Part shown: positions 1-64,000 of the stretch, in pieces
Position numbering within the stretch: the stretch's first letter is position 1
Layout of the letters: each line of letters opens with the position of its first letter
NCBI GenBank assembly: GCA_019187225.1
Contig: JABAQQ010000011.1
Coordinates: 62,001-126,000, forward strand
Reading direction: 5' to 3'
Source: Saprospiraceae bacterium
GTDB taxonomy: Bacteria > Bacteroidota > Bacteroidia > Chitinophagales > Saprospiraceae
DNA: 64,000 bases
Made by a program: the position numbers and the translations under genes
Notes under the pieces: model-generated
What the model was told of the DNA's origin: nothing
The model's input: only the letters and a program-made list of their open reading frames with translations
Databases searched by the model: none

Positions 1-1
1 C

Positions 2-3000
2 GCGGAGTGGCGTATAAAAGTCGTCGCCAATCCGCCGAAACCTGTTGGTATTTCAGGGCCCGCTTTGATTTGCCCCGGCACGCCTTATACATACACTTTG
101 TCGGGCAATTCGTCTTATGCTCTGGAATGGAAAATAAAAAACGGTGCGCCTGCGCCAACAACGCAATTGGGTGAAAACGTGAATGTGAACTGGGGTAACG
201 CGGATCCGCGCTGGATTTCCGTCGCGCAAATTTCTACCGACGGACTGGGTTGCGTGTCCGATACGGTGCGAATGAGCGTTCAATCCTTGCCACCGGTTGT
301 CGTTACAGGCACTTCGCAAGTGTGCATTGGCGCGCTCGGTTCTTATTCGTCAGTTTTATTTCAAAACATTGATTATCAATGGGAAATAATCCCAGCGGAC
401 GCGGGAGCCATCAAAAGCGGGCAGGGGAAAAATGCAGCGGAGATCTTCTGGCAACTGCCTGGCAATCACACCGTGAAGCTCACGCGCTGCGGATCGTCGG
501 CTACTTTCCCTGTGACCGTTCACGCCGAACCTGAGCCCATTCCCGCTTATCCCGTCGGCCTTTGCCCGAATGAAACGGGCACCGCATTGGCAGCCGCCAT
601 TTACACCGGCTACGTCTGGAAAAATGAAACGGGCAGTACGATTAGCAACTCGACTTCAACGCCAGTCACACCCGGCACTTATTCCTTGATTGTCACGGAT
701 TTGAACGGCTGCAAAGGCACGGCGGAATTTACAGTGAATCAATACCCAAAGCCCAACGTGACCGTCACGACCGCCGATCCGACGGGTTTTTGCAATAACA
801 GTCTTTACGTATCCCTCACAGCGCTCACGCCGGACGACGGTGATTTTGACTACGAATGGTACAGAGACGGCATTCCACTCGGTGTGAATGCACCTGTTTA
901 TGTCACCAACCAATACGGTTATTATTCAGCCTCCGTGACCAATGAATACGGCTGCAAAGCGAGCGATGGCACAGTACAAGTTTTTGAATATTGTGGTGGC
1001 GGTGTTTGCCACAACCCTACACACAAGCCCAAATGCGATACCAACGACGTGAATTTCAAGATCACTCCTTCGGTGCGCTGCGACTCTTTTCAATTTGATC
1101 TTATTAATTTGTCAGGTATGTACCAGCCGGGTTCGGCGGAATGGCACTTCGGCGAATCGGGCAGCGATTATTTGGGAAATTCCACCGAAGAAAATCCTGC
1201 TTTTACTTTCCCCAATGCAGGAAAATATATTGTCGTCTTGTATGCCCAATTGACGAACGGCGCCGAATGTACGGTACTCGATTCTGTTGACGTAGAAGCC
1301 GTTGCGCAATTTTCACAGGTGATGGCCTGTCCCGGCGATTCCACTTTTTTTACCGATGAAAGCACTCGTTTGCCAGAGGCGGGTTTTGCAAGTTGGCATT
1401 GGGACTTCGGCGAACCGGGTGCTCCTGCGAGCGGTATTCCTTCACCCGGCCATCCCTACGCCAGCGCTGGAAACTACACCGCCACGCTCACGGTCACTAC
1501 TGCTTCCGGCTGTACGTCAACTTATTCGGAAAACGTCTTTGTGCCCGCCTCGCCCACACCCACTTTCGCGCCTCCCGCTGCCAATTGCGTGAACAATGCT
1601 ACCGAGTTCAACGCCCTGGTTTCCAATGATGTTACCTCCGTCGCATGGAGTTTCGGCGACCCTGTTTCAGGGAATCTGAACGCTTCTACTTCGGCATTAG
1701 CCTATCACAAATTTACCCCGGCAGGCGCCTACAACGTGAGCCTCACGGCGACCAATCTCTATGGTTGCAGGGCGACATTTTCGCAACCTGTCAACATAAC
1801 ATCCAATCCTTTCAACGGCAACATTACGCCTGCGGGCAACAACGTTATTTGCGAAGGGAAGACCATTGTACTCACCGCGCCCGTCTTTGGCGGCGCCAAT
1901 TATTTGTGGTCAACAGGCGCCGGTTCCTCCACGATCACAGTCGGCGAAGAAGGCGTTTACGACGTGACTTTAACGAACGCGAACGGCTGCACTTATTCAC
2001 CTCCCGCAAAAACCGTTGAGGTGAATCCCGCCCCTGTCGGCGTGATAAAGGCTTTAGAGATCAATGAATTGGGTCAAATAACAGGCGTGTCGTATCCGGA
2101 TTTGGCTGTCTGCGCCGGTGAAGACGTGAACCTGCAAGTGTTCGACAACGGCAACTTCAGCTATTTCTGGAGCGGCGGCAACGGCAACGGCGAGATCATT
2201 ACTTTTTCGGAAGACCGTGGCAACGCGCTCACAGTGGGTACCCACACCTATACCGTCACTATCACCAACCCCGGCACAGGTTGCACCGCCATTACTTCGC
2301 CGTTCGATGTGACGGTGAACCCCCTCCCCTCCGGCTTTAGCCTTTCGACCAACAACGTATGCGCCGGTACGCCGGGCACCATCACTTATACCGGCCCGCA
2401 ACCTGCCGATTGGCAGATACTTTGGAATACGGGAGAAACAGGTATCGGTCCGCTGACCACTGATGAGACCGGGTTATACTTTGTGCGCGTGGTGAACGAA
2501 CACGGCTGTGTGGCTCAAAGCAATACGGTTGTCATTTTCCCAGGTCCCAATATAGCAGCATTGCCTGCAGGCTGTCACTCCCGTTGCAATCCCGACACGC
2601 TTTGCCTGCCGGTGATGCCTGATATCGTGAGTTGGCAATGGTACTTCGAGGGTGTACCTATTCCCGGCGCGACGAGCAGCAATTTAGTGGCGACACAAAG
2701 CGGCACTTACTGGGCCGACCTCGTGGACCTGAACGGCTGCAATGCCCAAAGCGCACCGCTTACGTTGAATCTATACCAGGGCAGCGGCGATATTTCAGGG
2801 CAGGTGTGGTCGGATGTGAACGGCAACGGCATCATTGACGCGGTGGACACTTTGGTATCGGGGATACCTGTTGTGTTGCTTCAAAACAATGTGCAAGTCG
2901 CTGCAAGTCAGTCTTCTGCAGGCGGTGTCTTCGATTTTTTAAACGTACTCTCTACGGGATATACGGTTCAAATTGACAGCCTCTCGCTCGCTTCTTTTTG

Positions 3001-5074
3001 GGAGATCGTTATCGGGGAAAACCCGGTAACACTCACCGGTTGCGCTGCCAAAGGTTTTGTAGATCTGCTGGTCAATTTTAAATGCGTGTCCTCGGCGAAT
3101 ACCATACAAGCCTCCACCTGCCCCGGAACGACGTACAATTACGCGGGTGTTGATTTAGCGGTCGGTCAGATAGAAGTTTTCAACTTGACAAATTCGGTAG
3201 GCTGCGATTCGGTTGTCACCGTTTCGGTTTCAGCGTTGCCGACTTCAACTTCCGCTTTCAGCGTAAAGACCTGTCCCGGAACGACTTACCATTACGCAGG
3301 CGTGGATTTGGCAGTAGGTCAGACGCAGGATTTTTACCTGACCAATTACTTAGGCTGCGATTCGGTCGTCACGGTGTCGGTTTCGGCGCTGCCGGCCTCG
3401 GCTTCGAGTTTAAGCGTAAAGACCTGTCCCGGAACGACTTACCATTACGCAGGCGTGGATTTGGCAGTAGGTCAGATAGAAGTTTTCAACTTGACAAATT
3501 CGGTAGGCTGCGATTCGGTTGTCACGGTAACGGTGGGTGCGTTGCCGGCCTCGGCTTCGAGTCTGAGCGTAAAAACCTGTCCCGGAACGACTTACCATTA
3601 CGCAGGCGTGGATTTGGCAGTAGGTCAGACGCAGGATTTTTACCTGACAAACTACTTAGGCTGCGATTCGGTCGTCACGGTAACGGTGGGCGCGCTGCCG
3701 GCCTCGGCTTCGAGTCTGAGCGTAAAAACCTGTCCCGGAACGACTTACCATTACGCAGGCGTGGATTTGGCAGTAGGTCAGACGCAGGATTTTTACCTGA
3801 CCAATTACTTAGGCTGCGATTCGGTCGTCACGGTGACGGTGGGCGCGCTGCCGGCCTCGGCTTCCAGTTTGAGTGTAAAAACCTGTCCCGGAATGACTTA
3901 CACTTATGCGGGCGTTGATCTGGCGGTGGGCCAAACGCAGGACTTTTATCTGACCAATTACTTAGGCTGCGACTCGGTCGTCACGGTGACGGTGGGCGCG
4001 CTGCCGATTTCGGCTTCGGCGGTTTCGTTCGGTGTTTGTCCCAATGAAACTTATGAATATGCTGGCGTGCAATTGGCTGCCGGAACGACGGCTGATTTCA
4101 TCCTGACCAATACCGTGGGCTGCGACTCGGTGGTGACGGTGACGATATTCGAAAAAAAGACTTCCGTCGAACTGCTCGAAGTCGAAGTTTGCCCCAATGA
4201 AGTGTACACCTTCAAAGGCACGGATATTGCGCCGGGCGAGACACGGGAGTTTCACTTTTTGGGCTTCGAGGGCTGCGATTCCACCGTCACGGTGACGGTG
4301 ACGGCCTTGCCCGCGCTCGATTTTGACGTCGCATCCGAAATCTCCTGCCCGACCACACCGACGGGCTCACTTTCTGTTACCGTCGTTGGAGGCGGAAGTA
4401 CACCGACAGGTTTTTCTCTGAACAATACTGATTTTCAGCCAAATGCCTTGTTTGAAAACCTCGCATCGGGCGATTATACGGTGTTCGTGCAGGACAACAA
4501 CGGCTGCATTTTTGAACAACCTGTAACCATCGGAGCCTTGCCTCGCCTGGAAATATCGCTTCCGGGAACGACTGTCATTCCCTGCGACCACGCTGAAGTC
4601 ACACTTGCGCCGGAAATATCGGGCGACGTGACGGGACTACAACTGCTCTGGTGGAACGGCGCAAAAACACCTTCTGTCACGGTGACTGAAGCCGGCCCCA
4701 TTTGGGTGGAGGCGACCAACCTCTGCGAGACGCTGCGCAGCGAGGCTTCGGTCGTTTGGGAAGATTTGGCTGGAAACCAGGACTTTGTCTATGTCCCCAA
4801 CGTGTTCGCGCCGGAGGCGGAGTCAGAGGAAAACCGAACGTTCCGTACGTTTTTTATCAGCAACCTCGAATTGCTCGAATACCGCATCGAAGTCTACGAC
4901 CGCTGGGGCAATTTCATGTTCTGGTCGGAAACGCCTGAGCAGGGATGGGAAGGGTTGTTCGGCCAAAAAGTGATGGCCCCGGGTGTGTATGTGTGGCATT
5001 TGCGGGCGAAAATCGCCTTCTGCGGGCGGGTGATGACGGTGGAGCGGAAAGGGGATGTGGCGGTGGTGCGGTAA
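2..5074 (+). CDS. Giant T9SS type B (CHU_C) surface protein, 5' end outside window
   Basis: The frame is open from base 2, so the N-terminus lies outside the window; a TTG at 65 is not a credible start because PKD-like sequence continues across it. The visible part of about 1,690 residues is a chain of Ig/PKD-like beta-sandwich modules. An SdrD-B-like module (SDVNGNG, near base 2810) follows, then eight 51-residue repeats (3110-4333) and a C-terminal gliding-motility-associated domain from VPNVFAPE (near 4790) to the end. That last domain is the type B sorting signal that sends proteins through the type IX secretion system to the cell surface. Pairs of cysteines recur in the modules. By family knowledge the protein is a large adhesin or matrix component; its ligand cannot be told. 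Confidence in the class is high. Confidence 0.9.
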   Translation, partial: AEWRIKVVANPPKPVGISGPALICPGTPYTYTLSGNSSYALEWKIKNGAPAPTTQLGENVNVNWGNADPRWISVAQISTDGLGCVSDTVRMSVQSLPPVVVTGTSQVCIGALGSYSSVLFQNIDYQWEIIPADAGAIKSGQGKNAAEIFWQLPGNHTVKLTRCGSSATFPVTVHAEPEPIPAYPVGLCPNETGTALAAAIYTGYVWKNETGSTISNSTSTPVTPGTYSLIVTDLNGCKGTAEFTVNQYPKPNVTVTTADPTGFCNNSLYVSLTALTPDDGDFDYEWYRDGIPLGVNAPVYVTNQYGYYSASVTNEYGCKASDGTVQVFEYCGGGVCHNPTHKPKCDTNDVNFKITPSVRCDSFQFDLINLSGMYQPGSAEWHFGESGSDYLGNSTEENPAFTFPNAGKYIVVLYAQLTNGAECTVLDSVDVEAVAQFSQVMACPGDSTFFTDESTRLPEAGFASWHWDFGEPGAPASGIPSPGHPYASAGNYTATLTVTTASGCTSTYSENVFVPASPTPTFAPPAANCVNNATEFNALVSNDVTSVAWSFGDPVSGNLNASTSALAYHKFTPAGAYNVSLTATNLYGCRATFSQPVNITSNPFNGNITPAGNNVICEGKTIVLTAPVFGGANYLWSTGAGSSTITVGEEGVYDVTLTNANGCTYSPPAKTVEVNPAPVGVIKALEINELGQITGVSYPDLAVCAGEDVNLQVFDNGNFSYFWSGGNGNGEIITFSEDRGNALTVGTHTYTVTITNPGTGCTAITSPFDVTVNPLPSGFSLSTNNVCAGTPGTITYTGPQPADWQILWNTGETGIGPLTTDETGLYFVRVVNEHGCVAQSNTVVIFPGPNIAALPAGCHSRCNPDTLCLPVMPDIVSWQWYFEGVPIPGATSSNLVATQSGTYWADLVDLNGCNAQSAPLTLNLYQGSGDISGQVWSDVNGNGIIDAVDTLVSGIPVVLLQNNVQVAASQSSAGGVFDFLNVLSTGYTVQIDSLSLASFWEIVIGENPVTLTGCAAKGFVDLLVNFKCVSSANTIQASTCPGTTYNYAGVDLAVGQIEVFNLTNSVGCDSVVTVSVSALPTSTSAFSVKTCPGTTYHYAGVDLAVGQTQDFYLTNYLGCDSVVTVSVSALPASASSLSVKTCPGTTYHYAGVDLAVGQIEVFNLTNSVGCDSVVTVTVGALPASASSLSVKTCPGTTYHYAGVDLAVGQTQDFYLTNYLGCDSVVTVTVGALPASASSLSVKTCPGTTYHYAGVDLAVGQTQDFYLTNYLGCDSVVTVTVGALPASASSLSVKTCPGMTYTYAGVDLAVGQTQDFYLTNYLGCDSVVTVTVGALPISASAVSFGVCPNETYEYAGVQLAAGTTADFILTNTVGCDSVVTVTIFEKKTSVELLEVEVCPNEVYTFKGTDIAPGETREFHFLGFEGCDSTVTVTVTALPALDFDVASEISCPTTPTGSLSVTVVGGGSTPTGFSLNNTDFQPNALFENLASGDYTVFVQDNNGCIFEQPVTIGALPRLEISLPGTTVIPCDHAEVTLAPEISGDVTGLQLLWWNGAKTPSVTVTEAGPIWVEATNLCETLRSEASVVWEDLAGNQDFVYVPNVFAPEAESEENRTFRTFFISNLELLEYRIEVYDRWGNFMFWSETPEQGWEGLFGQKVMAPGVYVWHLRAKIAFCGRVMTVERKGDVAVVR
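3110..4333 (+). repeat. Eight tandem 153-bp coding repeats
   Basis: The unit is exactly 153 bp (51 codons), with starts at 3110, 3263, 3416, 3569, 3722, 3875, 4028 and 4181. Each unit carries a Cys-Pro near its start and a GCDS motif (third letter D, fourth S or T) about 30 residues later. Units two to six are nearly identical in bases, while units one, seven and eight have diverged. This indicates recent expansion or gene conversion of the middle units. Confidence 0.95.
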
Positions 5075-5087
5075 GGGCCCCGGTCAA

Positions 5088-5118
5088 TTCGTCGGACGAT
5101 TTTAATTCGTCCGGCGAA
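5088..5118 (+). terminator. Possible terminator hairpin after the giant surface gene
   Basis: Arms of 12 bases (5088-5099 and 5107-5118) pair with one G-U wobble around a 7-base AT loop, 14 bases after the stop codon. There is no T-run after the hairpin, so intrinsic termination is uncertain. Confidence 0.4.
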
Positions 5119-5183
5119 TATGCACGCCTTTGGCCCAGTACCTGACAAAACAGCGGTCGAACGCAATTTGGAGTATAAATCCT

Positions 5184-5191
5184 TACCTTTG
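5184..5191 (+). promoter_or_regulatory. Bacteroidota -7 box (TACCTTTG) upstream of mnmG
   Basis: The sequence matches the TAnnTTTG consensus of the Bacteroidota housekeeping sigma factor. It would give mnmG a leader of roughly 100 bases that includes the heptamer array. No well-spaced -33 TTG was found. Confidence 0.5.
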
Positions 5192-5262
5192 CCAACTTTT
5201 TTCCCAAAAACGAGGTTTTAGCCATTCAAAAAGTACGGTATCGGAAAACGCAAACGGCACCA

Positions 5263-5297
5263 CCGTCTACCGTCTACCGTCCACCGTCCACCGTCGA
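5263..5297 (+). repeat. CCGTCNN heptamer array abutting mnmG start
   Basis: Five heptamers (CCGTCTA, CCGTCTA, CCGTCCA, CCGTCCA, CCGTCGA) run up to one base before the mnmG ATG at 5299, filling the position where a ribosome-binding site would lie. The same core recurs at 17072 and 62495. Confidence 0.9.
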
Positions 5298-5298
5298 G

Positions 5299-7164
5299 AT
5301 GTTTCCAAAATACGATGTCATAGTCGTCGGCGCAGGCCACGCAGGGTGTGAAGCCGCCGTCGCTGCCGCCAACATGGGCTGTAAAGTTCTGTTGGCCACC
5401 ATGAACATGCAGACCATCGCCCAGATGAGTTGCAATCCCGCGATGGGCGGCGTCGCCAAAGGTCAGATCGTGCGCGAAGTAGACGCACTTGGCGGCTATT
5501 CGGGCATCGTGACCGACCACAGCGCCGTGCAATTCCGCATGCTCAACCGCTCCAAAGGCCCCGCGATGTGGAGTCCGCGCGCGCAAAACGACCGGATGCG
5601 CTTCGCTGCCAAATGGCGGCAAATGCTGGAGCAACACCCCAACGTTGATTTCTGGCAGGAAATGGTGCGCGGCCTCGTCGTGAAAGACGGGCGGGTACGC
5701 GGCGTGGTGACGGGCATGGGTTTGGAAATTGAGAGCGAGGCAGTTGTGCTCACCAACGGCACTTTTCTGAACGGCATCATCCACATCGGGGAAAAACAAT
5801 TCGGCGGCGGACGGGCAGGTGAATCGGCAGCGCGCGGTATCACCGAACAATTAGTCGAATTGGGTTTCGAGGCAGGTCGTATGAAAACCGGCACCCCGCC
5901 GCGTATTGATGGCCGCTCGCTCGATTATTCCAAAATGGAAGTGCAGGAAGGCGACTTCCCACCCGGCAGGTTTTCCTACACCGATACACCGCTGCTGGAA
6001 AAACAACTCTGCTGCTGGATCACTTATACCAACCAAAAAGTACACGACACGCTGCGCACGGGCTTCGACCAGTCGCCCATGTTCAACGGGCGCATTCAGG
6101 GCGTGGGGCCGCGCTATTGTCCCAGCATCGAGGATAAAATTGACCGCTTCAGCGACAAGGATCGCCACCAATTGTTCATCGAGCCCGAAGGCTGGGATAC
6201 GGTGGAGATTTACATCAACGGTTTTTCTTCTTCGCTGCCCGAAGACGTTCAGTACAAAGCGCTTCGCTATATACCGGGCTTGGAAAACGCCAAAATGTTC
6301 CGTCCCGGTTATGCCATCGAGTACGACTATTTCCCGCCCACGCAGTTGCAGACGACGCTCGAAACCAATCTGGTGAAAAACCTCTTTTTCGCCGGTCAGA
6401 TCAATGGCACGACGGGCTACGAAGAAGCGGCCTGCCAGGGATTGATGGCCGGACTGAATGCCGCTTTGAACGTGAAAGGCGAAGAACCGCTGGTGCTCAA
6501 ACGCTCCGAAGCATATATCGGCGTTTTGATAGACGACCTCGTGAACAAAGGTACCCAGGAGCCTTACCGCATGTTCACCAGCCGGGCAGAATACCGCATT
6601 CTGCTGCGGCAGGACAACGCCGATTTGCGCCTCACACCTATTGCGCACCGCCTTGGCGTGCGCGGCGCTGATGAACGCATGGAACGGGTGCGGGCAAAAA
6701 ACCGGGCAACCGCCGAGATCGAGGCCTTTTTCCGCAATGCTTCCGTAAGTCCCGAACAGATGAACGGCTATTTGCTATCGGTTGATTCGGCGCCGATCAA
6801 CCAGAAGGTCAAACTGTACAACATCCTGCTGCGCCCGCAAGTGGACATCCCAAGCCTGGCTCAAGCCCTGCCAGAACTCAATCAATTCCTCGCTCCCTAC
6901 GAACAGGAATTTTCCGAACTCGCCGAGATCAACATCAAATACGAAGGCTACATCCAAAAAGAACAGGACATGGTGGCTAAATTGAGCCGCCTCGAAGACC
7001 TGCACCTGCACCCCGACTTCGACTACGCCGGCGTCAGCGGGCTGAGCATCGAAGCACGCCAGAAATTGTCCAAAATGAAACCGCGCACCATTGGGCAGGC
7101 CAGTCGCATTTCGGGCGTGAACCCGGCGGATGTGAGCGTTTTGCTGGTACATTTGGGAAGATAA
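5299..7164 (+). CDS. mnmG: tRNA uridine-5-carboxymethylaminomethyl modification enzyme MnmG
   Basis: MnmG (GidA), with MnmE, installs the carboxymethylaminomethyl group on wobble uridine 34 of several tRNAs in the cytoplasm, using FAD and methylene-tetrahydrofolate. The 621-residue length is normal. The FAD-binding GAGHAG lies at residues 11-16, the conserved CNPAMGG block near residue 48, and the GYEEAACQG and SRAEYR motifs in the C-terminal half. The start at 5299 gives the standard N-terminus directly before the FAD fold. A thioredoxin gene follows after 10 bases and may be co-transcribed. The heptamer array directly before the start codon is unusual. The mnmE partner is not in this window. 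Confidence 0.97.
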
Positions 7165-7174
7165 AAACAAACAC

Positions 7175-7480
7175 ATGGATTCTTCCTTTGACGATCTCAT
7201 TCATTCACCCACCCCTGTCCTCCTCGACTTCTGGGGAACCTGGTGCGCGCCCTGCCGCACCATGCACCCTGTGCTCGACGAACTTCAAACTGAATTGGGC
7301 GATCGTGTGCGCATCGTCAGGATAGACGTGGATGAGCACACCGACTTCGCCGTGCGTATGAAAGTCATGGGGGTTCCGATGTTCATGGTCTATAAAAACG
7401 GTAAGGAGCTTTGGCGCGACGCGGGGGTGCTGCCCAAAGAAACCCTGCGACAAGCGATAGAGGCAGCGGAAGCAGCCTGA
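7175..7480 (+). CDS. Thioredoxin-family protein
   Basis: This 101-residue protein is the size of a single thioredoxin fold. It has the redox motif WCAPC (cysteines 24 and 27) and the downstream GVP cis-proline, so it should act as a cytoplasmic dithiol-disulfide oxidoreductase. There is no signal peptide. Canonical thioredoxin has WCGPC; the alanine variant occurs in many family members. The gene begins 10 bases after mnmG and its stop codon touches the stop of the opposing lipoprotein gene at 7481. Whether it is the main thioredoxin or a specialised one cannot be decided here. Confidence 0.9.
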   Translation: MDSSFDDLIHSPTPVLLDFWGTWCAPCRTMHPVLDELQTELGDRVRIVRIDVDEHTDFAVRMKVMGVPMFMVYKNGKELWRDAGVLPKETLRQAIEAAEAA

Positions 7481-8242
7481 TCACCATTTTTCAAAAATCC
7501 CAGCCGGCACCGTATCCAACACCTGGATCGGGGTCATCACGCCGCGCTCGCCGCGGCTGCCGGCCAGGAGTATTTTTCCATAGCGTTGGTAATCGCTCCA
7601 GGGATTGATGATCTTCGGTTGCTCGTCCGCTGATTTCTCGTAGTACGCCCATTGGGTCACGAGGCGGCTCTTTTTGTCTACCCACACATTGTACCTGTTG
7701 TCGGGCGTAACGCCCACTCCTGAAAAGGTCAACTCCAATACGTCGGCAGGCATTTTCTGTTCTGTTTCTCCTCCTCCCGCGTATTTGAGCGTCATGCCGT
7801 CGTCTTTTAGTTTGAAAGGCATCACGAGCCAGTAGGAGTCGTTGATCCACACTTTTTTGCCCATGTCGAGGTATTTGGCAAGCGAATCCGGGTGCGTTTG
7901 TTCCACGCTGTCGAGCAGCACTTTACCTATCCCTGTGTCGGTGTTGACAATGATCTTCAGGGGACGGTTGAGCCATTCGATGCGACACATGCCGGTTTGC
8001 TTGTCCCACAACAGGGTGCGGCGCCCGAAGAAATTCCAGGAAATGCAGCGCGTTTCGTCCCAGGCACGGCGACCGCCCATGGCGTGCATTACTTCGTCGG
8101 CGATGCTGACGGCTTTCAGGTCGGAGTCGGCTTTGTTGAAGCCGGGGGCGGGCGGGTTGGGATCGGTGGGCGCGCAGGCGGAAAGGGCGAGCAAGAGGAG
8201 CCAAGCCAGCGGCATTATTTTGTGTAAAATTTTCATTTTCAT
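7481..8242 (-). CDS. Lipoprotein, DUF6503/LolA-like
   Basis: The 253-residue product starts with a lipoprotein signal peptide ending in LSAC (lipidated Cys23). The rest resembles small Bacteroidota lipoproteins with a LolA/LolB-like half-barrel: it begins with a helix containing HAMGG, followed by many alternating beta strands with aromatic residues. It is expected in the envelope. Function is not known; binding a lipid or carrying lipoproteins is only inferred from the fold type. The gene converges on the thioredoxin gene with no gap. It lies 110 bases downstream of the first TPR-CHAT gene on the same strand and might be transcribed with it. Confidence 0.75.
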   Translation of the reverse strand: MKMKILHKIMPLAWLLLLALSACAPTDPNPPAPGFNKADSDLKAVSIADEVMHAMGGRRAWDETRCISWNFFGRRTLLWDKQTGMCRIEWLNRPLKIIVNTDTGIGKVLLDSVEQTHPDSLAKYLDMGKKVWINDSYWLVMPFKLKDDGMTLKYAGGGETEQKMPADVLELTFSGVGVTPDNRYNVWVDKKSRLVTQWAYYEKSADEQPKIINPWSDYQRYGKILLAGSRGERGVMTPIQVLDTVPAGIFEKW

Positions 8243-8352
8243 GTAATTACAGGCAAAAAAACGGTTAAAATTTCAAAATCAATTGGCATGAACTCAGGGA
8301 TTGCACGATATCTGAAATGATTGTCGAGGCTTTGGCAGGACCACTATAATCC

Positions 8353-11300
8353 CTATTCAACGAGGACAAAACCAGCCCATTGATGCGGCTCGAATCCCTG
8401 TTCCCGCATTTCTTTTTGCGCTGCCCGGAATGCTTCGGGGATTTCCATTTTTTCGTGCAGCCATTTTTTGTAGAAGGTTGTCATCAATACCGAGGTTGGC
8501 TTGTCAGGAATTTGCCAAAGACTCATGATCAGGTATTTCGCACCGGCGATTTTAAAAGCGCGTTGCAAGCCGTACACTCCTTCGTTGCCCTCGATGTCAC
8601 CTAAGCCCGTTTCACAAGCAGAAAGCACCACGAGTTCGGTGCCGGAAAGGTTCATCTGGCTGATTTCATATGCCGTGAGGATACCGTCTTCCATGTCCGG
8701 ATTCAGGGGTTTGCCTGTATGCCAGGCGTGATTGCTGCCGGCCAGCAGCAAGCCCGAACGGATCATCGGATTGTCCGAGATTTTGAAAACAGGCTCTGTT
8801 CCGTCCATTTGCCACCGGGTATCCGCCGTTGTATCCCGAAAATCGGGAAAGAAAAAACCGTGGGTAGCGATGTGAAGGATTTGAGGAGCCGGTTTGTCGC
8901 GCCCGATGTTTTTGAATGCTTCCTCTGTGGCTTCGTATCCTTTCCAAATCCAGGTTGTTACTGCGCCGGCTTGAAGGCTTTTTGACAGAGCTTCCACCTC
9001 TTTTTCGGTGTACGGCAGATATTGCCAGGTTTCGCCACGGAGGGTAGTATCCACATAAGCAAAAAGCGATTCGCCGCGTTCGGCTGTGGCGACATCGCGC
9101 GCCTTCTCACTTGTTTTTGTATTCCCGACGGAGGCAGTATCCAGGTCATAGCGGATACCGCCGAAAAGAATGGCAGAGGAAGCAGTCGTGGCAGCAGGTG
9201 GGCGATCATTGACAAGTTGGCGTGTACTGCCAAGTTGAGTGAGATAATATTTGTCCGCCAGCACTGAGTCTGCGCCGATGGAGATGGCGTTCAGATTGAG
9301 CCGGTGTAATAAACCTGTTGGGCTGTAATAGATATTTTTTGCGCCTGCCAGTTCCTTTTCAAGGGGTTGCCAGATGAGTTGATAAAGGGATTTGTCGGGT
9401 TTATCGGTATAGATGATGCCGCGATCCCCGATGGTATAGAGATGGTTCACGTAATCGGCTTTGCGCTCGTTAATATGCCCAAAGAGCGAATCGAGTTGTT
9501 TTTCCTCAAAAAGGGCGACCCATTTGGGAGTTGTCCAGCCAGGGCGGAGGATAAGGGCGGCGTACAATGTGCTGTCGGTGCGATTGCCTTTGTTATCGTA
9601 ATACTGGTAGTGAAAAAATTCAATAGCGGCTTCGTGCAGCCCGAGCTTGTTTTGTACGTCCTGCCAGGTCACGTTTTGACGGGTGCCTGCGAAACCGGCT
9701 ATGTTTCGCACGAGTATTTTTTCGAGTGAATCGGTTTTTGATTCAAGTACTGGTATGTTTATGCGCTCTGCAATGGGTTTGGCATATTCGGCGGCGAGGC
9801 GGCGCTGGTAACTTTTCCATCGGGCATGAATATCGCGGAGGTTATCGGGGGCTTTAGCGATATCCCTTTCGAGGGTACGGGCACTTTCCAATGATAAGTT
9901 TTTGATAAACAATGTATTGTTCCAGGCTGCATGTATAAGGTCTTCCGGGGGGCGATTAAGAGAACCGGTGAATGAGAGAAAGTGGTGCGACTGAGTGTCA
10001 TACAGTTTTGCATAGCCGGCCAGTTCACTTACAGAAAGGTGGGACGAGCCTTTCGTGATTAGTGTCGTATTTAGTTGAATGAGCTCCCTGAAGAGCAATT
10101 CTGCCAGCCGGGTATTTTGTATTTCTCTGTACAAGGTAGCCAGTTCATAGACGTTGTGCGCATAGTTCGGGTGCTCCTTGCCCAGTATTTTTTCATAGGT
10201 CTCTATAGTTTTGCGGTAAAGAGAGTCGGCTTCTTCGGAACGCCCCAAATGCTGGTATAAGCCGGCCAAACCGGTCAGGCCCGCTACATAGTCAGGATGG
10301 TTTTCCCCCAGGTTTTTTTCAAGAGTAATTGTCGCTTCTTTCAACAGCGACTCGGCTTTTTCATAATTACCCATCGTTTCGTATAAAAATGCCAGGTTGA
10401 TCAGACTATTCGCATAGTCCGTATGATTTTTACCCAATGTCTTTTCCCGTATATCTCTGGCTTCCCCGCATAGTTGCTCCGCTTCCTTGTAACGCCCCAT
10501 TTTCGCATAAACGCCACCCAATCCATCTAGTGTCAGGGCATATTTTGGATTGTCTTTCCCCAGAACTTTTTCCCTCACTGCTTTTGATTCAAGGTAAAAT
10601 TGTTCGGATTTTTCAAGGTTTCCCATTATACTGTATAAAACTGCCAGATTGTGGACAACCTGCGCACAAAGGGGATGCTCTTTCCCCAATTTTTCTTCTC
10701 TTATTTTTTTCGCTTCAAGATAAAAAGGCTCAGATTTTTCATATTTCCCCATTTCTCTGTATAAAATTGCGAGGTTGTTAAGGGTATGTGAATAATCTAA
10801 ATTGTCCTTGCCGGAAGTTTCTTCTTTAATCGCCTTGGCTTCCAGATAATAGAATTCCGATTTTTCATAATACCCCATATCGGCATATAAACTGGCCAAT
10901 AAGTCAATACATCTGGCATACTCGGAGGAATTCTTTCCATGTTCATTCTCGATGATTGATTTGGCTTCGAGGATATAAAACTCTGACTTTTCCAAGTCTC
11001 CCATTTCGGCATAAACAATTGACAATTCAGACAATATGATTGCATATTGGGGGTCCTTTTTACCCAATATACGTTCCTGAATGTCTTTGGCTTCCAAATA
11101 TACGGGTTCCGCTTTACCATACTGCCCCAGATCGCCATAAAATGATGCGAGGTTTATAAGGCTAACGACATACTGGGTGTGCTCTTTTCCGTATCTTTTT
11201 TCCTTTATTTTAATAGCCTCCCATAGAAGTGGCTCGACTTTTTCATATTTGCCCATTTGCCTGTACAAAACCGACAGATCGTTGAGTGTGATTGCATATT

Positions 11301-12135
11301 GACTATCTTCTTTTCCCGATACTTTTTCCTGTATGCTTATCGCTTCTATATACAATTTTTCAGATTTTTCGTAGTTTTCTGTTTGTAAATAAATTCTTGC
11401 GAGATTGCTTAAAGCTTCCGCATACTCCCGGCTTTCTTTACCGAATAATTTTTCATTAATTAAAATTGATTCTGAATAGAGCGATTCGGCTTTCTCATGT
11501 CTACCGGTGTTTGTATAAAAAATTGAGAGATTCTTCAGGCAATTTGTGTAGAATGGGTGCTTTACATTACCCGTGTTCACGAGAATTTCTTTCGCCTCCA
11601 GAAAAAGCCCTTCCGATATATCGTATTTTTTGCGGAAGTAATTCAATGATGCCATATTGATCAGCGTCCCTATATAGTCGGGATGTTCTGTGCCCAATTT
11701 CATCGCCCTGATAGATTTTGACTCCCTGTACAAAGAATCAGCCTTTTCATATCCTCCATTTTTCATATAAAAAATTGCAAGGTTATTCAATGTCCCTGCA
11801 TAATCCAGATGCTCTTTGCCTAATAATTTCTCCCTTAGATTTTTGGCTTTCAGAAGATAAATCTCGGCATCCGAATTCCGATCCATATTGAAATACGTCC
11901 AGCCATAATTATGCAAACAGCTGGCAAAAAGAGGATGATCTTCACCGAAGGCATCCAGGACCTTTTTTTCTGTTGCTTCGATAATTTCCAGAGATTCCTT
12001 CAGTTTCTGTTGTTTGACCAAATCGTTATTCACTTGTATCAGGCTGTCCACCTCCCGCACAACGGCCAGCGAGTCAGAGTTTTGGGCCTGGCATAAAAAA
12101 GGCAATACAAGCAAAAAAAATGGGAAATTTCTCAT
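8353..12135 (-). CDS. Secreted TPR-CHAT protein (caspase-like peptidase), paralog 1
   Basis: The product has 1,260 residues. An N-terminal signal peptide ends near residue 18 (CQAQ). Fourteen 42-residue TPR units of the kinesin-light-chain type (consensus YEKAE..YLEA..I.EK.LGKEHP) follow, then a linker and a C-terminal CHAT domain. CHAT domains belong to the caspase/separase clan. The catalytic pair is present: His1092 in THGFF and Cys1174 in SACETG. It should therefore be an active cysteine peptidase whose TPR array recognises a partner. The signal peptide places it outside the cytoplasm, unlike the cytoplasmic TPR-CHAT of type III-E CRISPR systems, and no cas gene is nearby. A close paralog lies at 35951-39493. 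Substrate unknown. Confidence 0.9.
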   Translation of the reverse strand: MRNFPFFLLVLPFLCQAQNSDSLAVVREVDSLIQVNNDLVKQQKLKESLEIIEATEKKVLDAFGEDHPLFASCLHNYGWTYFNMDRNSDAEIYLLKAKNLREKLLGKEHLDYAGTLNNLAIFYMKNGGYEKADSLYRESKSIRAMKLGTEHPDYIGTLINMASLNYFRKKYDISEGLFLEAKEILVNTGNVKHPFYTNCLKNLSIFYTNTGRHEKAESLYSESILINEKLFGKESREYAEALSNLARIYLQTENYEKSEKLYIEAISIQEKVSGKEDSQYAITLNDLSVLYRQMGKYEKVEPLLWEAIKIKEKRYGKEHTQYVVSLINLASFYGDLGQYGKAEPVYLEAKDIQERILGKKDPQYAIILSELSIVYAEMGDLEKSEFYILEAKSIIENEHGKNSSEYARCIDLLASLYADMGYYEKSEFYYLEAKAIKEETSGKDNLDYSHTLNNLAILYREMGKYEKSEPFYLEAKKIREEKLGKEHPLCAQVVHNLAVLYSIMGNLEKSEQFYLESKAVREKVLGKDNPKYALTLDGLGGVYAKMGRYKEAEQLCGEARDIREKTLGKNHTDYANSLINLAFLYETMGNYEKAESLLKEATITLEKNLGENHPDYVAGLTGLAGLYQHLGRSEEADSLYRKTIETYEKILGKEHPNYAHNVYELATLYREIQNTRLAELLFRELIQLNTTLITKGSSHLSVSELAGYAKLYDTQSHHFLSFTGSLNRPPEDLIHAAWNNTLFIKNLSLESARTLERDIAKAPDNLRDIHARWKSYQRRLAAEYAKPIAERINIPVLESKTDSLEKILVRNIAGFAGTRQNVTWQDVQNKLGLHEAAIEFFHYQYYDNKGNRTDSTLYAALILRPGWTTPKWVALFEEKQLDSLFGHINERKADYVNHLYTIGDRGIIYTDKPDKSLYQLIWQPLEKELAGAKNIYYSPTGLLHRLNLNAISIGADSVLADKYYLTQLGSTRQLVNDRPPAATTASSAILFGGIRYDLDTASVGNTKTSEKARDVATAERGESLFAYVDTTLRGETWQYLPYTEKEVEALSKSLQAGAVTTWIWKGYEATEEAFKNIGRDKPAPQILHIATHGFFFPDFRDTTADTRWQMDGTEPVFKISDNPMIRSGLLLAGSNHAWHTGKPLNPDMEDGILTAYEISQMNLSGTELVVLSACETGLGDIEGNEGVYGLQRAFKIAGAKYLIMSLWQIPDKPTSVLMTTFYKKWLHEKMEIPEAFRAAQKEMREQGFEPHQWAGFVLVE

Positions 12136-12172
12136 GACGGATTTTTTGAAAGTGAGGAGTTAAAACCATTGG

Positions 12173-12206
12173 TTGGGGGCAATTCCGGGGTTTAAGGTTA
12201 TATTTG
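12173..12206 (+). promoter_or_regulatory. Promoter for rarA (TTG, 23-base gap, TATATTTG)
   Basis: A -33 TTG at 12173-12175 and a -7 box TATATTTG at 12199-12206 fit the Bacteroidota consensus with a 23-base spacer. The leader to the rarA start would be about 160 bases. It ends in a duplicated CGCYTCTCA 9-mer just before the ATG. Confidence 0.6.
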
Positions 12207-12371
12207 CCCGTAAAAATAACCCGGCTACAAATATGCGACTTCTTTGTCGAAACAAAATGTTGCGGTGAAACGACCTCCTTCTTTTACGGTATCTTTCGGG
12301 AAGACACCGTGTATGCTCAACGCAACGGCTTTTTATACCTGAAAAAATAACGCTTCTCACGCCTCTCACAC

Positions 12372-13646
12372 ATGACACCGCTCGCCGAACGCATGCGTCC
12401 CCAGACCCTCGCCGAATTTGTCGGCCAGGAACACCTTGTGGGTGAAGGCGCCGTGTTGCGGCAAGCGATCGAACGGGGCAAGATACCTTCGTTCATCCTG
12501 TGGGGGCCGCCGGGTGTGGGCAAAACGACGCTGGCGCAACTCATCGCCAAACTGTTGAACAAACCATTCTTTCAATTGTCGGCCATCAATTCCGGCGTGA
12601 AAGACATCCGCGAGGCCATCGAGAGCGCGGACAAACAAAACCTGTTTCAGCAAAAAGGCGCCATTTTGTTCATTGATGAGATCCACCGCTTTTCCAAAAG
12701 CCAGCAGGATGCCCTGCTCGGTGCGGTGGAAAAAGGTATCGTCACGCTCATCGGCGCCACCACGGAGAACCCTTCCTTCGAAGTCATTCCTGCCTTGCTG
12801 TCGCGTTGCCAGGTGTACGTGTTGCAGCACCTTTCCAAATACGAACTCATCGGCCTGGTTGACCGGGCCCTGGAGCAGGACGAATTTTTGAAAAACCAGG
12901 ACATCGGGATCGAGGAATACGACGCGCTGCTGCTCTATTCCGGCGGCGATGCCCGGAGATTGCTCAACGCGCTCGAACTGATCGCCAATTACCGCCATCC
13001 CGGGAAAGAATTCAGGATCACCAATAAATTGGTCCAGGAACTCATCCAGCAGAACGCCGCTCTCTACGACAAAACGGGCGAACAGCACTACGACATCATC
13101 TCGGCTTTTATCAAAAGCATGCGCGGCAGCGATCCCAATGCTGCGGTGTACTGGCTCGCCCGGATGCTCGACGGCGGCGAAGACATCGAGTTCATCGCCC
13201 GGCGCATGGTCATCCTGGCCTCCGAAGACGTGGGCCTGGCCAATCCCAATGCCTTGCTATTGGCTACTGCCACGATGGATGCGATCCGAATGATCGGTAT
13301 GCCCGAAGCGCGGATCATCCTGTCGCAGTGCGCCATTTATCTCGCCACTTCGCCCAAAAGTAACGCATCCTATATGGCAATTGAAAACGCCGCGGCACTC
13401 GTCCGGCAAACCGGAAGCCTGCCCGTGCCCCTCCACCTGCGCAACGCCCCGACAAAACTCATGAAAGAACTCAATTACCACGCCGGCTACCAATACGCGC
13501 ACGACTTCGAGGGCAATTTCGTGCAGCAGGACAACCTGCCGAAAGAGATTGACGGTACGGTATTGTACGAGCCGGGGAAAAATCCGGCAGAAGAGCGCAC
13601 AAGGGCGAAGTTAAGAGAGGATTGGAAAGGGAAATACAATTACTGA
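12372..13646 (+). CDS. rarA: Replication-associated recombination protein A (RarA/MgsA)
   Basis: RarA is a clamp-loader-like AAA+ ATPase that acts at stalled replication forks. The 424-residue length is typical. Walker A (GPPGVGKT) is at residues 45-52 and Walker B (LFIDEIHRF) near residue 100. A sensor region (ATTENPSF) and the C-terminal MgsA domain with the conserved HLRNAPTKLMK block follow. The start at 12372 gives the usual MTPLAERMRP N-terminus. The gene is divergent from the TPR-CHAT gene. It is a housekeeping gene with no visible anomaly. Confidence 0.96.
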   Translation: MTPLAERMRPQTLAEFVGQEHLVGEGAVLRQAIERGKIPSFILWGPPGVGKTTLAQLIAKLLNKPFFQLSAINSGVKDIREAIESADKQNLFQQKGAILFIDEIHRFSKSQQDALLGAVEKGIVTLIGATTENPSFEVIPALLSRCQVYVLQHLSKYELIGLVDRALEQDEFLKNQDIGIEEYDALLLYSGGDARRLLNALELIANYRHPGKEFRITNKLVQELIQQNAALYDKTGEQHYDIISAFIKSMRGSDPNAAVYWLARMLDGGEDIEFIARRMVILASEDVGLANPNALLLATATMDAIRMIGMPEARIILSQCAIYLATSPKSNASYMAIENAAALVRQTGSLPVPLHLRNAPTKLMKELNYHAGYQYAHDFEGNFVQQDNLPKEIDGTVLYEPGKNPAEERTRAKLREDWKGKYNY

Positions 13647-13754
13647 CGACGCGCAACATACGACCTGCAATTATTGATGCAATAGTTATGCTATGGGTAT
13701 AAATAGTGCAATGAGTACCAAAATAATTCACATAAGTTATATGGACAAAATAAA

Positions 13755-13832
13755 TTGACCTTGGACGTTGGACATTTGACCTTGACAACCAATCATTTAG
13801 TCCAATGTCCAATGTCAAAAATCCAACGTCCG
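13755..13832. repeat. Mirrored pair of heptamer arrays
   Basis: Five heptamers with core TKGAC (13755-13789: TTGACCT, TGGACGT, TGGACAT, TTGACCT, TGACAAC) are followed by an 8-base spacer. Five heptamers of the complementary core GTCCA come next (13798-13832: TAGTCCA, ATGTCCA, ATGTCAA, AAATCCA, ACGTCCG). The two halves can pair into a long imperfect hairpin. The rest of the 299-base gap between rarA and the next gene holds only AT-rich sequence and the promoter at 13896. Confidence 0.85.
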
Positions 13833-13895
13833 CATGCTTGTGTTAAAATATTGTTGTTTTCTCCGTTAAACCCATCCTAAACTTTCCCGACTCCC

Positions 13896-13927
13896 TTGAC
13901 TTGGCGTACCTCCTCCCGTTAAGTTTG
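13896..13927 (+). promoter_or_regulatory. Promoter (TTG, 21-base gap, TAAGTTTG)
   Basis: A -33 TTG at 13896-13898 and a -7 TAAGTTTG at 13920-13927 fit the Bacteroidota consensus well. The start codon of the lipoprotein gene is 18 bases beyond the -7 box, so the leader is very short. Confidence 0.7.
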
Positions 13928-13945
13928 CCCCAAAAATTAAGCACC

Positions 13946-14380
13946 ATGAAAAAGACCCTGTTTCTTTTGCTTTTGGCTACGGTATTGTTGGCCCCGGCTT
14001 GTGATGAAGACCCCTACCTGCTCAGCCTCGACCGTTTCGATGTGCGATGGTTCGACGACGACCAATCCGGCACCCAAACGCCAGGCGATGCGCTCCAATT
14101 CATCATACAGATCAGCACAACTGATCCCGATCCGGACGACCAATATATCACCGATTGGGAGTTCTCCTATACCGTCAACGGCGCCTTTGGCGGTGTCCTG
14201 GAGGGTGCTTCCGGTATCCGGAGCAATACCATCAACCTCGATGCCGAAGTTGTGATCGGCAACCTTCCCTTGCCTTTTACCGGAGGATTGTTGCCGGGCG
14301 ATGTGGTGGAATTTCGCCTCTGGGCAGTTGATAATTGGGGGACACCTGTGGAGCAGACGCATCGTTATGTACTGGAATAG
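13946..14380 (+). CDS. Small lipoprotein of unknown function
   Basis: The start is the ATG at 13946 (MKKTLF), which begins a lipoprotein signal peptide ending in APAC (Cys19). An in-frame codon further upstream precedes the promoter and is not used. The mature part of about 125 residues is acidic and predicted to be all-beta, with phrases such as DQYITDWEFSYTVNG that suggest an immunoglobulin-like sandwich. It should be anchored in the inner or outer membrane. No family is recognised. The gene has its own promoter and its own terminator (14442-14478), so it is a single-gene unit. Confidence 0.8.
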   Translation: MKKTLFLLLLATVLLAPACDEDPYLLSLDRFDVRWFDDDQSGTQTPGDALQFIIQISTTDPDPDDQYITDWEFSYTVNGAFGGVLEGASGIRSNTINLDAEVVIGNLPLPFTGGLLPGDVVEFRLWAVDNWGTPVEQTHRYVLE

Positions 14381-14441
14381 TGCCGCACCGGATGTCGCCA
14401 TTCCTTATCCCTTGTTCGGGTTAAATATGAGAAAAACTTTA

Positions 14442-14478
14442 ATGGCCGTCGCGTCGCGCTGACGGCCATATATTTTTT
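14442..14478 (+). terminator. Intrinsic terminator after lipoprotein gene
   Basis: A perfect 9-bp stem (ATGGCCGTC / GACGGCCAT) with a 10-base GC-rich loop is followed by TATATTTTTT. Confidence 0.85.
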
Positions 14479-14583
14479 GTGTTTGCAGAGCAAATAATAT
14501 ATTTTTTTGCATGGGCAGACATGCAAAAACCGTCAGGAAACGGCACATTGCAGAAACTTCATTCCGGGCTTGAACTTTCCTCG

Positions 14584-14591
14584 TACCTTTG
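14584..14591 (+). promoter_or_regulatory. -7 box (TACCTTTG) of the acyl-CoA dehydrogenase gene
   Basis: A consensus TAnnTTTG lies 95 bases before the start codon at 14687. The rest of the 14381-14686 gap holds the terminator at 14442 and no gene. Confidence 0.5.
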
Positions 14592-14686
14592 AGTTTCCTT
14601 TCGCCGCAAGGCAACTCGCCAACACCACACAGTTTTTATCTTTCATCATTCAAAGATTTGCCCTCACAACAAGTAAGATCAAATTT

Positions 14687-15835
14687 ATGGGACAAACCTT
14701 AACGACTTCCGACAGCCTCCAACTCATCCGGCAGAGTGCCAGGGATTTTGCCGAAACATACATTCGTCCGCATGTGATGGAATGGGACGAAAGCCAGCAC
14801 TTCCCGATGGATTTGTTTCATCAAATGGGCGACCTCGGCTTTCTCGGCGTGTTGGTACCGGAAGCCTATTCCGGCGCCGGCCTCGGCTATCAGGAATACA
14901 TCACAGTCATCGAAGAAATTGCAAAAGTATGCGGTTCCATCGGCCTGAGCGTAGCGGCGCACAATTCGCTGTGTACCAACCATATCCTTACGTTTGGCAA
15001 TGAAGAACAGAAACAAAAGTACCTGCCCAAACTCGCCACGGGCCAGTGGGTGGGCGCATGGGGGCTCACCGAACCCAACACCGGCTCGGATGCCATGCGC
15101 ATGCAATGCACCGCCACCCGCGACGGCGACTATTGGGTATTGAACGGCAATAAACTCTGGATAACGCACGGTAAAAGCGGCCATGTCGCGGTGGTCATTG
15201 CCCGTACGGGCGAACTTTTAGACAGCCGTGGTATGACGGCATTCGTGGTGGAGCGCGGCACGCCGGGTTTTCTTGCCGGCAAAAAAGAAAACAAACTCGG
15301 TATGCGGGCCAGTGAGACTGCCGAAATGATCTTCGACAATTGCCGGGTACACAAAAGCCAGGTGCTGGGGAATGAGGGAGAAGGCTTTATCCAATCCATG
15401 AAAATACTCGACGGCGGGCGCATTTCTATTGCGGCACTATCGCTCGGCATCGCCAAAGGCGCCTACGAAGCTTCGGTCAAATACGCCAAAGAGCGCCATC
15501 AGTTCGGACAGCCTATTGCCAACTTCCAGGGCATCAGCTTCAAACTGGCAGATATGGCTACCAAAATTGAAGCGGCCGAACTGCTCACACGCCAGGCGGC
15601 CCATTTGAAAAACAAAGGGAAAAGCCATACCAAACTGGCGGCCATGGCTAAGTATTATGCTTCCGAGGTAGCCGTCGAGGTCAGCACCGATGCGGTACAG
15701 ATCCACGGCGGCTACGGCTATACCAAAGATTTTCCGGTGGAAAAATTCTATCGCGACTCCAAACTCTGCACCATTGGCGAAGGCACTTCGGAGGTTCAGA
15801 AATTGGTCATCGCCCGCGAAGCGCTCAGGCAATGA
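14687..15835 (+). CDS. Acyl-CoA dehydrogenase
   Basis: This 382-residue flavoenzyme catalyses the first step of beta-oxidation, oxidising an acyl-CoA to the trans-2-enoyl-CoA with FAD and passing electrons to ETF. The ATG at 14687 (MGQTLT) is chosen because the open frame upstream has no homology and lies before the promoter. Signature blocks are [11 protein letters not shown] (FAD/substrate loop), [16 protein letters not shown], and the region around the catalytic glutamate in IGEGTSE. The overall form is that of short/branched-chain acyl-CoA dehydrogenases. Exact chain-length preference cannot be read. A FadN-like enzyme for the following steps is encoded at 55788. Confidence 0.95.
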
Positions 15836-15887
15836 TCTCGTCGGGTAAAAAGAAAAAAATTTTTTCCGGTACGATATTTGATTTTTT

Positions 15888-15895
15888 TATCTTTG
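15888..15895 (+). promoter_or_regulatory. -7 box (TATCTTTG) of a short transcript
   Basis: A perfect TAnnTTTG box lies 61 bases before the terminator hairpin at 15956 with no reading frame between. No clear -33 TTG precedes it, but the upstream stretch is T-rich. Confidence 0.55.
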
Positions 15896-15986
15896 CACAC
15901 GCATCTTCGAATTCAAGATTTTTTCCCATAGTTTGTTTTGTTTTGTAATTTTTGGGCCTCTGCAGCTTGCTGTGGAGGCTTTTTTA
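15896..15986 (+). ncRNA. Possible small RNA or attenuated leader
   Basis: Transcription from the box at 15888 would produce roughly 80-85 bases ending at the strong terminator at 15956-15986. No start codon followed by a meaningful frame is present. The stretch is T-rich and then forms the hairpin. It may be an independent small RNA, or the leader of the metallo-hydrolase gene at 16082 with the terminator acting as an attenuator. No known RNA family was recognised. Confidence 0.4.
15956..15986 (+). terminator. Strong intrinsic terminator
   Basis: A 10-bp stem (15956-15965 with 15970-15979, two G-U pairs) closes the 4-base loop CTTG and is followed by seven T's. It is 120 bases after the acyl-CoA dehydrogenase stop, and ends the short transcript above. 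Confidence 0.85.
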
Positions 15987-16081
15987 TTACTATATTATTG
16001 GGAATCATCGGATTGTGCCGTGGATGTTCCTTTCTCCGGAATGGCAACCTCTGAATCGGCGATAATGCCGAACTTTGCGGC

Positions 16082-16990
16082 ATGGAAATTCACACCCTCG
16101 ACCTCGGATTTCTCGACCTTGAAAACGCCATTGCTGCCTTTGTCGTGGAAGGGCCGGATGGCATGGCGTTGGTAGAAACGGGCCCGGCTTCCACACTCGG
16201 TCATTTGAAGGTAGCGCTGGCTGCATCCGGTTGGACAATTGCCGATTTTCAGCATGTTTTTCTTTCCCATATTCACTTCGACCATGCGGGTGCGGCGTGG
16301 GCATTTGCCGAAAAAGGGGCAACCATCCACGTACATCCGAAAGGACTTCCGCACCTGGCCGCCCCTGAAAAGCTGTATAATTCAGCCAGGATGATCTACG
16401 GGGAAAAGATGGACGAACTCTGGGGGCCGATGCATCCGGTTGCCGGATCGCAGTTGCACGCGCCGTCGCATGGCGAAGTGATCGAAGCGGCCGGGTTGAA
16501 ATTTACTGCGTGGCACACCCCGGGTCATGCCATACATCACATTGCGTGGGAAGTTGCTCCCGCATCCGGAAGAAAAGCCGTTTTGTTTACGGGAGATGTA
16601 GCAGGCGTAAAAATCGGCAACGGGCCGGTAGTGCCGCCCTGCCCGCCACCCGATATCCACGTGGAGGATTGGCAGGCGTCCATACAACTGATGCGAACAT
16701 TGCCCGCTGAAATCCTTTACCTGACCCATTTCGGAGCAATAACCGACAAAAAAGCCCATTTGGATGCGCTGGAACAGCGATTGCTCACATGGGCCGGCTG
16801 GATGAAGCCCTATGCCGACCAGCAAACTCCGTCCGAACAAGTCGTTCCGCTCTTCGAACAATTTGTCGCAGGCGAACTGGCCGGCCTCGGTGTGGATGAA
16901 GCAGGGCTGCGGCGTTACGAAGCTGCCAACCCGGCGTTTATGTCGGTAGCCGGCCTGCTGCGTTACTGGAAGAAAAAAGAGTTGAGATAG
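16082..16990 (+). CDS. Metallo-beta-lactamase-fold hydrolase
   Basis: This 302-residue protein carries the metal-binding signature HIHFDH (about residues 62-67), a second histidine in TPGHAIHH and the aspartate in FTGDVAG, so it should bind two metal ions. The family includes glyoxalase II-like thioesterases and lactonases. The C-terminal helical extension resembles the family members annotated as MBL-fold metallo-hydrolases of unknown substrate. No signal peptide is seen, so it is cytoplasmic. It stands alone between the 15.98-kb terminator and rfaE1. The short leader after that terminator suggests expression by read-through or from a weak promoter. Confidence 0.88.
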   Translation: MEIHTLDLGFLDLENAIAAFVVEGPDGMALVETGPASTLGHLKVALAASGWTIADFQHVFLSHIHFDHAGAAWAFAEKGATIHVHPKGLPHLAAPEKLYNSARMIYGEKMDELWGPMHPVAGSQLHAPSHGEVIEAAGLKFTAWHTPGHAIHHIAWEVAPASGRKAVLFTGDVAGVKIGNGPVVPPCPPPDIHVEDWQASIQLMRTLPAEILYLTHFGAITDKKAHLDALEQRLLTWAGWMKPYADQQTPSEQVVPLFEQFVAGELAGLGVDEAGLRRYEAANPAFMSVAGLLRYWKKKELR

Positions 16991-17071
16991 GCGCTGAGTA
17001 TAAAATTTTTTCACTTTCAATTTTTCATTTTTCGGATATTCGGTTCAATGGTTCCCGGTTCAATAAAACAT

Positions 17072-17111
17072 CCGTCCACCGTCTACCGTCCACTGTCCAC
17101 CGTCCACCGTT
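17072..17111 (+). repeat. CCGTCNN heptamer array abutting rfaE1 start
   Basis: The copies are CCGTCCA, CCGTCTA, CCGTCCA, CTGTCCA, CCGTCCA and a partial CCGTT, ending exactly at the base before the ATG at 17112. The core is the same as at 5263 and 62495. Confidence 0.9.
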
Positions 17112-18101
17112 ATGGATATTTTACAAAAACTTGAAGGGCAAGAAGTTTTGATCATTGGCGACGTGATGCTCGACCGCTACCTGACAGGGTCGGTGAGCCG
17201 GATATCGCCGGAAGCGCCGGTGCCGGTGGTGCTGCAACATGCAATGGAAGACCGGCTGGGAGGCGCCGCCAACGTGGCGCTGAATGTGCACGCGCTCGGG
17301 GGAGTGCCGGTGCTGTGCAGTGTAGTGGGAAATGACGAAGACGGTGCGATTTTTCAGCGCCTGCTTCCGGCAAACGGTATTTCGCCGGAAGGTATCATGG
17401 CTTCGCCCGGAAGGCAAACAACCGTAAAAACGCGCATCCTGGGCAACAACCAGCAGATGCTGCGCATTGACCGGGAGGATATTCACGATCTGACGGATGA
17501 CGAAGCGCAATTGTTTGTGCAAAAAATATTGCGATTGCTGGCGGAGCGCCCCATCGGGATTGTTATTTTTCAGGATTACAACAAAGGGGTACTGACACCG
17601 GAGGTGATCGCTGCGGTAATCGCTGCCACCCGTCAACGCGGCATTCTTACTGCTGTTGACCCCAAAAAAGTCAATTTTTTTGCGTATCAGGGTGTTGATC
17701 TGTTCAAGCCGAACCTGAAGGAGATTCGCGACAGCGCGCCGTTTGCAGTACGTCCGGAACCGGAATCTCTGCAGAGGGCGTCCGACTTTTTGCGCGAACG
17801 CCTGCAAAACCGCATTACCATGATCACGCTATCCGAAAAAGGCTTATTTTTGGACGACGGTTCGGGTGGAAAAATTTTCCCGACCATACCGCGCAAGGTG
17901 GCGGATGTGAGCGGCGCCGGCGATACCGTCATCAGCATAGCTGCACTTGGCCTGGCATCGGGAATGGATATCGAAATGATCGCCACCTTGTCCAATCTTG
18001 CCGGTGGGCAGGTATGCGAGTTCCCCGGCGTTGTACCCGTGCGTCGCGACATTCTGGCTTTAGAACTCGAACATTTTCTAACACAAAATTCATTGCCATG
18101 A
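17112..18101 (+). CDS. rfaE1: D-glycero-beta-D-manno-heptose-7-phosphate kinase (HldE kinase-domain type)
   Basis: This 329-residue PfkB-family sugar kinase phosphorylates heptose 7-phosphate at C1 in the ADP-heptose pathway for lipopolysaccharide core. The N-terminal GDVMLDRY and SPEAPVPV blocks are diagnostic for the RfaE kinase domain. The catalytic GAGDT motif lies near residue 275. The nucleotidyltransferase domain fused to it in E. coli HldE is absent, so that step needs a separate gene outside the window. The stop overlaps the start of the next gene by 4 bases (ATGA), indicating translational coupling. The heptamer array occupies the place of the ribosome-binding site. Confidence 0.92.
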   Translation: MDILQKLEGQEVLIIGDVMLDRYLTGSVSRISPEAPVPVVLQHAMEDRLGGAANVALNVHALGGVPVLCSVVGNDEDGAIFQRLLPANGISPEGIMASPGRQTTVKTRILGNNQQMLRIDREDIHDLTDDEAQLFVQKILRLLAERPIGIVIFQDYNKGVLTPEVIAAVIAATRQRGILTAVDPKKVNFFAYQGVDLFKPNLKEIRDSAPFAVRPEPESLQRASDFLRERLQNRITMITLSEKGLFLDDGSGGKIFPTIPRKVADVSGAGDTVISIAALGLASGMDIEMIATLSNLAGGQVCEFPGVVPVRRDILALELEHFLTQNSLP

Positions 18102-19135
18102 AAACGTGTGTTATTGCCTTTATTCTTTGCCTGCCCGGTATTTCCCTGAAAGGGCAAGCCTTTTCTTTCCCGGATACCCTTCTCAGCGAGTATTTTGAAA
18201 CGGATCCGACGCCTGATATGGCGCAGGTGCCTACGGGTGATGACCCAAACTGGGTAAATTATGACGGCGATGGCATACCGAGCTTGTGTATAGATGTCCC
18301 CCTCCCTTTGCCCTCGGCCTGGTTTTGGGATGGAGACCTGGGCGTCATGAATCCACAAGACAGCAATTATGCTTTTACCAGTTGCTCTTTTTTGACTGAA
18401 CCCTCCGAAAAAAATTATAACTGGCTTATTACCAGTCCGATAATGATACCGGACACTTCTTATTGGCTTTGCTGGCGTTCGCTCTCCTACTATGGACCCG
18501 GTTATCTGGACGGGTATAAGGTTTTGGTGGCAGATAGTATTAACGGCCCGGCATTGAATGTTTTTAAAGACACTTTGTTTGTAGCTGCCGAAATGCTGGA
18601 AGATTCCGAACCGACCGGTTCGCTCGATGTGAACGATTATGTTTTTTCTGAAGGTTATATCCACGCTAACGGTTATACTGACCCTGCTTACTTTTTTGAA
18701 GATAATTCGCAGGGCCCGCCATTCCTGCATGGCAAGCTTGAGCCCCATGCGGTGAGTCTTTCGGCCTATGCGAATAAAAAAATCTACATCGCTTTTTTAC
18801 ATGACTCGCAGGATGATTTTATTTTGCAAATAGATAATATCATTGTTTCAAAAAATCACCTGGTGGCAACGGCGGCGCCTGAAAATGTATTGTTCCTGAA
18901 TGTCATACCCAATCCCGTCCGCGATGCCGCATACCTTTCCTGGAAAACGGGAACTCCGCAGGAAGGGCGTCTCATCGTGACGGACAATATGGGGAAACTT
19001 GTGACCCAGCAATCGTTCGGCAGCCGCGCGGAGGGACAAATATTTTTACAAGCATACAATTGGGTACCCGGTATCTACTATTGCACATTGGAGACGGCTG
19101 CCGGCCATGCGACGACGAAGTTGGTGAAATGGTAG
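18098..19135 (+). CDS. T9SS type A protein with choice-of-anchor J-like domain
   Basis: The start is the ATG at 18098, which overlaps the rfaE1 stop and begins a signal peptide ending near GQAFS. The 345-residue product has a jelly-roll domain resembling cleaved-adhesin/choice-of-anchor J modules (blocks SPIMIPDTSYWLCW, KIYIAFLHDSQDD). It ends in a type A sorting domain from VIPNPVRDAAYLSW to the end. It should be exported by Sec, then secreted by T9SS and held at the surface or released. Its coupling to an LPS-core gene is suggestive because type IX cargo is attached to A-type LPS in some species, but a functional link is only inferred. Confidence 0.85.
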   Translation: MKTCVIAFILCLPGISLKGQAFSFPDTLLSEYFETDPTPDMAQVPTGDDPNWVNYDGDGIPSLCIDVPLPLPSAWFWDGDLGVMNPQDSNYAFTSCSFLTEPSEKNYNWLITSPIMIPDTSYWLCWRSLSYYGPGYLDGYKVLVADSINGPALNVFKDTLFVAAEMLEDSEPTGSLDVNDYVFSEGYIHANGYTDPAYFFEDNSQGPPFLHGKLEPHAVSLSAYANKKIYIAFLHDSQDDFILQIDNIIVSKNHLVATAAPENVLFLNVIPNPVRDAAYLSWKTGTPQEGRLIVTDNMGKLVTQQSFGSRAEGQIFLQAYNWVPGIYYCTLETAAGHATTKLVKW

Positions 19136-19159
19136 CTGCTGGTTGTTGGCTCAGTTTTT

Positions 19160-19261
19160 TGTTTATTTGGGGATTCATTTATTGGGGGATGCGTTTTTCA
19201 TTCTCTTCCTCACCATGCGGCCATCGGCAAATAAACGCATCCCTGACTAAACAAATAAACA
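19160..19261. repeat. Two-part intergenic inverted repeat
   Basis: Outer arms TGTTTATTT (19160-19168) and AAATAAACA (19253-19261) and inner arms of 11 bases (19186-19196 and 19233-19243, core GGGATGCGTTT) are nested in the gap between 19135 and nusB. It could fold into a long hairpin that ends the rfaE1 transcript. No T-run follows directly. Confidence 0.6.
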
Positions 19262-19345
19262 GTTGGGGGCAATACCTTCATCGATATTCAAAAAAACCGT
19301 TTCTTTGCCCCATCATTTTTCTCTACCAAAGTCCTTTGACATCCC

Positions 19346-20281
19346 ATGTTAAGTCGCCGCAGCGTTCGAATCAAAGTGATGCAATTGTTGTATATGCTCA
19401 ATCGCGACGAGCAGCTCGCTTTCCCCGACCTGGTGAAAGAGTACAATGACGGCATCTGGAAAACCTACGAACTCTATATTTTCCACCTGTACCTGCTGCT
19501 TAAAGTAACGCAGTATGCCGAAAAAGACGCTGCCAACCGGGCTGCCAAACACCTCCCCACCGAGGAGGACAAGGCATTCACGCCGAGACTTTACAGCAAT
19601 CCCTGTACCCAAAGTATCGCCAACCATACGGCTTTCCTCAACATTGTCGCCAAATACAAAGCCAACGAAGGCATTGACGATGATCACATTCGCTCGATCT
19701 ATCTGGCTTTTGCCGATACGCCCGAATACAAGGCTTATCTCGCCCTGCCCGAGCCAACCAATGAGGATCATACCAGGATACTGCTCGAACTTTATCGCTT
19801 CCTGCTGAGCAACGATCTCTTCCTCGAAATGTCGGAAGACCGCTACAACAACTGGCCCGACGACGAGTCGCTTGTCGTTGGCGCCATCAAAAAATCGCTG
19901 AAAGCGACGCCGGTCAGCGGCGAGTTTTACAAGGAATTTGAACCCGCGGACGAGACGGTGCGCGAGTTCGGCGAACAACTCCTGCGCAAAACCTGTCAGG
20001 AAGACCGCGCTCTGTTCGAGCAGATAGAGCCGACGCTTAAGAACTGGGACGCCGAGCGCGTAGCGGTGCTCGACATGATCATGCTGAAGATGGCCCTCTG
20101 CGAATTGCTCCATTTCCCGACCATTCCCACCAAAGTGACGCTCAACGAGTTTGTGGAGATATCCAAAGTTTATTCCACGGAAAAAAGCAAGGATTTTATC
20201 AACGGTATTCTCGACCGGTTGATGAAGAAACTGCTGAAGGAAGAAAAGATCGTGAAAGAGGGAAGGGGCCTGATCGAGTAA
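19346..20281 (+). CDS. nusB: Transcription antitermination factor NusB
   Basis: NusB binds boxA RNA with NusE and supports antitermination of rRNA operons. The 311-residue product is the long Bacteroidota form. The N-terminal RRSVRIKVMQLLYML motif carries the arginine-rich RNA contact helix. The middle has an extended helical insertion, and the C-terminal helical domain contains the conserved VTLNEFVEISK and STEKSKDFINGILD blocks. The start at 19346 is supported by this N-terminus. A bidirectional terminator follows. Confidence 0.95.
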   Translation: MLSRRSVRIKVMQLLYMLNRDEQLAFPDLVKEYNDGIWKTYELYIFHLYLLLKVTQYAEKDAANRAAKHLPTEEDKAFTPRLYSNPCTQSIANHTAFLNIVAKYKANEGIDDDHIRSIYLAFADTPEYKAYLALPEPTNEDHTRILLELYRFLLSNDLFLEMSEDRYNNWPDDESLVVGAIKKSLKATPVSGEFYKEFEPADETVREFGEQLLRKTCQEDRALFEQIEPTLKNWDAERVAVLDMIMLKMALCELLHFPTIPTKVTLNEFVEISKVYSTEKSKDFINGILDRLMKKLLKEEKIVKEGRGLIE

Positions 20282-20322
20282 GTCGGATGGAGAGAGACGA
20301 ACCCGCGTTTACACAAAATGGA

Positions 20323-20360
20323 GAGCCCGCAAAGAGAAAATCCTTCTTTGCGGGCTCTTT
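20323..20360. terminator. Bidirectional terminator between nusB and the TolC-type gene
   Basis: A perfect 13-bp stem (20323-20335 with 20345-20357) is followed by TTT on the plus strand, and a short T-run is present on the opposite side. It serves the convergent genes on both sides. Confidence 0.85.
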
Positions 20361-20377
20361 ATTTGAAGCGCATTCGA

Positions 20378-21826
20378 TCAATTCATTGTCAATGGTTTGC
20401 CTTCGTAGAAGTCGAGTATTTTCAGTTTGAACAGATAGTCGTATTTTGCCACTGTGAGATCGTTCTCAGCGATGTCGAGGTTGTTTCTGGCTGTTGTGAG
20501 GTCGAGGGTATTGACCGCGCCGAGTGCGTGACGTTTCTCCGTATTTTCAAATGCGATTTTGGTGGCGTCGAAGGTTTTTTGTGCCGCGTCGAGTTGTTTG
20601 CGGGCGGCGCGCGCATTGGCGATGGCCGTCTGAATGTCATTCTTAAGTTGCTGGCGCACCTGATTCTGTTGTAGTTGAGCGGTAAGGACGCTCAGCCTGG
20701 CCCGCTCCACGTTGAGGCGTACGCGGCCGTTTTGGTATATCGGAATGTTGATGTTCAATCCCACGCTTTGGCCGAAGTTCTGGTCAATCTGGTCGAAGTA
20801 TTCCACCGTGCGGATATCATAAGGAATGCTTTCCTTTTGGCCGATGATCTGTAAAATACGGTCTTCGCCGTCAATGCGCACAGGGATGGGGGGTTCTGTC
20901 AGCTGATTATAACCTGCGGGCAATTTAAAAGCGGTGGAATAGTTGGTATTCAGGTTGACGCCGAAAGATACAGTTGGCCAATAGGATGATTTGGCGATGC
21001 TAATGCCTTCTTCCGCGCTTTTGATGCGATAATCGGCAGCCCGGACGTTGGGTTGCGTACCGAGTGCAGTCGTGTAAATCGGCGTCAGGGTCACCGCATC
21101 TGGAGCAGCGTCTGCCGGAATAGCAATTGCCGGTCGCTCGATAAGAAGGTCATAATCGGGCTCGAGTTGGAGCAGTTGTTTGAGACTCAGGTAAGCCAGA
21201 TCAACGCTGTTCTGCGCTTGCACTGCGGCTTGTTCTCCCTGGGCAATTTGGGCGAGGATGTTGTAGCGGTCAGCAGCGGGCAATGTGCCGGCGTCTATCA
21301 GTTTCTGGGTTGCATTGAGTTGTTCTGTACTGGTGGCTATGCGTTCCCGGGCGTTTTTAAGTTGCTCTTCGAACAACAAAATATTGAGGTAAGCCTGGGC
21401 AATTTGCAGTGCCAGTGTATTGGTCGTCTGATCGGCGTCGGCTTGTGCGGCCTGCGCATTCCAGGCAGCCTGCTTTACCGAATGGTGGATCAACCCGCCC
21501 TGAAATAAATTGATCCCCGCGCTGACGCCGATGCTGTTGTAGCCCGTGGCGACGGTGCTATATTGGTTGGTCGTCGGGTCAATAGTGCGGCCAAATTGCT
21601 CACCTGCACTGAAGTTGGCGCCGAGGTTGGGCAATCGCGATGTCTTGGCTTGCCGCTCTGAAAGCAAAGCTGTTTTCACGTTGGCTTGCGCCTGTTTCAC
21701 ACTCAGGTTGTTTTCCTGAGCATACAGAATGCAGCGTTCAAGCGACCAGGTCTCCTGTGCATACGCGCTGGTTGCGAGCACGGATGCGAGGAGCAATAGG
21801 GCAGCAGTTTTAAAAGTGTACTTCAT
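20378..21826 (-). CDS. TolC-family outer membrane efflux protein
   Basis: This 482-residue protein has a signal peptide (cleavage after SAYA). Two repeats follow of the outer membrane efflux protein family: long heptad-rich helices (for example ERQAKTSRLPNL and NVERARLSVLTAQLQQNQV) separated by beta strands that form the barrel. It should be the outer membrane channel of a tripartite exporter. The usual inner membrane pump and periplasmic adaptor are not beside it; the nearest genes upstream on the strand are an M14 peptidase and a GH3 protein. The adaptor and pump may be elsewhere. No -7 box was found in the 124-base upstream gap, so co-transcription with the peptidase gene is possible. Confidence 0.92.
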   Translation of the reverse strand: MKYTFKTAALLLLASVLATSAYAQETWSLERCILYAQENNLSVKQAQANVKTALLSERQAKTSRLPNLGANFSAGEQFGRTIDPTTNQYSTVATGYNSIGVSAGINLFQGGLIHHSVKQAAWNAQAAQADADQTTNTLALQIAQAYLNILLFEEQLKNARERIATSTEQLNATQKLIDAGTLPAADRYNILAQIAQGEQAAVQAQNSVDLAYLSLKQLLQLEPDYDLLIERPAIAIPADAAPDAVTLTPIYTTALGTQPNVRAADYRIKSAEEGISIAKSSYWPTVSFGVNLNTNYSTAFKLPAGYNQLTEPPIPVRIDGEDRILQIIGQKESIPYDIRTVEYFDQIDQNFGQSVGLNINIPIYQNGRVRLNVERARLSVLTAQLQQNQVRQQLKNDIQTAIANARAARKQLDAAQKTFDATKIAFENTEKRHALGAVNTLDLTTARNNLDIAENDLTVAKYDYLFKLKILDFYEGKPLTMN

Positions 21827-21950
21827 GTTGTGACAGATTGGTTGTACCTGTATGTCAGCCGTTTTTATCCGAATGCAAGAGTACGCTATATGGCGGAAGC
21901 CACACAGGGAATTTCTATAAAGGCAAGATTTCGGCAGATAAAACGGGGAA

Positions 21951-23813
21951 TTATTTTGCCAACGGCATTTCTACCGCCTTCACCAAACGCCCTACGGGGT
22001 ACATACGGTGCGAAGGTTCGTACCACGGTGATTTGCGGTACACCCAGTCCAATTGCACTTTGGCGTCGGCGGCAAATTCGGGATCTGCAGCGCGTTTGGC
22101 GTCGAGCTCCTTGCGCACTTCGGGATTTTCTTTCAAAAACTGCGCGGCCAGGTCTTCAAAAACATAAGCCGAGAAATATTCCTTCTGCATCAGAATGGGA
22201 TCGAAAAAATTCCAGGCCACCCAGGAATCGGGTGCATTGGGTTCCAGGGTCTCCACCAAATACCGGTTGGCATTCTGATCGGTGAACACTACAAAATCGC
22301 CCTTGTGAAACTTCCGCTTCATCGTTTTTTTATCCAGTTGGATGTTGTGGTGGAAGTAGTGCCCTTCCCAATGGTTACGCGTTTTAAAATCGCGGATAAA
22401 ATAGGTTTCCACTTCGATATCCACATCTTTTTCCAGGCGGCTCATTTCCACTTCGTTGATCCTCATGCGTTCGAGCACATTTTCCCAGGCTTGGGGAATA
22501 ATATAGGCATAAGGTTTTTCGACCGTCACCGAAGGGTTGAAGTAGTTGTAGTATGCGATTTCTTTTGCATAAGGCTCTGTGCGGTCGTACCACAGGCGCG
22601 GCAGGCCGCTCACTTCCGAGGGTTTGTATTTAGCTGCATAGCCTTTAAAAAGGAGAGTATCGCGTTTGTTTTGATCCATCGCATAGTCGAGCACAAATTC
22701 GCGTTTGGTACGGGTGCGCTCGAAGGCTTCGGCGCGTACTTTGCCGATCTCAGACGCGTGGCCGGCAATAAATTTTATCACTACGTCCATGAAGTGGTAG
22801 TTGCTCCACAGGCGGTCGGCGAAAGGTTTGAGCATGTGGGTTTCGGGCATGAATCCGATGGTATTCCACAGCGCCGCATAGCCGGTGGAATAACGTCCGT
22901 AGTCGCAAAAACCGCTGATGCCGCTGTCGGGCGTTTCACCGGGGCCGTCCACGTAAGGGATCATCTCCCAGTTGCGTTTTTTCATTTCGCCATACAATTG
23001 GGGCAACATTGTTTCTTGCAAGAACGAGCCGAGCGGCGTTTCCAGTTTGTCGTGCTGCGTGGCGATAAGCGTCATTGTATATTGATAATCAGCGCCATTG
23101 CTGGTATGATTGTCCACAAAAATATCGGGCATCCAGGTCTGGAAGATCTGGTTGAATGTGCGGGCGTTGCGCGAATCGCACTTTACAAAGTCGCGGTTGA
23201 GGTCGTAATTGCGGGCATTGCCCCGAAAGCCGTACGATTCGGGGCCGTCCTGGTTGGCGCGGCTGTACGAGTTGCGGTTGAGGCAACCGTCCACATTGTA
23301 CACCGGAATGATGACAATGACCAAATCGTTTAATGACTTTAATGACTCCGGGTTACTCAAATACTCGCGCAACAGCAGCACCGTTGCGTCAATGCCTTCC
23401 GGCTCGCCGGGATGAATACCGTTGTTGATCAACAGAATGCGCTTGCCGGAGCGGCGGATCTTCCCTGGATCAAATTCGCCGCCAACCGATAATACCGCTA
23501 CGTGCAGCGGCAAACCACTGTCAGTACTGCCCATCGTTGTGAGGTGAAAGATACCGGGATGCGCCTTCGCCAATTTTTCATAGCAGGCGATGATCTCGGC
23601 GTAGGTGAGCGTCTGGTTGGGATTGGTTTCAAACGGAATGGTGAAAAGTGGCATGGTGTGCGTGGGTTTGCAGTGTGAAAATGGCAGTAACAGGAACAAC
23701 AACAGACTTAGCCGGCCAACTCTTCCCGCTTTTGTCAAGATGATATCGGATAAACGAACAGGTTTGGAGGAAAGACGGTGACTGCGCATTTTTAAGGAGC
23801 GAAGATAAAACAT
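21951..23813 (-). CDS. M14-family zinc carboxypeptidase
   Basis: The 620-residue product contains a zinc carboxypeptidase domain: HPGEPEG supplies the first metal His and Glu (HxxE), and VDNHTSNG supplies the third ligand. An N-terminal hydrophobic stretch (LSLLLFLLLPF) marks export. A cysteine follows it but with histidine at -1, so lipidation is doubtful. Two start codons are possible, 23813 and 23789; the second gives a more compact signal peptide. The C-terminal half of about 300 residues is typical of the Bacteroidota form. It likely trims peptides or murein fragments in the periplasm. The gene is 9 bases after the GH3 gene, so they form an operon. Confidence 0.88.
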   Translation of the reverse strand: MFYLRSLKMRSHRLSSKPVRLSDIILTKAGRVGRLSLLLFLLLPFSHCKPTHTMPLFTIPFETNPNQTLTYAEIIACYEKLAKAHPGIFHLTTMGSTDSGLPLHVAVLSVGGEFDPGKIRRSGKRILLINNGIHPGEPEGIDATVLLLREYLSNPESLKSLNDLVIVIIPVYNVDGCLNRNSYSRANQDGPESYGFRGNARNYDLNRDFVKCDSRNARTFNQIFQTWMPDIFVDNHTSNGADYQYTMTLIATQHDKLETPLGSFLQETMLPQLYGEMKKRNWEMIPYVDGPGETPDSGISGFCDYGRYSTGYAALWNTIGFMPETHMLKPFADRLWSNYHFMDVVIKFIAGHASEIGKVRAEAFERTRTKREFVLDYAMDQNKRDTLLFKGYAAKYKPSEVSGLPRLWYDRTEPYAKEIAYYNYFNPSVTVEKPYAYIIPQAWENVLERMRINEVEMSRLEKDVDIEVETYFIRDFKTRNHWEGHYFHHNIQLDKKTMKRKFHKGDFVVFTDQNANRYLVETLEPNAPDSWVAWNFFDPILMQKEYFSAYVFEDLAAQFLKENPEVRKELDAKRAADPEFAADAKVQLDWVYRKSPWYEPSHRMYPVGRLVKAVEMPLAK

Positions 23814-23822
23814 CCGTCTTTT

Positions 23823-25346
23823 TTACTCACCTACCAGTTGCATGATCTCTTCGACAAATCCCCGGTGATTCGCCAGCCGGGGCACCTTGCTTTGGCTCCC
23901 GAATTTGCCGCGTGCCCGCATCCAGCGGAGAAAAGTACCGCGCGGCACGGCGTGAAGATGCAGGCGTTGAAGGGCCATCCCCTTGTACCGCTTGGCTTCG
24001 TAGTCAGAATTGATGCGTTGGAGCGTTTGGTCGAGCACATCGTTGAACCGCTCCAGATCGGAGGGTTCTTTTTCAAATTCCACGATCCATTCGTGGCCAC
24101 CCCGGCCTTTATCACCGGCAAAATAAACGGGCGCAGCGGTGTATTCGGATACGACGGCATCCATTTGACGGCAGGCTTCGGCGAGCGCCTTATCCGTGTC
24201 GCCCACCATGACCTCTTCCCCGAACGCGTTGATGAATTGTTTGGTACGACCTGTGATCTGGAAACAATGCGGGTATTTACGGGTGAACATCAGGGTGTCG
24301 CCGGGCAGGTAGCGCCATAAGCCGTTGTTCGATGAGATCATCACGGCGTAATTTTTCCCTACTTCCACATCGGCGAGCAATACTGTTTTGGGATGGTCCT
24401 TTTCCCATTCCTCCACCGGTACGAATTCGTAGAAAACGCCGTTGTCTGCCAGCAGCAGCATATCGTTTTTGTCCAAATCGCATTGAGCGCCAAAGTATCC
24501 TTCCGAAGCGTTGTAAATCTCCTGATATACAAAATTATTGCTGGGGATCAGGGTTTTAAATGTTTCCCGGTATGGGTCGAAGCCGACGCCGCCGTGCATG
24601 TAGGCTTGCAGGTGCGGCCAGACTTCCAGCATGTTCGATTTTCCCGTTTTTTCCAGGATCAGTCGGAACAAAACGACGATCCAGGTAGGGACGCCGCCAA
24701 ACATTACTATGTCATCGCGACGGCTGGTGATGTCGGCGATCCGCTGGATCTTCTCCTCGAAATTGGGTATCAGCATTGTCTCGAAGTCGGGTGTGTAACA
24801 CAGGCGTCCGAGTGCCGGCATGTGGTGTGTGAGCAGGGAACTGACATCGCCGAAGCGGGTTTTGGGATATTCGTCCAATTGTTGGAAACTGCCCGCCATG
24901 ACGAGATTTTTGCGCCTGAAAATCTCCAGATCGGGCTTGTTGTGATATAACAATGCGAGCGAATCCCAGCTTCCGGCAAAATGGCAGCCGTACAGATTGC
25001 TCATGGGTACAGGGATGAACTTGCTTTTGTCGCTGGTGGTGCCGCTGCTTTTGCTGTACCAATTGACCTCGCCGGGCCAGAGCACATCGCGTTCGCCGCG
25101 CATCATACGGGCGATCTGACCTTTCAACTGATCGTAATCGTGTGCCGGTACCTTGTTTGCAAAAGCTTCGGCATCGCGTATGCCGGCAAAATCGTATTGT
25201 CTGCCGATTTCGGTGTTGCGGGCGGTGTCGAGCAGCCGTTGCAGCCAGCGTTCCTGCGGCTCTTCAGGGCGCTTCATACAGCGTTCGATGCGCCGCATCC
25301 GCAGACGTAAGTATTGCCTGGCAAGTTCGTTGACCAACCGATTCAT
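23823..25346 (-). CDS. GH3-family (auxin-responsive promoter-like) acyl-adenylating protein
   Basis: This 507-residue protein belongs to the GH3 family, known in plants for joining amino acids to hormone acids by adenylation. It carries the ATP-binding signature YSKSSGTTSDKSKFIPV near residue 98, the NASEG block and the C-terminal FGEEVMVGDTDKAL block. Bacterial members are common in Bacteroidota but their substrates are unknown. There is no signal peptide, so it is cytoplasmic. It is the first gene of a probable minus-strand unit with the M14 peptidase. It is divergent from the DUF1801 gene across a 65-base gap that holds a palindrome. Confidence 0.9.
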   Translation of the reverse strand: MNRLVNELARQYLRLRMRRIERCMKRPEEPQERWLQRLLDTARNTEIGRQYDFAGIRDAEAFANKVPAHDYDQLKGQIARMMRGERDVLWPGEVNWYSKSSGTTSDKSKFIPVPMSNLYGCHFAGSWDSLALLYHNKPDLEIFRRKNLVMAGSFQQLDEYPKTRFGDVSSLLTHHMPALGRLCYTPDFETMLIPNFEEKIQRIADITSRRDDIVMFGGVPTWIVVLFRLILEKTGKSNMLEVWPHLQAYMHGGVGFDPYRETFKTLIPSNNFVYQEIYNASEGYFGAQCDLDKNDMLLLADNGVFYEFVPVEEWEKDHPKTVLLADVEVGKNYAVMISSNNGLWRYLPGDTLMFTRKYPHCFQITGRTKQFINAFGEEVMVGDTDKALAEACRQMDAVVSEYTAAPVYFAGDKGRGGHEWIVEFEKEPSDLERFNDVLDQTLQRINSDYEAKRYKGMALQRLHLHAVPRGTFLRWMRARGKFGSQSKVPRLANHRGFVEEIMQLVGE

Positions 25347-25378
25347 AAGCAGCGAGCGTTTTATTTTGCCTGTTTTTC

Positions 25379-25412
25379 CGGCGTAAAGTTACAATTTCAG
25401 AATTTTACGCCG
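25379..25412. promoter_or_regulatory. Palindrome overlapping the DUF1801 start codon
   Basis: Nine-base perfect arms (CGGCGTAAA and TTTACGCCG) are separated by 16 bases. The second arm ends on the G of the GTG start codon. It may be an operator or a translation-masking hairpin in the divergent intergenic region. Confidence 0.45.
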
Positions 25413-25834
25413 TGAAACTCGCCAAACATAAGGACTTTGATTCGTTTTATGCGGATTTATTGCCCGCAGAAAAATCTGTTTGCCTCCGGCTGCGGGATTT
25501 GCTGGGGGAGCATTTTCCCGAACTGCGGGAGAAATTTGCCTATGGCGTACCTTACTATTGGCGGTACAGCCGGATTTGCTTTATTTACCCGTCGTCCTTT
25601 CCTTACAGCGGTATGGAGACCGGGGTCGCTTTCGGTTTCGCTCGCGGGCAATTGCTTTCCAATGAACAGGGACTGCTCGATCTCGGTGAACGCAAAGAAG
25701 TGGGATACGTCCGCTTGCTCTCGGAAAAAGACATCCGGGAAGAGCCGATTTTGGAACTGCTGCACGAAGCGGTATTGCTCGACGCGGAGATAGAAAGGCA
25801 AAAGTCCAACAAAAGACGCGCGTCAGTGCCCTAA
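25412..25834 (+). CDS. DUF1801 domain protein
   Basis: This 140-residue cytoplasmic protein matches the DUF1801 (YdhG-like) family: an N-terminal helix with phrases KSVCLRLRDLL, then LREKFAYGVPYY and a C-terminal part with LLSEKDI. The fold is iron-chaperone-like in some relatives, but the biochemical role is not settled. Translation starts at a GTG at 25412; no ATG is available upstream in frame. The last 12 bases overlap the end of the opposing lipoprotein gene. The start codon lies inside a palindrome, which may control it. Confidence 0.8.
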   Translation: MKLAKHKDFDSFYADLLPAEKSVCLRLRDLLGEHFPELREKFAYGVPYYWRYSRICFIYPSSFPYSGMETGVAFGFARGQLLSNEQGLLDLGERKEVGYVRLLSEKDIREEPILELLHEAVLLDAEIERQKSNKRRASVP

Positions 25835-26203
25835 ATAAAGCATTGTGTCCAACACGGGTTTGTAAGTCAGCGAAATTTCTACGGGCAGGCTCCCGAAGGC
25901 TTCGTGCGGGTAATGCAGACTGTCGTAGCCGAACGCTACGATCCAATGCCTGCCTTCCGGCACCGACTCGATGCAGCCACGCGCATCGGCGCCGGTTTTG
26001 AAGGATGCATCGTAGAAACCCGGCCCCTTATCATAACCCGGAAATGTATCGGTAAAGTATTTCAGGTAAACCGTCGAACCCGCCAGCGGGTAATTGTGGT
26101 GGGTGGTTTTGATGCAAATTTTAGTCGGTAAAGGCAGCGTCTCCGGCCCTTCGGGGCGACACGCAGCAAGACTTAAAATGATAATAAAAGGCAACGTGCG
26201 CAT
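25823..26203 (-). CDS. Small lipoprotein of unknown function
   Basis: The start is the ATG at 26203 (MRTLPF), chosen because it begins a short lipoprotein signal ending in LAAC (Cys15); a longer frame upstream adds a non-signal stretch. The 126-residue product resembles a single carboxypeptidase-regulatory or transthyretin-like beta sandwich (PLAGSTVYLKYF, CIESVPEGRHWIVAFG). No defined family. It converges on the DUF1801 gene with a 12-base overlap of the two ends. Confidence 0.75.
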   Translation of the reverse strand: MRTLPFIIILSLAACRPEGPETLPLPTKICIKTTHHNYPLAGSTVYLKYFTDTFPGYDKGPGFYDASFKTGADARGCIESVPEGRHWIVAFGYDSLHYPHEAFGSLPVEISLTYKPVLDTMLYLGH

Positions 26204-26294
26204 GATCTGATGCCAATTGGCGGATTTAAAACCCGAAAATAGCGCATATGTTGCCAAACCTGTTGTCTGTACAGGACAAAACCGACAGATTTTT

Positions 26295-26302
26295 TACTTT
26301 TG
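26295..26302 (+). promoter_or_regulatory. -7 box (TACTTTTG) of fbp
   Basis: A consensus TAnnTTTG lies 58 bases before the fbp start codon. The -33 element is not at a standard distance. Confidence 0.5.
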
Positions 26303-26359
26303 CACTGCCAATTTTGATAGTCACACCGGCTCTAACCAAACATCAAATCCACCACACCT

Positions 26360-27448
26360 ATGGCAACCGCTACAAAAAAAGCGCCTGAAAACGGACAAGT
26401 TGTCCCCGCTCCTGTTCCCGCTCCCGCTTCCCCCGTTTCCGGCAACCGCATCGTCACATTGGACGAGTTCATCATCCGTTCGGAAAAAGACTTCGACTAT
26501 GCCACCGGCGAACTGACCGGGCTGCTGCGCGACATAGGCGTGGCCGCCAAGATCATCAACCGCGAAGTGAACAAAGCCGGCCTCGTCAACATCATCGGCG
26601 TCGCCGACAGCGGCGAAAACCAGAGCGGCGACATGCAGCAAAAACTCGACGTGTATGCCAATGAAAAACTCATCGAGTGCCTGAAGAACTCCGGCGAGTG
26701 CTGCGCCATCGCTTCTGAGGAAAACGAAGACATCATCCAGATACCGCCGGTCGGCTCTAAAAAGAGCCATTATGTGGTCATGTTCGACCCCCTCGACGGG
26801 TCATCTAACATTGACGTGAACGTATCGGTCGGCACTATTTTCGCCATTTACCGGCGCAAAAGCGACCCCAGCGGCCCTGCAACCCTGGAAGATTTTCTGC
26901 AAACAGGCGCCAAACAGGTGGCTGCAGGATACGTCCTTTACGGTACCTCCACCATCCTGGTATATACCACCGGCCGCGGGGTGAATGCTTTTACACTCGA
27001 TCCCAGCATCGGCGAATTTTGCCTCAGCCACCGCAACATGCGCATTCCTGAAAACGGCAATACCTACTCCGTCAACCAGGGGTATTATTCAAAATTCGAC
27101 CTCGAAATGCGCCGGTACATTGACAATTGTTCGGATCAAAACTACGGCCTGCGCTATATCGGTTCGATGGTGAGCGACATACACCGCATCCTTATTCAGG
27201 GAGGCATTTTCCTCTACCCCAGCACCCGCAAGTATCCGAAAGGCAAACTCCGCCTGCTGTATGAGTGCAATCCGCTGGGCATGATCGTGGAACAGGCCGG
27301 GGGAAAAGCCATGAACACCCAACTCAAACGCATACTCGACGTGATGCCCACCGAATTGCACCAGCGTTGTACTGTCGCCATCGGTTCGCCCGCAATGGTA
27401 GACGAGCTGAAAGCGTTTATCGAGCGGTATTCAGCGTTGCCCCTTTAA
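26360..27448 (+). CDS. fbp: Fructose-1,6-bisphosphatase class I
   Basis: Class I fructose-1,6-bisphosphatase hydrolyses fructose 1,6-bisphosphate to fructose 6-phosphate, the committed step of gluconeogenesis. The 362-residue product has the metal-binding and catalytic block FDPLDGSSN near residue 143, an upstream SEENED acidic cluster, and the C-terminal KGKLRLLYECNP substrate-binding region. The first 30 residues are a Pro/Ala-rich extension (APVPAPASP) that is longer than in E. coli. The gene has its own promoter and terminator. Confidence 0.96.
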   Translation: MATATKKAPENGQVVPAPVPAPASPVSGNRIVTLDEFIIRSEKDFDYATGELTGLLRDIGVAAKIINREVNKAGLVNIIGVADSGENQSGDMQQKLDVYANEKLIECLKNSGECCAIASEENEDIIQIPPVGSKKSHYVVMFDPLDGSSNIDVNVSVGTIFAIYRRKSDPSGPATLEDFLQTGAKQVAAGYVLYGTSTILVYTTGRGVNAFTLDPSIGEFCLSHRNMRIPENGNTYSVNQGYYSKFDLEMRRYIDNCSDQNYGLRYIGSMVSDIHRILIQGGIFLYPSTRKYPKGKLRLLYECNPLGMIVEQAGGKAMNTQLKRILDVMPTELHQRCTVAIGSPAMVDELKAFIERYSALPL

Positions 27449-27477
27449 CGGGATATCCATGACAGGCTCTTGGGGAT

Positions 27478-27512
27478 TTGGCAGCCGCACGACAGGGGCT
27501 GCCAAATTTTTT
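27478..27512 (+). terminator. Intrinsic terminator of fbp
   Basis: A perfect 9-bp stem (27478-27486 with 27497-27505) encloses a 10-base loop and is followed by ATTTTTT. It shows that the DUF2141 gene must start further downstream. Confidence 0.9.
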
Positions 27513-27552
27513 AAGTACGGCTGCGTTTGTTATCTCATCAAAAAATCCGTCT

Positions 27553-27960
27553 GTGTTTTTGTTCATTTCATTTTTTTTCAACCTGTTCCATCCTTTGCTC
27601 AGTGTCTCTTTTACCAATATCCGGGAGGCAAAAGGTAGCCTCTACGTCGCCGTTTACAACAGTGAGGCTGATTTTATGAAGGAAGAGAAAGTGTGCTTTA
27701 AAAAAATATTCCCGGTGACGACCACCGGCAGTATCAACCTCGAAATACCGGATGTCAAGCCGGGCATTTATGCCGTCAGCTGTTTTCACGACCTCAACAA
27801 AAACGGCAAATTAGACACCAACATATTGGGTATTCCGAGCGAACCGTATGGCTTTTCCAACAACGCACGACCCAAATTCCGTGCGCCGAAATGGACAGAG
27901 GCTAAGTTTGAAGTCAAGGCCAGCGGAAGTCATATTGCCATTCGTTTGGAAAAATGGTGA
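27553..27960 (+). CDS. DUF2141 secreted protein
   Basis: The product has a DUF2141 domain: a small beta-rich fold with GSLYVAVYNSEADF, then CFHDLNKNGKLDTN and the C-terminal PKFRAPKWTEAKFEV block. These proteins are found in the periplasm of Bacteroidota and have no proven role. The start is uncertain. There is no ATG in place. A GTG at 27553 begins a hydrophobic signal-like stretch (FLFISFFFNLF), and a TTG at 27559 is a second choice. A more upstream TTG lies inside the fbp terminator and is rejected. Confidence 0.75.
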   Translation: MFLFISFFFNLFHPLLSVSFTNIREAKGSLYVAVYNSEADFMKEEKVCFKKIFPVTTTGSINLEIPDVKPGIYAVSCFHDLNKNGKLDTNILGIPSEPYGFSNNARPKFRAPKWTEAKFEVKASGSHIAIRLEKW

Positions 27961-27972
27961 AATGATTTCGGA

Positions 27973-28002
27973 TTGGGGTTTTCAAGTATAGATTTACATT
28001 TG
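27973..28002 (+). promoter_or_regulatory. Promoter of the MlaF-like gene (TTG, 19-base gap, TACATTTG)
   Basis: The -33 TTG (27973-27975) and -7 TACATTTG (27995-28002) fit the Bacteroidota consensus with the ideal 19-base spacer. The resulting leader of about 50 bases is mostly the heptamer array at 28031-28058. Confidence 0.75.
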
Positions 28003-28030
28003 CGAAGCAAAATATCTGATCTGCGACATC

Positions 28031-28058
28031 AATCCGCAATCCAAAATCCGAAATCTCC
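28031..28058 (+). repeat. AATCCNN heptamer array abutting the MlaF-like start
   Basis: Four heptamers (AATCCGC, AATCCAA, AATCCGA, AATCTCC) end exactly at the base before the ATG at 28059. The start codon is therefore in register with the array, as in nadB. Confidence 0.9.
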
Positions 28059-28820
28059 ATGATTCGCGCAGAAAATATCATCAAAACCTTCGGCGATCAA
28101 CAGGTGCTGAAGGGCATCAATTTCACTTTTGAAGCCGGCAAAAACAACCTCATCATCGGCCGCTCCGGTGCCGGCAAAACGGTGCTGCTCAAGATTCTGG
28201 TCGGGCTGCAAACGCCTACCACCGGAACGGTCTGGTACGATAAGGTGAATTTTACCGCGCTGGATAAGGAAGGTATGCGCGCCATTCGCATGAAGATCGG
28301 GATGTTATTCCAGGGTTCTGCCCTGTTCGACTCCATGACAGTAGAAGAAAACATCCGCTTTCCGCTCGACATGTTCACCGACAAAACCCCGCGTCAAAAG
28401 CTCGAGCGCGTCAACTATTGCCTCGAACGGGTGAACCTCGCCGGCAACAACCGCAAGTACCCATCTGAACTTTCCGGAGGCATGCAAAAGCGGGTCGGCA
28501 TCGCCCGGGCCATCGTCCTGGAGCCGCAATATCTCTTTTGCGACGAACCCAACTCCGGGCTGGACCCGAAAACGGCTATCCTGATTGACGAACTGATCAG
28601 CAGCATCACGGAGGAAAACAACATCACCACCGTCATCAATACGCACGATATGAACTCGGTGATGGAAATCGGCGACAACATTTGTTTTCTGCACGAAGGC
28701 CGCCTCGAATGGAGCGGCAACAAAGACCAGGTGCTCGGTAGCGACAATGAAAATCTCCAGTCGTTCATTTTCGCTTCGCCGTTCTTGCAGCGCCTGCGCA
28801 AATCTGCCCTGAAAAAGTGA
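28059..28820 (+). CDS. ABC transporter ATPase, MlaF/Mkl type
   Basis: This 253-residue ATPase has Walker A GRSGAGKT at residues 34-41, the signature LSGGMQKR and Walker B LFCDEPNSGLDP. The MQKR signature and the NTHDMNSV H-loop region are typical of MlaF/Mkl ATPases that drive MCE-type lipid transport between the membranes. The expected MlaE permease and MCE-domain protein are not adjacent: upstream is a DUF2141 gene and downstream a polytopic membrane protein. Partners may be encoded elsewhere. Translation begins directly at the end of a heptamer array. Confidence 0.9.
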   Translation: MIRAENIIKTFGDQQVLKGINFTFEAGKNNLIIGRSGAGKTVLLKILVGLQTPTTGTVWYDKVNFTALDKEGMRAIRMKIGMLFQGSALFDSMTVEENIRFPLDMFTDKTPRQKLERVNYCLERVNLAGNNRKYPSELSGGMQKRVGIARAIVLEPQYLFCDEPNSGLDPKTAILIDELISSITEENNITTVINTHDMNSVMEIGDNICFLHEGRLEWSGNKDQVLGSDNENLQSFIFASPFLQRLRKSALKK

Positions 28821-28870
28821 TACCCGGCGTCGTTTTTTGAGCGTTCTTTGCCCAAACGCAAAACCGGACG

Positions 28871-30505
28871 ATGAAACCCGCCCTTTCATTCGCTGCAGCG
28901 GAACGCCTCGTGTTTTACCTGTTGCTGGCCGCCAACCTTCTGCCGCTTTGGTCATTTCATTATTTCCTGACCTGCGATGGCCCCTGTCATTTGTACAATT
29001 CGAAGGTGTTGCTCGATTGCTGGCGGGGCGGCGATACAAAGGCATTTTACGACCACTGGTATTACCTGAATGCCCGCTTTGAGCCGAATTGGTTCGGCCA
29101 TGCGTTCATGACGCTGCTCCTGGGCTTGCAAATGCCCGGTTTTCTGGCGGAAAAATTGTTGCAAACGCTCTACGTGCTCGGATTCGGCCTCGGCTTGCGC
29201 TATCTCATCCGGAAAATCAGCCCCAACGGCTTATTCCTGAGTTCCCTGGGATTGTTGTTTACCCATCACTACGTCTTTCAGATGGGTTTTTACAACTACT
29301 CGTGCAGTCTGGCGGCGGTGTTTTGGGTAACCGGGTATTGGTTTCACATCCGGACGGCGTTCACACCCACCCGTTTGCTGGTGCTGGCAGCGGGTTTTCT
29401 CGTTCTATACTTTTGCCATCCCATCGGACTGTTGTTTTCATTTCTGCTCATCGGGAGTTTGTCATTGGGAGCGTGGTGGCGCGACTGGAAAAGCCGCCAG
29501 GATGATACCGCGGCAGTTTGGAAAAAATTCGGGCACAATATCGCCTCCGTTTCGCTGGCAGCCCTGCCGGTCATTGTTCTGTTTTCGGAATACCTATTTT
29601 TCAAAGGCATGGAGATACTGCCCTATGGCGAATCGAAATCGGCGCTTTTTCGCATGTTGCGCGAAAACAGGGGTTTGCTCATTATGGATTTGTCGGAGCG
29701 CTGGTGGGCTGTAGCCGTGGCGGTCGTTTTTGCCTTGTTGCTGCTCCTTGCCACGCTGCTGAAATGGAAGAAGAGGGATTTTCGCTGGACTGATGCCTTT
29801 TTTGTTGTGTTCCTTTTCACTGTTTGGTTGTATTTCAACCAGCCGCGATCTTTTGCCGGTGGCGGTGTCACGCCCTTAAGGCTCGTGTTGCTGCCTTATC
29901 TCATTCTGTTGTTGTGGCTTGCTTCGGTGGATTTTTCTCAAAATATCCGGAAAGCCGTGCTGGCGTTTTCAATCGTCGTGTCGGCGGCGTTCCTCATACT
30001 GCGTTTTCCCCATTACAAAATGGCCAACGAAGCTGCGCTGGAATATGCCAGTTGTGCAGCTGTGATACCGGATCGGGTGACTGTGTTGCCCATCAGTTTC
30101 AACCACCACGGCCAAATCGCCGGTGGGAAATACGTGGCCGAGAATATCTGGCTGTTCGTACATGCGGGCGACTATGTGAGCGAAGGGAAAAGCATCGTGT
30201 TGCTGGGCAATTATGAAGCCCATACCCGCAATTTCCCGCTCATTTGGCAGAACGGACGCAATCCCTTTGTTTTGCTGGAAAAAGAAGGCACGATATTCGA
30301 AAACCAGCCGCCTCACGCCGACATACTCGGCTTTCCCGCCCAAACCGGCGGCGCCGCGGTGGATTACGTGGTGACCTGGTGCAAGGACCAGCGCTTTTAC
30401 GACCACCCCTTCGGTCAGGACATCGGACGGCAACTGGAACAGGGTTATGACCTTGTGTTCGCATCCAAAAATAATCTGGCGAAGGTGTACCGGCGTAAAC
30501 AGTAG
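28871..30505 (+). CDS. Polytopic membrane protein, possible GT-C glycosyltransferase
   Basis: The 544-residue product has about ten transmembrane helices (first around residues 13-33) and a soluble C-terminal part of about 130 residues. An early luminal loop has CDGPCH and HWYYLN, and the layout of helices with a long first loop resembles GT-C glycosyltransferases and related membrane proteins. No family-specific motif could be matched with certainty. The gene starts 50 bases after the MlaF-like gene and may be co-transcribed. A permease role for that ATPase is unlikely because it does not look like MlaE. Confidence 0.7.
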   Translation: MKPALSFAAAERLVFYLLLAANLLPLWSFHYFLTCDGPCHLYNSKVLLDCWRGGDTKAFYDHWYYLNARFEPNWFGHAFMTLLLGLQMPGFLAEKLLQTLYVLGFGLGLRYLIRKISPNGLFLSSLGLLFTHHYVFQMGFYNYSCSLAAVFWVTGYWFHIRTAFTPTRLLVLAAGFLVLYFCHPIGLLFSFLLIGSLSLGAWWRDWKSRQDDTAAVWKKFGHNIASVSLAALPVIVLFSEYLFFKGMEILPYGESKSALFRMLRENRGLLIMDLSERWWAVAVAVVFALLLLLATLLKWKKRDFRWTDAFFVVFLFTVWLYFNQPRSFAGGGVTPLRLVLLPYLILLLWLASVDFSQNIRKAVLAFSIVVSAAFLILRFPHYKMANEAALEYASCAAVIPDRVTVLPISFNHHGQIAGGKYVAENIWLFVHAGDYVSEGKSIVLLGNYEAHTRNFPLIWQNGRNPFVLLEKEGTIFENQPPHADILGFPAQTGGAAVDYVVTWCKDQRFYDHPFGQDIGRQLEQGYDLVFASKNNLAKVYRRKQ

Positions 30506-30514
30506 TGTTCGAGG

Positions 30515-30558
30515 TTGATTGATTTTGGTTGAAATAGTTTGAATTTGATTGAGACAGT
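30515..30558 (+). repeat. Degenerate TTGA-N6 decamers
   Basis: Four decamers start with TTGA at 30519, 30529, 30539 and 30549. They sit in the 97-base gap between convergent genes, followed by two TCAAAC copies in opposite orientation near 30580 and 30592. The resemblance to the heptamer arrays is in design only. Confidence 0.4.
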
Positions 30559-30602
30559 GCCTGACGGCAATATCGGAACACTCAAACGGCATCAAACTCC
30601 TT

Positions 30603-31790
30603 TCACATTCCTAACTCCTTTATTGCCAGCCAGGCCATCAGGCCCACGCCCGTTTCAAGTGCCGATTCGTCCACATCGAACGTATCCGTATGGATCGGCG
30701 AAGTGATGCCGCGTTCGGGATTGCCCGTGCCGAGGCGGTAAAAACAGGCGGGCAAGACCTGTGAAAAATACGCGAAATCTTCAGCGGTCATGCGCAGGGG
30801 CAGGTCCACCACCTTGTCATTGCCCAAAAATTCGATGGCCCATTGCTTTGTGCGGGCGGTGAGCGCATCATGGTTGTACAACACGGGATAACCCTTCAGG
30901 ATGTTGAACTCGCAGGCCGCACCCATGCTTTTAGCCACGCTTTCAGCCATTTTTTTCATGCGCTTGTGGGCTTCGGCACGCCATTTTTCATGCATCGTGC
31001 GGAAGGTACCTTCGAGTTTCACTTCATTGGGAATCACATTGGTAGCGCCGCCGATGGAATTGATTTTTCCAAAAGTCAGTACCGAAGGCACGGCAGGGTC
31101 GGCGTACCGGCTGACGATCTGTTGCAGTGTGACAATCAGTTGCGCTGCTATCGCTATCGGGTCAATACATTCATGCGGCATGGCGCCATGCCCGCCCCGG
31201 CCTTTCACCGTGACATAGATCTCATCGGCAGAAGCCATGTAGATACCGGATTTCAGACCTACCATGCCTGCACGCAAGGGCGGATGCACGTGTTGACCGA
31301 AAATGCTCGCGGGCCGTGGGTTTTCGAGTACGCCTTCCGCTATCATCATGCTCGCACCGCCGGGCAACCGCTCCTCGCCGGGCTGGAAAATGCACTTCAC
31401 TGTACCCTCGAATTGCTCGCGCAATTCGTGGAGGATTCGCGCTGTGCCGAGCAGGGAGGAAGTGTGTACGTCATGGCCACAGGCGTGCATAACACCTTCG
31501 TTCTGAGATTTATACGGCACTTTATTGGCCTCCGGGATAGGTAGAGCATCCATGTCGCCGCGCAGGGCAACCACCCGTTTTTTCGGCTTTTTACCTTTAA
31601 TCAAAGCCACCACGCCATTACCGGCCATGCCGTGTTTGTGCTCGATGCCGAGTTCGGCGAGCCGGCCTGCCACGAACTTCCCCGTCTGCACTTCCTGGAA
31701 CGACAATTCAGGATGCGTGTGCAGGTGACGGCGGTTGGCAACGACGCCTGCGTGGTACTGCCGGGCGAGGAGTTGGATTTGCTCTTTCAT
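30603..31790 (-). CDS. M20-family amidohydrolase
   Basis: This 395-residue metallo-amidohydrolase belongs to the M20D group (N-acyl-amino-acid and hippurate hydrolases). It shows RGDMDALP, the metal-binding CGHDVHTSSLLG, the GEERLPGG block and the late MTAEDFAYF motif. It should hydrolyse an N-acylated amino acid or small peptide-like amide in the cytoplasm with two metal ions. Its start lies 2 bases after the stop of the M43 protease gene, so the two are an operon in which a secreted protease may be followed by a cytoplasmic amidase. That link is inference. Confidence 0.92.
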   Translation of the reverse strand: MKEQIQLLARQYHAGVVANRRHLHTHPELSFQEVQTGKFVAGRLAELGIEHKHGMAGNGVVALIKGKKPKKRVVALRGDMDALPIPEANKVPYKSQNEGVMHACGHDVHTSSLLGTARILHELREQFEGTVKCIFQPGEERLPGGASMMIAEGVLENPRPASIFGQHVHPPLRAGMVGLKSGIYMASADEIYVTVKGRGGHGAMPHECIDPIAIAAQLIVTLQQIVSRYADPAVPSVLTFGKINSIGGATNVIPNEVKLEGTFRTMHEKWRAEAHKRMKKMAESVAKSMGAACEFNILKGYPVLYNHDALTARTKQWAIEFLGNDKVVDLPLRMTAEDFAYFSQVLPACFYRLGTGNPERGITSPIHTDTFDVDESALETGVGLMAWLAIKELGM

Positions 31791-31792
31791 GC

Positions 31793-33130
31793 TTACCCCC
31801 TTTTTACCACCAGTTTTTGAACGTTTACCTCGTGTTCCGTGCGCATCTCCACAAAATACAATCCCGGCGTAAGCGCCGAAGCGTCGAGGTTAATTTGATG
31901 CGCGCCGGCCGGATAATATTCTGAAGACAAAGTGCCGTGCGATTGACCGGCGGTGTTCAGAAGACGCAAGGTGATGTTCGTTTTTTCCGGCAGATTGAAT
32001 TTCAGAGCGAACAGGTCGCTGGCGGGGTTTGGCGACAGGGTAAAATCAATATTTTGCCCGGCGATATGCTGTGTTCCGACAGGCATGAGCAGACCCGACC
32101 GTGGCCCCTGGAGGACATTGCGCATGATCTCCACCTGGCCTTGTGTGAACATGTTCATGCAATCTTCACTGGAATAGTCCATGAAGTTTTCGATCAGGTC
32201 GGGGACGTCAGCGTTGTAAAAAACTTCGTTGTTGTTGCACGAATTTCGCGTCGTGTCGCAGTCAAACTGCGATTGGGAGTTGGCGTAGGGCGTGTCGTCC
32301 ACCCCGTCGGTTTGGTCGCAGTCGTTGGGGCCAAAAATGCCTCCGTCGCCCCAAATGTGGCGCAAACCGAAATAATGACCCACTTCGTGCACGGGCGTAC
32401 GTCCCCGCACCATGAGGTTGCCCGTGCCGCCGGGGATTTCCACAAAATTGGGATTGTTGCTGCCAAATACGCGGTAATCAATCGCCACGCCATCCTCTTC
32501 AGGGTTGGGCGCGCCGTTGTTGGGCGGCCAGTTGTCGAGGTTGTTGGGTGGAAAGGCGAAGCCGAGAATTTGCCCCAGCACGGCCCCGCCGAATGTGATG
32601 GGCTGGATTTTGCACACCCAGATATTGAGATATTGCTCATTGTCCCATGCGTCGCTGCCACCCTGAGCGCTGTGTTTCAACTCGGACAACAAGTTGCTGC
32701 CAAAGGGATTGATCTCAAATTCTTTAGTCGTTTGCACACGCACGATACCGGCCAGGTTGAAATGAATGCCGGCATTGCCTGCGACGGGCTGGAACAAGGG
32801 GCGCAGATTGGCCGTGTCGGCGTTCAGCCGGTTGTAGTCGGCATTGAGCACCGCGATCTGATCGAGGACAATGCTGTCGTCGAGGTTTTCTTCCGGGTTT
32901 TTCCAGACCACATGCACGACTACGTTAACCGTTAGCGGGTTCCGGTCGGTCGCACGGGGAATGCGGGCTTCTTCAAAAGTCGCGTCGAATGCGGCTTGCA
33001 GTTCGGGATATTGTTCCCGGACAATTTTGGAGAAAATTTCGTTGCCGCAAAGGATGGAGGAGCCTGGGGTGGTTTGCGCGTTCAGTGCCAGAGTGCTCAG
33101 GACGAACAACGCGAGGAGGGTGTTTTTCAT
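31793..33130 (-). CDS. Secreted M43 (pappalysin-like) metalloprotease with T9SS domain
   Basis: The 445-residue product begins at the ATG at 33130 (MKNTLL), which opens a signal peptide ending in LNAQ. The catalytic zinc motif HEVGHYFGLRH has ligands His248, His252 and His258 and general base Glu249. A Met-turn (NFMDYSSEDCMNMF) follows, as in M43 pappalysins. The C-terminus is a type A sorting domain (FTLSPNPASD to the end). It is a secreted protease exported through Sec and T9SS. Two cysteine pairs lie around the active site. Confidence 0.93.
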   Translation of the reverse strand: MKNTLLALFVLSTLALNAQTTPGSSILCGNEIFSKIVREQYPELQAAFDATFEEARIPRATDRNPLTVNVVVHVVWKNPEENLDDSIVLDQIAVLNADYNRLNADTANLRPLFQPVAGNAGIHFNLAGIVRVQTTKEFEINPFGSNLLSELKHSAQGGSDAWDNEQYLNIWVCKIQPITFGGAVLGQILGFAFPPNNLDNWPPNNGAPNPEEDGVAIDYRVFGSNNPNFVEIPGGTGNLMVRGRTPVHEVGHYFGLRHIWGDGGIFGPNDCDQTDGVDDTPYANSQSQFDCDTTRNSCNNNEVFYNADVPDLIENFMDYSSEDCMNMFTQGQVEIMRNVLQGPRSGLLMPVGTQHIAGQNIDFTLSPNPASDLFALKFNLPEKTNITLRLLNTAGQSHGTLSSEYYPAGAHQINLDASALTPGLYFVEMRTEHEVNVQKLVVKRG

Positions 33131-33220
33131 AAAAATCGGGTAAGAATCAGTGAATGGCGCAAAGGTTACACACAAATTTGTTGTGTCACCGTGTCTTTAT
33201 GGCAAAAATTGGCACAGGAT

Positions 33221-33260
33221 AAAAAAATGCCGAACGCGCAGCAGGGCTGCCCATTCGGCA
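33221..33260 (-). terminator. Intrinsic terminator of recQ
   Basis: Read on the minus strand, TGCCGAA and TTCGGCA pair around an inner GGGCAGC/GCTGC helix, and seven T's follow (plus-strand A-run 33221-33227). It lies 22 bases after the recQ stop. Confidence 0.85.
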
Positions 33261-33282
33261 TCGGGTCTGTTGACTGAAAAAT

Positions 33283-35493
33283 TTAGTTCGCGTAGTCGCT
33301 CAAAAACTTCAGACGCATCAGCTGGATCTCTTCCCACGTGATCTCGTCGTCTTTTAGTTCTTTGTATGCTTCATCAATGGAATCGGTATCGGCGCTTTTA
33401 AAGTAGTCCATGACCGTTTCCCGTACGTACTCATCCACAACTTTGTTGAGGTAGTAGTCGAGTTTGATTTTGGTGCCCGTATTGACGATGGCGTCCAATT
33501 CTTCCAGCAATTCCTGCATGCTGAGGTCATTGCTTTTGGCGATGTCTTCGAGCGGGATTTTCCGGTCAATGGCGGTAATGATGTTCACCTTCGTTTTGGA
33601 CTTGTTCGCCACCGTTTTGATGGTGATGTCCATAGGGCGTTCGATTTCGTTCTCCTCGCAGTATTTTTTAATGAGATCAACAAAAGGCTGCGCGTATTTC
33701 TGTGCTTTACCCTGTGATACGCCCACGATTTTGGACATGTCCTCCATCGAAATAGGGTATTGCGTTGCCATTTCTTCGAGTGAAGGATCCTGGAAGATGA
33801 TATAAGGCGGCAAGTTGTGCTTTTTAGCGATGTTCTTGCGCAAGTCTTTGAGCATGTTCATCAGCGTTTCATCCAATACCGCCGTACCGCCTTTTTCGTC
33901 GTCGAAGTCGTAGTCGCCTTCTTCGTAGTCGTGGTTGATGGTGATGGTGATCGGGTACGGATTTTTGAGGTATTCCCGTCCCGCTTCCGATACTTTCAGG
34001 ATGCCGAACTGCTCGATCTCCTTGTAGATCAGGTTGTTGATCATCGCGTGGCGGAAGATGGAGCTCCAGAAGTTTTCATCCTTGTCTTCGCCAACGCCGA
34101 AGTTGTCGAGGTCGGTAAAGCGGAAGTCTTTCATTTCCTTCGTCTCACGTCCTATCAGGTAATCCATCACCGTCTTCATCAGGTAGTTTTCATTGAGGTC
34201 GAGAATACACTGGACCACGTTGATGATTTCCTGCTTCACCTCCATTTTCTCCTTGGGGTTTTTGCAGTTGTCGCACATCTTGTGGCAGTTATCTTCGTGG
34301 AATTCTTCACCGAAGTAGTGGAGCAAGAAACGGCGGCGGCAGGAAGCGGTTTCGGCGTAAGCCACGACTTCCTGCATGAGTTGAGCGCCCATTTCGCGCT
34401 CGGCGACGGGTTTGTCGCGCAGGAATTTTTCGAGCCGCAGAATGTCGTTGTAGTTGTAGAATGCGATGCACTTGCCGGTAAGACCGTCGCGGCCGGCGCG
34501 GCCGGTTTCCTGGTAGTAGTTCTCGATAGACTTCGGCATGTCGTAGTGAATGACGAAGCGCACGTCGGGTTTGTCAATCCCCATGCCAAAGGCGATGGTG
34601 GCGCAGATGACGTCAATGTCCTCCATGAGGAATGCGTCCTGGGTATTGGCGCGGGTTTTGGGGTCTAGGCCGGCGTGGTAGGGCGCGGCTTTGATGTCGT
34701 TGACGGAAAGCACTTCCGCCAGGTCTTCCGCCGTTTTGCGGTTCTGGACGTATATGATGCCCGATTCGTTGCGGAATTCTTCTTTGATGACCTGGATGAT
34801 CTGCTTGATCGTCTGGTCTTTTTTGATTTTCGGGCGGATCTCGTAGAACAGGTTGTCGCGGTTGAACGACGATATGAAGGTGTTCTCCCCGGTCATATCG
34901 AGGTTTTTCAGGATGTCCTGTTGTACTTTGGGCGTCGCCGTCGCCGTAAGCGCCATGATGGGCACTTCGCGGGCGATAGCGTCGAGCATGACGCGGATGC
35001 GGCGGTATTCCGGTCGGAAATCGTGTCCCCATTCGGAGATACAGTGCGCTTCGTCCACCGCGACGAAGGAAATATCGCTGTTTTGGAAAAACTCTATGTT
35101 TTCTTCTTTGGTGAGGGTTTCGGGCGCCACGTACAGCAGTTTGGTTTTGCCGTCGGTGATGTCCTGCTTCACCTTTTTCATCTGCGCTTTGGTAAGCGAA
35201 GAATTGAGGAAGTGCGCTACTTCGTCCTCATCGGAATAGCCACGGATGCTGTCTACCTGGTTTTTCATCAGGGCGATGAGCGGACTGATGACGATGGCCG
35301 TGCCGGGCAGCATGAGGGCGGGCAATTGGTAGCAAAGGCTTTTGCCACCGCCGGTGGGCATGATTACAAAGGTATCTTTTCCGTCTAAAAGACTTTGGAT
35401 GATGGCTCCTTGTTCGGCCTTAAATGCGTCAAATCCGAAGTATTTCTGGAGGTTTTCGAGTAAAACATCGTGTTCAGTTGCAGTCGCTGTCAT
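33283..35493 (-). CDS. recQ: ATP-dependent DNA helicase RecQ
   Basis: RecQ unwinds DNA 3' to 5' in recombination repair and fork restart. The 736-residue product has Walker A MPTGGGKS (Lys51), the DEAH box, the helicase C-domain motif QETGRAGRDG and the four-cysteine zinc site around CRRRFLLHYFGE. A winged-helix RQC region and a C-terminal HRDC domain starting near LMNMLKDLRK follow, with an extra tail of about 110 residues common in Bacteroidota. The probable promoter is at 35746-35781, giving a 240-base leader. Confidence 0.95.
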   Translation of the reverse strand: MTATATEHDVLLENLQKYFGFDAFKAEQGAIIQSLLDGKDTFVIMPTGGGKSLCYQLPALMLPGTAIVISPLIALMKNQVDSIRGYSDEDEVAHFLNSSLTKAQMKKVKQDITDGKTKLLYVAPETLTKEENIEFFQNSDISFVAVDEAHCISEWGHDFRPEYRRIRVMLDAIAREVPIMALTATATPKVQQDILKNLDMTGENTFISSFNRDNLFYEIRPKIKKDQTIKQIIQVIKEEFRNESGIIYVQNRKTAEDLAEVLSVNDIKAAPYHAGLDPKTRANTQDAFLMEDIDVICATIAFGMGIDKPDVRFVIHYDMPKSIENYYQETGRAGRDGLTGKCIAFYNYNDILRLEKFLRDKPVAEREMGAQLMQEVVAYAETASCRRRFLLHYFGEEFHEDNCHKMCDNCKNPKEKMEVKQEIINVVQCILDLNENYLMKTVMDYLIGRETKEMKDFRFTDLDNFGVGEDKDENFWSSIFRHAMINNLIYKEIEQFGILKVSEAGREYLKNPYPITITINHDYEEGDYDFDDEKGGTAVLDETLMNMLKDLRKNIAKKHNLPPYIIFQDPSLEEMATQYPISMEDMSKIVGVSQGKAQKYAQPFVDLIKKYCEENEIERPMDITIKTVANKSKTKVNIITAIDRKIPLEDIAKSNDLSMQELLEELDAIVNTGTKIKLDYYLNKVVDEYVRETVMDYFKSADTDSIDEAYKELKDDEITWEEIQLMRLKFLSDYAN

Positions 35494-35950
35494 CTTCTGT
35501 TCGATTAATTTTGTACGTCAGGCGGTATCCCCGTCTCCTTTTGTGATGATTGATTGCTGTGGCAGCCGGTCTTTTTGCCGCCGTGCAGGGTCTTTCCGAC
35601 ACTGCACTTTTTCAGCCGATGAAATTAAGAATTGTTGGCATAATCAAACAAACAAGCGGGGAATTTTTGGACGAAAAATCGTCCGCTGTCTGCCGGCGTC
35701 ATTTGTTGTGCCCCCCAAGGGATGAGGGGCTTTTCAAAAAGGCGTCAAAGATAGAAAAATAAATGTTGAAACACCGGCAAATTTTTGCAAGGAAATTTTC
35801 AAATGAAAAGCAAATGCTCCGGTGATAATTTGGTGAGTATAAATTTCGGTTGAAGATTTCAGAATAAAAATTGGTCGCGGGAGTGTGCGCTTTGATTTGT
35901 TGGGCAAAAAAGCCTGATTCACAAAGGCTCATTCCATCTAACCATCGCAG
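35494..35950. other. 457-base intergenic region upstream of recQ
   Basis: The region holds a promoter facing recQ at 35746-35781 and otherwise no credible gene. The 240-base transcribed leader is AT-rich with one weak GC-rich hairpin near 35710-35730. No riboswitch or known RNA was recognised. Confidence 0.6.
35746..35781 (-). promoter_or_regulatory. Promoter of recQ (minus-strand TTTG, 24-base gap, TATCTTTG)
   Basis: On the minus strand the -33 TTTG is at 35781-35778 and the -7 TATCTTTG at 35753-35746. The spacing is slightly long. Confidence 0.55.
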
Positions 35951-38900
35951 TCACTCGACGAGCACAAACCCCGCCCATTGATACGGATCGAAGCCCTGCT
36001 CGCGCATTGCTTTCTGTGCGGCCCGGAATGCTTCGGGTATCTCCATTTTTTCCTCTAACCATTTTTTGTAAAAAGTCGTCATCAGGAGGGAAGTCTGCTG
36101 GTCCGGCACCTGCCAGAGGCTCATGATCAGGTATTTCGCTCCGGCGATCTTAAAAGCGCGCTGCAGGCCGTACACGCCTTCGTTGCCTTGTATTTGCCCC
36201 AGTCCGGTTTCGCAGGCGGAGAGCACCACCAGTTCGGTGTTCGACAAATTCATCTGGCTGATCTCATAGGCGGTAAGAATGCCGTCTTCCATATGCGGGC
36301 GGAGGGGTTTGCCCGTTTGCCAGGCGTGATTGGCGCCGGCGAGTAAAAGGCCCGAGCGGATCATGGGATGGTCAGATATCTTAAAAACAGGCTCATCCGA
36401 TTGGGGATTGGGGATTGGGGATTGGGGATTGTCTTTCGGGTCGGGGAAGAAAAAGCCGTGGGTGGCGATGTGGAGGACGCGTGGCGAAGGTGTGGCTTGG
36501 CCGATGCGTTTGAAGGATTCTTCGGTAGCTACGTAGCCTTTGTACAACTGCATATTCATGTCGCCGGACTTTATGATCTGCTCAATTGCATCCACTTCTT
36601 TTTCTGTATAGGGGAGATAATTCCAGTCAACGCCCGAGCGCAGCAGGGAATCGGTATAGGCAAAACTCAACGTTTCAAGGTTGTCGGTCGGGGTTGGTTG
36701 CATTTTCAAATTATTGTATGCCTGATAGATGGCGGCACTGTCCATTTCATAGCGGATGCCACCGAATAGAATGGCAGTATTAACTGCCGAAGCCCCGGCG
36801 AAGGCGGGAGCATCGGCTACAAAAGTGCTATCGCCAACTACCAGTTGCCGGGTGCTGCCGAGTTGGACGAGTTCATATTTATCGGCTAACGTAAAGTCGG
36901 TGCGCATCGGAAGAGCGCCGAGGTTGATCTGGTGAAGCAGGCCCGAGGGAGAATAATAGACTGTTTTTACTCCATCGAGTTCCTTTTCAAGAGATTGCCA
37001 GAGCAGTTCGTAGAGCGATTTTTGGTTTTCCGCTATGCCCCGGCTGACAAGTGTGTATAGTTTGCTCACAAAGTCGGCTTTGCGCTCGCCAGTCACGCGG
37101 AGCAGGGTGTCGATTTGTTTTTCTTCAAAGAGCGTAATCCGGTGGGGCGATTCCCATCCCGGGCGAAGCAACAGCGCGGCGTACATCACACTATCTGTCT
37201 GAAGAGGATTGAAAAATTTATAGCGGACAAATTCGATGGCGGCTTCGTCTGGTCGGAGCGCGGTCTGCACTTCCTTCCAGGTCACTTGTCGAATAGCTTC
37301 GCCGAAGCCTGCCACGGTGCGGGTGAGTTCTTTTTCGAGCGTATTGGCTTGTTTTTCGAGGTCAGCAATTTTTGCGCTGTCACGCCCTGCGAGAGGCGTT
37401 GCATATTCTTTAGCTAAACGGCGGTGATACGACTTAAGCAAATAATATTTTTCTGCGCTTGCCGAATCAGCCAGCGCCAGTTTACCGACCTGGGAAACAG
37501 CGTTCAGCAAAAAACCTTTGCGGAAGAGGGCATAGTCGTAAGAAGAAGGACTCATTTCCGAATGCTTTTGAGCAAACGACAGTCTCTCTTCGTTCCATCT
37601 GGCCAGTTTATTTCCGTATAACGATAGTTCCTGTTCCGAAAGGTGGAAAGATGCTTTCGTCAACAGTGATTTTTCAATTTCGGCAGACTTCAAAAAAACT
37701 TGCCGGGCGGTATCGCTTTTGCAATTTGCCCAGTACAAAACCGCCAGGTTGGCCAGAACCGATGCATAGTCAGGATGTTCTTTACCCAATGCTTTTTCCT
37801 GAATCGCGAGGGCTTCAACCTGAAGTTGCCCGGCTTTCTCATACTTGCCCGTTTCAGAATACAAATTCGCCAGATTGGAAAGACTTGCTGCATAGGAAGG
37901 GTGCTCTTTGCCCAATGCTTTTTCCCGAATTGCAAGCGCCTCGATATGAAGCGCCTCGGCTTTCTGATGACTGCCCATATCCTTATACAAACTCGCCAGA
38001 TTGTTCAGGTTCGCTGCATAATGGGGATGCTCTTTTCCCACTGATTTTTCCCGAATCGCGAGTGCTTCGAGGTAAAGCGGCTCAGATTTCTCATAACGGC
38101 CTGTTTTCCAATACAAAAGCGCCAGATTGTTCAGACTCCAGGCATAATCGGGGTGCTCTTTGCCCCATGTTTTTTCCCGAAGATTAAGGGCTTCGACTAA
38201 AAATGGCTCGGCTTTTTCATAGTTGCCCATGTCCCAATACAAACTCGCCAGATTGCTCAGGCTCGCCGCATAATCGGGATGCTCTTTTCTCAGTACTTTT
38301 TCCTGGATGGCAAGCACTTCGGCAAAAAGCGCCTCGGCTTTTTCATAATTTCCCATTTCCTGATACAAAATCGCCAGGTTATCCGAACTAGTCGCATAAT
38401 CGGGATGCTCTTTGCCCGATGCTTTTTCCAAGATAGTTATTGCCTCGCGATAAAGTGGCTCGGCTTTTTCATATTTGCCCGTTTCTGCATACAAATTCGC
38501 CAAATTACCCAAATTCTGCCCATATTGAGGATGTTCTTTGCCCAATATTTTTCCCCGAAGAGCAAGCGCTTCGATATAAAGCGACTCCGCTTTTTCGTAA
38601 TTGCTTGTGAGATAATACAAGTTCGCCATATTGTTCAGCCCCAATGCATAATCGGCGTGCTCTTTACCAAGTAGCTTTTCTTTTATGGCAAGCGCTTCAA
38701 CATAAAGCAGCTCGGCTTTTTCATAGTTGCCTATTTCCATCAACAAAATCGCCAGGTTATTCAGGCTTGCAGCATAGTCGGGGTGTTCTTTGCCCAGTGT
38801 TTTTTCCCGGATATTTTTTGATTCAAGAAAAAGCGGTTCGGCTTTTTCATACTCGCCCATGTGCTGATACAATATCGCCAAATCATTCATTACCAATGCA

Positions 38901-39493
38901 TAATCGGCATGCTCTTTACCGAATGCTTTTTCCTTAATGGCAAGGGCCTCGACATAACGCGGCTCGGCTTTTTCAAAGTTGCCTGTTTTCCAATAAAAAC
39001 GCGCCAGATTAAGAAGGCTCGCCACATAATCAGGATGTTCTTTGCCCAATGTTTTTTCCCGAATGGCAAGGGCTTCGAGATAAAGCGGCTCGGCTTTTTG
39101 GGAATCGCCCATTTTCGAGTACAAATTCGCCAAACCGTTCAGGCTCGTTGCATAATCCCGGTGTTCTTTGCCAAATACTTTTTCCCGAATGTCTTTAGAT
39201 CCCAGAAACCACTTTTCGGCTGTCGTAAAATCTCTTTTATATAAGAAAAATACACCATAATTGTAGGATACGCTGCCGTAAGACGCCGACTCCCTGCCGA
39301 ATTTTTCCAGCGCAAGTTTTTCGGCGGCAACATTGACTTCCAAAGATTTGTCGAAATCACCTTCCTCCGTAAGCGCGCGGGAAATCTGGAGGAGGCTATC
39401 TACCTGCCGCATTGCGGCCAGCGAGTCGGCATTTTGGCAAAAAACGGGTAGGGAAAAAAGAAAGAGGGCGGAGAGGGCAATTGCGTTTTTCAT
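35951..39493 (-). CDS. Secreted TPR-CHAT protein (caspase-like peptidase), paralog 2
   Basis: The 1,180-residue product has a signal peptide (cleavage near FCQN), twelve clear 42-residue kinesin-light-chain TPR units plus a degenerate first unit, a linker and a C-terminal CHAT domain. His1012 and Cys1094 form the catalytic pair. The last 130 residues are almost the same as in the paralog at 8353-12135, while the TPR units of this copy are more uniform (for example repeated KEHPDYA). This implies recent repeat expansion. Just after the catalytic His, residues 19-30 beyond THG are encoded by a heptamer array (36400-36431). A minus-strand -7 box lies at 39559. Confidence 0.9.
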   Translation of the reverse strand: MKNAIALSALFLFSLPVFCQNADSLAAMRQVDSLLQISRALTEEGDFDKSLEVNVAAEKLALEKFGRESASYGSVSYNYGVFFLYKRDFTTAEKWFLGSKDIREKVFGKEHRDYATSLNGLANLYSKMGDSQKAEPLYLEALAIREKTLGKEHPDYVASLLNLARFYWKTGNFEKAEPRYVEALAIKEKAFGKEHADYALVMNDLAILYQHMGEYEKAEPLFLESKNIREKTLGKEHPDYAASLNNLAILLMEIGNYEKAELLYVEALAIKEKLLGKEHADYALGLNNMANLYYLTSNYEKAESLYIEALALRGKILGKEHPQYGQNLGNLANLYAETGKYEKAEPLYREAITILEKASGKEHPDYATSSDNLAILYQEMGNYEKAEALFAEVLAIQEKVLRKEHPDYAASLSNLASLYWDMGNYEKAEPFLVEALNLREKTWGKEHPDYAWSLNNLALLYWKTGRYEKSEPLYLEALAIREKSVGKEHPHYAANLNNLASLYKDMGSHQKAEALHIEALAIREKALGKEHPSYAASLSNLANLYSETGKYEKAGQLQVEALAIQEKALGKEHPDYASVLANLAVLYWANCKSDTARQVFLKSAEIEKSLLTKASFHLSEQELSLYGNKLARWNEERLSFAQKHSEMSPSSYDYALFRKGFLLNAVSQVGKLALADSASAEKYYLLKSYHRRLAKEYATPLAGRDSAKIADLEKQANTLEKELTRTVAGFGEAIRQVTWKEVQTALRPDEAAIEFVRYKFFNPLQTDSVMYAALLLRPGWESPHRITLFEEKQIDTLLRVTGERKADFVSKLYTLVSRGIAENQKSLYELLWQSLEKELDGVKTVYYSPSGLLHQINLGALPMRTDFTLADKYELVQLGSTRQLVVGDSTFVADAPAFAGASAVNTAILFGGIRYEMDSAAIYQAYNNLKMQPTPTDNLETLSFAYTDSLLRSGVDWNYLPYTEKEVDAIEQIIKSGDMNMQLYKGYVATEESFKRIGQATPSPRVLHIATHGFFFPDPKDNPQSPIPNPQSDEPVFKISDHPMIRSGLLLAGANHAWQTGKPLRPHMEDGILTAYEISQMNLSNTELVVLSACETGLGQIQGNEGVYGLQRAFKIAGAKYLIMSLWQVPDQQTSLLMTTFYKKWLEEKMEIPEAFRAAQKAMREQGFDPYQWAGFVLVE
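36400..36431 (-). repeat. In-frame AATCCCC heptamer array within the CHAT domain
   Basis: Four and a half copies of ATTGGGG on the plus strand (AATCCCC in the sense strand) encode a Pro/Asn/Gln/Ser stretch next to the catalytic His. The paralog has unrelated sequence of the same length here. Confidence 0.85.
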
Positions 39494-39558
39494 CGGGAAT
39501 CAGTCATTGTGGTGAAAGAATAAACGCCGTCTCCGAGAACGATGGAGCGGCAGCCCAA

Positions 39559-39586
39559 CAAAAATAGCAAAACACCCCGTTGCCAA
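39559..39586 (-). promoter_or_regulatory. Promoter of the second TPR-CHAT gene
   Basis: On the minus strand, TTG at 39586-39584, a 17-base gap and TATTTTTG at 39566-39559 match the consensus. The leader would be about 60 bases. Confidence 0.45.
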
Positions 39587-39688
39587 GCCGTACTTGTACC
39601 CGGAAATTTTTTGCCGAAGCATCAGCCAGCGGTGCTTTTTATCACCGGCCCACCATCCGCATGCAGGGAAAATGCGAATAATGCCCCA

Positions 39689-41119
39689 TCACTCACTTCG
39701 GAGCGATTGGACGGGATTCGCCAACGCCGCCTTTACGCTCTGAAAACCCACGGTCAGGATCGCCACAGCGAGCGTGGTCAGCAATGCCGCGATAAATACA
39801 CTTGCCCCCAGCGTAATCCTGTATGCGTAGTCGCTGAGCCAGGCATTCATGGCCTACCATGCCAGCGGCGCTGCCACGACGAACGCGGCGACGATCAGCC
39901 GGGCGTATTCCTTGCCGAAAAGCCAGAGGATGCCGGGAATCGTGGCGCCCAGCGTTTTGCGGATACCGATCTCTTTGGTTTTGCGCGCGACCATAAAGGC
40001 CGCCAGACCGTACAGGCCGAGGCATCCAATAAAAATGGCGATGCCCGCAAACAAGCGGACTAATTGCAGCACTGTTGCTTCTTCTTCGTAAAACTCTGCG
40101 ATCCGGGCATCCATAAAATCGTATTCGTAGTTCTCTTTCTGTCCGGCCCTCCAACTGGACCTGCGTGTTCCAATTGGACCCTGAAGCCGGCGGTTGCATA
40201 CACAGGCTGATCTGTTCGACACTTGCTATTTGACTCAGTTGCTGCTTCAATGCCGTACTTTTCCCGGTATCGCCACCGGGCAAAGGCAGGTTCACGATGC
40301 CTTCGCGCCGGAAACCGAGGTCGGCGTTGCGGGTATATTCCAGTTGCGCACTTCCGGGTGGAAATATTTCTCGCGAAAAGTTGCGAATGCCGACTCCAAC
40401 GCTGCTTGCGAATGCCCTTCGCGAAACAACACATAACATTGGGTGCCCCCCTGTATACCCCCCCAGTTGTTCAACATATGCCGGGAATTGGAATCGGCTT
40501 CCATCGTCGCCCAGGAAGTGTACATTTGGTATTGCAGCGCCGTGTTGTCGGGTATATCCTTCAGCACGCCCACGACACGGAAATTGTATTCGGCGTTGAG
40601 TTTGAACGTTTTTCCCACGGCGTCTGTCGTACCGTAATATTTGCGGGCCAGTTTTTCAGTCAGCAATGCAGTATAAGGCTCCCGCAAACCGTTCAAATCG
40701 CCTTGCGCTAGCGGGAAATCAAAAATGGAGAACAATTCCGGTTCAGCCGCTGCCCGGGTATTTTCCTATTTGAATTTGACCGGCGCCGCGTCCTTTTCGG
40801 TAATGGTGATCAGCGAATTGCTGCGCCTCGATACCATCGCCGTTTTTTCCAGAAAAGCGTATTCCTGCCGCAGCGCCGCCCCCATGGGGTAAGGTGAAAA
40901 GGGCATTTTGTCCACTACGTCGCGACGCGATTCGGTGCAGATCATCGCGATCCGGTCCGTCTTCTCGTGCCAGGTATCGTAACTCAGGTGTTGGCGCACG
41001 AGCAGGAATATCAGGATGCCGCAGGCGATGCTCAGTGCCAGTCCGAATACGTTGAGCAGTGTGTAGGACAGGTTTCTCCGGAGATTGCGCAGGGCTATGG
41101 TGATATAATTGCGGATCAT
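39689..41119 (-). pseudogene. Decayed FtsX/MacB-type ABC transporter permease
   Basis: Pieces of one permease of the common Bacteroidota type (usually about 800 residues) lie in order. From 41119 come an N-terminal helix (ALRNLRRNLSYTLLNVFG) and the MacB-like periplasmic domain, cut by an in-frame TAG at 40766. Near 40320 the frame changes and the first FtsX domain is missing; the next segment resumes at RNADLGFRREGIV. Near 40150 a second junction returns to the first frame at EYDFMDARIAEFYEE, followed by FtsX helices and GIRKTLGAT. An in-frame TAG at 39854 replaces a Trp codon, after which WLSDYAYRITLGAS runs to NPVQSLRSE and the natural stop at 39689. At least four lesions make it non-functional. 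Confidence 0.9.
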
Positions 41120-41129
41120 AAGCGTTGTA

Positions 41130-41227
41130 AACCTTCCGTTTTACCCTGTTGTAACAAACCCTTTTACATTTCACGGGTAAAGGATGATCCGGGAAGGGTT
41201 TGTTACAACAGGGTAAAACGGAAGGTT
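41130..41227. repeat. Perfect 34-bp inverted repeat (98-bp foldback element)
   Basis: Arms 41130-41163 and 41194-41227 are perfect reverse complements, separated by 30 bases. A GTTGT sits at 41124-41128 and again at 41225-41229. The element lies 10 bases upstream of the decayed permease start. The rest of the 41120-41442 gap shows no gene. Confidence 0.95.
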
Positions 41228-41442
41228 GTGGTTTTGAAAATGAGCAAATACAGAATAAGTGCTCCATACCCCGTGCCGAAATTATAATGAATTGGCTATC
41301 ATTATATTAATGGCAAAAAACAAATGGCAAGGTGTTCGATTCCGGACAGGTCTTGTGCGCTGGCGAACGGCATTGGATTCGTCGTTTGAAGGAGAATTCA
41401 TACTTTTACAGACCGAGTTATTGAACATCAAATACGAATCGA

Positions 41443-42420
41443 ATGCAAAACAACCGGCATCGTCATTTTACCCGTCGAGTAGTCAGTCTTGTTATATTTA
41501 CCTGCCTTTGCTTGTGTTGGAACCTTCCGGGTCGGGCCCAGACGGTCCTCGATACGCCGCTCGGATGGGTAATGCTGGAAACCGATTCGACCGAACGGAA
41601 AGGGTTGAAACAAATGATCTGCCGTAAGTCGAACGAACACCGGATCAACGGGGAAACCAAAAGTTATACCGTGACCGAGGTGTGGCACTACGATAAAGCG
41701 GGACGGCTTTTGCAAGTAACCCAACAATACAAAAAGTACCCGATCTCAACTTTTTGCCGTTTGGAATACGACAGTCTTGGCCGGCTGTGGCGCATCTACG
41801 ACGGTTACAACCGGATCGGCATGCAATATTTTTACGGCTCCGACGGGCGGCGCAGTCATGCTGTGGAAAGCAGGGGCAGAGCCTGCATCCTCAAAACATA
41901 CTCCTACGATTCGGAGACTAACGTGGAAAGGGTTTACGAATACGAATTGCACCGGTATCCCGACCCGGCAGGCAAGCGGATCATTTCTTCCCGGCCGGAC
42001 ACCACCTTTGTTCCGTGTCCCCTTTATGAAGCGGAAGAATTGCCTGCCGAAACTGGCTTGCTCGCCAGCGAACGTATTTTTTCGCCCGCCGGCGAATTAC
42101 TGGAAACACGAGATTACAATGACGGGAAACTCTGTTTCGGAATCAATTCTTCCTGGGATGCCACCGGTACCATCAAATACACCTGGTATTATGACGACGA
42201 CCAACGCGAACTTTCCGAGGAAAAGATCTACAACGCCAGAGGCCAGGTGACGCAGCGGCGCTGGTTTCTAATGGACATCAAGGACGGAAAAATATTCGGC
42301 GGACCGCGCGAGGGTTGGGTCAACACGTTTTCGTACGACAAAAAAGGACGTCTGAGCCGTGCGGAACATACCACCCCTTACCAGGAAGTTGCGTGGGAAT
42401 ATGAGTACGTGGAATGGTAG
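41443..42420 (+). CDS. Secreted YD-repeat-like protein
   Basis: The 325-residue product has a signal peptide (cleavage near GRAQ). The mature part contains several short motifs of the form YD..GRL (DKAGRLLQV, YDSLGRLWRIYD, YDKKGRLSRAE) with strands between them, like the YD/RHS repeats of sugar-binding beta structures. It is too short to form a full RHS shell and has no toxin tail. It lacks a sorting domain, so it is expected in the periplasm. Function is unknown. The stop codon is the first part of a heptamer array. Confidence 0.7.
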   Translation: MQNNRHRHFTRRVVSLVIFTCLCLCWNLPGRAQTVLDTPLGWVMLETDSTERKGLKQMICRKSNEHRINGETKSYTVTEVWHYDKAGRLLQVTQQYKKYPISTFCRLEYDSLGRLWRIYDGYNRIGMQYFYGSDGRRSHAVESRGRACILKTYSYDSETNVERVYEYELHRYPDPAGKRIISSRPDTTFVPCPLYEAEELPAETGLLASERIFSPAGELLETRDYNDGKLCFGINSSWDATGTIKYTWYYDDDQRELSEEKIYNARGQVTQRRWFLMDIKDGKIFGGPREGWVNTFSYDKKGRLSRAEHTTPYQEVAWEYEYVEW

Positions 42421-42527
42421 CAGTGGGCAGTAGGCAGTAGCAATTGTCCTGCAAACTGCCCACTGCCTCCTGCGCACTGCCTACTGCCTACTGCCACTGC
42501 TACTGCTACTGCTACTGCCCACTGCCA
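42420..42527. repeat. Mirrored heptamer arrays overlapping two gene ends
   Basis: Three inverted heptamers (GCAGTGG, GCAGTAG, GCAGTAG at 42420-42440) start in the stop codon of the upstream gene. A 14-base spacer follows, then six heptamers of the ACTGCCN type (42455-42496), three CTGCTA hexamers and two more ACTGCC copies. The stop codon of the opposing DUF2911 remnant (42512) is inside the array. Confidence 0.85.
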
Positions 42528-43102
42528 CTTGCTCCCAACTTTTTCAAATACGCTTCTGAATTGGCTTTCACATTGGCCGGCGGGTTCATGCTGAGCGCCT
42601 TTTTGAAATTTTTGATGGCGTTTTCCTTGTCGCCTTTGGTAGCGTATCCCTCGCCCAAGCTGTCCCAGCAATTAGCGCTTTCGGGGTGGCGTTCGGTGTT
42701 GACAGTAAAAATTTTGATGGCTTCGTCGTGCTGGCCATTGCCGAGTAACTGATAACCGTACTGATTGAGTTCGGCTTCCGTCGCCAGTGTGATCGCGTCT
42801 TTATCGAGTTTGTCGGCATCGGCGGTTTTGCCCACTTGCCGCAGCAGTCCGGCTTTGACGTTCAGCGTTGTAAAATTTTTGTTTTGCGCGATGGCCTGGT
42901 CAATCCATTGGAGGGCTTTTTCCTGATTCCCCTTGTTTTGCCTGGCGTAGTTGGCGGCGCTGGAATATACTTGCCATGAAAAGCCGGTGGGGCCTTTCAA
43001 TTCTTCCGCCGCGTTGGCCATCACGATGTCGTCGGTGGCAAATTCAATTTTGACGGGGAAATGTTTCTTTTCCCAGTTGAGTACCAATTCGCCGGAATTC
43101 AA
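42512..43102 (-). pseudogene. N-terminally truncated DUF2911/TPR protein
   Basis: The frame reads a recognisable DUF2911 end (ELVLNWEKKHFPVKIE) followed by TPR-like helices (NCWDSLGEGYATKGDKENAIKNFKKAL). Homology starts abruptly near 43102. The signal peptide and about the first 130 residues of the DUF2911 domain are absent, and the frame upstream is unrelated. The C-terminus runs into a heptamer array that supplies the stop codon. Both ends are therefore altered. It could still be expressed as a fusion with unrelated upstream sequence, but a functional protein is unlikely. Confidence 0.75.
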
Positions 43103-43268
43103 CCGATGCTTCCAAGCCCTGAAAGACAGATCGCATGAAAATGAAAAAACAGCGCAAATCTGCCTGCGACTGCGACTGAATAGCGTTGCCCGCTGTCTTA
43201 TACAGCAGAGCGGGTCATTCACCCGCAGACGCACCGCATTCCTTCACCCGCATCCGGAACGACGCCAC

Positions 43269-45011
43269 ATGAAAAATATCGTCTTTATCCATGCCCTCCG
43301 CTCTTTTGCCCTTTCTTCCTTATTCCGCCTCCTGTGGAGGACATTCCTGCTCCTTTTATCCCTCCCGCCAATCCACTCGGCCGCTCAGTCCCTGGAATGG
43401 GCGCAGCAAGCATCCGGAACCGGATTCCAGGAGACACGCAGCATGGCCACAGATGCCGGCGGCAACGTTTTTGTCGTCGGTACCTTTGAAGGCACGACCA
43501 GCTTCGGTCCGGGCGCCGCGAACCTGAATAGCGAGGGCATCTTCGACGTGTTTTTTGCCAAATACGCCCCCTCCGGTAACGTAGCCTGGGTTAAAGGAAT
43601 AGGCGGAACGGGTGTGGATGCAGGTTTCGGCATCGCCCTCGACGCCGGTGGCAACATCAGCATCGCCGGAAATTTCAGCGGCACGGCCGATTTCGACGCC
43701 GGTCCCGGCGTTTTTCAACTAACCAGCCACGGCAGTTTCGATGCTTTTCTGGCCAAATACGACGCCGACGGTCAACTGCTGTGGGCACACCACCTCGGGG
43801 GTACCCAATTTGAAGAAGCGCGCTGCCTGGCCGTAGACGGGTCGGGCGACATCGTGCTCGCCGGAGTCTTCAGCGGCACCGCCGATCTGGACCCCGGCCC
43901 CGGCAATACCGGCCTGGAAGCGTCAGGCACCAACGACATATTCTTTGCCCGCTATACTCCGGCAGGCAATCTTTTGTGGGCCAAACACCTGGAAGGCGAC
44001 GGCTCCGAACGCGTGTTGAGCATGGCGGTGGGCTTGCAGGGTGACATCTTCCTCGCCGGACATTTTGAAGGCATCGTGGATTTCGATCCCTCTGGCACCA
44101 CGCAGCACCACAGCGCTACGGGCGGCTCCGACCTGTTCTTTGCGCGCTACGACGCTGGCGGCCAACTGCTGTGGATCAACAGCGTGGGCGGTTTTTTCTT
44201 CGAAGAAGTACGGGGCATGGCCGTGGATCGTTTGAACAATGTGTACATCACCGGGCGTTTCGGAGAAACGCTCGATTTCGATCCCGGCCCCGGTGTCAGC
44301 GAACTCGACCACGCGGGCATCAACGACGCCTTTTTTGCCAAATACGACGCCTCGGGCGCACTCGTCTGGGCACACAGCATCAGCAGCGAAGACAACGACA
44401 TGGGCGACGCCATTGCGGTGGATACGCTTGGGCGGGTTTATATCACCGGGCATTTCATCAATACCGCCGACTTCGACCCGGGCCCTGCTGTGCATGCCCT
44501 GACCGGAACGGGTGATTTCGACATTTTCCTCGCCCAATACGATGTTGCCGGCCATTTTTTATCGGTTCATCAGATCGGTGGCACACAAACGAAAGAAAGC
44601 ACGGCCCTCGCCGTGGATGCGCAGCAGAACCTCTTGCTGGCCGGATTTTTTAAAGGCTCCACCGATTTCGACCCGGGCCCTGCGCAAACGCTGCTGACCA
44701 GCCCCGGCAAAGACGACGGTTTCATCGCCCGGTACACCGTAGCGCCCACCACCGCTACCCGCGATGTATCACTTCCGGATATGCGGCTCTATCCCGTACC
44801 GGCAACGGATATCCTGCACGTCGCACTGCCCGGCTACAGCGGCGCGCTGCGCTGCACAATATATGACCGGGCCGGCCATCTGCTGCTGGAGCAGTCGGGA
44901 GAAGGGGAAAATCTGACGGTGGAGCTGGATCAGTTGGAGAGCGGGGTGTATTATTTGAGGATTGGGACGGACAAGGGGGAAATGGCGATGGGGGTGGAGG
45001 TGGTGCGGTGA
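43269..45011 (+). CDS. SBBP-repeat (beta-propeller) T9SS type A protein
   Basis: The start is the ATG at 43269, which begins a long signal peptide (to about residue 36, SAAQ). The 580-residue product has about nine repeats of 45-50 residues with motifs like GNVFVVGTFEG..FGPG, FDPGPG and FAKYDA.G.LLWA. These are SBBP (seven-bladed beta-propeller) repeats. The last 80 residues are a type A sorting domain (DMRLYPVPATD to the end). It should be secreted and surface attached. A longer upstream frame overlaps the DUF2911 remnant and is not used. Confidence 0.88.
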   Translation: MKNIVFIHALRSFALSSLFRLLWRTFLLLLSLPPIHSAAQSLEWAQQASGTGFQETRSMATDAGGNVFVVGTFEGTTSFGPGAANLNSEGIFDVFFAKYAPSGNVAWVKGIGGTGVDAGFGIALDAGGNISIAGNFSGTADFDAGPGVFQLTSHGSFDAFLAKYDADGQLLWAHHLGGTQFEEARCLAVDGSGDIVLAGVFSGTADLDPGPGNTGLEASGTNDIFFARYTPAGNLLWAKHLEGDGSERVLSMAVGLQGDIFLAGHFEGIVDFDPSGTTQHHSATGGSDLFFARYDAGGQLLWINSVGGFFFEEVRGMAVDRLNNVYITGRFGETLDFDPGPGVSELDHAGINDAFFAKYDASGALVWAHSISSEDNDMGDAIAVDTLGRVYITGHFINTADFDPGPAVHALTGTGDFDIFLAQYDVAGHFLSVHQIGGTQTKESTALAVDAQQNLLLAGFFKGSTDFDPGPAQTLLTSPGKDDGFIARYTVAPTTATRDVSLPDMRLYPVPATDILHVALPGYSGALRCTIYDRAGHLLLEQSGEGENLTVELDQLESGVYYLRIGTDKGEMAMGVEVVR

Positions 45012-45094
45012 GGGTTCATAAACGCCAGCCTATTTGCGGTTCTGAGGCATAAATAGCCGGGACCGGGACGGCCAGAAGTCCGTGCTATCGGGCC

Positions 45095-46705
45095 TTACAG
45101 TACCGATTCTTCCACAAAAGGCAATTTCTCCGGGTAATCCGTCGTGAAGTGCAGACCCCGGCTTTCGCGGCGATGCGAAGCCGAGCGGGTGATGAGGTAG
45201 GCGATGGTGATCAGGTTGCGCAGTTCCATCAGTTGGGGGCTGACGGCAGTGGTCTTGTAGAGTTCCTCGGTTTCCTGGTAGAGCAGGAAAAGCCGGTCGA
45301 GGGCGCGTTTGATGCGCACGTTGGAGCGCACGATGCCGACGTAGTACGACATGATCTCCTTTAATTCCTTGATACTCTGTGTAATGAGCACCATTTCCTT
45401 CGGTTCGGTAGTGCCTTCGGCGTTCCAGTCGGGTACGCCTTCCCTGAAATTCCAGCCGTCAAGTTTGTCCTGTATATCGAGAAAAATGCGGTGGGCGAAT
45501 ACCATCGCTTCGAGCAGGGAATTGGAGGCGAGGCGGTTGGCGCCGTGCAGGCCAGTGCTGCTGCATTCGCCCGCCGAGTACAGCCGGCCGATGCTGCTGC
45601 GGCCATATGCGTCCACCATGATGCCGCCGCACATGTAGTGGCAGGCCGGCACCACAGGGATCATGTCTTTCATCGGATCAACGCCGATGCTCACGCATTT
45701 TTGATAGATGGTCGGGAAGTGCGCCGTGAAATCATCCTTGTTGAGGTGGCGGCAGTCGAGGTACATACAATCGGTACCGCGTTTTTTCATTTCAGAGTCA
45801 ATGGCGCGGGCCACGATGTCGCGCGGGGCGAGCGAGAGGCGGGAGTCGTAGTGTTGCATGAACTCTTCTCCCTCGGCAGTTTTCAGGATGCCGCCGAAGC
45901 CGCGTACCGCTTCGGAGACGAGGAAAGAAGGGTTTTCGCCCGCCGGGTTAAAAAGTGAAGTGGGGTGAAACTGCATGAACTCCATGTTCTCCACCCGGCC
46001 CTTGGCGCGATAGGCCATGGCCACGCCGTCGCCTGTGGCGATCACCGGGTTGGTGGTGGCTTTATAGACCTGGCCGGCGCCGCCGGTGCAAAGGACGGTG
46101 ACGCGTGAGAGGAAAGTGTCTATGTCGCCGTTCTGCCTGTTGAGGGCATAGCAGCCGTAACATTCGATGCCCGGCGTGACGCGGACGACCATGTGGCCGA
46201 GGTGGTGCTGGGTGATGAGGTCGAGCGCGAAAAAATGTTCGAGTATCCTGATATTGGGAAGTTTTGCGGCTTCCTCCATGAGGGTGCGCTGCATTTCCCA
46301 GCCAGTGAGGTCTTTGTAGTGGAGGATGCGGTGCTCGGAATGACCGCCTTCGCGGGCAAGGTCGTATTCGGCAGAGCCTTTTTCTTTGTCGAACCTGGCG
46401 CCCCAGTCAATGATTTCCTGTACCCGTGTAGGGCCTTCTTCCACCACGATGCGCACGATGTCTTCTTTGCAAAGGCCGTCGCCGGCGTCGAGCGTATCGG
46501 CGATGTGTTTTTCAAAATTATCTTTTTCCTCGTCCCACACCGCCGCGACGCCGCCCTGCGCATAACGGGTATTGTTCTCACCTTCGACGGTTTTGGTCAA
46601 TACCGTTATCTGACGGTCGGGGAAGCGCCGGGCGGCTTTGATGGAAAAGGTGAGCCCGGCGATGCCGGAGCCGAGGACGAGGATGTCGGTTTGGATGCGA
46701 GCCAT
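45095..46705 (-). CDS. nadB: L-aspartate oxidase
   Basis: NadB oxidises L-aspartate to iminoaspartate with FAD, the first step of de novo NAD synthesis. The start is the ATG at 46705 (MARIQTD); a longer frame to 46747 would translate the heptamer array and overlaps the promoter box. The 536-residue product has the FAD motif GSGIAGL at residues 11-17, the HSEHRILHYKDLTG block, the MEFMQFHPTSL block and the GGIMVD and GLHGANRLASNSLLE motifs. All are expected for NadB rather than succinate dehydrogenase. The nadA partner is not in the window. Confidence 0.95.
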   Translation of the reverse strand: MARIQTDILVLGSGIAGLTFSIKAARRFPDRQITVLTKTVEGENNTRYAQGGVAAVWDEEKDNFEKHIADTLDAGDGLCKEDIVRIVVEEGPTRVQEIIDWGARFDKEKGSAEYDLAREGGHSEHRILHYKDLTGWEMQRTLMEEAAKLPNIRILEHFFALDLITQHHLGHMVVRVTPGIECYGCYALNRQNGDIDTFLSRVTVLCTGGAGQVYKATTNPVIATGDGVAMAYRAKGRVENMEFMQFHPTSLFNPAGENPSFLVSEAVRGFGGILKTAEGEEFMQHYDSRLSLAPRDIVARAIDSEMKKRGTDCMYLDCRHLNKDDFTAHFPTIYQKCVSIGVDPMKDMIPVVPACHYMCGGIMVDAYGRSSIGRLYSAGECSSTGLHGANRLASNSLLEAMVFAHRIFLDIQDKLDGWNFREGVPDWNAEGTTEPKEMVLITQSIKELKEIMSYYVGIVRSNVRIKRALDRLFLLYQETEELYKTTAVSPQLMELRNLITIAYLITRSASHRRESRGLHFTTDYPEKLPFVEESVL

Positions 46706-46733
46706 TTTAATTGCGGATTGCGGATTGCGGATT
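46706..46733 (-). repeat. AATCCGC heptamer array abutting nadB start
   Basis: On the minus strand three identical AATCCGC copies are followed by AATTAAA and then the ATG. The start codon is in register with the array, as in the MlaF-like gene. Confidence 0.9.
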
Positions 46734-46744
46734 TGAGCGCAATG

Positions 46745-46752
46745 CAAATGTA
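46745..46752 (-). promoter_or_regulatory. -7 box (TACATTTG) of nadB
   Basis: Read on the minus strand, this places the transcription start close to the heptamer array, so that the array would form almost the whole nadB leader. No -33 TTG at good distance. Confidence 0.5.
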
Positions 46753-46773
46753 GAAGAATTGGTTGGAAACAGC

Positions 46774-46805
46774 GGCGGGGCGGCTTTGTTGGAAGCCGCC
46801 CCGCC
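46774..46805 (-). terminator. Long GC-rich hairpin after the outer-membrane barrel gene
   Basis: A perfect 13-bp stem (46774-46786 with 46793-46805) closes a 6-base loop. No long T-run follows on the minus strand, but the hairpin is strong and lies 24 bases after the stop codon. Confidence 0.65.
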
Positions 46806-46828
46806 GGGAAAAGATTTTTATTTATCGC

Positions 46829-47461
46829 TCAATAATTGAACCACATATAAGCACCGGTGAGGGAAATGCCCCAATTGCGCGGCTCCAGCCGGCCGGTGCC
46901 CGAAAATGCCGCATCGTAATAGGGCGTCAGGCTTTGCTGGAACCGGACGTGAACGCCAATGTTCCCGAGGTCAATACCGCAGCCGGCGTGCCAACCGAGT
47001 TCGATGTCGTTAAAGCGATCGCTGTCTTGTATCTCGCTGCCATTGATCTCTATTTTTTTAGAAAGCAGCCAGGCGCCTTGTATGCCTGCGTGGAAATCGA
47101 GAAAAAAGGGCAGGTCAAAATCTACGGACAGCGGCACTTCGAGGTAGCTCAGCGCAAAGCGGCCCTTGTCTGTTTCTCCGGCAACGTCGGTGGGAATGTT
47201 CAGGGTAACGCCTTTCATGTGGAAAAGCAATTCAGGGCGGATGGAAACGTAGTGTTTGAGCGGAATTTTGCAAAAAGCGCCGGCGACAAATCCCAGCCTG
47301 CCTTTGTCTTTTTCCACGCTTTCGGAGAGGTTGCTGACACTTGCGAAGTTGACGCCCGCTTTTGGGCCCCACCTGAATTCGCCAAAATTGGATTGAGCCT
47401 GAGCCGCCGTCAGGCAGGCGAGGGTCCAAGTGGCAACGATGAATTGCTTGATCGTTTTCAT
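46829..47461 (-). CDS. Outer membrane beta-barrel protein (PorT-like)
   Basis: The ATG at 47461 (MKTIKQF) opens a signal peptide ending in AQAQ. The 210-residue product matches the porin-like outer membrane beta-barrel family, with the opening RWGPKAGVNFASVSN, alternating strands (LLFHMKGVTLNI, YLEVPLSVDFDLP) and a terminal strand ending in an aromatic residue (AYMWFNY). Proteins of this type include PorT of the type IX machinery, but most family members have unknown roles. It may be transcribed separately from nadB. Confidence 0.85.
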   Translation of the reverse strand: MKTIKQFIVATWTLACLTAAQAQSNFGEFRWGPKAGVNFASVSNLSESVEKDKGRLGFVAGAFCKIPLKHYVSIRPELLFHMKGVTLNIPTDVAGETDKGRFALSYLEVPLSVDFDLPFFLDFHAGIQGAWLLSKKIEINGSEIQDSDRFNDIELGWHAGCGIDLGNIGVHVRFQQSLTPYYDAAFSGTGRLEPRNWGISLTGAYMWFNY

Positions 47462-47577
47462 GGATGACTGATTTGCTCGGACCGCAGGGCCAGATGCTGT
47501 ATCATAAGCCAAATGTGAATCGTATAACCTTAGATTGTCTCGTTTTTCGCAGCGTAAAAACTTCTATACGCTATGAA

Positions 47578-49092
47578 TTAAGACAATTCTTCCTGATTAT
47601 CAACATTTTCCTCGTCAGCCGTCTCTTCTTTTTTCCGTTTCCCGCCTGTGGAGGGGTGCCCGGTAAAGTGTTTGAGCATGATGATCTCGCGCTGCGTGAG
47701 TTCGCGGAACGAACCCCGCGGCAGTTCTTTTTTCGTCAGGCCGGCAAAATAAAATCGGTCAAGTTTGAACACCTCGTAGCCCAATGCTTCAAATAAGCGG
47801 CGCACTACGCGGTTGCGGCCGGAACTGATCTCGAGTTCCACCATATCGCGTTCGGGGTGGTCTTCGGAGAAGCGGATCCAGTTCACTTCCATCAGGCCGT
47901 CTTCGAGTTCCACGCCGCGTTCGATGTGTTCCAGGTCGGCTTGTGAAAGCGGTTTGCGCAATCCCACGCGGTATTGTTTCTGCACCTGCATGCTGGGGTG
48001 CGAGAGCTTTTGTGCCAGGTCGCCGTCGTTGGTGAGGAGCAGGAGGCCTGTGGTGTCGCGGTCGAGGCGGCCGACGGGATAGATCCTTTCCGGAAAATGC
48101 GGGTCCACGATGTCGAGTACCGTGGGGCGTCCGCGGTCGTCTTCGGTGGTGGTGATGACGTTTTTCGGCTTGTTAAGCAGCACATATACCATGCGCTCCT
48201 GGATGGTAGCCAATTTTCCGTCGCATATCACCACGTCGCCGGCCTGAATGCGGTAGAAGGGCTCGTTTTTGACCTCGCCGTTGACGGTCACTTTGCCCTG
48301 CTCGATGTATTCGACGGCTTTGCGGCGCGACGAAACGCCACAGTGCGCCAGATATTTGTTCAGGGGCATTCCCTCACCGCTGGGCAAGCCGGGTTTGGGT
48401 TTGCGTTCGATGAAAAATTCGTCTTTTTTCTTGAAGGGTTTACGGCCGAAAGGTTTGTTGCCAAAGCCGCCGCCTTTGTTGAAAGGTTTGCGGTCGCCGT
48501 AAGGTTTGCGTTCGTAGCCGCCACCGCCCTGATTGCGGTCCTGCCACGGCTTGCGCTCATAACCGCCGCCTTCGCCACGGTCGCGGTTCTGGTAATTGGG
48601 GCGGTCGCCTCCTTGACCGCGGTCCTGCCAGGGTTTGCGTTCGTAACCGCCACCACCGCCCTGATTGCGGTCTTGCCACGGCTTGCGCTCGCCTTGACCG
48701 CGGTCCTGCCAGGGTTTGCGCTCGTAACCGCCGCCACCGCCCTGATTGCGGTCTTGCCACGGCTTGCGCTCGCCGCCGCCGCTTTGGTTGCGGTCCTGCC
48801 AGGGTTTGCGCTCGTAACCACCGCTGCTCCCGCCCTGATTGCGGTCTTGCCAGGGTTTGCGCTCGTAATTTCCGCCTTGGTTGCGATCTTGCCAAGGCTT
48901 GCGCTCGCCCTGGTTTTGATCCTGCCAGGGTTTGCGTTCCTGATTGGCCTCGCGGTCTTGCCAGGGCTTTTTTTCAATTGGTTTGTCTTGATTTTCAGAC
49001 TCTTCGTCGGGGCGGTAGGGTTTCTCACGCTCTTTCAGCGGAGAAACCAGGTCCGGCTTCGATATGCGCGGACGGCGTTTTTTTTCTTCCAT
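47578..49092 (-). CDS. RsuA/RluB-family pseudouridine synthase with repetitive N-terminus
   Basis: The 504-residue product has an unusual N-terminal extension of about 230 residues. It holds ten KPWQDR units separated by Gly/Gln/Asn-rich stretches (residues about 43-212). An S4 RNA-binding domain (MPLNKYLAHCGVSSRRKAVEYI) and a pseudouridine synthase domain with catalytic aspartate in GRLDRDTTGL follow. The C-terminus is acidic. It should convert a uridine in 23S or 16S rRNA; the exact site cannot be told. The extension, basic and disordered like RGG regions, may bind RNA or promote condensation. Confidence 0.9.
   Translation of the reverse strand: MEEKKRRPRISKPDLVSPLKEREKPYRPDEESENQDKPIEKKPWQDREANQERKPWQDQNQGERKPWQDRNQGGNYERKPWQDRNQGGSSGGYERKPWQDRNQSGGGERKPWQDRNQGGGGGYERKPWQDRGQGERKPWQDRNQGGGGGYERKPWQDRGQGGDRPNYQNRDRGEGGGYERKPWQDRNQGGGGYERKPYGDRKPFNKGGGFGNKPFGRKPFKKKDEFFIERKPKPGLPSGEGMPLNKYLAHCGVSSRRKAVEYIEQGKVTVNGEVKNEPFYRIQAGDVVICDGKLATIQERMVYVLLNKPKNVITTTEDDRGRPTVLDIVDPHFPERIYPVGRLDRDTTGLLLLTNDGDLAQKLSHPSMQVQKQYRVGLRKPLSQADLEHIERGVELEDGLMEVNWIRFSEDHPERDMVELEISSGRNRVVRRLFEALGYEVFKLDRFYFAGLTKKELPRGSFRELTQREIIMLKHFTGHPSTGGKRKKEETADEENVDNQEELS
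48456..48970 (-). repeat. KPWQDR/RGG-like coding repeats
   Basis: Ten units begin with KPWQ and vary from 11 to 28 residues. They are low-complexity and basic. The opposite strand is fully open here only because of the base bias. Confidence 0.9.
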
Positions 49093-49271
49093 TAGAGGCG
49101 GTACGTTGTGAAAAGTAGTTGCTGTGCAGTGTTTGCGGGGGTAAATATCGGGGTTTTTACGGTTTTTGGTTGATTAAATAATGTTCTTATTGGAAAGTTT
49201 ATTTTTGACTTGAAAAAAAACACGCTTAATGCGAATCGGGGATGAACAAGTATGTGACCATTTATAGTGTT

Positions 49272-49373
49272 TCCCGCGGATATCGCAGAAAAAAATGACG
49301 CAGATTGCAGCAGATTGGTATCAGGAATCTGCGAGAATCTGCGTCATTAAATCTGCGAGAATCTGCGGAAAAT
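49272..49373. repeat. AATCTGCGNN repetitive palindromic element
   Basis: Thirteen-base inverted arms (49294-49306 and 49336-49348) are followed by a second copy of an 18-base direct repeat (49326-49343, 49350-49367) made of AATCTGCG decamers. It resembles extragenic palindromes common in Bacteroidota. It sits 41 bases after the stop codon of the giant SprB gene on the minus strand. The rest of the 49093-49413 gap shows no gene. Confidence 0.8.
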
Positions 49374-49413
49374 GCCTCAGCTTCGCCGGGTTTTCACACA
49401 TATTCTCAGGCCC

Positions 49414-52400
49414 CTAATCTGCCTTCATCCATTTCACCACCAGCACCCGGCCTTCGCTCGTTGTCACTTTCAGGTAGTACAAACCGCCGGGCAAATGCGT
49501 CACTGCGATTTCTCCGCTCAGTTCCACCGGTTCGAGTTGTTGTACCAACCGGCCCTGCGGATTGAATATTTGCGCCGAAGCAAGCTGCAAATGATTCATT
49601 TCCAAGCGGAAAGCGTCGCGTGCCGGATTGGGCCACAGTCGAATGAATGCCATCTGACCGGGTTCGTGCACGGCAACAGTATTGCCGATACTGATGGGCG
49701 CCAATTGGGTCTGGCAGCCGTTGGCGTCAATGATGAGCAGCGAATAAGAACCGGCCTGCAGGCTGTCGAGGTCTTCTTCGTTGGAGAAAAACTCGCCGTT
49801 TTTGCGCCATATAAATACGTAGGGTGTGTCGCCGCCAATGGGCGTTATCGAAATGGTACCGATACCGAGGCTCAGGGAGTCATTGGTGTAGCCATCTACC
49901 AGAATATCGGGCAGTGGGTTCACCGTGACGCTGAAGGAACAGGTAGCTGTATTACCCGATGCATCCGTCACCCGGAACACCTGTGTCGTCACGCCGTCGT
50001 TGAAGGCTGAACCGCTCGGCAAGCCGCTGATGAGCACCGGCTGGGCGCCGTTCAGGTTGCAATTGTCGGAAACGACAGGGGAGGGGTAGGACACGAGATC
50101 GGCGCCGCAAAGGTTGATGTCGCCCGGGCAGGAGATCGAAGGCGGTTGTACGTCACCGGAAACGATGGTATCCGTTTGCGTGACAAAACAACCGTCGGCA
50201 TCCACGACGGAGACGGTGTATACGCCGATGGAAAGATTGGTTGTAGTGGCGGTGGTGTCGCCGTTGCTCCAGGTGTATTCGAAGGGCAGAGTACCGCCCT
50301 CGAGCGTCACCGTGGCCTGTCCGTTGCTGGCTTCGGGGCAGGTAACGTTGACGGTCGTGATGGCAGCCGTGATGGCACAGTTGAACGCATTGACGATCAC
50401 CGTCTGGCTCGCCGTGCAATTGTTGGCGTCGGTGACGGAGACGGTGTAACTGCCCGGCGCGAGGCCGGTGATGGTAGCCGTCATTCCGCCGTTACTCCAG
50501 AGATAGGTATAGGGTGAAGTGCCGCCGGAGGGTTGAGCAGTGGCTGTTCCGTCATTCGCGTTGAGAGCGGACTCTGCGGTTGCCGTGGCGTTGGCCGACA
50601 ATACCGGCGGTTCGGTGATGCTGACCGACAGGGAAGCAGGGCAGCCATTGCCGTCCAGAATAGAAACCGAGTAGGCGCCAGGGGCCAGACTGTCCACCGC
50701 AGGGGTATTGGCGCCGTTCGACCATGTGTAAGTCACGGGATCTGCGGCGCCATTCACGGTCACAGTGGCAGTGCCGTTGCCCAAACCATTGCATGTCACA
50801 TTGGTGGAAGCGATTGTTGCCGTAAGGTTGCAATTGAAACTATTGACCGTTACTGTCTGTACGGCGGTGCAGTTGTTGGCATCGGTTACTGTGACAGTGT
50901 AATTGCCCGGCGCCAGATTGGAAATAGAGGCCGTGGTGGCCCCATTGCTCCAAAGGTAAGTGTAAGGCGATGTGCCTCCGGTGGGCGCTGCGGTAGCGGT
51001 GCCGTCGTTGGCGCCATTGGCTGTTTCACCTGTGGCACTGGCATTGGCGAGCAAGACGGCTGGCTGAGTTACCGTTGCGGTGGCAGTTGCAGTGCAGTTT
51101 TCACTGTCTGTCACTGTCACGGTATAGGTGCCGGCGGGTAAATTGGAGATCATGGCAGTTGTTGCGCCATTGCTCCAGGCATAAGTGAGGTTGCCTGCGC
51201 CGCCTCCGCCAGTCGCAGTGGCGGTTCCATTGGCGCCGCCGTTGCAACTTACATGAGTGGCAGAAGCGGAGGCCGTAACGGCGGGCGTTTGAGAAACGGT
51301 CGTGCTTCCGGTCGCCGTACAACCATTTGCGGTATTGGTGATCAACAAATTATAGGTTCCGGCAGCGCTTACGACCGGCGTAAGTGTCGTAGCGCCGGAG
51401 ACGATATTGCCATTCGGTGTGGACCATTGATAAGTGAAATTCGGACCTTGTGAGGAGGCGCTGGCATTCAGTTGAACCGTCGCGTTGTTGCAATTCAGGT
51501 TGGAAGGCGTGGCTATGCTGACGGTCGGCGGCGTAATGTTCTGGGTGACCGTCGCCACGGCCGTGGAAGTGCAGCCATTGGTGGTCCACGTGACTGTCAG
51601 AGTGTAATTGCCGGGTACGCTCACACTCGGATTTTGCTGACCGGAACTGAAATTATTCGGCCCCGTCCAGGCATAAGTCACAGGTTGCGAAGGCGAACCG
51701 CCGTTGAGTTGAACGGTGGATACAGCGCAGGTGAGCGCCCCACTCGCGCTTGCCGTGGCGCCGGGCGGGGTAATGTTTTGGACAACTGTCACCGTGTCGG
51801 CAGTGGAACAACCGTTCGCCGGATTGGTCACCGTTCCGATGTAATTTCCCGGCGCATTGACCGTGGGATTCTGTTGGTTGGAAGTAAAACCTCCGGGACC
51901 CGACCAGGAAAAAACAGGATTGGAGATAGGGGTGGTGAGATTTAACTGAACAGAATTGACCGCGCAGGTCAACTGGCCGTTGACGGAGGCATTGGCGATG
52001 GGGGGAACAATGTCCTGGTTGACAACAGCTGTGGCGGTGCTGGTGCAGCTGTTGGCCGGATTGGTCACCGTGACGACGTAGTTGCCGGGCGCATTGACCG
52101 TCGGGTTCTGCTGGTTGGAAGTAAAGCCGCCGGGGCCGCTCCAGGCATAGGTCACGCCGGGCGTCATCGAACTGGCCATGATCGTCAGGGAAGTGACGGC
52201 ACAGTTCAGTGTGCCGCCGTTGGCTGTAGCGCCGGGTGGGGTGATGTTACTCGTAACTGTTGTGGAGGCGCTCGCGGTGCAGCCGTTGGTGGTGTTGGTC
52301 ACCAGAAGGGTATAGGTGCCCGCAGCATTGACTACTGGCATCAGGGTATTGGCGCCGGATACGATGTTGCCGCCGTTGGAGGCCGTCCATAAGTAAGTGA

Positions 52401-53520
52401 TGTTGCCGCCGGTAGAAGAGCCTGTTCCGTTGAGCGTGACCGTGGGTTGCACACAGGTCAGAACGCCGGGAGGGCCCGCCACTGCCACGGGTGGAGTGGT
52501 ATTGGAGTTGATGTTGAAGGTAGTGGCTTTGGTACAGCCATTGATATCGGTTACTGTTACGGAGTGTTGTCCCGGCGTGTCGTAGGAAGCGGGGTTGCCG
52601 CTATCGCCGTTCGACCAATCGTAAGAATAAGGCGGCGTACCACCGGTGGGGTTGGCGGTCACGCTGACGGCCGGCACGGCGCAGGTGATGATCCCTGCGA
52701 CGTTCACGGTGGCATTCAGGGCCGCTGATGGCTGCGTAATGGTCGCGGTTGCGGTTGCTGTACCGCTGCCGCTGGAACCCGTGACAGTGACGGTGTAATT
52801 GCCTGCGGTCAGGTTGATGGCGGTGGCGCCGCTTTGCCCGTTGCTCCAGGCATAGGTGTAGGGCGGTATTCCTCCGGAGGCTTCTACCGTGGCGCTCCCG
52901 TTGTTGCCGCCGAAACAAGAGACCGGATTGATATCGGTGATGAGAGCGCTCACCGGTGGCGGACCGTTGAAGTCGAAAGTTTGTAAAAATGCGATGGGAT
53001 GGTCGCCGGTGTTCTGGTTGTTGTTGTTGGTAAAATTGCCGATGAAATAAAATTTGATGGTGTTCCCGGCGGCGTTGGCCGGGGAAGTCCAGTTGAAGTC
53101 CCAGGAAACGGGGCCGCCGCCCGGGAATACTTTTCCATTCCTGTGTTCGATGTATTCACGGCCGCCGAAAAACTCGGTGCCCGTCTGAGCATTGACGGAG
53201 GCCAGGTTGCCCGCATTGGCATTGCTGCCATTGACTGCCACCAACTGGAAACCACCCTTCGTCGGACTGCCGGCAGTGGGCGTCATGGTAAGGGTAATGG
53301 GATAGGTAGTATTGGCTTCAATTGTCGAGGGCAGGCCGCTGATCTCGACGCTGCCGTCGAAGCCGCCGGGATTGCCGCCGGTGTGACAGGAGTTGCAATG
53401 ACCGTCAAAAGGTGCGCCGGTATTGCCTGTAGGGGGATTTGCGTTGTTGGCGAGCCAGACCAAAAGGCCCAGCAATAGACCGGTTATTGGAAGTAACCGA
53501 GCGTTGCGGATTGAATTCAT
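49414..53520 (-). CDS. Giant SprB-repeat T9SS type A surface protein with choice-of-anchor V domain
   Basis: The 1,368-residue product begins with a signal peptide. A choice-of-anchor V/reelin-like domain follows, carrying the c-type haem motif CNSCH at residues 42-46. The bulk is a series of SprB-type and Ig-like repeats of about 75-90 residues (PPYTYAWSNG..., SPYTYLWSNGATTASISNLAPGNYTVTVTD type). A HYR-like module (CSFSVTVN) precedes the type A sorting domain (LWPNPARDAFRLE to the end). SprB in Flavobacterium is the gliding adhesin; this one differs by its type A signal and N-terminal domain. A surface adhesin role is likely. A CAAAGGTA box upstream gives the promoter. Confidence 0.9.
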   Translation of the reverse strand: MNSIRNARLLPITGLLLGLLVWLANNANPPTGNTGAPFDGHCNSCHTGGNPGGFDGSVEISGLPSTIEANTTYPITLTMTPTAGSPTKGGFQLVAVNGSNANAGNLASVNAQTGTEFFGGREYIEHRNGKVFPGGGPVSWDFNWTSPANAAGNTIKFYFIGNFTNNNNQNTGDHPIAFLQTFDFNGPPPVSALITDINPVSCFGGNNGSATVEASGGIPPYTYAWSNGQSGATAINLTAGNYTVTVTGSSGSGTATATATITQPSAALNATVNVAGIITCAVPAVSVTANPTGGTPPYSYDWSNGDSGNPASYDTPGQHSVTVTDINGCTKATTFNINSNTTPPVAVAGPPGVLTCVQPTVTLNGTGSSTGGNITYLWTASNGGNIVSGANTLMPVVNAAGTYTLLVTNTTNGCTASASTTVTSNITPPGATANGGTLNCAVTSLTIMASSMTPGVTYAWSGPGGFTSNQQNPTVNAPGNYVVTVTNPANSCTSTATAVVNQDIVPPIANASVNGQLTCAVNSVQLNLTTPISNPVFSWSGPGGFTSNQQNPTVNAPGNYIGTVTNPANGCSTADTVTVVQNITPPGATASASGALTCAVSTVQLNGGSPSQPVTYAWTGPNNFSSGQQNPSVSVPGNYTLTVTWTTNGCTSTAVATVTQNITPPTVSIATPSNLNCNNATVQLNASASSQGPNFTYQWSTPNGNIVSGATTLTPVVSAAGTYNLLITNTANGCTATGSTTVSQTPAVTASASATHVSCNGGANGTATATGGGGAGNLTYAWSNGATTAMISNLPAGTYTVTVTDSENCTATATATVTQPAVLLANASATGETANGANDGTATAAPTGGTSPYTYLWSNGATTASISNLAPGNYTVTVTDANNCTAVQTVTVNSFNCNLTATIASTNVTCNGLGNGTATVTVNGAADPVTYTWSNGANTPAVDSLAPGAYSVSILDGNGCPASLSVSITEPPVLSANATATAESALNANDGTATAQPSGGTSPYTYLWSNGGMTATITGLAPGSYTVSVTDANNCTASQTVIVNAFNCAITAAITTVNVTCPEASNGQATVTLEGGTLPFEYTWSNGDTTATTTNLSIGVYTVSVVDADGCFVTQTDTIVSGDVQPPSISCPGDINLCGADLVSYPSPVVSDNCNLNGAQPVLISGLPSGSAFNDGVTTQVFRVTDASGNTATCSFSVTVNPLPDILVDGYTNDSLSLGIGTISITPIGGDTPYVFIWRKNGEFFSNEEDLDSLQAGSYSLLIIDANGCQTQLAPISIGNTVAVHEPGQMAFIRLWPNPARDAFRLEMNHLQLASAQIFNPQGRLVQQLEPVELSGEIAVTHLPGGLYYLKVTTSEGRVLVVKWMKAD

Positions 53521-53572
53521 TCGTAAAATTATTGTTTTAAGTTTAATTGTTTAAAGTTCGGTTTTGCGCCGC

Positions 53573-53580
53573 CAAAGGTA
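53573..53580 (-). promoter_or_regulatory. -7 box (TACCTTTG) of the giant SprB gene
   Basis: A minus-strand TAnnTTTG lies 53 bases before the start codon. No -33 TTG at standard distance. Confidence 0.5.
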
Positions 53581-53742
53581 CTACCCCTTGGATACTGTTT
53601 ACCTATTCATTGCTCCCGGGGGATTGTTCATTTCTGTCTAAACCGGGAAAAAATGCCGCTGAACAGGGAAAAATGTTTCCTGTGGCACAGTATTGTGAAA
53701 GAGTTTAAAAATAATGATACCTTAGCGAGGAATTGCCACACT

Positions 53743-54114
53743 ATGTCACAAGAGCCAAACCAGGATTCGGCCTTTGAGCGCCTGCTCGATAAGGGTTTGC
53801 AACACATCGAGACGCGCTGGGAATACTATTCTCTTTCGGCCACTGAAAAAATTTCCGGGGCAGCGGAAGCGCTCGCCGGAATGCTGATCGTCATCGTTTT
53901 TGCCATGATGATATTGTTTTTTTTTAGCATTGGTTTTGCCGTCTGGCTGGGCGATTACCTCGACAATCGCGCAGGAGGTTTCGCATTGGCGGGTTTGATA
54001 TTTGTGCCCATCGGTATTGGCGCTTATTACGTGATCCCGCCCATTGTCCGTTCCAGAATCATCCATAACATGTTGAATGATGAAAATACTGATGACCCAA
54101 ACCCACGTGGATAA
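53743..54114 (+). CDS. Holin-X-like small membrane protein
   Basis: The start is the ATG at 53743 (MSQEPNQ). The 123-residue product has an acidic N-terminus, two transmembrane helices (near residues 45-70 and 80-102) and a polar tail. This layout matches the phage-holin-like family that is widespread on bacterial chromosomes without phage. It is the first of three genes that overlap or follow closely. The set is known in Bacteroidota as a small envelope cassette, probably linked to membrane stress; exact function is unknown. There is no lysis gene nearby. Confidence 0.75.
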   Translation: MSQEPNQDSAFERLLDKGLQHIETRWEYYSLSATEKISGAAEALAGMLIVIVFAMMILFFFSIGFAVWLGDYLDNRAGGFALAGLIFVPIGIGAYYVIPPIVRSRIIHNMLNDENTDDPNPRG

Positions 54115-54568
54115 CCTGAACCAGTTGCGCCGGCGCAAAGCCGAGCTCAAAGCAAGGCTCGACGTCGAACAGGCGGAACTACGCGCCGACTGGCAGGAAC
54201 TGCGCACCGACCTCAAGCCGAGCCGGCTGGTCGCTCATTTTACCCAATCGCTGCTTGGCCCGGCGGAACAAACCGGTGCCGGCACGGCCGGCATGGCCGC
54301 CGTTTTGCAGGGCCCGTTGCGGATGGCCGCCGACCTGCTTGTCGGCAACGCCAGGGCAAAACTGCTGCTCAACATCGTCACCCCGCTGCTGCTGACTTAT
54401 TTGCCGCGCCTCACGCGAAAGGCAAAAGGTATCACGCTGAAAAACTCCAAAGCAAAAATGTATGGTACCCTGCGCAAGGGTATCGCTGGTTTGCGCGGCC
54501 AATTGAAGCGTAGAAAAGCGGAGGTTCCCGATGAGTCGGAAACGGCGGACATCATCCAGCCTTCCTGA
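54077..54568 (+). CDS. Conserved small protein in envelope cassette
   Basis: The 163-residue product starts inside the end of the previous gene, with a 38-base overlap (or 23 bases if the ATG at 54092 is used). The N-terminal third is a basic coiled coil (LNQLRRRKAELKARLDVEQAELRADW). A central hydrophobic stretch near residues 95-112 may touch the membrane. The C-terminus is basic and then acidic. No named family is recognised, but its place between a holin-like and a YtxH gene suggests a common membrane role. Confidence 0.7.
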   Translation: MMKILMTQTHVDNLNQLRRRKAELKARLDVEQAELRADWQELRTDLKPSRLVAHFTQSLLGPAEQTGAGTAGMAAVLQGPLRMAADLLVGNARAKLLLNIVTPLLLTYLPRLTRKAKGITLKNSKAKMYGTLRKGIAGLRGQLKRRKAEVPDESETADIIQPS

Positions 54569-54594
54569 TTGTTTGGCCCACAACATTTTCAACC

Positions 54595-54810
54595 ATGGAA
54601 AAACGCAATACCCTCGGACTTTTACTGATCGGCGCTTTGGCAGGAGGCGCCATCTATTTTCTCTTCTTCACCGAACGGGGCAGAAAACTGCTCGACCGGT
54701 TGACGGATGTCGCTACGGAAAAATTGGACGATTGGCTGGCGGAAGTAGAACGGGAACTGGCAGAAGCGGAACACGAAGCCATCGAGGAAACATCCGTCGG
54801 GCATTCCTGA
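54595..54810 (+). CDS. YtxH-domain small membrane protein
   Basis: The 71-residue protein has one N-terminal membrane helix (LGLLLIGALAGGAIYFLFF) followed directly by ERGRKLLDRL, the mark of the YtxH domain, and a charged helical tail. It is anchored in the inner membrane with the helix in the cytoplasm. It begins 26 bases after the preceding gene and ends the three-gene cassette. YtxH genes are often induced by stress, but the biochemical function is not known. Confidence 0.85.
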   Translation: MEKRNTLGLLLIGALAGGAIYFLFFTERGRKLLDRLTDVATEKLDDWLAEVERELAEAEHEAIEETSVGHS

Positions 54811-54843
54811 GACCGTCTCTGAAAAATCCGCTTGCGTTATATA

Positions 54844-55650
54844 ATGATAAACAAACGTATCAGCAAAGTCCTCGCACTGTGTTTGAGCACCATCACGATT
54901 TTTTCCCTTTGGCTTCTGTTGACAACAAGTAGTTGTGAAAAAAAGCCCTCTTTAAAAGAAACTTCTGGTTTTGACACTACACTTGTCTGGCGTATCGCTC
55001 GATACGAGAGGGCTTTTGCAGATGCTCCCATCTACGATACCTCGTTTTTTTTCTCTGAGGGGCATTTTAAAAAGTATTTTCCTGATCTGGGACTCACTGT
55101 AAGAATGTTTGCCTGGGGAGGAGAAGTCGGAGGGCCGTGGTGCCGGATTTTACATTTTAAATCGGATAGCATTGGTGTGGAACAAGCCTTCGGATTTTAC
55201 GACGAATATTGCTTTAATTGGAGAAGATGCTCTGCAGATGAATGTCTGCGTCAAATTGCGATAGGCCGACAACTGACGGAACTAAGCAGAGACTTCGGTT
55301 TTCAAAATGACTCGATAAAATTGAACCGGCTGCTCACGATAACAATGGATTCGGTTCTGGCATTTAGAGAAATTACCGCAGCAGATACCAATAGCCTCAA
55401 AGACGCACACCTTAAAAGCGGGCTTGTCACTAATTATCCCGGACAAGGGGCTTGCACTTCCGAGAATATCAAAAAAACGATGCAAAGTATCGTTACAGAC
55501 ATTCGAACCCATAAGGCTCGCTTTTTCAGAGGAGAGTTGACAGGAGGCATTTGGCGAGTCGAAGTAAAATCTACCTGGCGACCCAAGGGAACATGGGAGT
55601 TTGAAGTCTCTTACCTGAATCACGAGTGCGCGCACATTCTTTGGATGTAA
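54844..55650 (+). CDS. Orphan lipoprotein
   Basis: The ATG at 54844 (MINKRIS) opens a lipoprotein signal peptide ending in TSSC (Cys31). The 268-residue product has several cysteines (FNWRRCSADEC, GACTSEN) and an aromatic-rich mature part, with no recognised domain. The DNA is visibly richer in A/T than its neighbours, and codon choice is looser, which suggests recent arrival or weak selection. It stands 33 bases after the YtxH gene but seems unrelated to that cassette. Confidence 0.7.
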   Translation: MINKRISKVLALCLSTITIFSLWLLLTTSSCEKKPSLKETSGFDTTLVWRIARYERAFADAPIYDTSFFFSEGHFKKYFPDLGLTVRMFAWGGEVGGPWCRILHFKSDSIGVEQAFGFYDEYCFNWRRCSADECLRQIAIGRQLTELSRDFGFQNDSIKLNRLLTITMDSVLAFREITAADTNSLKDAHLKSGLVTNYPGQGACTSENIKKTMQSIVTDIRTHKARFFRGELTGGIWRVEVKSTWRPKGTWEFEVSYLNHECAHILWM

Positions 55651-55787
55651 ACATTCATTCATAAAAGCCTTTTTTCCTGAAAGGCATTACCTTCGCTCAA
55701 CGAATTTTCGCTCGATCAATTTTTCTCCCAATCGGCATTTTCAGGATGAAATCCCCGTCCTGCAAATTCTGTCAATCCTGTCCTAAA

Positions 55788-58154
55788 ATGTTCCACAAAC
55801 GCATCAGCAAAGTCGCCGTCCTCGGTTCCGGGCTCATGGGAACCGGCATCGCCGCCCACCTCGCAGGCTGTGGCCTCGAAGTCCTCCTGCTCGACCTCGC
55901 CACCGAAGGCAATCGCAATAAAATTGCACAAGACTCTTTACAAACTGCCCTGAAAGCCAAGCCCGCGCCGTTTTACGACAACAAATTCGCGTCGCGCATC
56001 ATGGTCAGCAACTTCGACGACGATTTTCCGAAAATAAAAGACTACGACTGGATTGTGGAAGTCGTGGTGGAGCGCCTCGACATCAAAAAACAGGTATTTG
56101 AAAAAGTGGACAAATTCCGCTCGAAAGGTTCGCTGGTCACTTCCAACACCTCCGGCATTCCCATCCACCTGATGGTCGAAGGCCGCAGCGACGATTTCAA
56201 ACAGCATTTCTGCGGCACCCACTTTTTCAATCCCGTGCGCTACATGCGCCTGCTCGAGATCATCCCTACACCCGATACGAATCCCGACGTGACGGCATTT
56301 TTCATGCACTATGGCGATGTGGTTTTGGGCAAACAAACGGTGCTGTGCAAAGACACGCCCGCCTTTATCGCCAACCGAGTGGGTGTGTATGCGATGGCAA
56401 AAATCTTCCAACTCACCCACGAACTCGGCATCGGCATTGACACGGTGGACGCACTCACCGGCCCGGCCATCGGTCGCCCGAAAACGGGGACCTTCCGCCT
56501 GGCCGACCTGGTCGGCATGGACACCGCCGTCCACGTCATCAACGGGATGAAACAGAACGCGCCCGACGAACAGATCTCCAAAATGGAAGTGCCGAAATTT
56601 TTGAATTTCCTCGTCGAGAACAAGTTTTTCGGCAACAAATCGGGCCAGGGTTTTTACAAAAAAACAGCGGAGAAAGATGCCAAAGGCCGCCCCATAGTGC
56701 TGGCCTTGAACCTCGAAACCCTCGAATACGCCCCCAGCCAGAAAGAGAAACTGCCTATCCTGGAAACAAGCAAACAGATTGACGAATTGCCGCGCCGGAT
56801 CAAGGCCGTTTTTAAAGCCGACGATAAGGGTGCGCAGTTGCTGCAACGCTCTTTTCTCGGCTTGTTCGCCTATGTCTCTAACCGCGTCCCCGAAATCTCC
56901 GACACCATTTATGCGGTGGACGACGCGCTCCGCGCGGGCTTTGCCTGGGAAGCCGGGCCTTTCCAGTATTGGGATATGGTCGGCGTTTCAGCAGGCGCAG
57001 AACTCGCTGAAAAACAAGGAGAAAAAATCGGCGCATGGGTGAAAGACATGATTGCCGCAGGGTATAATTCTTTCTACAAAGTCGAAAACGGCCAGCGCCA
57101 GTGCTACAATCCCTCCTCTAAAAAATACGAACCCCTGCCCGGCGGCGAAGCCTTTATCCTCCTCGATACTTACCGCTCGAACAAGCCGGTTTACTCGAAC
57201 GCCGAATGCACGCTGCACGACATCGGCGAGGGTGTGCTGTGCCTCGAATTTCACTCCAAAATGAACGCCATCGGCGAAGGTATCCTGCGCGGGATCAACG
57301 ACAGCATCCAGATCGCTGAAGAACAGGGCTGGAAAGGCGTCGTCATCGGCAACAACGCCCAGAACTTCACCGTTGGCGCCAACCTGATGATGATCGCCAT
57401 GATGGCCTACCAACAGGAATGGGACGAACTGAATATGGCGGTCAGTATCTTCCAGCAAACCTCTATGCGCATCCGCTACTCTTCCATTCCGGTCGTATTA
57501 GCCACGCAGGGCTATGTGTTCGGCGGCGGCTGCGAATTCTCGATGCACGCCGATGCGGTGGTGGCTGCTGCCGAGAGTTACATCGGCCTCGTGGAAGTCG
57601 GTGTGGGCATCATTCCCGGTGGTGGCGGCACGAAGGAATTTGCCGTGCGTCTCTCCGACGAGATATCGAAAGAGGGCGACGTGCAGATTCCGCGCCTGAT
57701 TGACAAATTCAAAACCATTGCCACCGCGCAGGTCGCTACTTCGGCCTACGAGGCGTTCAACTACGGCTACCTGCTGCCCACGAAAGACTCGGTCGTCCAC
57801 AACGCAGCCCGCAACATCAGCGAAGCCAAAAAGAAAGTACTGGAAATGGCCGAAGACTATGTGAAGCCTATCCCGCGTAAAGATGTGTATGTATTGGGGC
57901 GCACGGGCCTCGGCGCGCTCTACATCGCTGCGCATACGCTGAAACTCGGCCATTACGCCTCTGAACACGATGTCAAGATCGCTCAAAAAGTAGCCTACGT
58001 CCTCTGCGGCGGTGACCTCACCAGTCCGCAGACGGTGAGCGAGCAATACTTATTGGATATTGAAAGGGAGATGTTCCTCTCACTCTGCGGCGAGCAGAAG
58101 ACGCTGGAGCGGATTCAGTACATGTTGGAGAATGGGAAGCCGTTGAGGAATTGA
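55788..58154 (+). CDS. 3-hydroxyacyl-CoA dehydrogenase/enoyl-CoA hydratase, FadN-like
   Basis: The ATG at 55788 (MFHKRI) gives the usual distance to the NAD motif GSGLMG at residues 13-18; the upstream frame adds an unlikely Cys-rich leader. The 788-residue bifunctional enzyme has the 3-hydroxyacyl-CoA dehydrogenase domain first (residues about 7-300, with CGTHFFNP), its C-terminal helical repeats next, and the enoyl-CoA hydratase/crotonase domain last (TVGANLMMIAMM, GGGCEFSMHAD). This order is that of Bacillus FadN, not E. coli FadB. It carries out hydration and NAD-dependent oxidation in beta-oxidation. A thiolase and acyl-CoA dehydrogenase usually accompany it but are not adjacent. Confidence 0.93.
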   Translation: MFHKRISKVAVLGSGLMGTGIAAHLAGCGLEVLLLDLATEGNRNKIAQDSLQTALKAKPAPFYDNKFASRIMVSNFDDDFPKIKDYDWIVEVVVERLDIKKQVFEKVDKFRSKGSLVTSNTSGIPIHLMVEGRSDDFKQHFCGTHFFNPVRYMRLLEIIPTPDTNPDVTAFFMHYGDVVLGKQTVLCKDTPAFIANRVGVYAMAKIFQLTHELGIGIDTVDALTGPAIGRPKTGTFRLADLVGMDTAVHVINGMKQNAPDEQISKMEVPKFLNFLVENKFFGNKSGQGFYKKTAEKDAKGRPIVLALNLETLEYAPSQKEKLPILETSKQIDELPRRIKAVFKADDKGAQLLQRSFLGLFAYVSNRVPEISDTIYAVDDALRAGFAWEAGPFQYWDMVGVSAGAELAEKQGEKIGAWVKDMIAAGYNSFYKVENGQRQCYNPSSKKYEPLPGGEAFILLDTYRSNKPVYSNAECTLHDIGEGVLCLEFHSKMNAIGEGILRGINDSIQIAEEQGWKGVVIGNNAQNFTVGANLMMIAMMAYQQEWDELNMAVSIFQQTSMRIRYSSIPVVLATQGYVFGGGCEFSMHADAVVAAAESYIGLVEVGVGIIPGGGGTKEFAVRLSDEISKEGDVQIPRLIDKFKTIATAQVATSAYEAFNYGYLLPTKDSVVHNAARNISEAKKKVLEMAEDYVKPIPRKDVYVLGRTGLGALYIAAHTLKLGHYASEHDVKIAQKVAYVLCGGDLTSPQTVSEQYLLDIEREMFLSLCGEQKTLERIQYMLENGKPLRN

Positions 58155-58253
58155 ACCTATACCCTGACTTCAAAGCCTCTGTGGGGGCGGTAATACGGTC
58201 AGAACCACCGTGAAGAGAAAGCCAGGGGCTTACGGAGCGGACGGGCATAAATG

Positions 58254-58294
58254 AAACCGGAGTCGCCCGCACGATGTGCGAACGACCCCGGTTT
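58254..58294. terminator. Inverted repeat between the FadN-like gene and secA
   Basis: Twelve-base arms (58254-58265 and 58283-58294, one mismatch) flank a GCAC/GTGC inner hairpin in the gap between convergent genes. T-runs are weak on the exit sides, so it may be a terminator for either gene. Confidence 0.5.
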
Positions 58295-58321
58295 AAAAAA
58301 AACTGTCTGCTACCCGCGGTT

Positions 58322-61300
58322 CTACTTCCCGTGACAATTCTTATACTTCTTCCCGCTTCCGCAGGGGCAGGGTTCATTCCGGCCCACGACCTTTTCTTTC
58401 ACGATCGGCTGTATCCGTTGCGGCGGGCCGTTGTGGCCTGCCGACTGCGCGGCGCGCTGGGCGGCCTGTTGCGTTTCGGTCATGGTTTGCTGGTTGTTGG
58501 CGCGGAGGCGGCCTGCCTGCGCCTTGCGCTGGGCTTCGGCTTGTTGTTGGGCGGCCTGGGCGCGGCGCATTTCCTCTTCGGTGGGTAATGCGAGCGATCC
58601 TTTCAGGAGGAAGGAGGTCACGTTGGCGTTGATGTGGCCGATGAGTCCTTCAAACAAATTGTAGGCCTCCATTTTGTAGATCACAAGCGGGTCTTTTTGC
58701 TCGAAGGAAGCGCCTTGTACCGAGTCTTTCAGGTCGTCAATGTTGCGGAGGTGTTCTTTCCAGGCGTCGTCTATCAACGCGAGGGTCGCCACTTTTTCTA
58801 CGTCGCGCATGATGGTTTTGCCGTTCGTTTTGATGGCGTCTTCCATGTCTGCGCTGATGTTGAGACCGAGGACGCCGTCGGTGAATGGCACCACGATTCG
58901 TTTGTACCGGTGGCCTTCGCGGGCATATACGTCTTTGATAATAGGCAGCAACCGGTCGCCGACTTGTTTGGATTTATTGTCGTACAAGCCGAATACCTGC
59001 TGTTGGAAAGTAGCCGTCACGGTACCAACGGGAGCGGATTTGAACCATGCATCGTCCATCTCGGGATCCACGCCGATGAGACGGATGCTGTCGAGGCGGA
59101 AGGTCTCAAAGTCGCCGCTTTCTCGGTGCACCTGGACGAGTTCGGAAGTGATGGCCGTAAAGGCGTTGTTGATGTCCACGGCGAGACGGTCGCCGAAGAG
59201 CGCGTTGCGGCGTTTTTTATAGATGGCTTCGCGCTGGATGTTCATCACGTCGTCGTATTCGAGCAGGCGTTTGCGGATGCCAAAGTTGTTTTCTTCTACT
59301 TTTTTCTGGGCGCGCTCGATGGAGTTGGTGACCATGCTGTGCTGGATCACGTCGCCTTCCTTGTGCCCCATTTTGTCCATCAGCCCGGCAATGCGGTCGC
59401 TTTGGAACAGGCGCATGAGTTGGTCTTCGAGCGAAACGTAGAACTGTGACGAACCGGGGTCGCCCTGGCGGCCGGCGCGGCCGCGCAACTGGCGGTCCAC
59501 CCGGCGGCTTTCGTGTCGTTCGGTACCGATGATGGCCAGGCCGCCCGCGTCTTTCACGCCGGGGCCGAGTTTGATGTCGGTACCGCGACCTGCCATGTTG
59601 GTGGCGATGGTCACTTTTCCGGCCAGGCCCGCCTCCGCTACGATCTCCGCTTCGCGCTGGTGTTGCTTGGCATTCAGCACGTTGTGGTCAATGCCGCGCA
59701 TTTTCAACATACGCGAGAGCAATTCCGATATCTCCACAGAAGTGGTACCGACGAGAATGGGACGTCCGGCGTCGCGGAGTTTGACGATATCGTCAATAAC
59801 GGCGTTGTACTTCTCGCGGGCGGTTTTGTACACGAGGTCGTCGTGGTCCGTGCGGACGATGGGGCGGTTGGTGGGGATCACCACCACGTCGAGTTTGTAG
59901 ATGTCCCACAATTCTTTCGCTTCGGTCTCAGCAGTGCCGGTCATACCCGCAAGTTTGTGGTACATCCGGAAGTAGTTCTGGAGTGTGACCGTGGCATACG
60001 TCTGGGTGATCTCGCCAACTTTCACCTGTTCTTTCGCCTCGATGGCCTGGTGCAAACCGTCGGAATAACGACGGCCTTCCATGACGCGGCCGGTTTGTTC
60101 GTCCACGATCTTTACTTCGCCGTCCAGTACGATGTATTCATTGTCTTTTTCAAACAGGGTGTAGGCTTTCAGCAACTGCTGGATGGCGTGGATGCGGCGG
60201 CTTTTTACGCCGTAATCTTGCGAAAGGCGTTCTTTGGCTTCCACTTTTTCTTCGTGGCCGAGCGAATCGTCGCGGTCAATTTTCACCAACTCATCGCCGA
60301 TATCGGGCATGATAAAGAAATCGGGATTGTTGTTGAATCGCGAGAGGTATTCCACTCCTTTTTCACTCAATTCGACGCTGCGGTTTTTTTCATCTATGTG
60401 AAACAGCAATTCCGTATCCACTTCGGGCATGCGTTTGCTGTTTTCCTGCAAATAAACGTTCTCCGTTTTTTGGAGCAGTACTTTCATGCCTTCTTCGCTG
60501 AGGAATTTCACCAGCGCCCGGCTTTTGGGTAAAGCCCGGTGGGCGCGCAGCAATGCCAACCCGCCCCCGCCCGCTTCAGCGCTCGAATTGCCTTCGGCCA
60601 CCAACCTTTTGGCATCGGAAAGGAAGCCTGCGGCGAGTTTGGTTTGCTCTTCAACGAGGCGTTTCACGGTCGGGTTCAATTCGACGTATTCCTGGTCTTC
60701 AGCGCCGCGTGTGACCGGGCCGGAGATGATGAGTGGCGTCCGCGCGTCGTCAATCAATACGGAGTCCACCTCGTCCACAATGGCGTAGTGGTGTTTGCGT
60801 TGTACCAATTCTTCGGGGCTGATCACCATGTTGTCGCGCAGGTAATCGAAGCCGAATTCGGAATTGGTGCCGAAAGTGATGTCGCACCGATAAGCTTCGA
60901 TGCGCTCGCGGCTGTGGGGGCGGTATTTGTCAATGCAGTCCACCGTCAGCAGGAGAAACTCGTAGATGGGGCCTACCCACTCCGAGTCGCGGCGGGCGAG
61001 GTAGTCGTTCACCGTGACGATGTGCACCCCTTCCCCGCCTACGCCATTGAGATAGGCTGGCAAAGTGCCTACAAGCGTTTTGCCTTCACCTGTCGCCATT
61101 TCGGCAATTTTGCCGTCGTGGAGCACCATACCGCCGATGAGCTGCACGTCGTAGTGCACCATATTCCAGGTGATGTCGCCGCCGGCGGCGGTCCATTTAT
61201 TCTTCCAGATGGCTTTGTCGCCCTCGATGGTAATATATGTTTTGCCGGCTTTGGCGGCGAGGTTGCGGTCGTGATCGGTCGCAGTGACGGTCAGCGTTTC

Positions 61301-61669
61301 GTTTTGCGCAAAGCGGCGGCTGGTTTCTTTCACCACTGCAAAAGCCTCCGGCAGGATGGACAACAAGATGTCTTCCAGCGATTTATCGCGCGTTTTGCGC
61401 AATTCGTCCACCTCTTTGAAGAGGCTTTCCTTGTCGTTGAAATCCTCCGCATCGAGGGCCTGCTGGTTGACCGAGGCGATCTCCGCGTCAATATCGCTCA
61501 GGTATTCCCTGATGCGTTCGCGGAATTCGAAGGTTTTGGAGCGAAGCTCGTCGTTGGAAAGCCTTTGATATTGTTCAAAGTAATTATTGATGTCGGCGAC
61601 GGCGGCTAAGTATTGTTTCAGGTCGCGGTCTTGTTTGGTGCCGATTATTTTTTTTAGGAATCCGAACAT
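58322..61669 (-). CDS. secA: Preprotein translocase subunit SecA
   Basis: SecA is the ATPase motor that pushes preproteins through SecYEG. The 1,115-residue product is the long Bacteroidota form. It has Walker A MATGEGKT, the DEVDSVLIDDARTPLIISG block, the NMAGRGTDIKLG motif of the second nucleotide-binding domain and a long C-terminal linker rich in Ala/Gln. It ends with the zinc motif CPCGSGKKYKNCHG that binds SecB-type chaperones. Start at 61669 gives the standard MFGFLKKIIGTK N-terminus. It supplies the Sec step for all the T9SS cargo in this window. Confidence 0.98.
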   Translation of the reverse strand: MFGFLKKIIGTKQDRDLKQYLAAVADINNYFEQYQRLSNDELRSKTFEFRERIREYLSDIDAEIASVNQQALDAEDFNDKESLFKEVDELRKTRDKSLEDILLSILPEAFAVVKETSRRFAQNETLTVTATDHDRNLAAKAGKTYITIEGDKAIWKNKWTAAGGDITWNMVHYDVQLIGGMVLHDGKIAEMATGEGKTLVGTLPAYLNGVGGEGVHIVTVNDYLARRDSEWVGPIYEFLLLTVDCIDKYRPHSRERIEAYRCDITFGTNSEFGFDYLRDNMVISPEELVQRKHHYAIVDEVDSVLIDDARTPLIISGPVTRGAEDQEYVELNPTVKRLVEEQTKLAAGFLSDAKRLVAEGNSSAEAGGGGLALLRAHRALPKSRALVKFLSEEGMKVLLQKTENVYLQENSKRMPEVDTELLFHIDEKNRSVELSEKGVEYLSRFNNNPDFFIMPDIGDELVKIDRDDSLGHEEKVEAKERLSQDYGVKSRRIHAIQQLLKAYTLFEKDNEYIVLDGEVKIVDEQTGRVMEGRRYSDGLHQAIEAKEQVKVGEITQTYATVTLQNYFRMYHKLAGMTGTAETEAKELWDIYKLDVVVIPTNRPIVRTDHDDLVYKTAREKYNAVIDDIVKLRDAGRPILVGTTSVEISELLSRMLKMRGIDHNVLNAKQHQREAEIVAEAGLAGKVTIATNMAGRGTDIKLGPGVKDAGGLAIIGTERHESRRVDRQLRGRAGRQGDPGSSQFYVSLEDQLMRLFQSDRIAGLMDKMGHKEGDVIQHSMVTNSIERAQKKVEENNFGIRKRLLEYDDVMNIQREAIYKKRRNALFGDRLAVDINNAFTAITSELVQVHRESGDFETFRLDSIRLIGVDPEMDDAWFKSAPVGTVTATFQQQVFGLYDNKSKQVGDRLLPIIKDVYAREGHRYKRIVVPFTDGVLGLNISADMEDAIKTNGKTIMRDVEKVATLALIDDAWKEHLRNIDDLKDSVQGASFEQKDPLVIYKMEAYNLFEGLIGHINANVTSFLLKGSLALPTEEEMRRAQAAQQQAEAQRKAQAGRLRANNQQTMTETQQAAQRAAQSAGHNGPPQRIQPIVKEKVVGRNEPCPCGSGKKYKNCHGK

Positions 61670-61707
61670 TATGTTAATGTGCTAAATGTGGGCAATGTGC
61701 TTATGTG
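61670..61707 (-). repeat. CACAT repeats before secA start
   Basis: Four CACAT words on the minus strand (61703-61707, 61695-61699, 61686-61690, 61677-61681) are spaced 8-9 bases and end 7 bases before the secA ATG. They occupy the leader. Confidence 0.65.
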
Positions 61708-61758
61708 GTCAATGCAATAACGCTTTGAGTCCGGTTTTATGTAAGGAGAAAGCGGGCG

Positions 61759-61784
61759 CAAAGATAAGGATTGTCATGGAGCAA
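61759..61784 (-). promoter_or_regulatory. Promoter of secA (minus-strand TTG, 15-base gap, TATCTTTG)
   Basis: The -7 box TATCTTTG is at 61766-61759; a TTG lies at 61784-61782 with a shorter than usual gap. The leader is about 85 bases. The rest of the gap to 61992 shows no gene. Confidence 0.5.
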
Positions 61785-61992
61785 AGGGGGACTCGCCGCA
61801 CATTTCATTCCATGTGGCGGTATACATGTTTTTTTGACAAAATGGCAGGTATTATCTTTTGATAGTGCGTAAATGTGGCAGTGCCTAAATCCTCAGGAAA
61901 TGGAAATGATGGGGAGGGAAATAGTGATTTGTCCGCTGCAATACCTGCCTGATTCAAAAAGTTGACCGAGCTTTGCGGTAAATATCAGCAGT

Positions 61993-62763
61993 ATGTGCAC
62001 TGTCACTTTCCTGCCCACATCTACAGGATTTATCCTCACTCACAACCGCGACGAAGCGCCCAGCCGTTCGCCGCAGCATATTTCCAGGGAAAAAGTTGGG
62101 GACGACGTGCTGTTGTTCCCCCGCGACACCAAAGCGGGCGGCGCCTGGATCGCTACAGCCAAAAGCGGCAAAACAGCCTGCCTGCTCAACGGCGCGTTCA
62201 TCAAGCACCAACACGATCCACCCTACCGCCGGAGCCGGGGGGTGATGCTGCTCGATTTTTTCGAATGGAAACAAGCGGAAGATTTTTTTCGCGATTACGA
62301 TCTCGACGGCATCGAACCGTTTACTTTTCTGCTTTTTGAAAACGCAACCGTTACAGAACTGCGCTGGGATGGCGCACAACGCCACTTAAAAACACTTTCC
62401 TCTGAAGCGCCTCATTTTTGGTGTTCATCCACACTCTACCCCCCTGAGATGCAGGTCCGCCGGGAACAGGTATTCCGCGAGTGGCTGAACAACACCGTCT
62501 TCCGTCCACCGTCTTCCGTCCACCGTCTTCCGTCCACCGTCCACCGTCTGCCATCTACCGTCTTCCGTCTCCATCTGACGGGCAGCGTTGGCGATCCTGA
62601 AAACGATTTTGTGATGAACCGCGGCGGAAGGGTGCGCACTGTAAGCATCACACAGGTGGTGGCTCGAGAAGAATTTGTCCGGATGCGATATTTCGATTTA
62701 CTGGAGGGTCAACGCGATAAACGGCAAATGCTGGCAAGGGAACGGCAGAATGCCACGGGCTGA
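61993..62763 (+). CDS. NRDE-family (TANGO2-like) protein with in-frame heptamer insertion
   Basis: The 256-residue product begins MCTVTF and carries the family motif HNRDEAPSR near residue 17 and the C-terminal DPENDFVMNRGG..RTVSITQV block. It is an NRDE/TANGO2 protein, a cytoplasmic family with an N-terminal cysteine; TANGO2 homologs have been linked to haem handling, but the bacterial role is unproven. Residues 168-195 are encoded by a CCGTCNN heptamer array (62495-62578) that does not look like family sequence. Because twelve heptamers make 84 bases, the frame is kept and the rest of the protein is intact. Confidence 0.85.
   Translation: MCTVTFLPTSTGFILTHNRDEAPSRSPQHISREKVGDDVLLFPRDTKAGGAWIATAKSGKTACLLNGAFIKHQHDPPYRRSRGVMLLDFFEWKQAEDFFRDYDLDGIEPFTFLLFENATVTELRWDGAQRHLKTLSSEAPHFWCSSTLYPPEMQVRREQVFREWLNNTVFRPPSSVHRLPSTVHRLPSTVFRLHLTGSVGDPENDFVMNRGGRVRTVSITQVVAREEFVRMRYFDLLEGQRDKRQMLARERQNATG
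62495..62578 (+). repeat. In-frame CCGTCNN heptamer array within the NRDE gene
   Basis: Eleven heptamers with core CCGTC or CCATC (62495-62571) plus one degenerate copy (to 62578) make 84 bases, exactly 28 codons. They encode a Pro/Ser/Thr/Val/His/Arg stretch in which HRLPST recurs. Confidence 0.95.
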
Positions 62764-62918
62764 TCCGGAGATTTATTGTGCGGCTTCGGTTAATTTTTTG
62801 TCAATATCCCGAACTTTGTTTTGGCGGCTCGGTTTTTTCCCCATATATTGCGCCAACTTAATCAGGTTTACACCAATTGTTCACTTCTAATCTTCTTAGG
62901 AAGTCATCTAATCTGCTT

Positions 62919-63224
62919 ATGAAAAAAATCCTACTCTTCTTCGCCTTCGTGTTGGTAGGTGTGGCGCTCAGCGCTCAAAGCAACCCGAAACCCGATCTCT
63001 CCGTTTTCCCCAATCCCACGACAGAATATATTTCCGTTCAAGACAAAAATGACGCCGTCGGTTTTCTTTCGGTATTCAATTTAGTGGGTAAAAAAGTCAA
63101 GGAATTTGAATTCGTCAAAGGTGAACAATACTACGTTGCCGATCTTCCGAAAGGCATGTACCTGGTGCAAATCCTGGATCGCAGCAAACGCAATCTGACG
63201 ACGCAAAAATTAGAAAAGCGCTGA
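62919..63224 (+). CDS. Minimal T9SS type A sorting-domain protein
   Basis: The ATG at 62919 (MKKILL) begins a signal peptide ending in LSAQ. Almost all the remaining 80 residues are a type A sorting domain (DLSVFPNPTTEYISV, FNLVGKKVKEF, LPKGMYLVQIL). No cargo domain exists. It could be a secreted stand-alone sorting domain, a decoy or regulator of the secretion machinery, or the end of a larger gene that lost its front. The intact signal peptide argues against simple decay. Confidence 0.85.
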   Translation: MKKILLFFAFVLVGVALSAQSNPKPDLSVFPNPTTEYISVQDKNDAVGFLSVFNLVGKKVKEFEFVKGEQYYVADLPKGMYLVQILDRSKRNLTTQKLEKR

Positions 63225-63245
63225 TATTCACGCTTTTACAACAAC

Positions 63246-63281
63246 AAAAAACCGGTGCGCACACTGCGCACCGGTTTTTTT
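63246..63281. terminator. Bidirectional intrinsic terminator
   Basis: A perfect 10-bp stem ACCGGTGCGC / GCGCACCGGT closes a 5-base loop, with an A-run before and seven T's after. It serves the T9SS gene and the convergent hemC. Confidence 0.92.
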
Positions 63282-63326
63282 ATTGCCCGAAAATTTACTC
63301 GGGCCAATGCCGCTATCCCAAAAAGG

Positions 63327-64000
63327 TCATTCACTTTTCAGCGCTGCCACCAGCTTTTCTGCCATGCCGAAGCTGGTGCTCGACGACAGCCGCGTTCGGC
63401 GCAGCGTACCGCTGATCTCGCAGGCTGCAAAAGCATGGAAATGTCCCGCCGCGTCGCGTTCGCAATGAACGCCGAGGGGGAGCTGGCAACCACCTTCCAT
63501 AAGTTGCAGCACTTTGCGCTCCACGTTGGTGACGGCGGAAATTTCCGGATGGTGTATTTTTTTCAGGATCAGCCGGGTTGCCGTATCGTCGCGGTGGGTT
63601 TGCCAGGCCAGCACGCCTTGTGCAGGGGCGGGTACAAATTCGCGGGGATTCAACTCCAGGACTTCCAGGCCGGCCAAATCCAGCCCAAGGCGGCTCACAC
63701 CCGCAGCTGCAAGGAAAATGGCGTCGAAGTCGCCGCTGCGGAGTTTTTCGAGACGGGTTGGTACATTACCCCGGATGTCTTTCAAACGGATATCGGGCCG
63801 GAAATCTAGCATTTGGGCTTTGCGGCGGTTGGCCGAGGTGCCGATAACGGCATTTTTTTTCACTTTGAAGGGCTCTTTTTCGACAAAGGCTTCTTTCCTG
63901 ATGATGAGCCAGTCCGCCGGATTGTCGCGGTAGGAAACAGCGGCAATTACCAATCCTTCCGGCTGGCTGGTGGGCAGGTCTTTCATGGAGTGTACCGCCA
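63327..64000 (-). CDS. hemC: Porphobilinogen deaminase (hydroxymethylbilane synthase), 5' end outside window
   Basis: HemC joins four porphobilinogen units into hydroxymethylbilane for haem and related tetrapyrroles. The visible 224 residues are the C-terminal two thirds. They include the HSMKDLPT motif at the window edge, the IGTSANRRKAQ and IRGNVPTRLEKL blocks, and EGGCQLPLG, whose cysteine holds the dipyrromethane cofactor. The frame runs off the end of the window, so the in-frame ATG at 63986 is internal, not a start. Confidence 0.95.
   Translation of the reverse strand, partial: AVHSMKDLPTSQPEGLVIAAVSYRDNPADWLIIRKEAFVEKEPFKVKKNAVIGTSANRRKAQMLDFRPDIRLKDIRGNVPTRLEKLRSGDFDAIFLAAAGVSRLGLDLAGLEVLELNPREFVPAPAQGVLAWQTHRDDTATRLILKKIHHPEISAVTNVERKVLQLMEGGCQLPLGVHCERDAAGHFHAFAACEISGTLRRTRLSSSTSFGMAEKLVAALKSE

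Follow-up and report, generated by a model that had tools for sequence, protein, structure and literature searches.

Arrays in the mnmG leader and elsewhere in the window

The window, i.e. the whole stretch of 64,000 nucleotides analysed here, carries the mnmG gene at 5299-7164 on the forward strand, recognized by a TIGR00136 match of 843.7 bits; its start, ATGTTTCC, is common to several congeners. The leader of the gene contains a five-unit ACCGTCY array, which period-7 scoring places at 5262-5295 (+). In the frame of the original prediction (5263-5297) the array reads CCGTCTA twice, CCGTCCA twice and CCGTCGA once, and is followed by a G at 5298 and the ATG at 5299, so that the five CCGTCNN heptamers announced before the start codon are present, while the 35 bases that they fill are not quite the last ones, a single base separating them from the ATG. 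On the G-rich strand the unit reads TGGACGG/TAGACGG. An inverted partner of the array is at best weak (rank 0.17), and the 64-kb window gives no match to the Rfam 15 curated RNA families at gathering score. Upstream, TACCTTTG at 5184-5191 (+), the end of which is 70 nt from the array, fits TANNTTTG, the Bacteroidota -7 promoter motif; given this candidate promoter, the array would be part of the transcribed leader.

The three further start-adjacent arrays that had been predicted (17072, 28031 and 46706) are all recovered by period-7 scoring combined with gene calls: a CCGTCYA array at 17072-17110 (+), one base upstream of the ATG (17112) of an HldE-type kinase gene (17112-18101, +); an AATCCNN array at 28030-28055 (+), three bases upstream of the ATG (28059) of an ABC transporter ATPase gene (28059-28820, +); and an AATCCGC array at 46710-46733 (-), four bases upstream of the ATG (46705) of nadB, encoding L-aspartate oxidase (45095-46705, -). 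The array at 28030 has a short G-rich inverted partner, GATTTCGGATTGGGGTTT, at 27964-27981 (+), 48 bp before it, which scores above all 30 controls.

These four start-adjacent arrays belong to a total of ten period-7 arrays in the window, the others being absent from the original prediction. Four of them form two inverted pairs. The first consists of ACTGCCY arrays: the left, G-rich arm (42420-42440, -) overlaps the stop of the forward gene ending at 42420, and its partner, the right, C-rich arm (42449-42495, +), adjoins the stop side of the reverse-strand gene 42512-43102 and runs on as a period-6 repeat up to 42518. The second, with a GTCCAAC-family left arm (13757-13783, -) and a GTCCAAT-family right arm (13800-13819, +), occupies the middle of the intergenic region 13647-13945. 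The last two arrays lie within ORFs: an AATCCCC array (GGGGATT on the other strand) at 36399-36431 (-), within ORF 35951-39493, and a CCGTCYN array of about 11 units at 62495-62570 (+), within the weakly scored predicted ORF 61993-62763; this ORF could be an artefact, or else the array could have invaded coding sequence. Longer tandem repeats are also found inside ORFs of the window, with units of 153 bp at 3116-4144 (ORF 320-5074), of 126 bp at 37764-39191 (ORF 35951-39493) and of 42-93 bp at 48611-48936 (ORF 47578-49092).

Polarity at gene edges

In 400 kb of the genome to which the window belongs, 55 period-7 arrays are found, as opposed to none in a block-shuffled copy, and the genome has 575+477 occurrences of CCGTCNNCCGTCNNCCGTC, compared with 24+8 for the pattern read backwards (matches overlap, so that a long array counts many times). 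The position of arrays relative to genes was surveyed in 864 kb (12%) of this 7.18-Mb genome. Genes were called as ORFs by a codon model, which is heuristic and leaves start codons uncertain; arrays were oriented by their C-rich, G-poor strand and compared with 2000 trials of random re-placement within the same intergenic regions, a null that leaves promoters and terminators out of account and in which arrays sharing one intergenic region are not independent.

The survey yields 99 period-7 arrays, 88 intergenic and 11 in genes. In 53 of the 88 intergenic arrays, no more than 15 bp separate the 3′ end of the C-rich strand from the next gene edge (null mean 16.5, maximum 28); for the 5′ side this is so in 12. 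At start edges the C-strand 3′ side is that close in 29/49 cases (null 10.2, maximum 17) and the opposite orientation in 1/37 (4.0 expected); thus, the enrichment before start codons with a fixed strand that had been proposed is borne out, and a random intergenic spread with no strand preference, the outcome named as contrary to it, is not found in the 864 kb. However, linkage to start codons is not a specific trait of the arrays. Stop edges are equally or more enriched (24/39 within 15 bp; null 6.3, maximum 13) with the opposite mRNA sense, so that a ribosome-entry element does not account for the pattern. The stop-side arrays begin tightly, in many cases 0-4 bp off the stop codon, and the opposite orientation is not depleted there (11/51 within 15 bp, null 12.5). 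Whether the edge is a start or a stop, the G-rich strand has its beginning there and heads away from the gene.

The single heptamer design of five fixed plus two variable bases gives way to many unit families, and periods 8-10 obey the same rule. Within 15 bp of an edge are 18/22 arrays of the ACCGTCY/ACCCTCY family, 10/14 of AATCCNN, 10/13 of AACCAAY and 6/10 of TTCATCA/ACTCATA; ACTGCCY units follow weakly (2/5), and the GTCCAAY family disobeys (4/18). Formation of a quadruplex is not needed, since 72 of the 88 arrays are without CCC and 42 of these 72 still lie within 15 bp of a gene edge. Counts on the 3′ side and on the other side are 13 and 3 for period 8 (n=34), 7 and 0 for period 9 (n=10), 11 and 1 for period 10 (n=17) and, more weakly, 4 and 0 for period 6 (n=21). 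When periods 5-13 are merged, 149 of 181 intergenic arrays are C-skewed; 83 of these lie at an edge with the 3′ side and 9 with the 5′ side, where 21.6 would be expected for either; the 32 arrays with no C/G skew hardly obey the rule (10 and 7, 6.0 expected).

Inverted pairs and the order of their arms

Among adjacent arrays of one intergenic region (periods 5-13), the orientations '-+' are found 28 times, '--' 23 times, '++' seven times and '+-' never, i.e. neighbours of opposite orientation have the G-rich arm first by 28 to 0. A common 6-mer on the C-strand is found in 25 of the 28 inverted pairs, compared with 18% of random array pairs. Both arms lie within 20 bp of a gene in 12 of the 28 intergenic regions, and one arm in 13. 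Array-free hairpins, 100 of which were classified, have no clear G-first bias (44 G-first against 33 C-first), which argues that the arm order is not inherited from ordinary terminators.

The search for remnants of a second arm took in the 58 of 70 unpaired arrays that have enough flank. A short inverted partner scoring above all 30 controls is found for 12 of the 58 (1.9 expected); inverted similarity in the flanks is 8.48 versus 6.15 and direct similarity is also raised, but less (6.78 versus 5.61). No partner is detectable for 27/43 start-edge and 16/40 stop-edge arrays. Gene cassettes between inverted arrays were considered and rejected, only three genes having arrays at both ends, with differing units. 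In one convergent intergenic region (C2:87204-87360), GTCCAAC-family arrays recur about every 22 bp.

Occurrence in other genomes

Scanning a genome collection for CCCCAATCCCCAATCCCCAATC returned at least 115 stretches, from Cyanobacteria, Xanthomonadaceae, Chloroflexota, Planctomycetes, Bacteroidota and others. The edge test was applied to 80 loci among the matches listed, leaving out 21 seed arrays inside predicted genes. Within 15 bp of an edge are 23 of the 55 intergenic seed arrays on the 3′ side and two on the 5′ side (5.9 expected); for all 213 arrays of these 80 listed loci the figures are 87 and 21 (26.4 expected), stop edges (67/122) being stronger than start edges (20/91). The arm order '-+' prevails here as well (50 cases), and '+-' does occur (nine cases).

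Closer to the window, 21 of 150 genomes sampled within the family have three consecutive CCGTCNN units, making this unit sporadic, and the sampled relatives are much poorer in arrays than the present genome: 200 kb of G023 hold no intergenic period-7 array and 200 kb of G055 hold one, period 8 being dominant in the latter. In that part of G055 (C52:1-200000, L125-L134) there are 11 period-8 arrays against two of period 7, and three G-first inverted pairs.

Orthologous sites compared between species

Five of 30 mnmG loci carry an array in the upstream 120 bp. In three of them, all from congeners, the array lies 2-5 bp before the start, with heptamers that differ (ACCGTCY in G000, GCTGCCY in L082 and AAAACTC in L086), a difference which reflects either independent gain or complete unit turnover. 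At locus L088, two arrays, 39 and 79 bp upstream of the start, have the orientation that the rule would forbid, and the mnmG loci of G156 and G158 have no upstream array. An empty-site comparison of the window with G156 and G158 fails, their mnmG being only about 82.6% identical and the intergenic DNA not aligning; therefore, the comparison was made between these two congeners, which share about 95% identity in aligned DNA, over 81 orthologous intergenic regions, 7 array-bearing and 74 array-free.

Length changes of more than 30 bp affect 3/7 array-bearing and 14/74 array-free regions, a difference that is not significant. Growth in place is clearly seen once: an intergenic region is 444 bp long in G158 and 147 bp in G156, between flanks that are 98% and 91% identical, and contains about 39 period-8 units in the former compared with about two in the latter. 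The grown array lies ten bases from the start codon, with both flanks kept and no partner. The C/T pattern along the longest array is no more periodic than in shuffles (191 of 500 reach it), which speaks against block duplication in that array, and no unit-level duplication pattern is seen. Elsewhere, G158 has a 171-bp insertion with respect to G156 (L120:4371-5577, i.e. G158:C2:764371-765577), with an 8-bp direct repeat CGCAAACC, GTGAAAACTTAGGCAG-like inverted ends and period-9 arms inside, which has the appearance of a MITE-like element.

Events of several kinds are also found in Nostoc and Xanthomonas, where alignments of Nostoc loci were compared by eye. At one Nostoc site, 6 of 30 orthologous loci have an inverted-array block of ~165 bp at a distance of 2 bp from a start codon, in place of about 16 bp of native leader; the other 24 lack it. 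The 67-bp core of this block, between its heptamer arms (L171:6146-6212), matches 44, 40 and 47 places in three close genomes, with 40 candidates scored per genome and many of the matches partial, suggesting that the core region is a high-copy dispersed hairpin element. In a convergent region of four close Nostoc species, with flanking genes 97-100% identical, two species have an array block and two a terminator-like hairpin. In another, a hairpin with (GTCATTA)n/(TGACAAA)n arms is present in nearly all of 21 species, the simplest form being a plain hairpin of 43 bp flanked by two stop codons; of 30 loci, 22 are compared, one of them lacking the second gene. Finally, in a convergent region of Xanthomonas (19 of 20 loci, L308 being dropped as its second gene was not found), the arms adjoin both stop codons in 16 of 19 species, and in two species a different unit, GGGGACC/GGTCCCC, has taken over in both arms alike.

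Folding and base composition of the message ends

Leaders (-40 to +20) with an array have a mean MFE of -3.43 (n=42), compared with -7.10 for leaders without one (n=511). Reversing the strand of the array brings the mean to -10.72, and the reversed form is the more stable in 41 of 42 cases. Trailers (100 nt) with arrays behave in the opposite manner, with -31.5 as found versus -18.9 reversed; the found orientation is the more stable in 33/40, and in 16/19 of the unpaired ones. Trailers with arrays are also more folded than others (-0.320 versus -0.241 kcal per nt), and the arm pairs fold. With regard to mnmG, the folding model says only that the orientation of the array would not obstruct the leader.

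Part of the folding contrast is due to base composition alone. Across the genome, start edges without an array are poor in G (about C 0.28, G 0.17), and stop edges are unskewed; thus, local base composition fails as a full explanation, as it can cover the starts only. Promoter displacement was also considered. The motif TANNTTTG precedes the array in 9/47 start-edge cases, mnmG among them, at a distance of 11-70 nt; none is found in the 25 bp ahead of 37 array starts, compared with 22 hits at 401 array-free starts, numbers too few for significance.

Origin of the arrays

Starting from the position, orientation, arm order, unit diversity, single growth in place and folding difference described above, the balance tilts slightly towards repeats of leaders and hairpin stems that are grown by slippage and filtered by selection at the mRNA level, as opposed to a dedicated start-codon element. 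Indeed, the arrays look like fast-growing intergenic repeats that survive where the start of the message stays open and its end folded. Tandem repeats with a period of 7-10 bp would arise in untranslated DNA as slippage extends small seeds, with mRNA leaders and the stems of intergenic hairpins as seed sites, and mRNA-level selection would decide the place and orientation of those that persist. Just before a start codon, the G-poor strand alone would be tolerated as sense because the leader then stays unfolded; just after a stop codon, the sense would be G-rich and the trailer would fold, the G-rich trailer arm forming a long hairpin with the other arm across the intergenic region, and the stems of such hairpins would keep both arms alike. 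With a largely arbitrary unit sequence and a filter on orientation, the mnmG array would be a 5′ UTR expansion that is tolerated, not an element dedicated to regulation. We infer slippage as the generator, selection as the filter and no effect on mnmG. Slippage followed by selection accounts for the many different units and periods, the change of unit at mnmG, the polarity on the start side and the bulk of the pairing. It fits less well with the arrays that begin 0-4 bp after stops and with the opposite sense, which is not depleted near stops, so that the trailer filter is not a simple veto. Also counting against it are the disobedient GTCCAAY family, the unskewed arrays that hardly follow the rule, the two arrays of locus L088, the fact that growth in place is clearly seen only once, the length changes, which are not significantly more frequent at array-bearing regions, the lack of a unit-level duplication pattern in the longest array, the contribution of base composition to the folding contrast and the Nostoc block, which arrived as a unit with dispersed copies and is not simple slippage.

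The Nostoc data are at the heart of a different reading, according to which an inverted pair would be a present or past mobile palindrome, i.e. a MITE-like dispersed hairpin with repeat-array arms, single arrays having lost an arm and the polarity coming from the G-first order of the two arms. A dispersed core and empty sites are both found in Nostoc, where the ~165-bp block is present in 6 and absent in 24 loci with loss of leader DNA, the core recurs at 40 or more places per genome (many of the matches partial), and an array block stands in two of four close species for a hairpin; the exclusive G-first order of the present genome is in keeping with this. Here, however, array-bearing intergenic regions share no excess of other sequence (19/112 versus 41/324 array-free regions), which speaks against a shared mobile core, the units vary widely from locus to locus, many start- and stop-edge arrays have no detectable partner, and the partnerless G158 array grew in place. 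On the whole, a mobile origin is unlikely, while retaining some credit. The replaced hairpin of that Nostoc locus can equally be quoted for arm pairs being intergenic terminators or 3′ stabilizers, i.e. bidirectional hairpins, the stems of which were lengthened by tandem units, as can the (GTCATTA)n/(TGACAAA)n hairpin that is reduced to 43 bp in its plain form, the Xanthomonas arms beside both stops with their joint change of unit, and the stronger folding of trailers with arrays. Such an origin is distinctly unlikely as a general one: partnerless start-edge arrays are not terminators, array-free hairpins have no comparable arm order, and stops with arrays are not clearly short of other hairpins (2/38 have one beyond the array versus 37/345).

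Very unlikely is the dedicated start-codon-linked element for translation or expression tuning of the original prediction, perhaps recognized by an RNA-binding protein of the kind proposed for TAACTGA repeats (S1, Csp or CsrA). The fixed strand of the 29/49 start-facing arrays, the array 2-5 bp before mnmG in three species, the open leaders and the proposal made for Beggiatoaceae (MacGregor 2015, in the available part of that paper) would agree with it. As a general account it fails on the equal enrichment of stop codons in the opposite sense, and the many unit families and several periods, the units not conserved at the orthologous gene mnmG and the order of inverted pairs are likewise at odds with it. 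Finally, a polar process at the DNA level might add G-rich repeats outward from gene edges, in a telomere-like manner, until purifying selection halts it at the start or stop codon. This would suit the G-rich strand running 5′ to 3′ away from the gene at starts and stops alike, the facing pairs, which have the geometry of head-to-head end fusion, and the tight beginning of many stop-side arrays 0-4 bp from the codon. It is nevertheless highly improbable, as the gradient of unit decay between array ends is absent, both junctions are sharp, and the one growth observed occurred in place with its flanks kept.

Relation to known repeats

Part of the pattern is known already, namely that a single class of G-rich units has this edge polarity and forms convergent pairs (Rehm 2015, PMC4692102) and that TAACTGA arrays are start-linked (MacGregor 2015, PMC4679880), both as given in the available parts of these papers. 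Rehm 2015 describes G-quadruplex repeats, GGGAATC and GGGGA(C/T)T, in two Xanthomonas species and Nostoc; these heptamers are found genome-wide, mostly in intergenic DNA, with the G-rich strand beginning near the 5′ neighbouring ORF in either ORF orientation, and 70 and 75 convergent inverted pairs are counted in two Xanthomonas genomes. The present arrays resemble them in being intergenic, in the G-rich strand starting near the 5′ neighbouring gene whatever its orientation, in the convergent inverted pairs (28 '-+' versus 0 '+-') and in the AATCCCC array, which, read as GGGGATT, has the Nostoc unit. They differ, as far as that text goes, in that the mnmG unit is devoid of G-triplets and 72/88 arrays lack CCC, in the many unit families of a single genome with periods 8-10 behaving alike instead of one G-rich class, and in the host, here a Bacteroidota-type genome.

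The TAACTGA direct repeats, as set out in the available text of MacGregor 2015, are found in marine Beggiatoaceae, Cyanobacteria and five Bacteroidetes. In Beggiatoaceae they are intergenic and mostly within several nucleotides upstream of starts on a fixed strand; in Flexibacter litoralis, 12 of 14 sets are intergenic, forward and 1-43 nt before a start codon; in Microcystis, the orientation is mixed. Thus, Bacteroidetes do have a previously described family linked to start codons, of which the original prediction was not aware. The likeness to the present arrays extends to intergenic heptamers close upstream of start codons, the fixed strand and the occurrence in Bacteroidetes. The units are different, that of mnmG being ACCGTCY and the main ones of the 88 arrays including AACTAAT and AACTCAT, not TAACTGA; so is the placement, which is mostly forward before starts for TAACTGA and here divided between 29/88 start-facing and 24/88 stop-facing arrays within 15 bp. 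In what is available of it, that paper deals with a single unit and is not concerned with a stop-edge rule or with inverted pairs. Surveys of STRR and of long simple sequence repeats in prokaryotes (Mazel 1990, Mrazek 2007), as cited in Rehm 2015 and MacGregor 2015, report a preference for period 7 and longer units in larger genomes; period 7 is prominent here as well, and, as cited there, the surveys give no gene-edge polarity. Full-text literature searches, outside which most subscription papers fall, brought up no paper stating that the rule holds regardless of unit sequence, quadruplex potential and exact period.

It would be a long shot that 7-10-bp intergenic repeats of unrelated sequence follow one rule across phyla, with the G-rich strand outward from any edge and the same unit mirrored at both region ends, as the result of a single process, be it polar DNA growth as in telomeres or a rule common to all mRNAs, open ahead of the start and folded behind the stop, with enough force to shape neutral repeats throughout the genome. 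If the rule holds, the repeats would be a natural readout of what mRNA ends tolerate, amounting to thousands of natural experiments in which an arbitrary repeat is allowed in one orientation per gene side; a quadruplex or a unit-specific binding protein would be needless as a general explanation of heptamer arrays, and the papers of Rehm 2015 and MacGregor 2015, each with part of the pattern, would be joined. For annotation, start- and stop-adjacent arrays would then not be taken as conserved regulatory sites unless a test of unit turnover is made.

Small dispersed repeats and mini-transposons are reportedly embedded in Nostoc heptamer arrays (Elhai 2008). Similar nesting between heptamer arms is seen here in Nostoc and in G156/G158; unlike those elements, no core common to the loci of the present genome is found. 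A dispersed intergenic element of ~170-190 bp does occur in this genome (C1:6387-7409, C1:226444-226794, C1:317317-317826 and C2:26208-27433), with copies that are 91-98% identical; the one at C1 226443 contains GGGGCAGCGCCCC palindromes and is flanked by the two arms of an ACCGTCY pair. In G156/G158, beside G156 136843-137102, an element with GAGAGTGT ends lies between the inverted arms GGTGTTGAGG and CCTCAACACC, and its length differs between the two congeners, the intergenic regions being 259 and 658 bp long.
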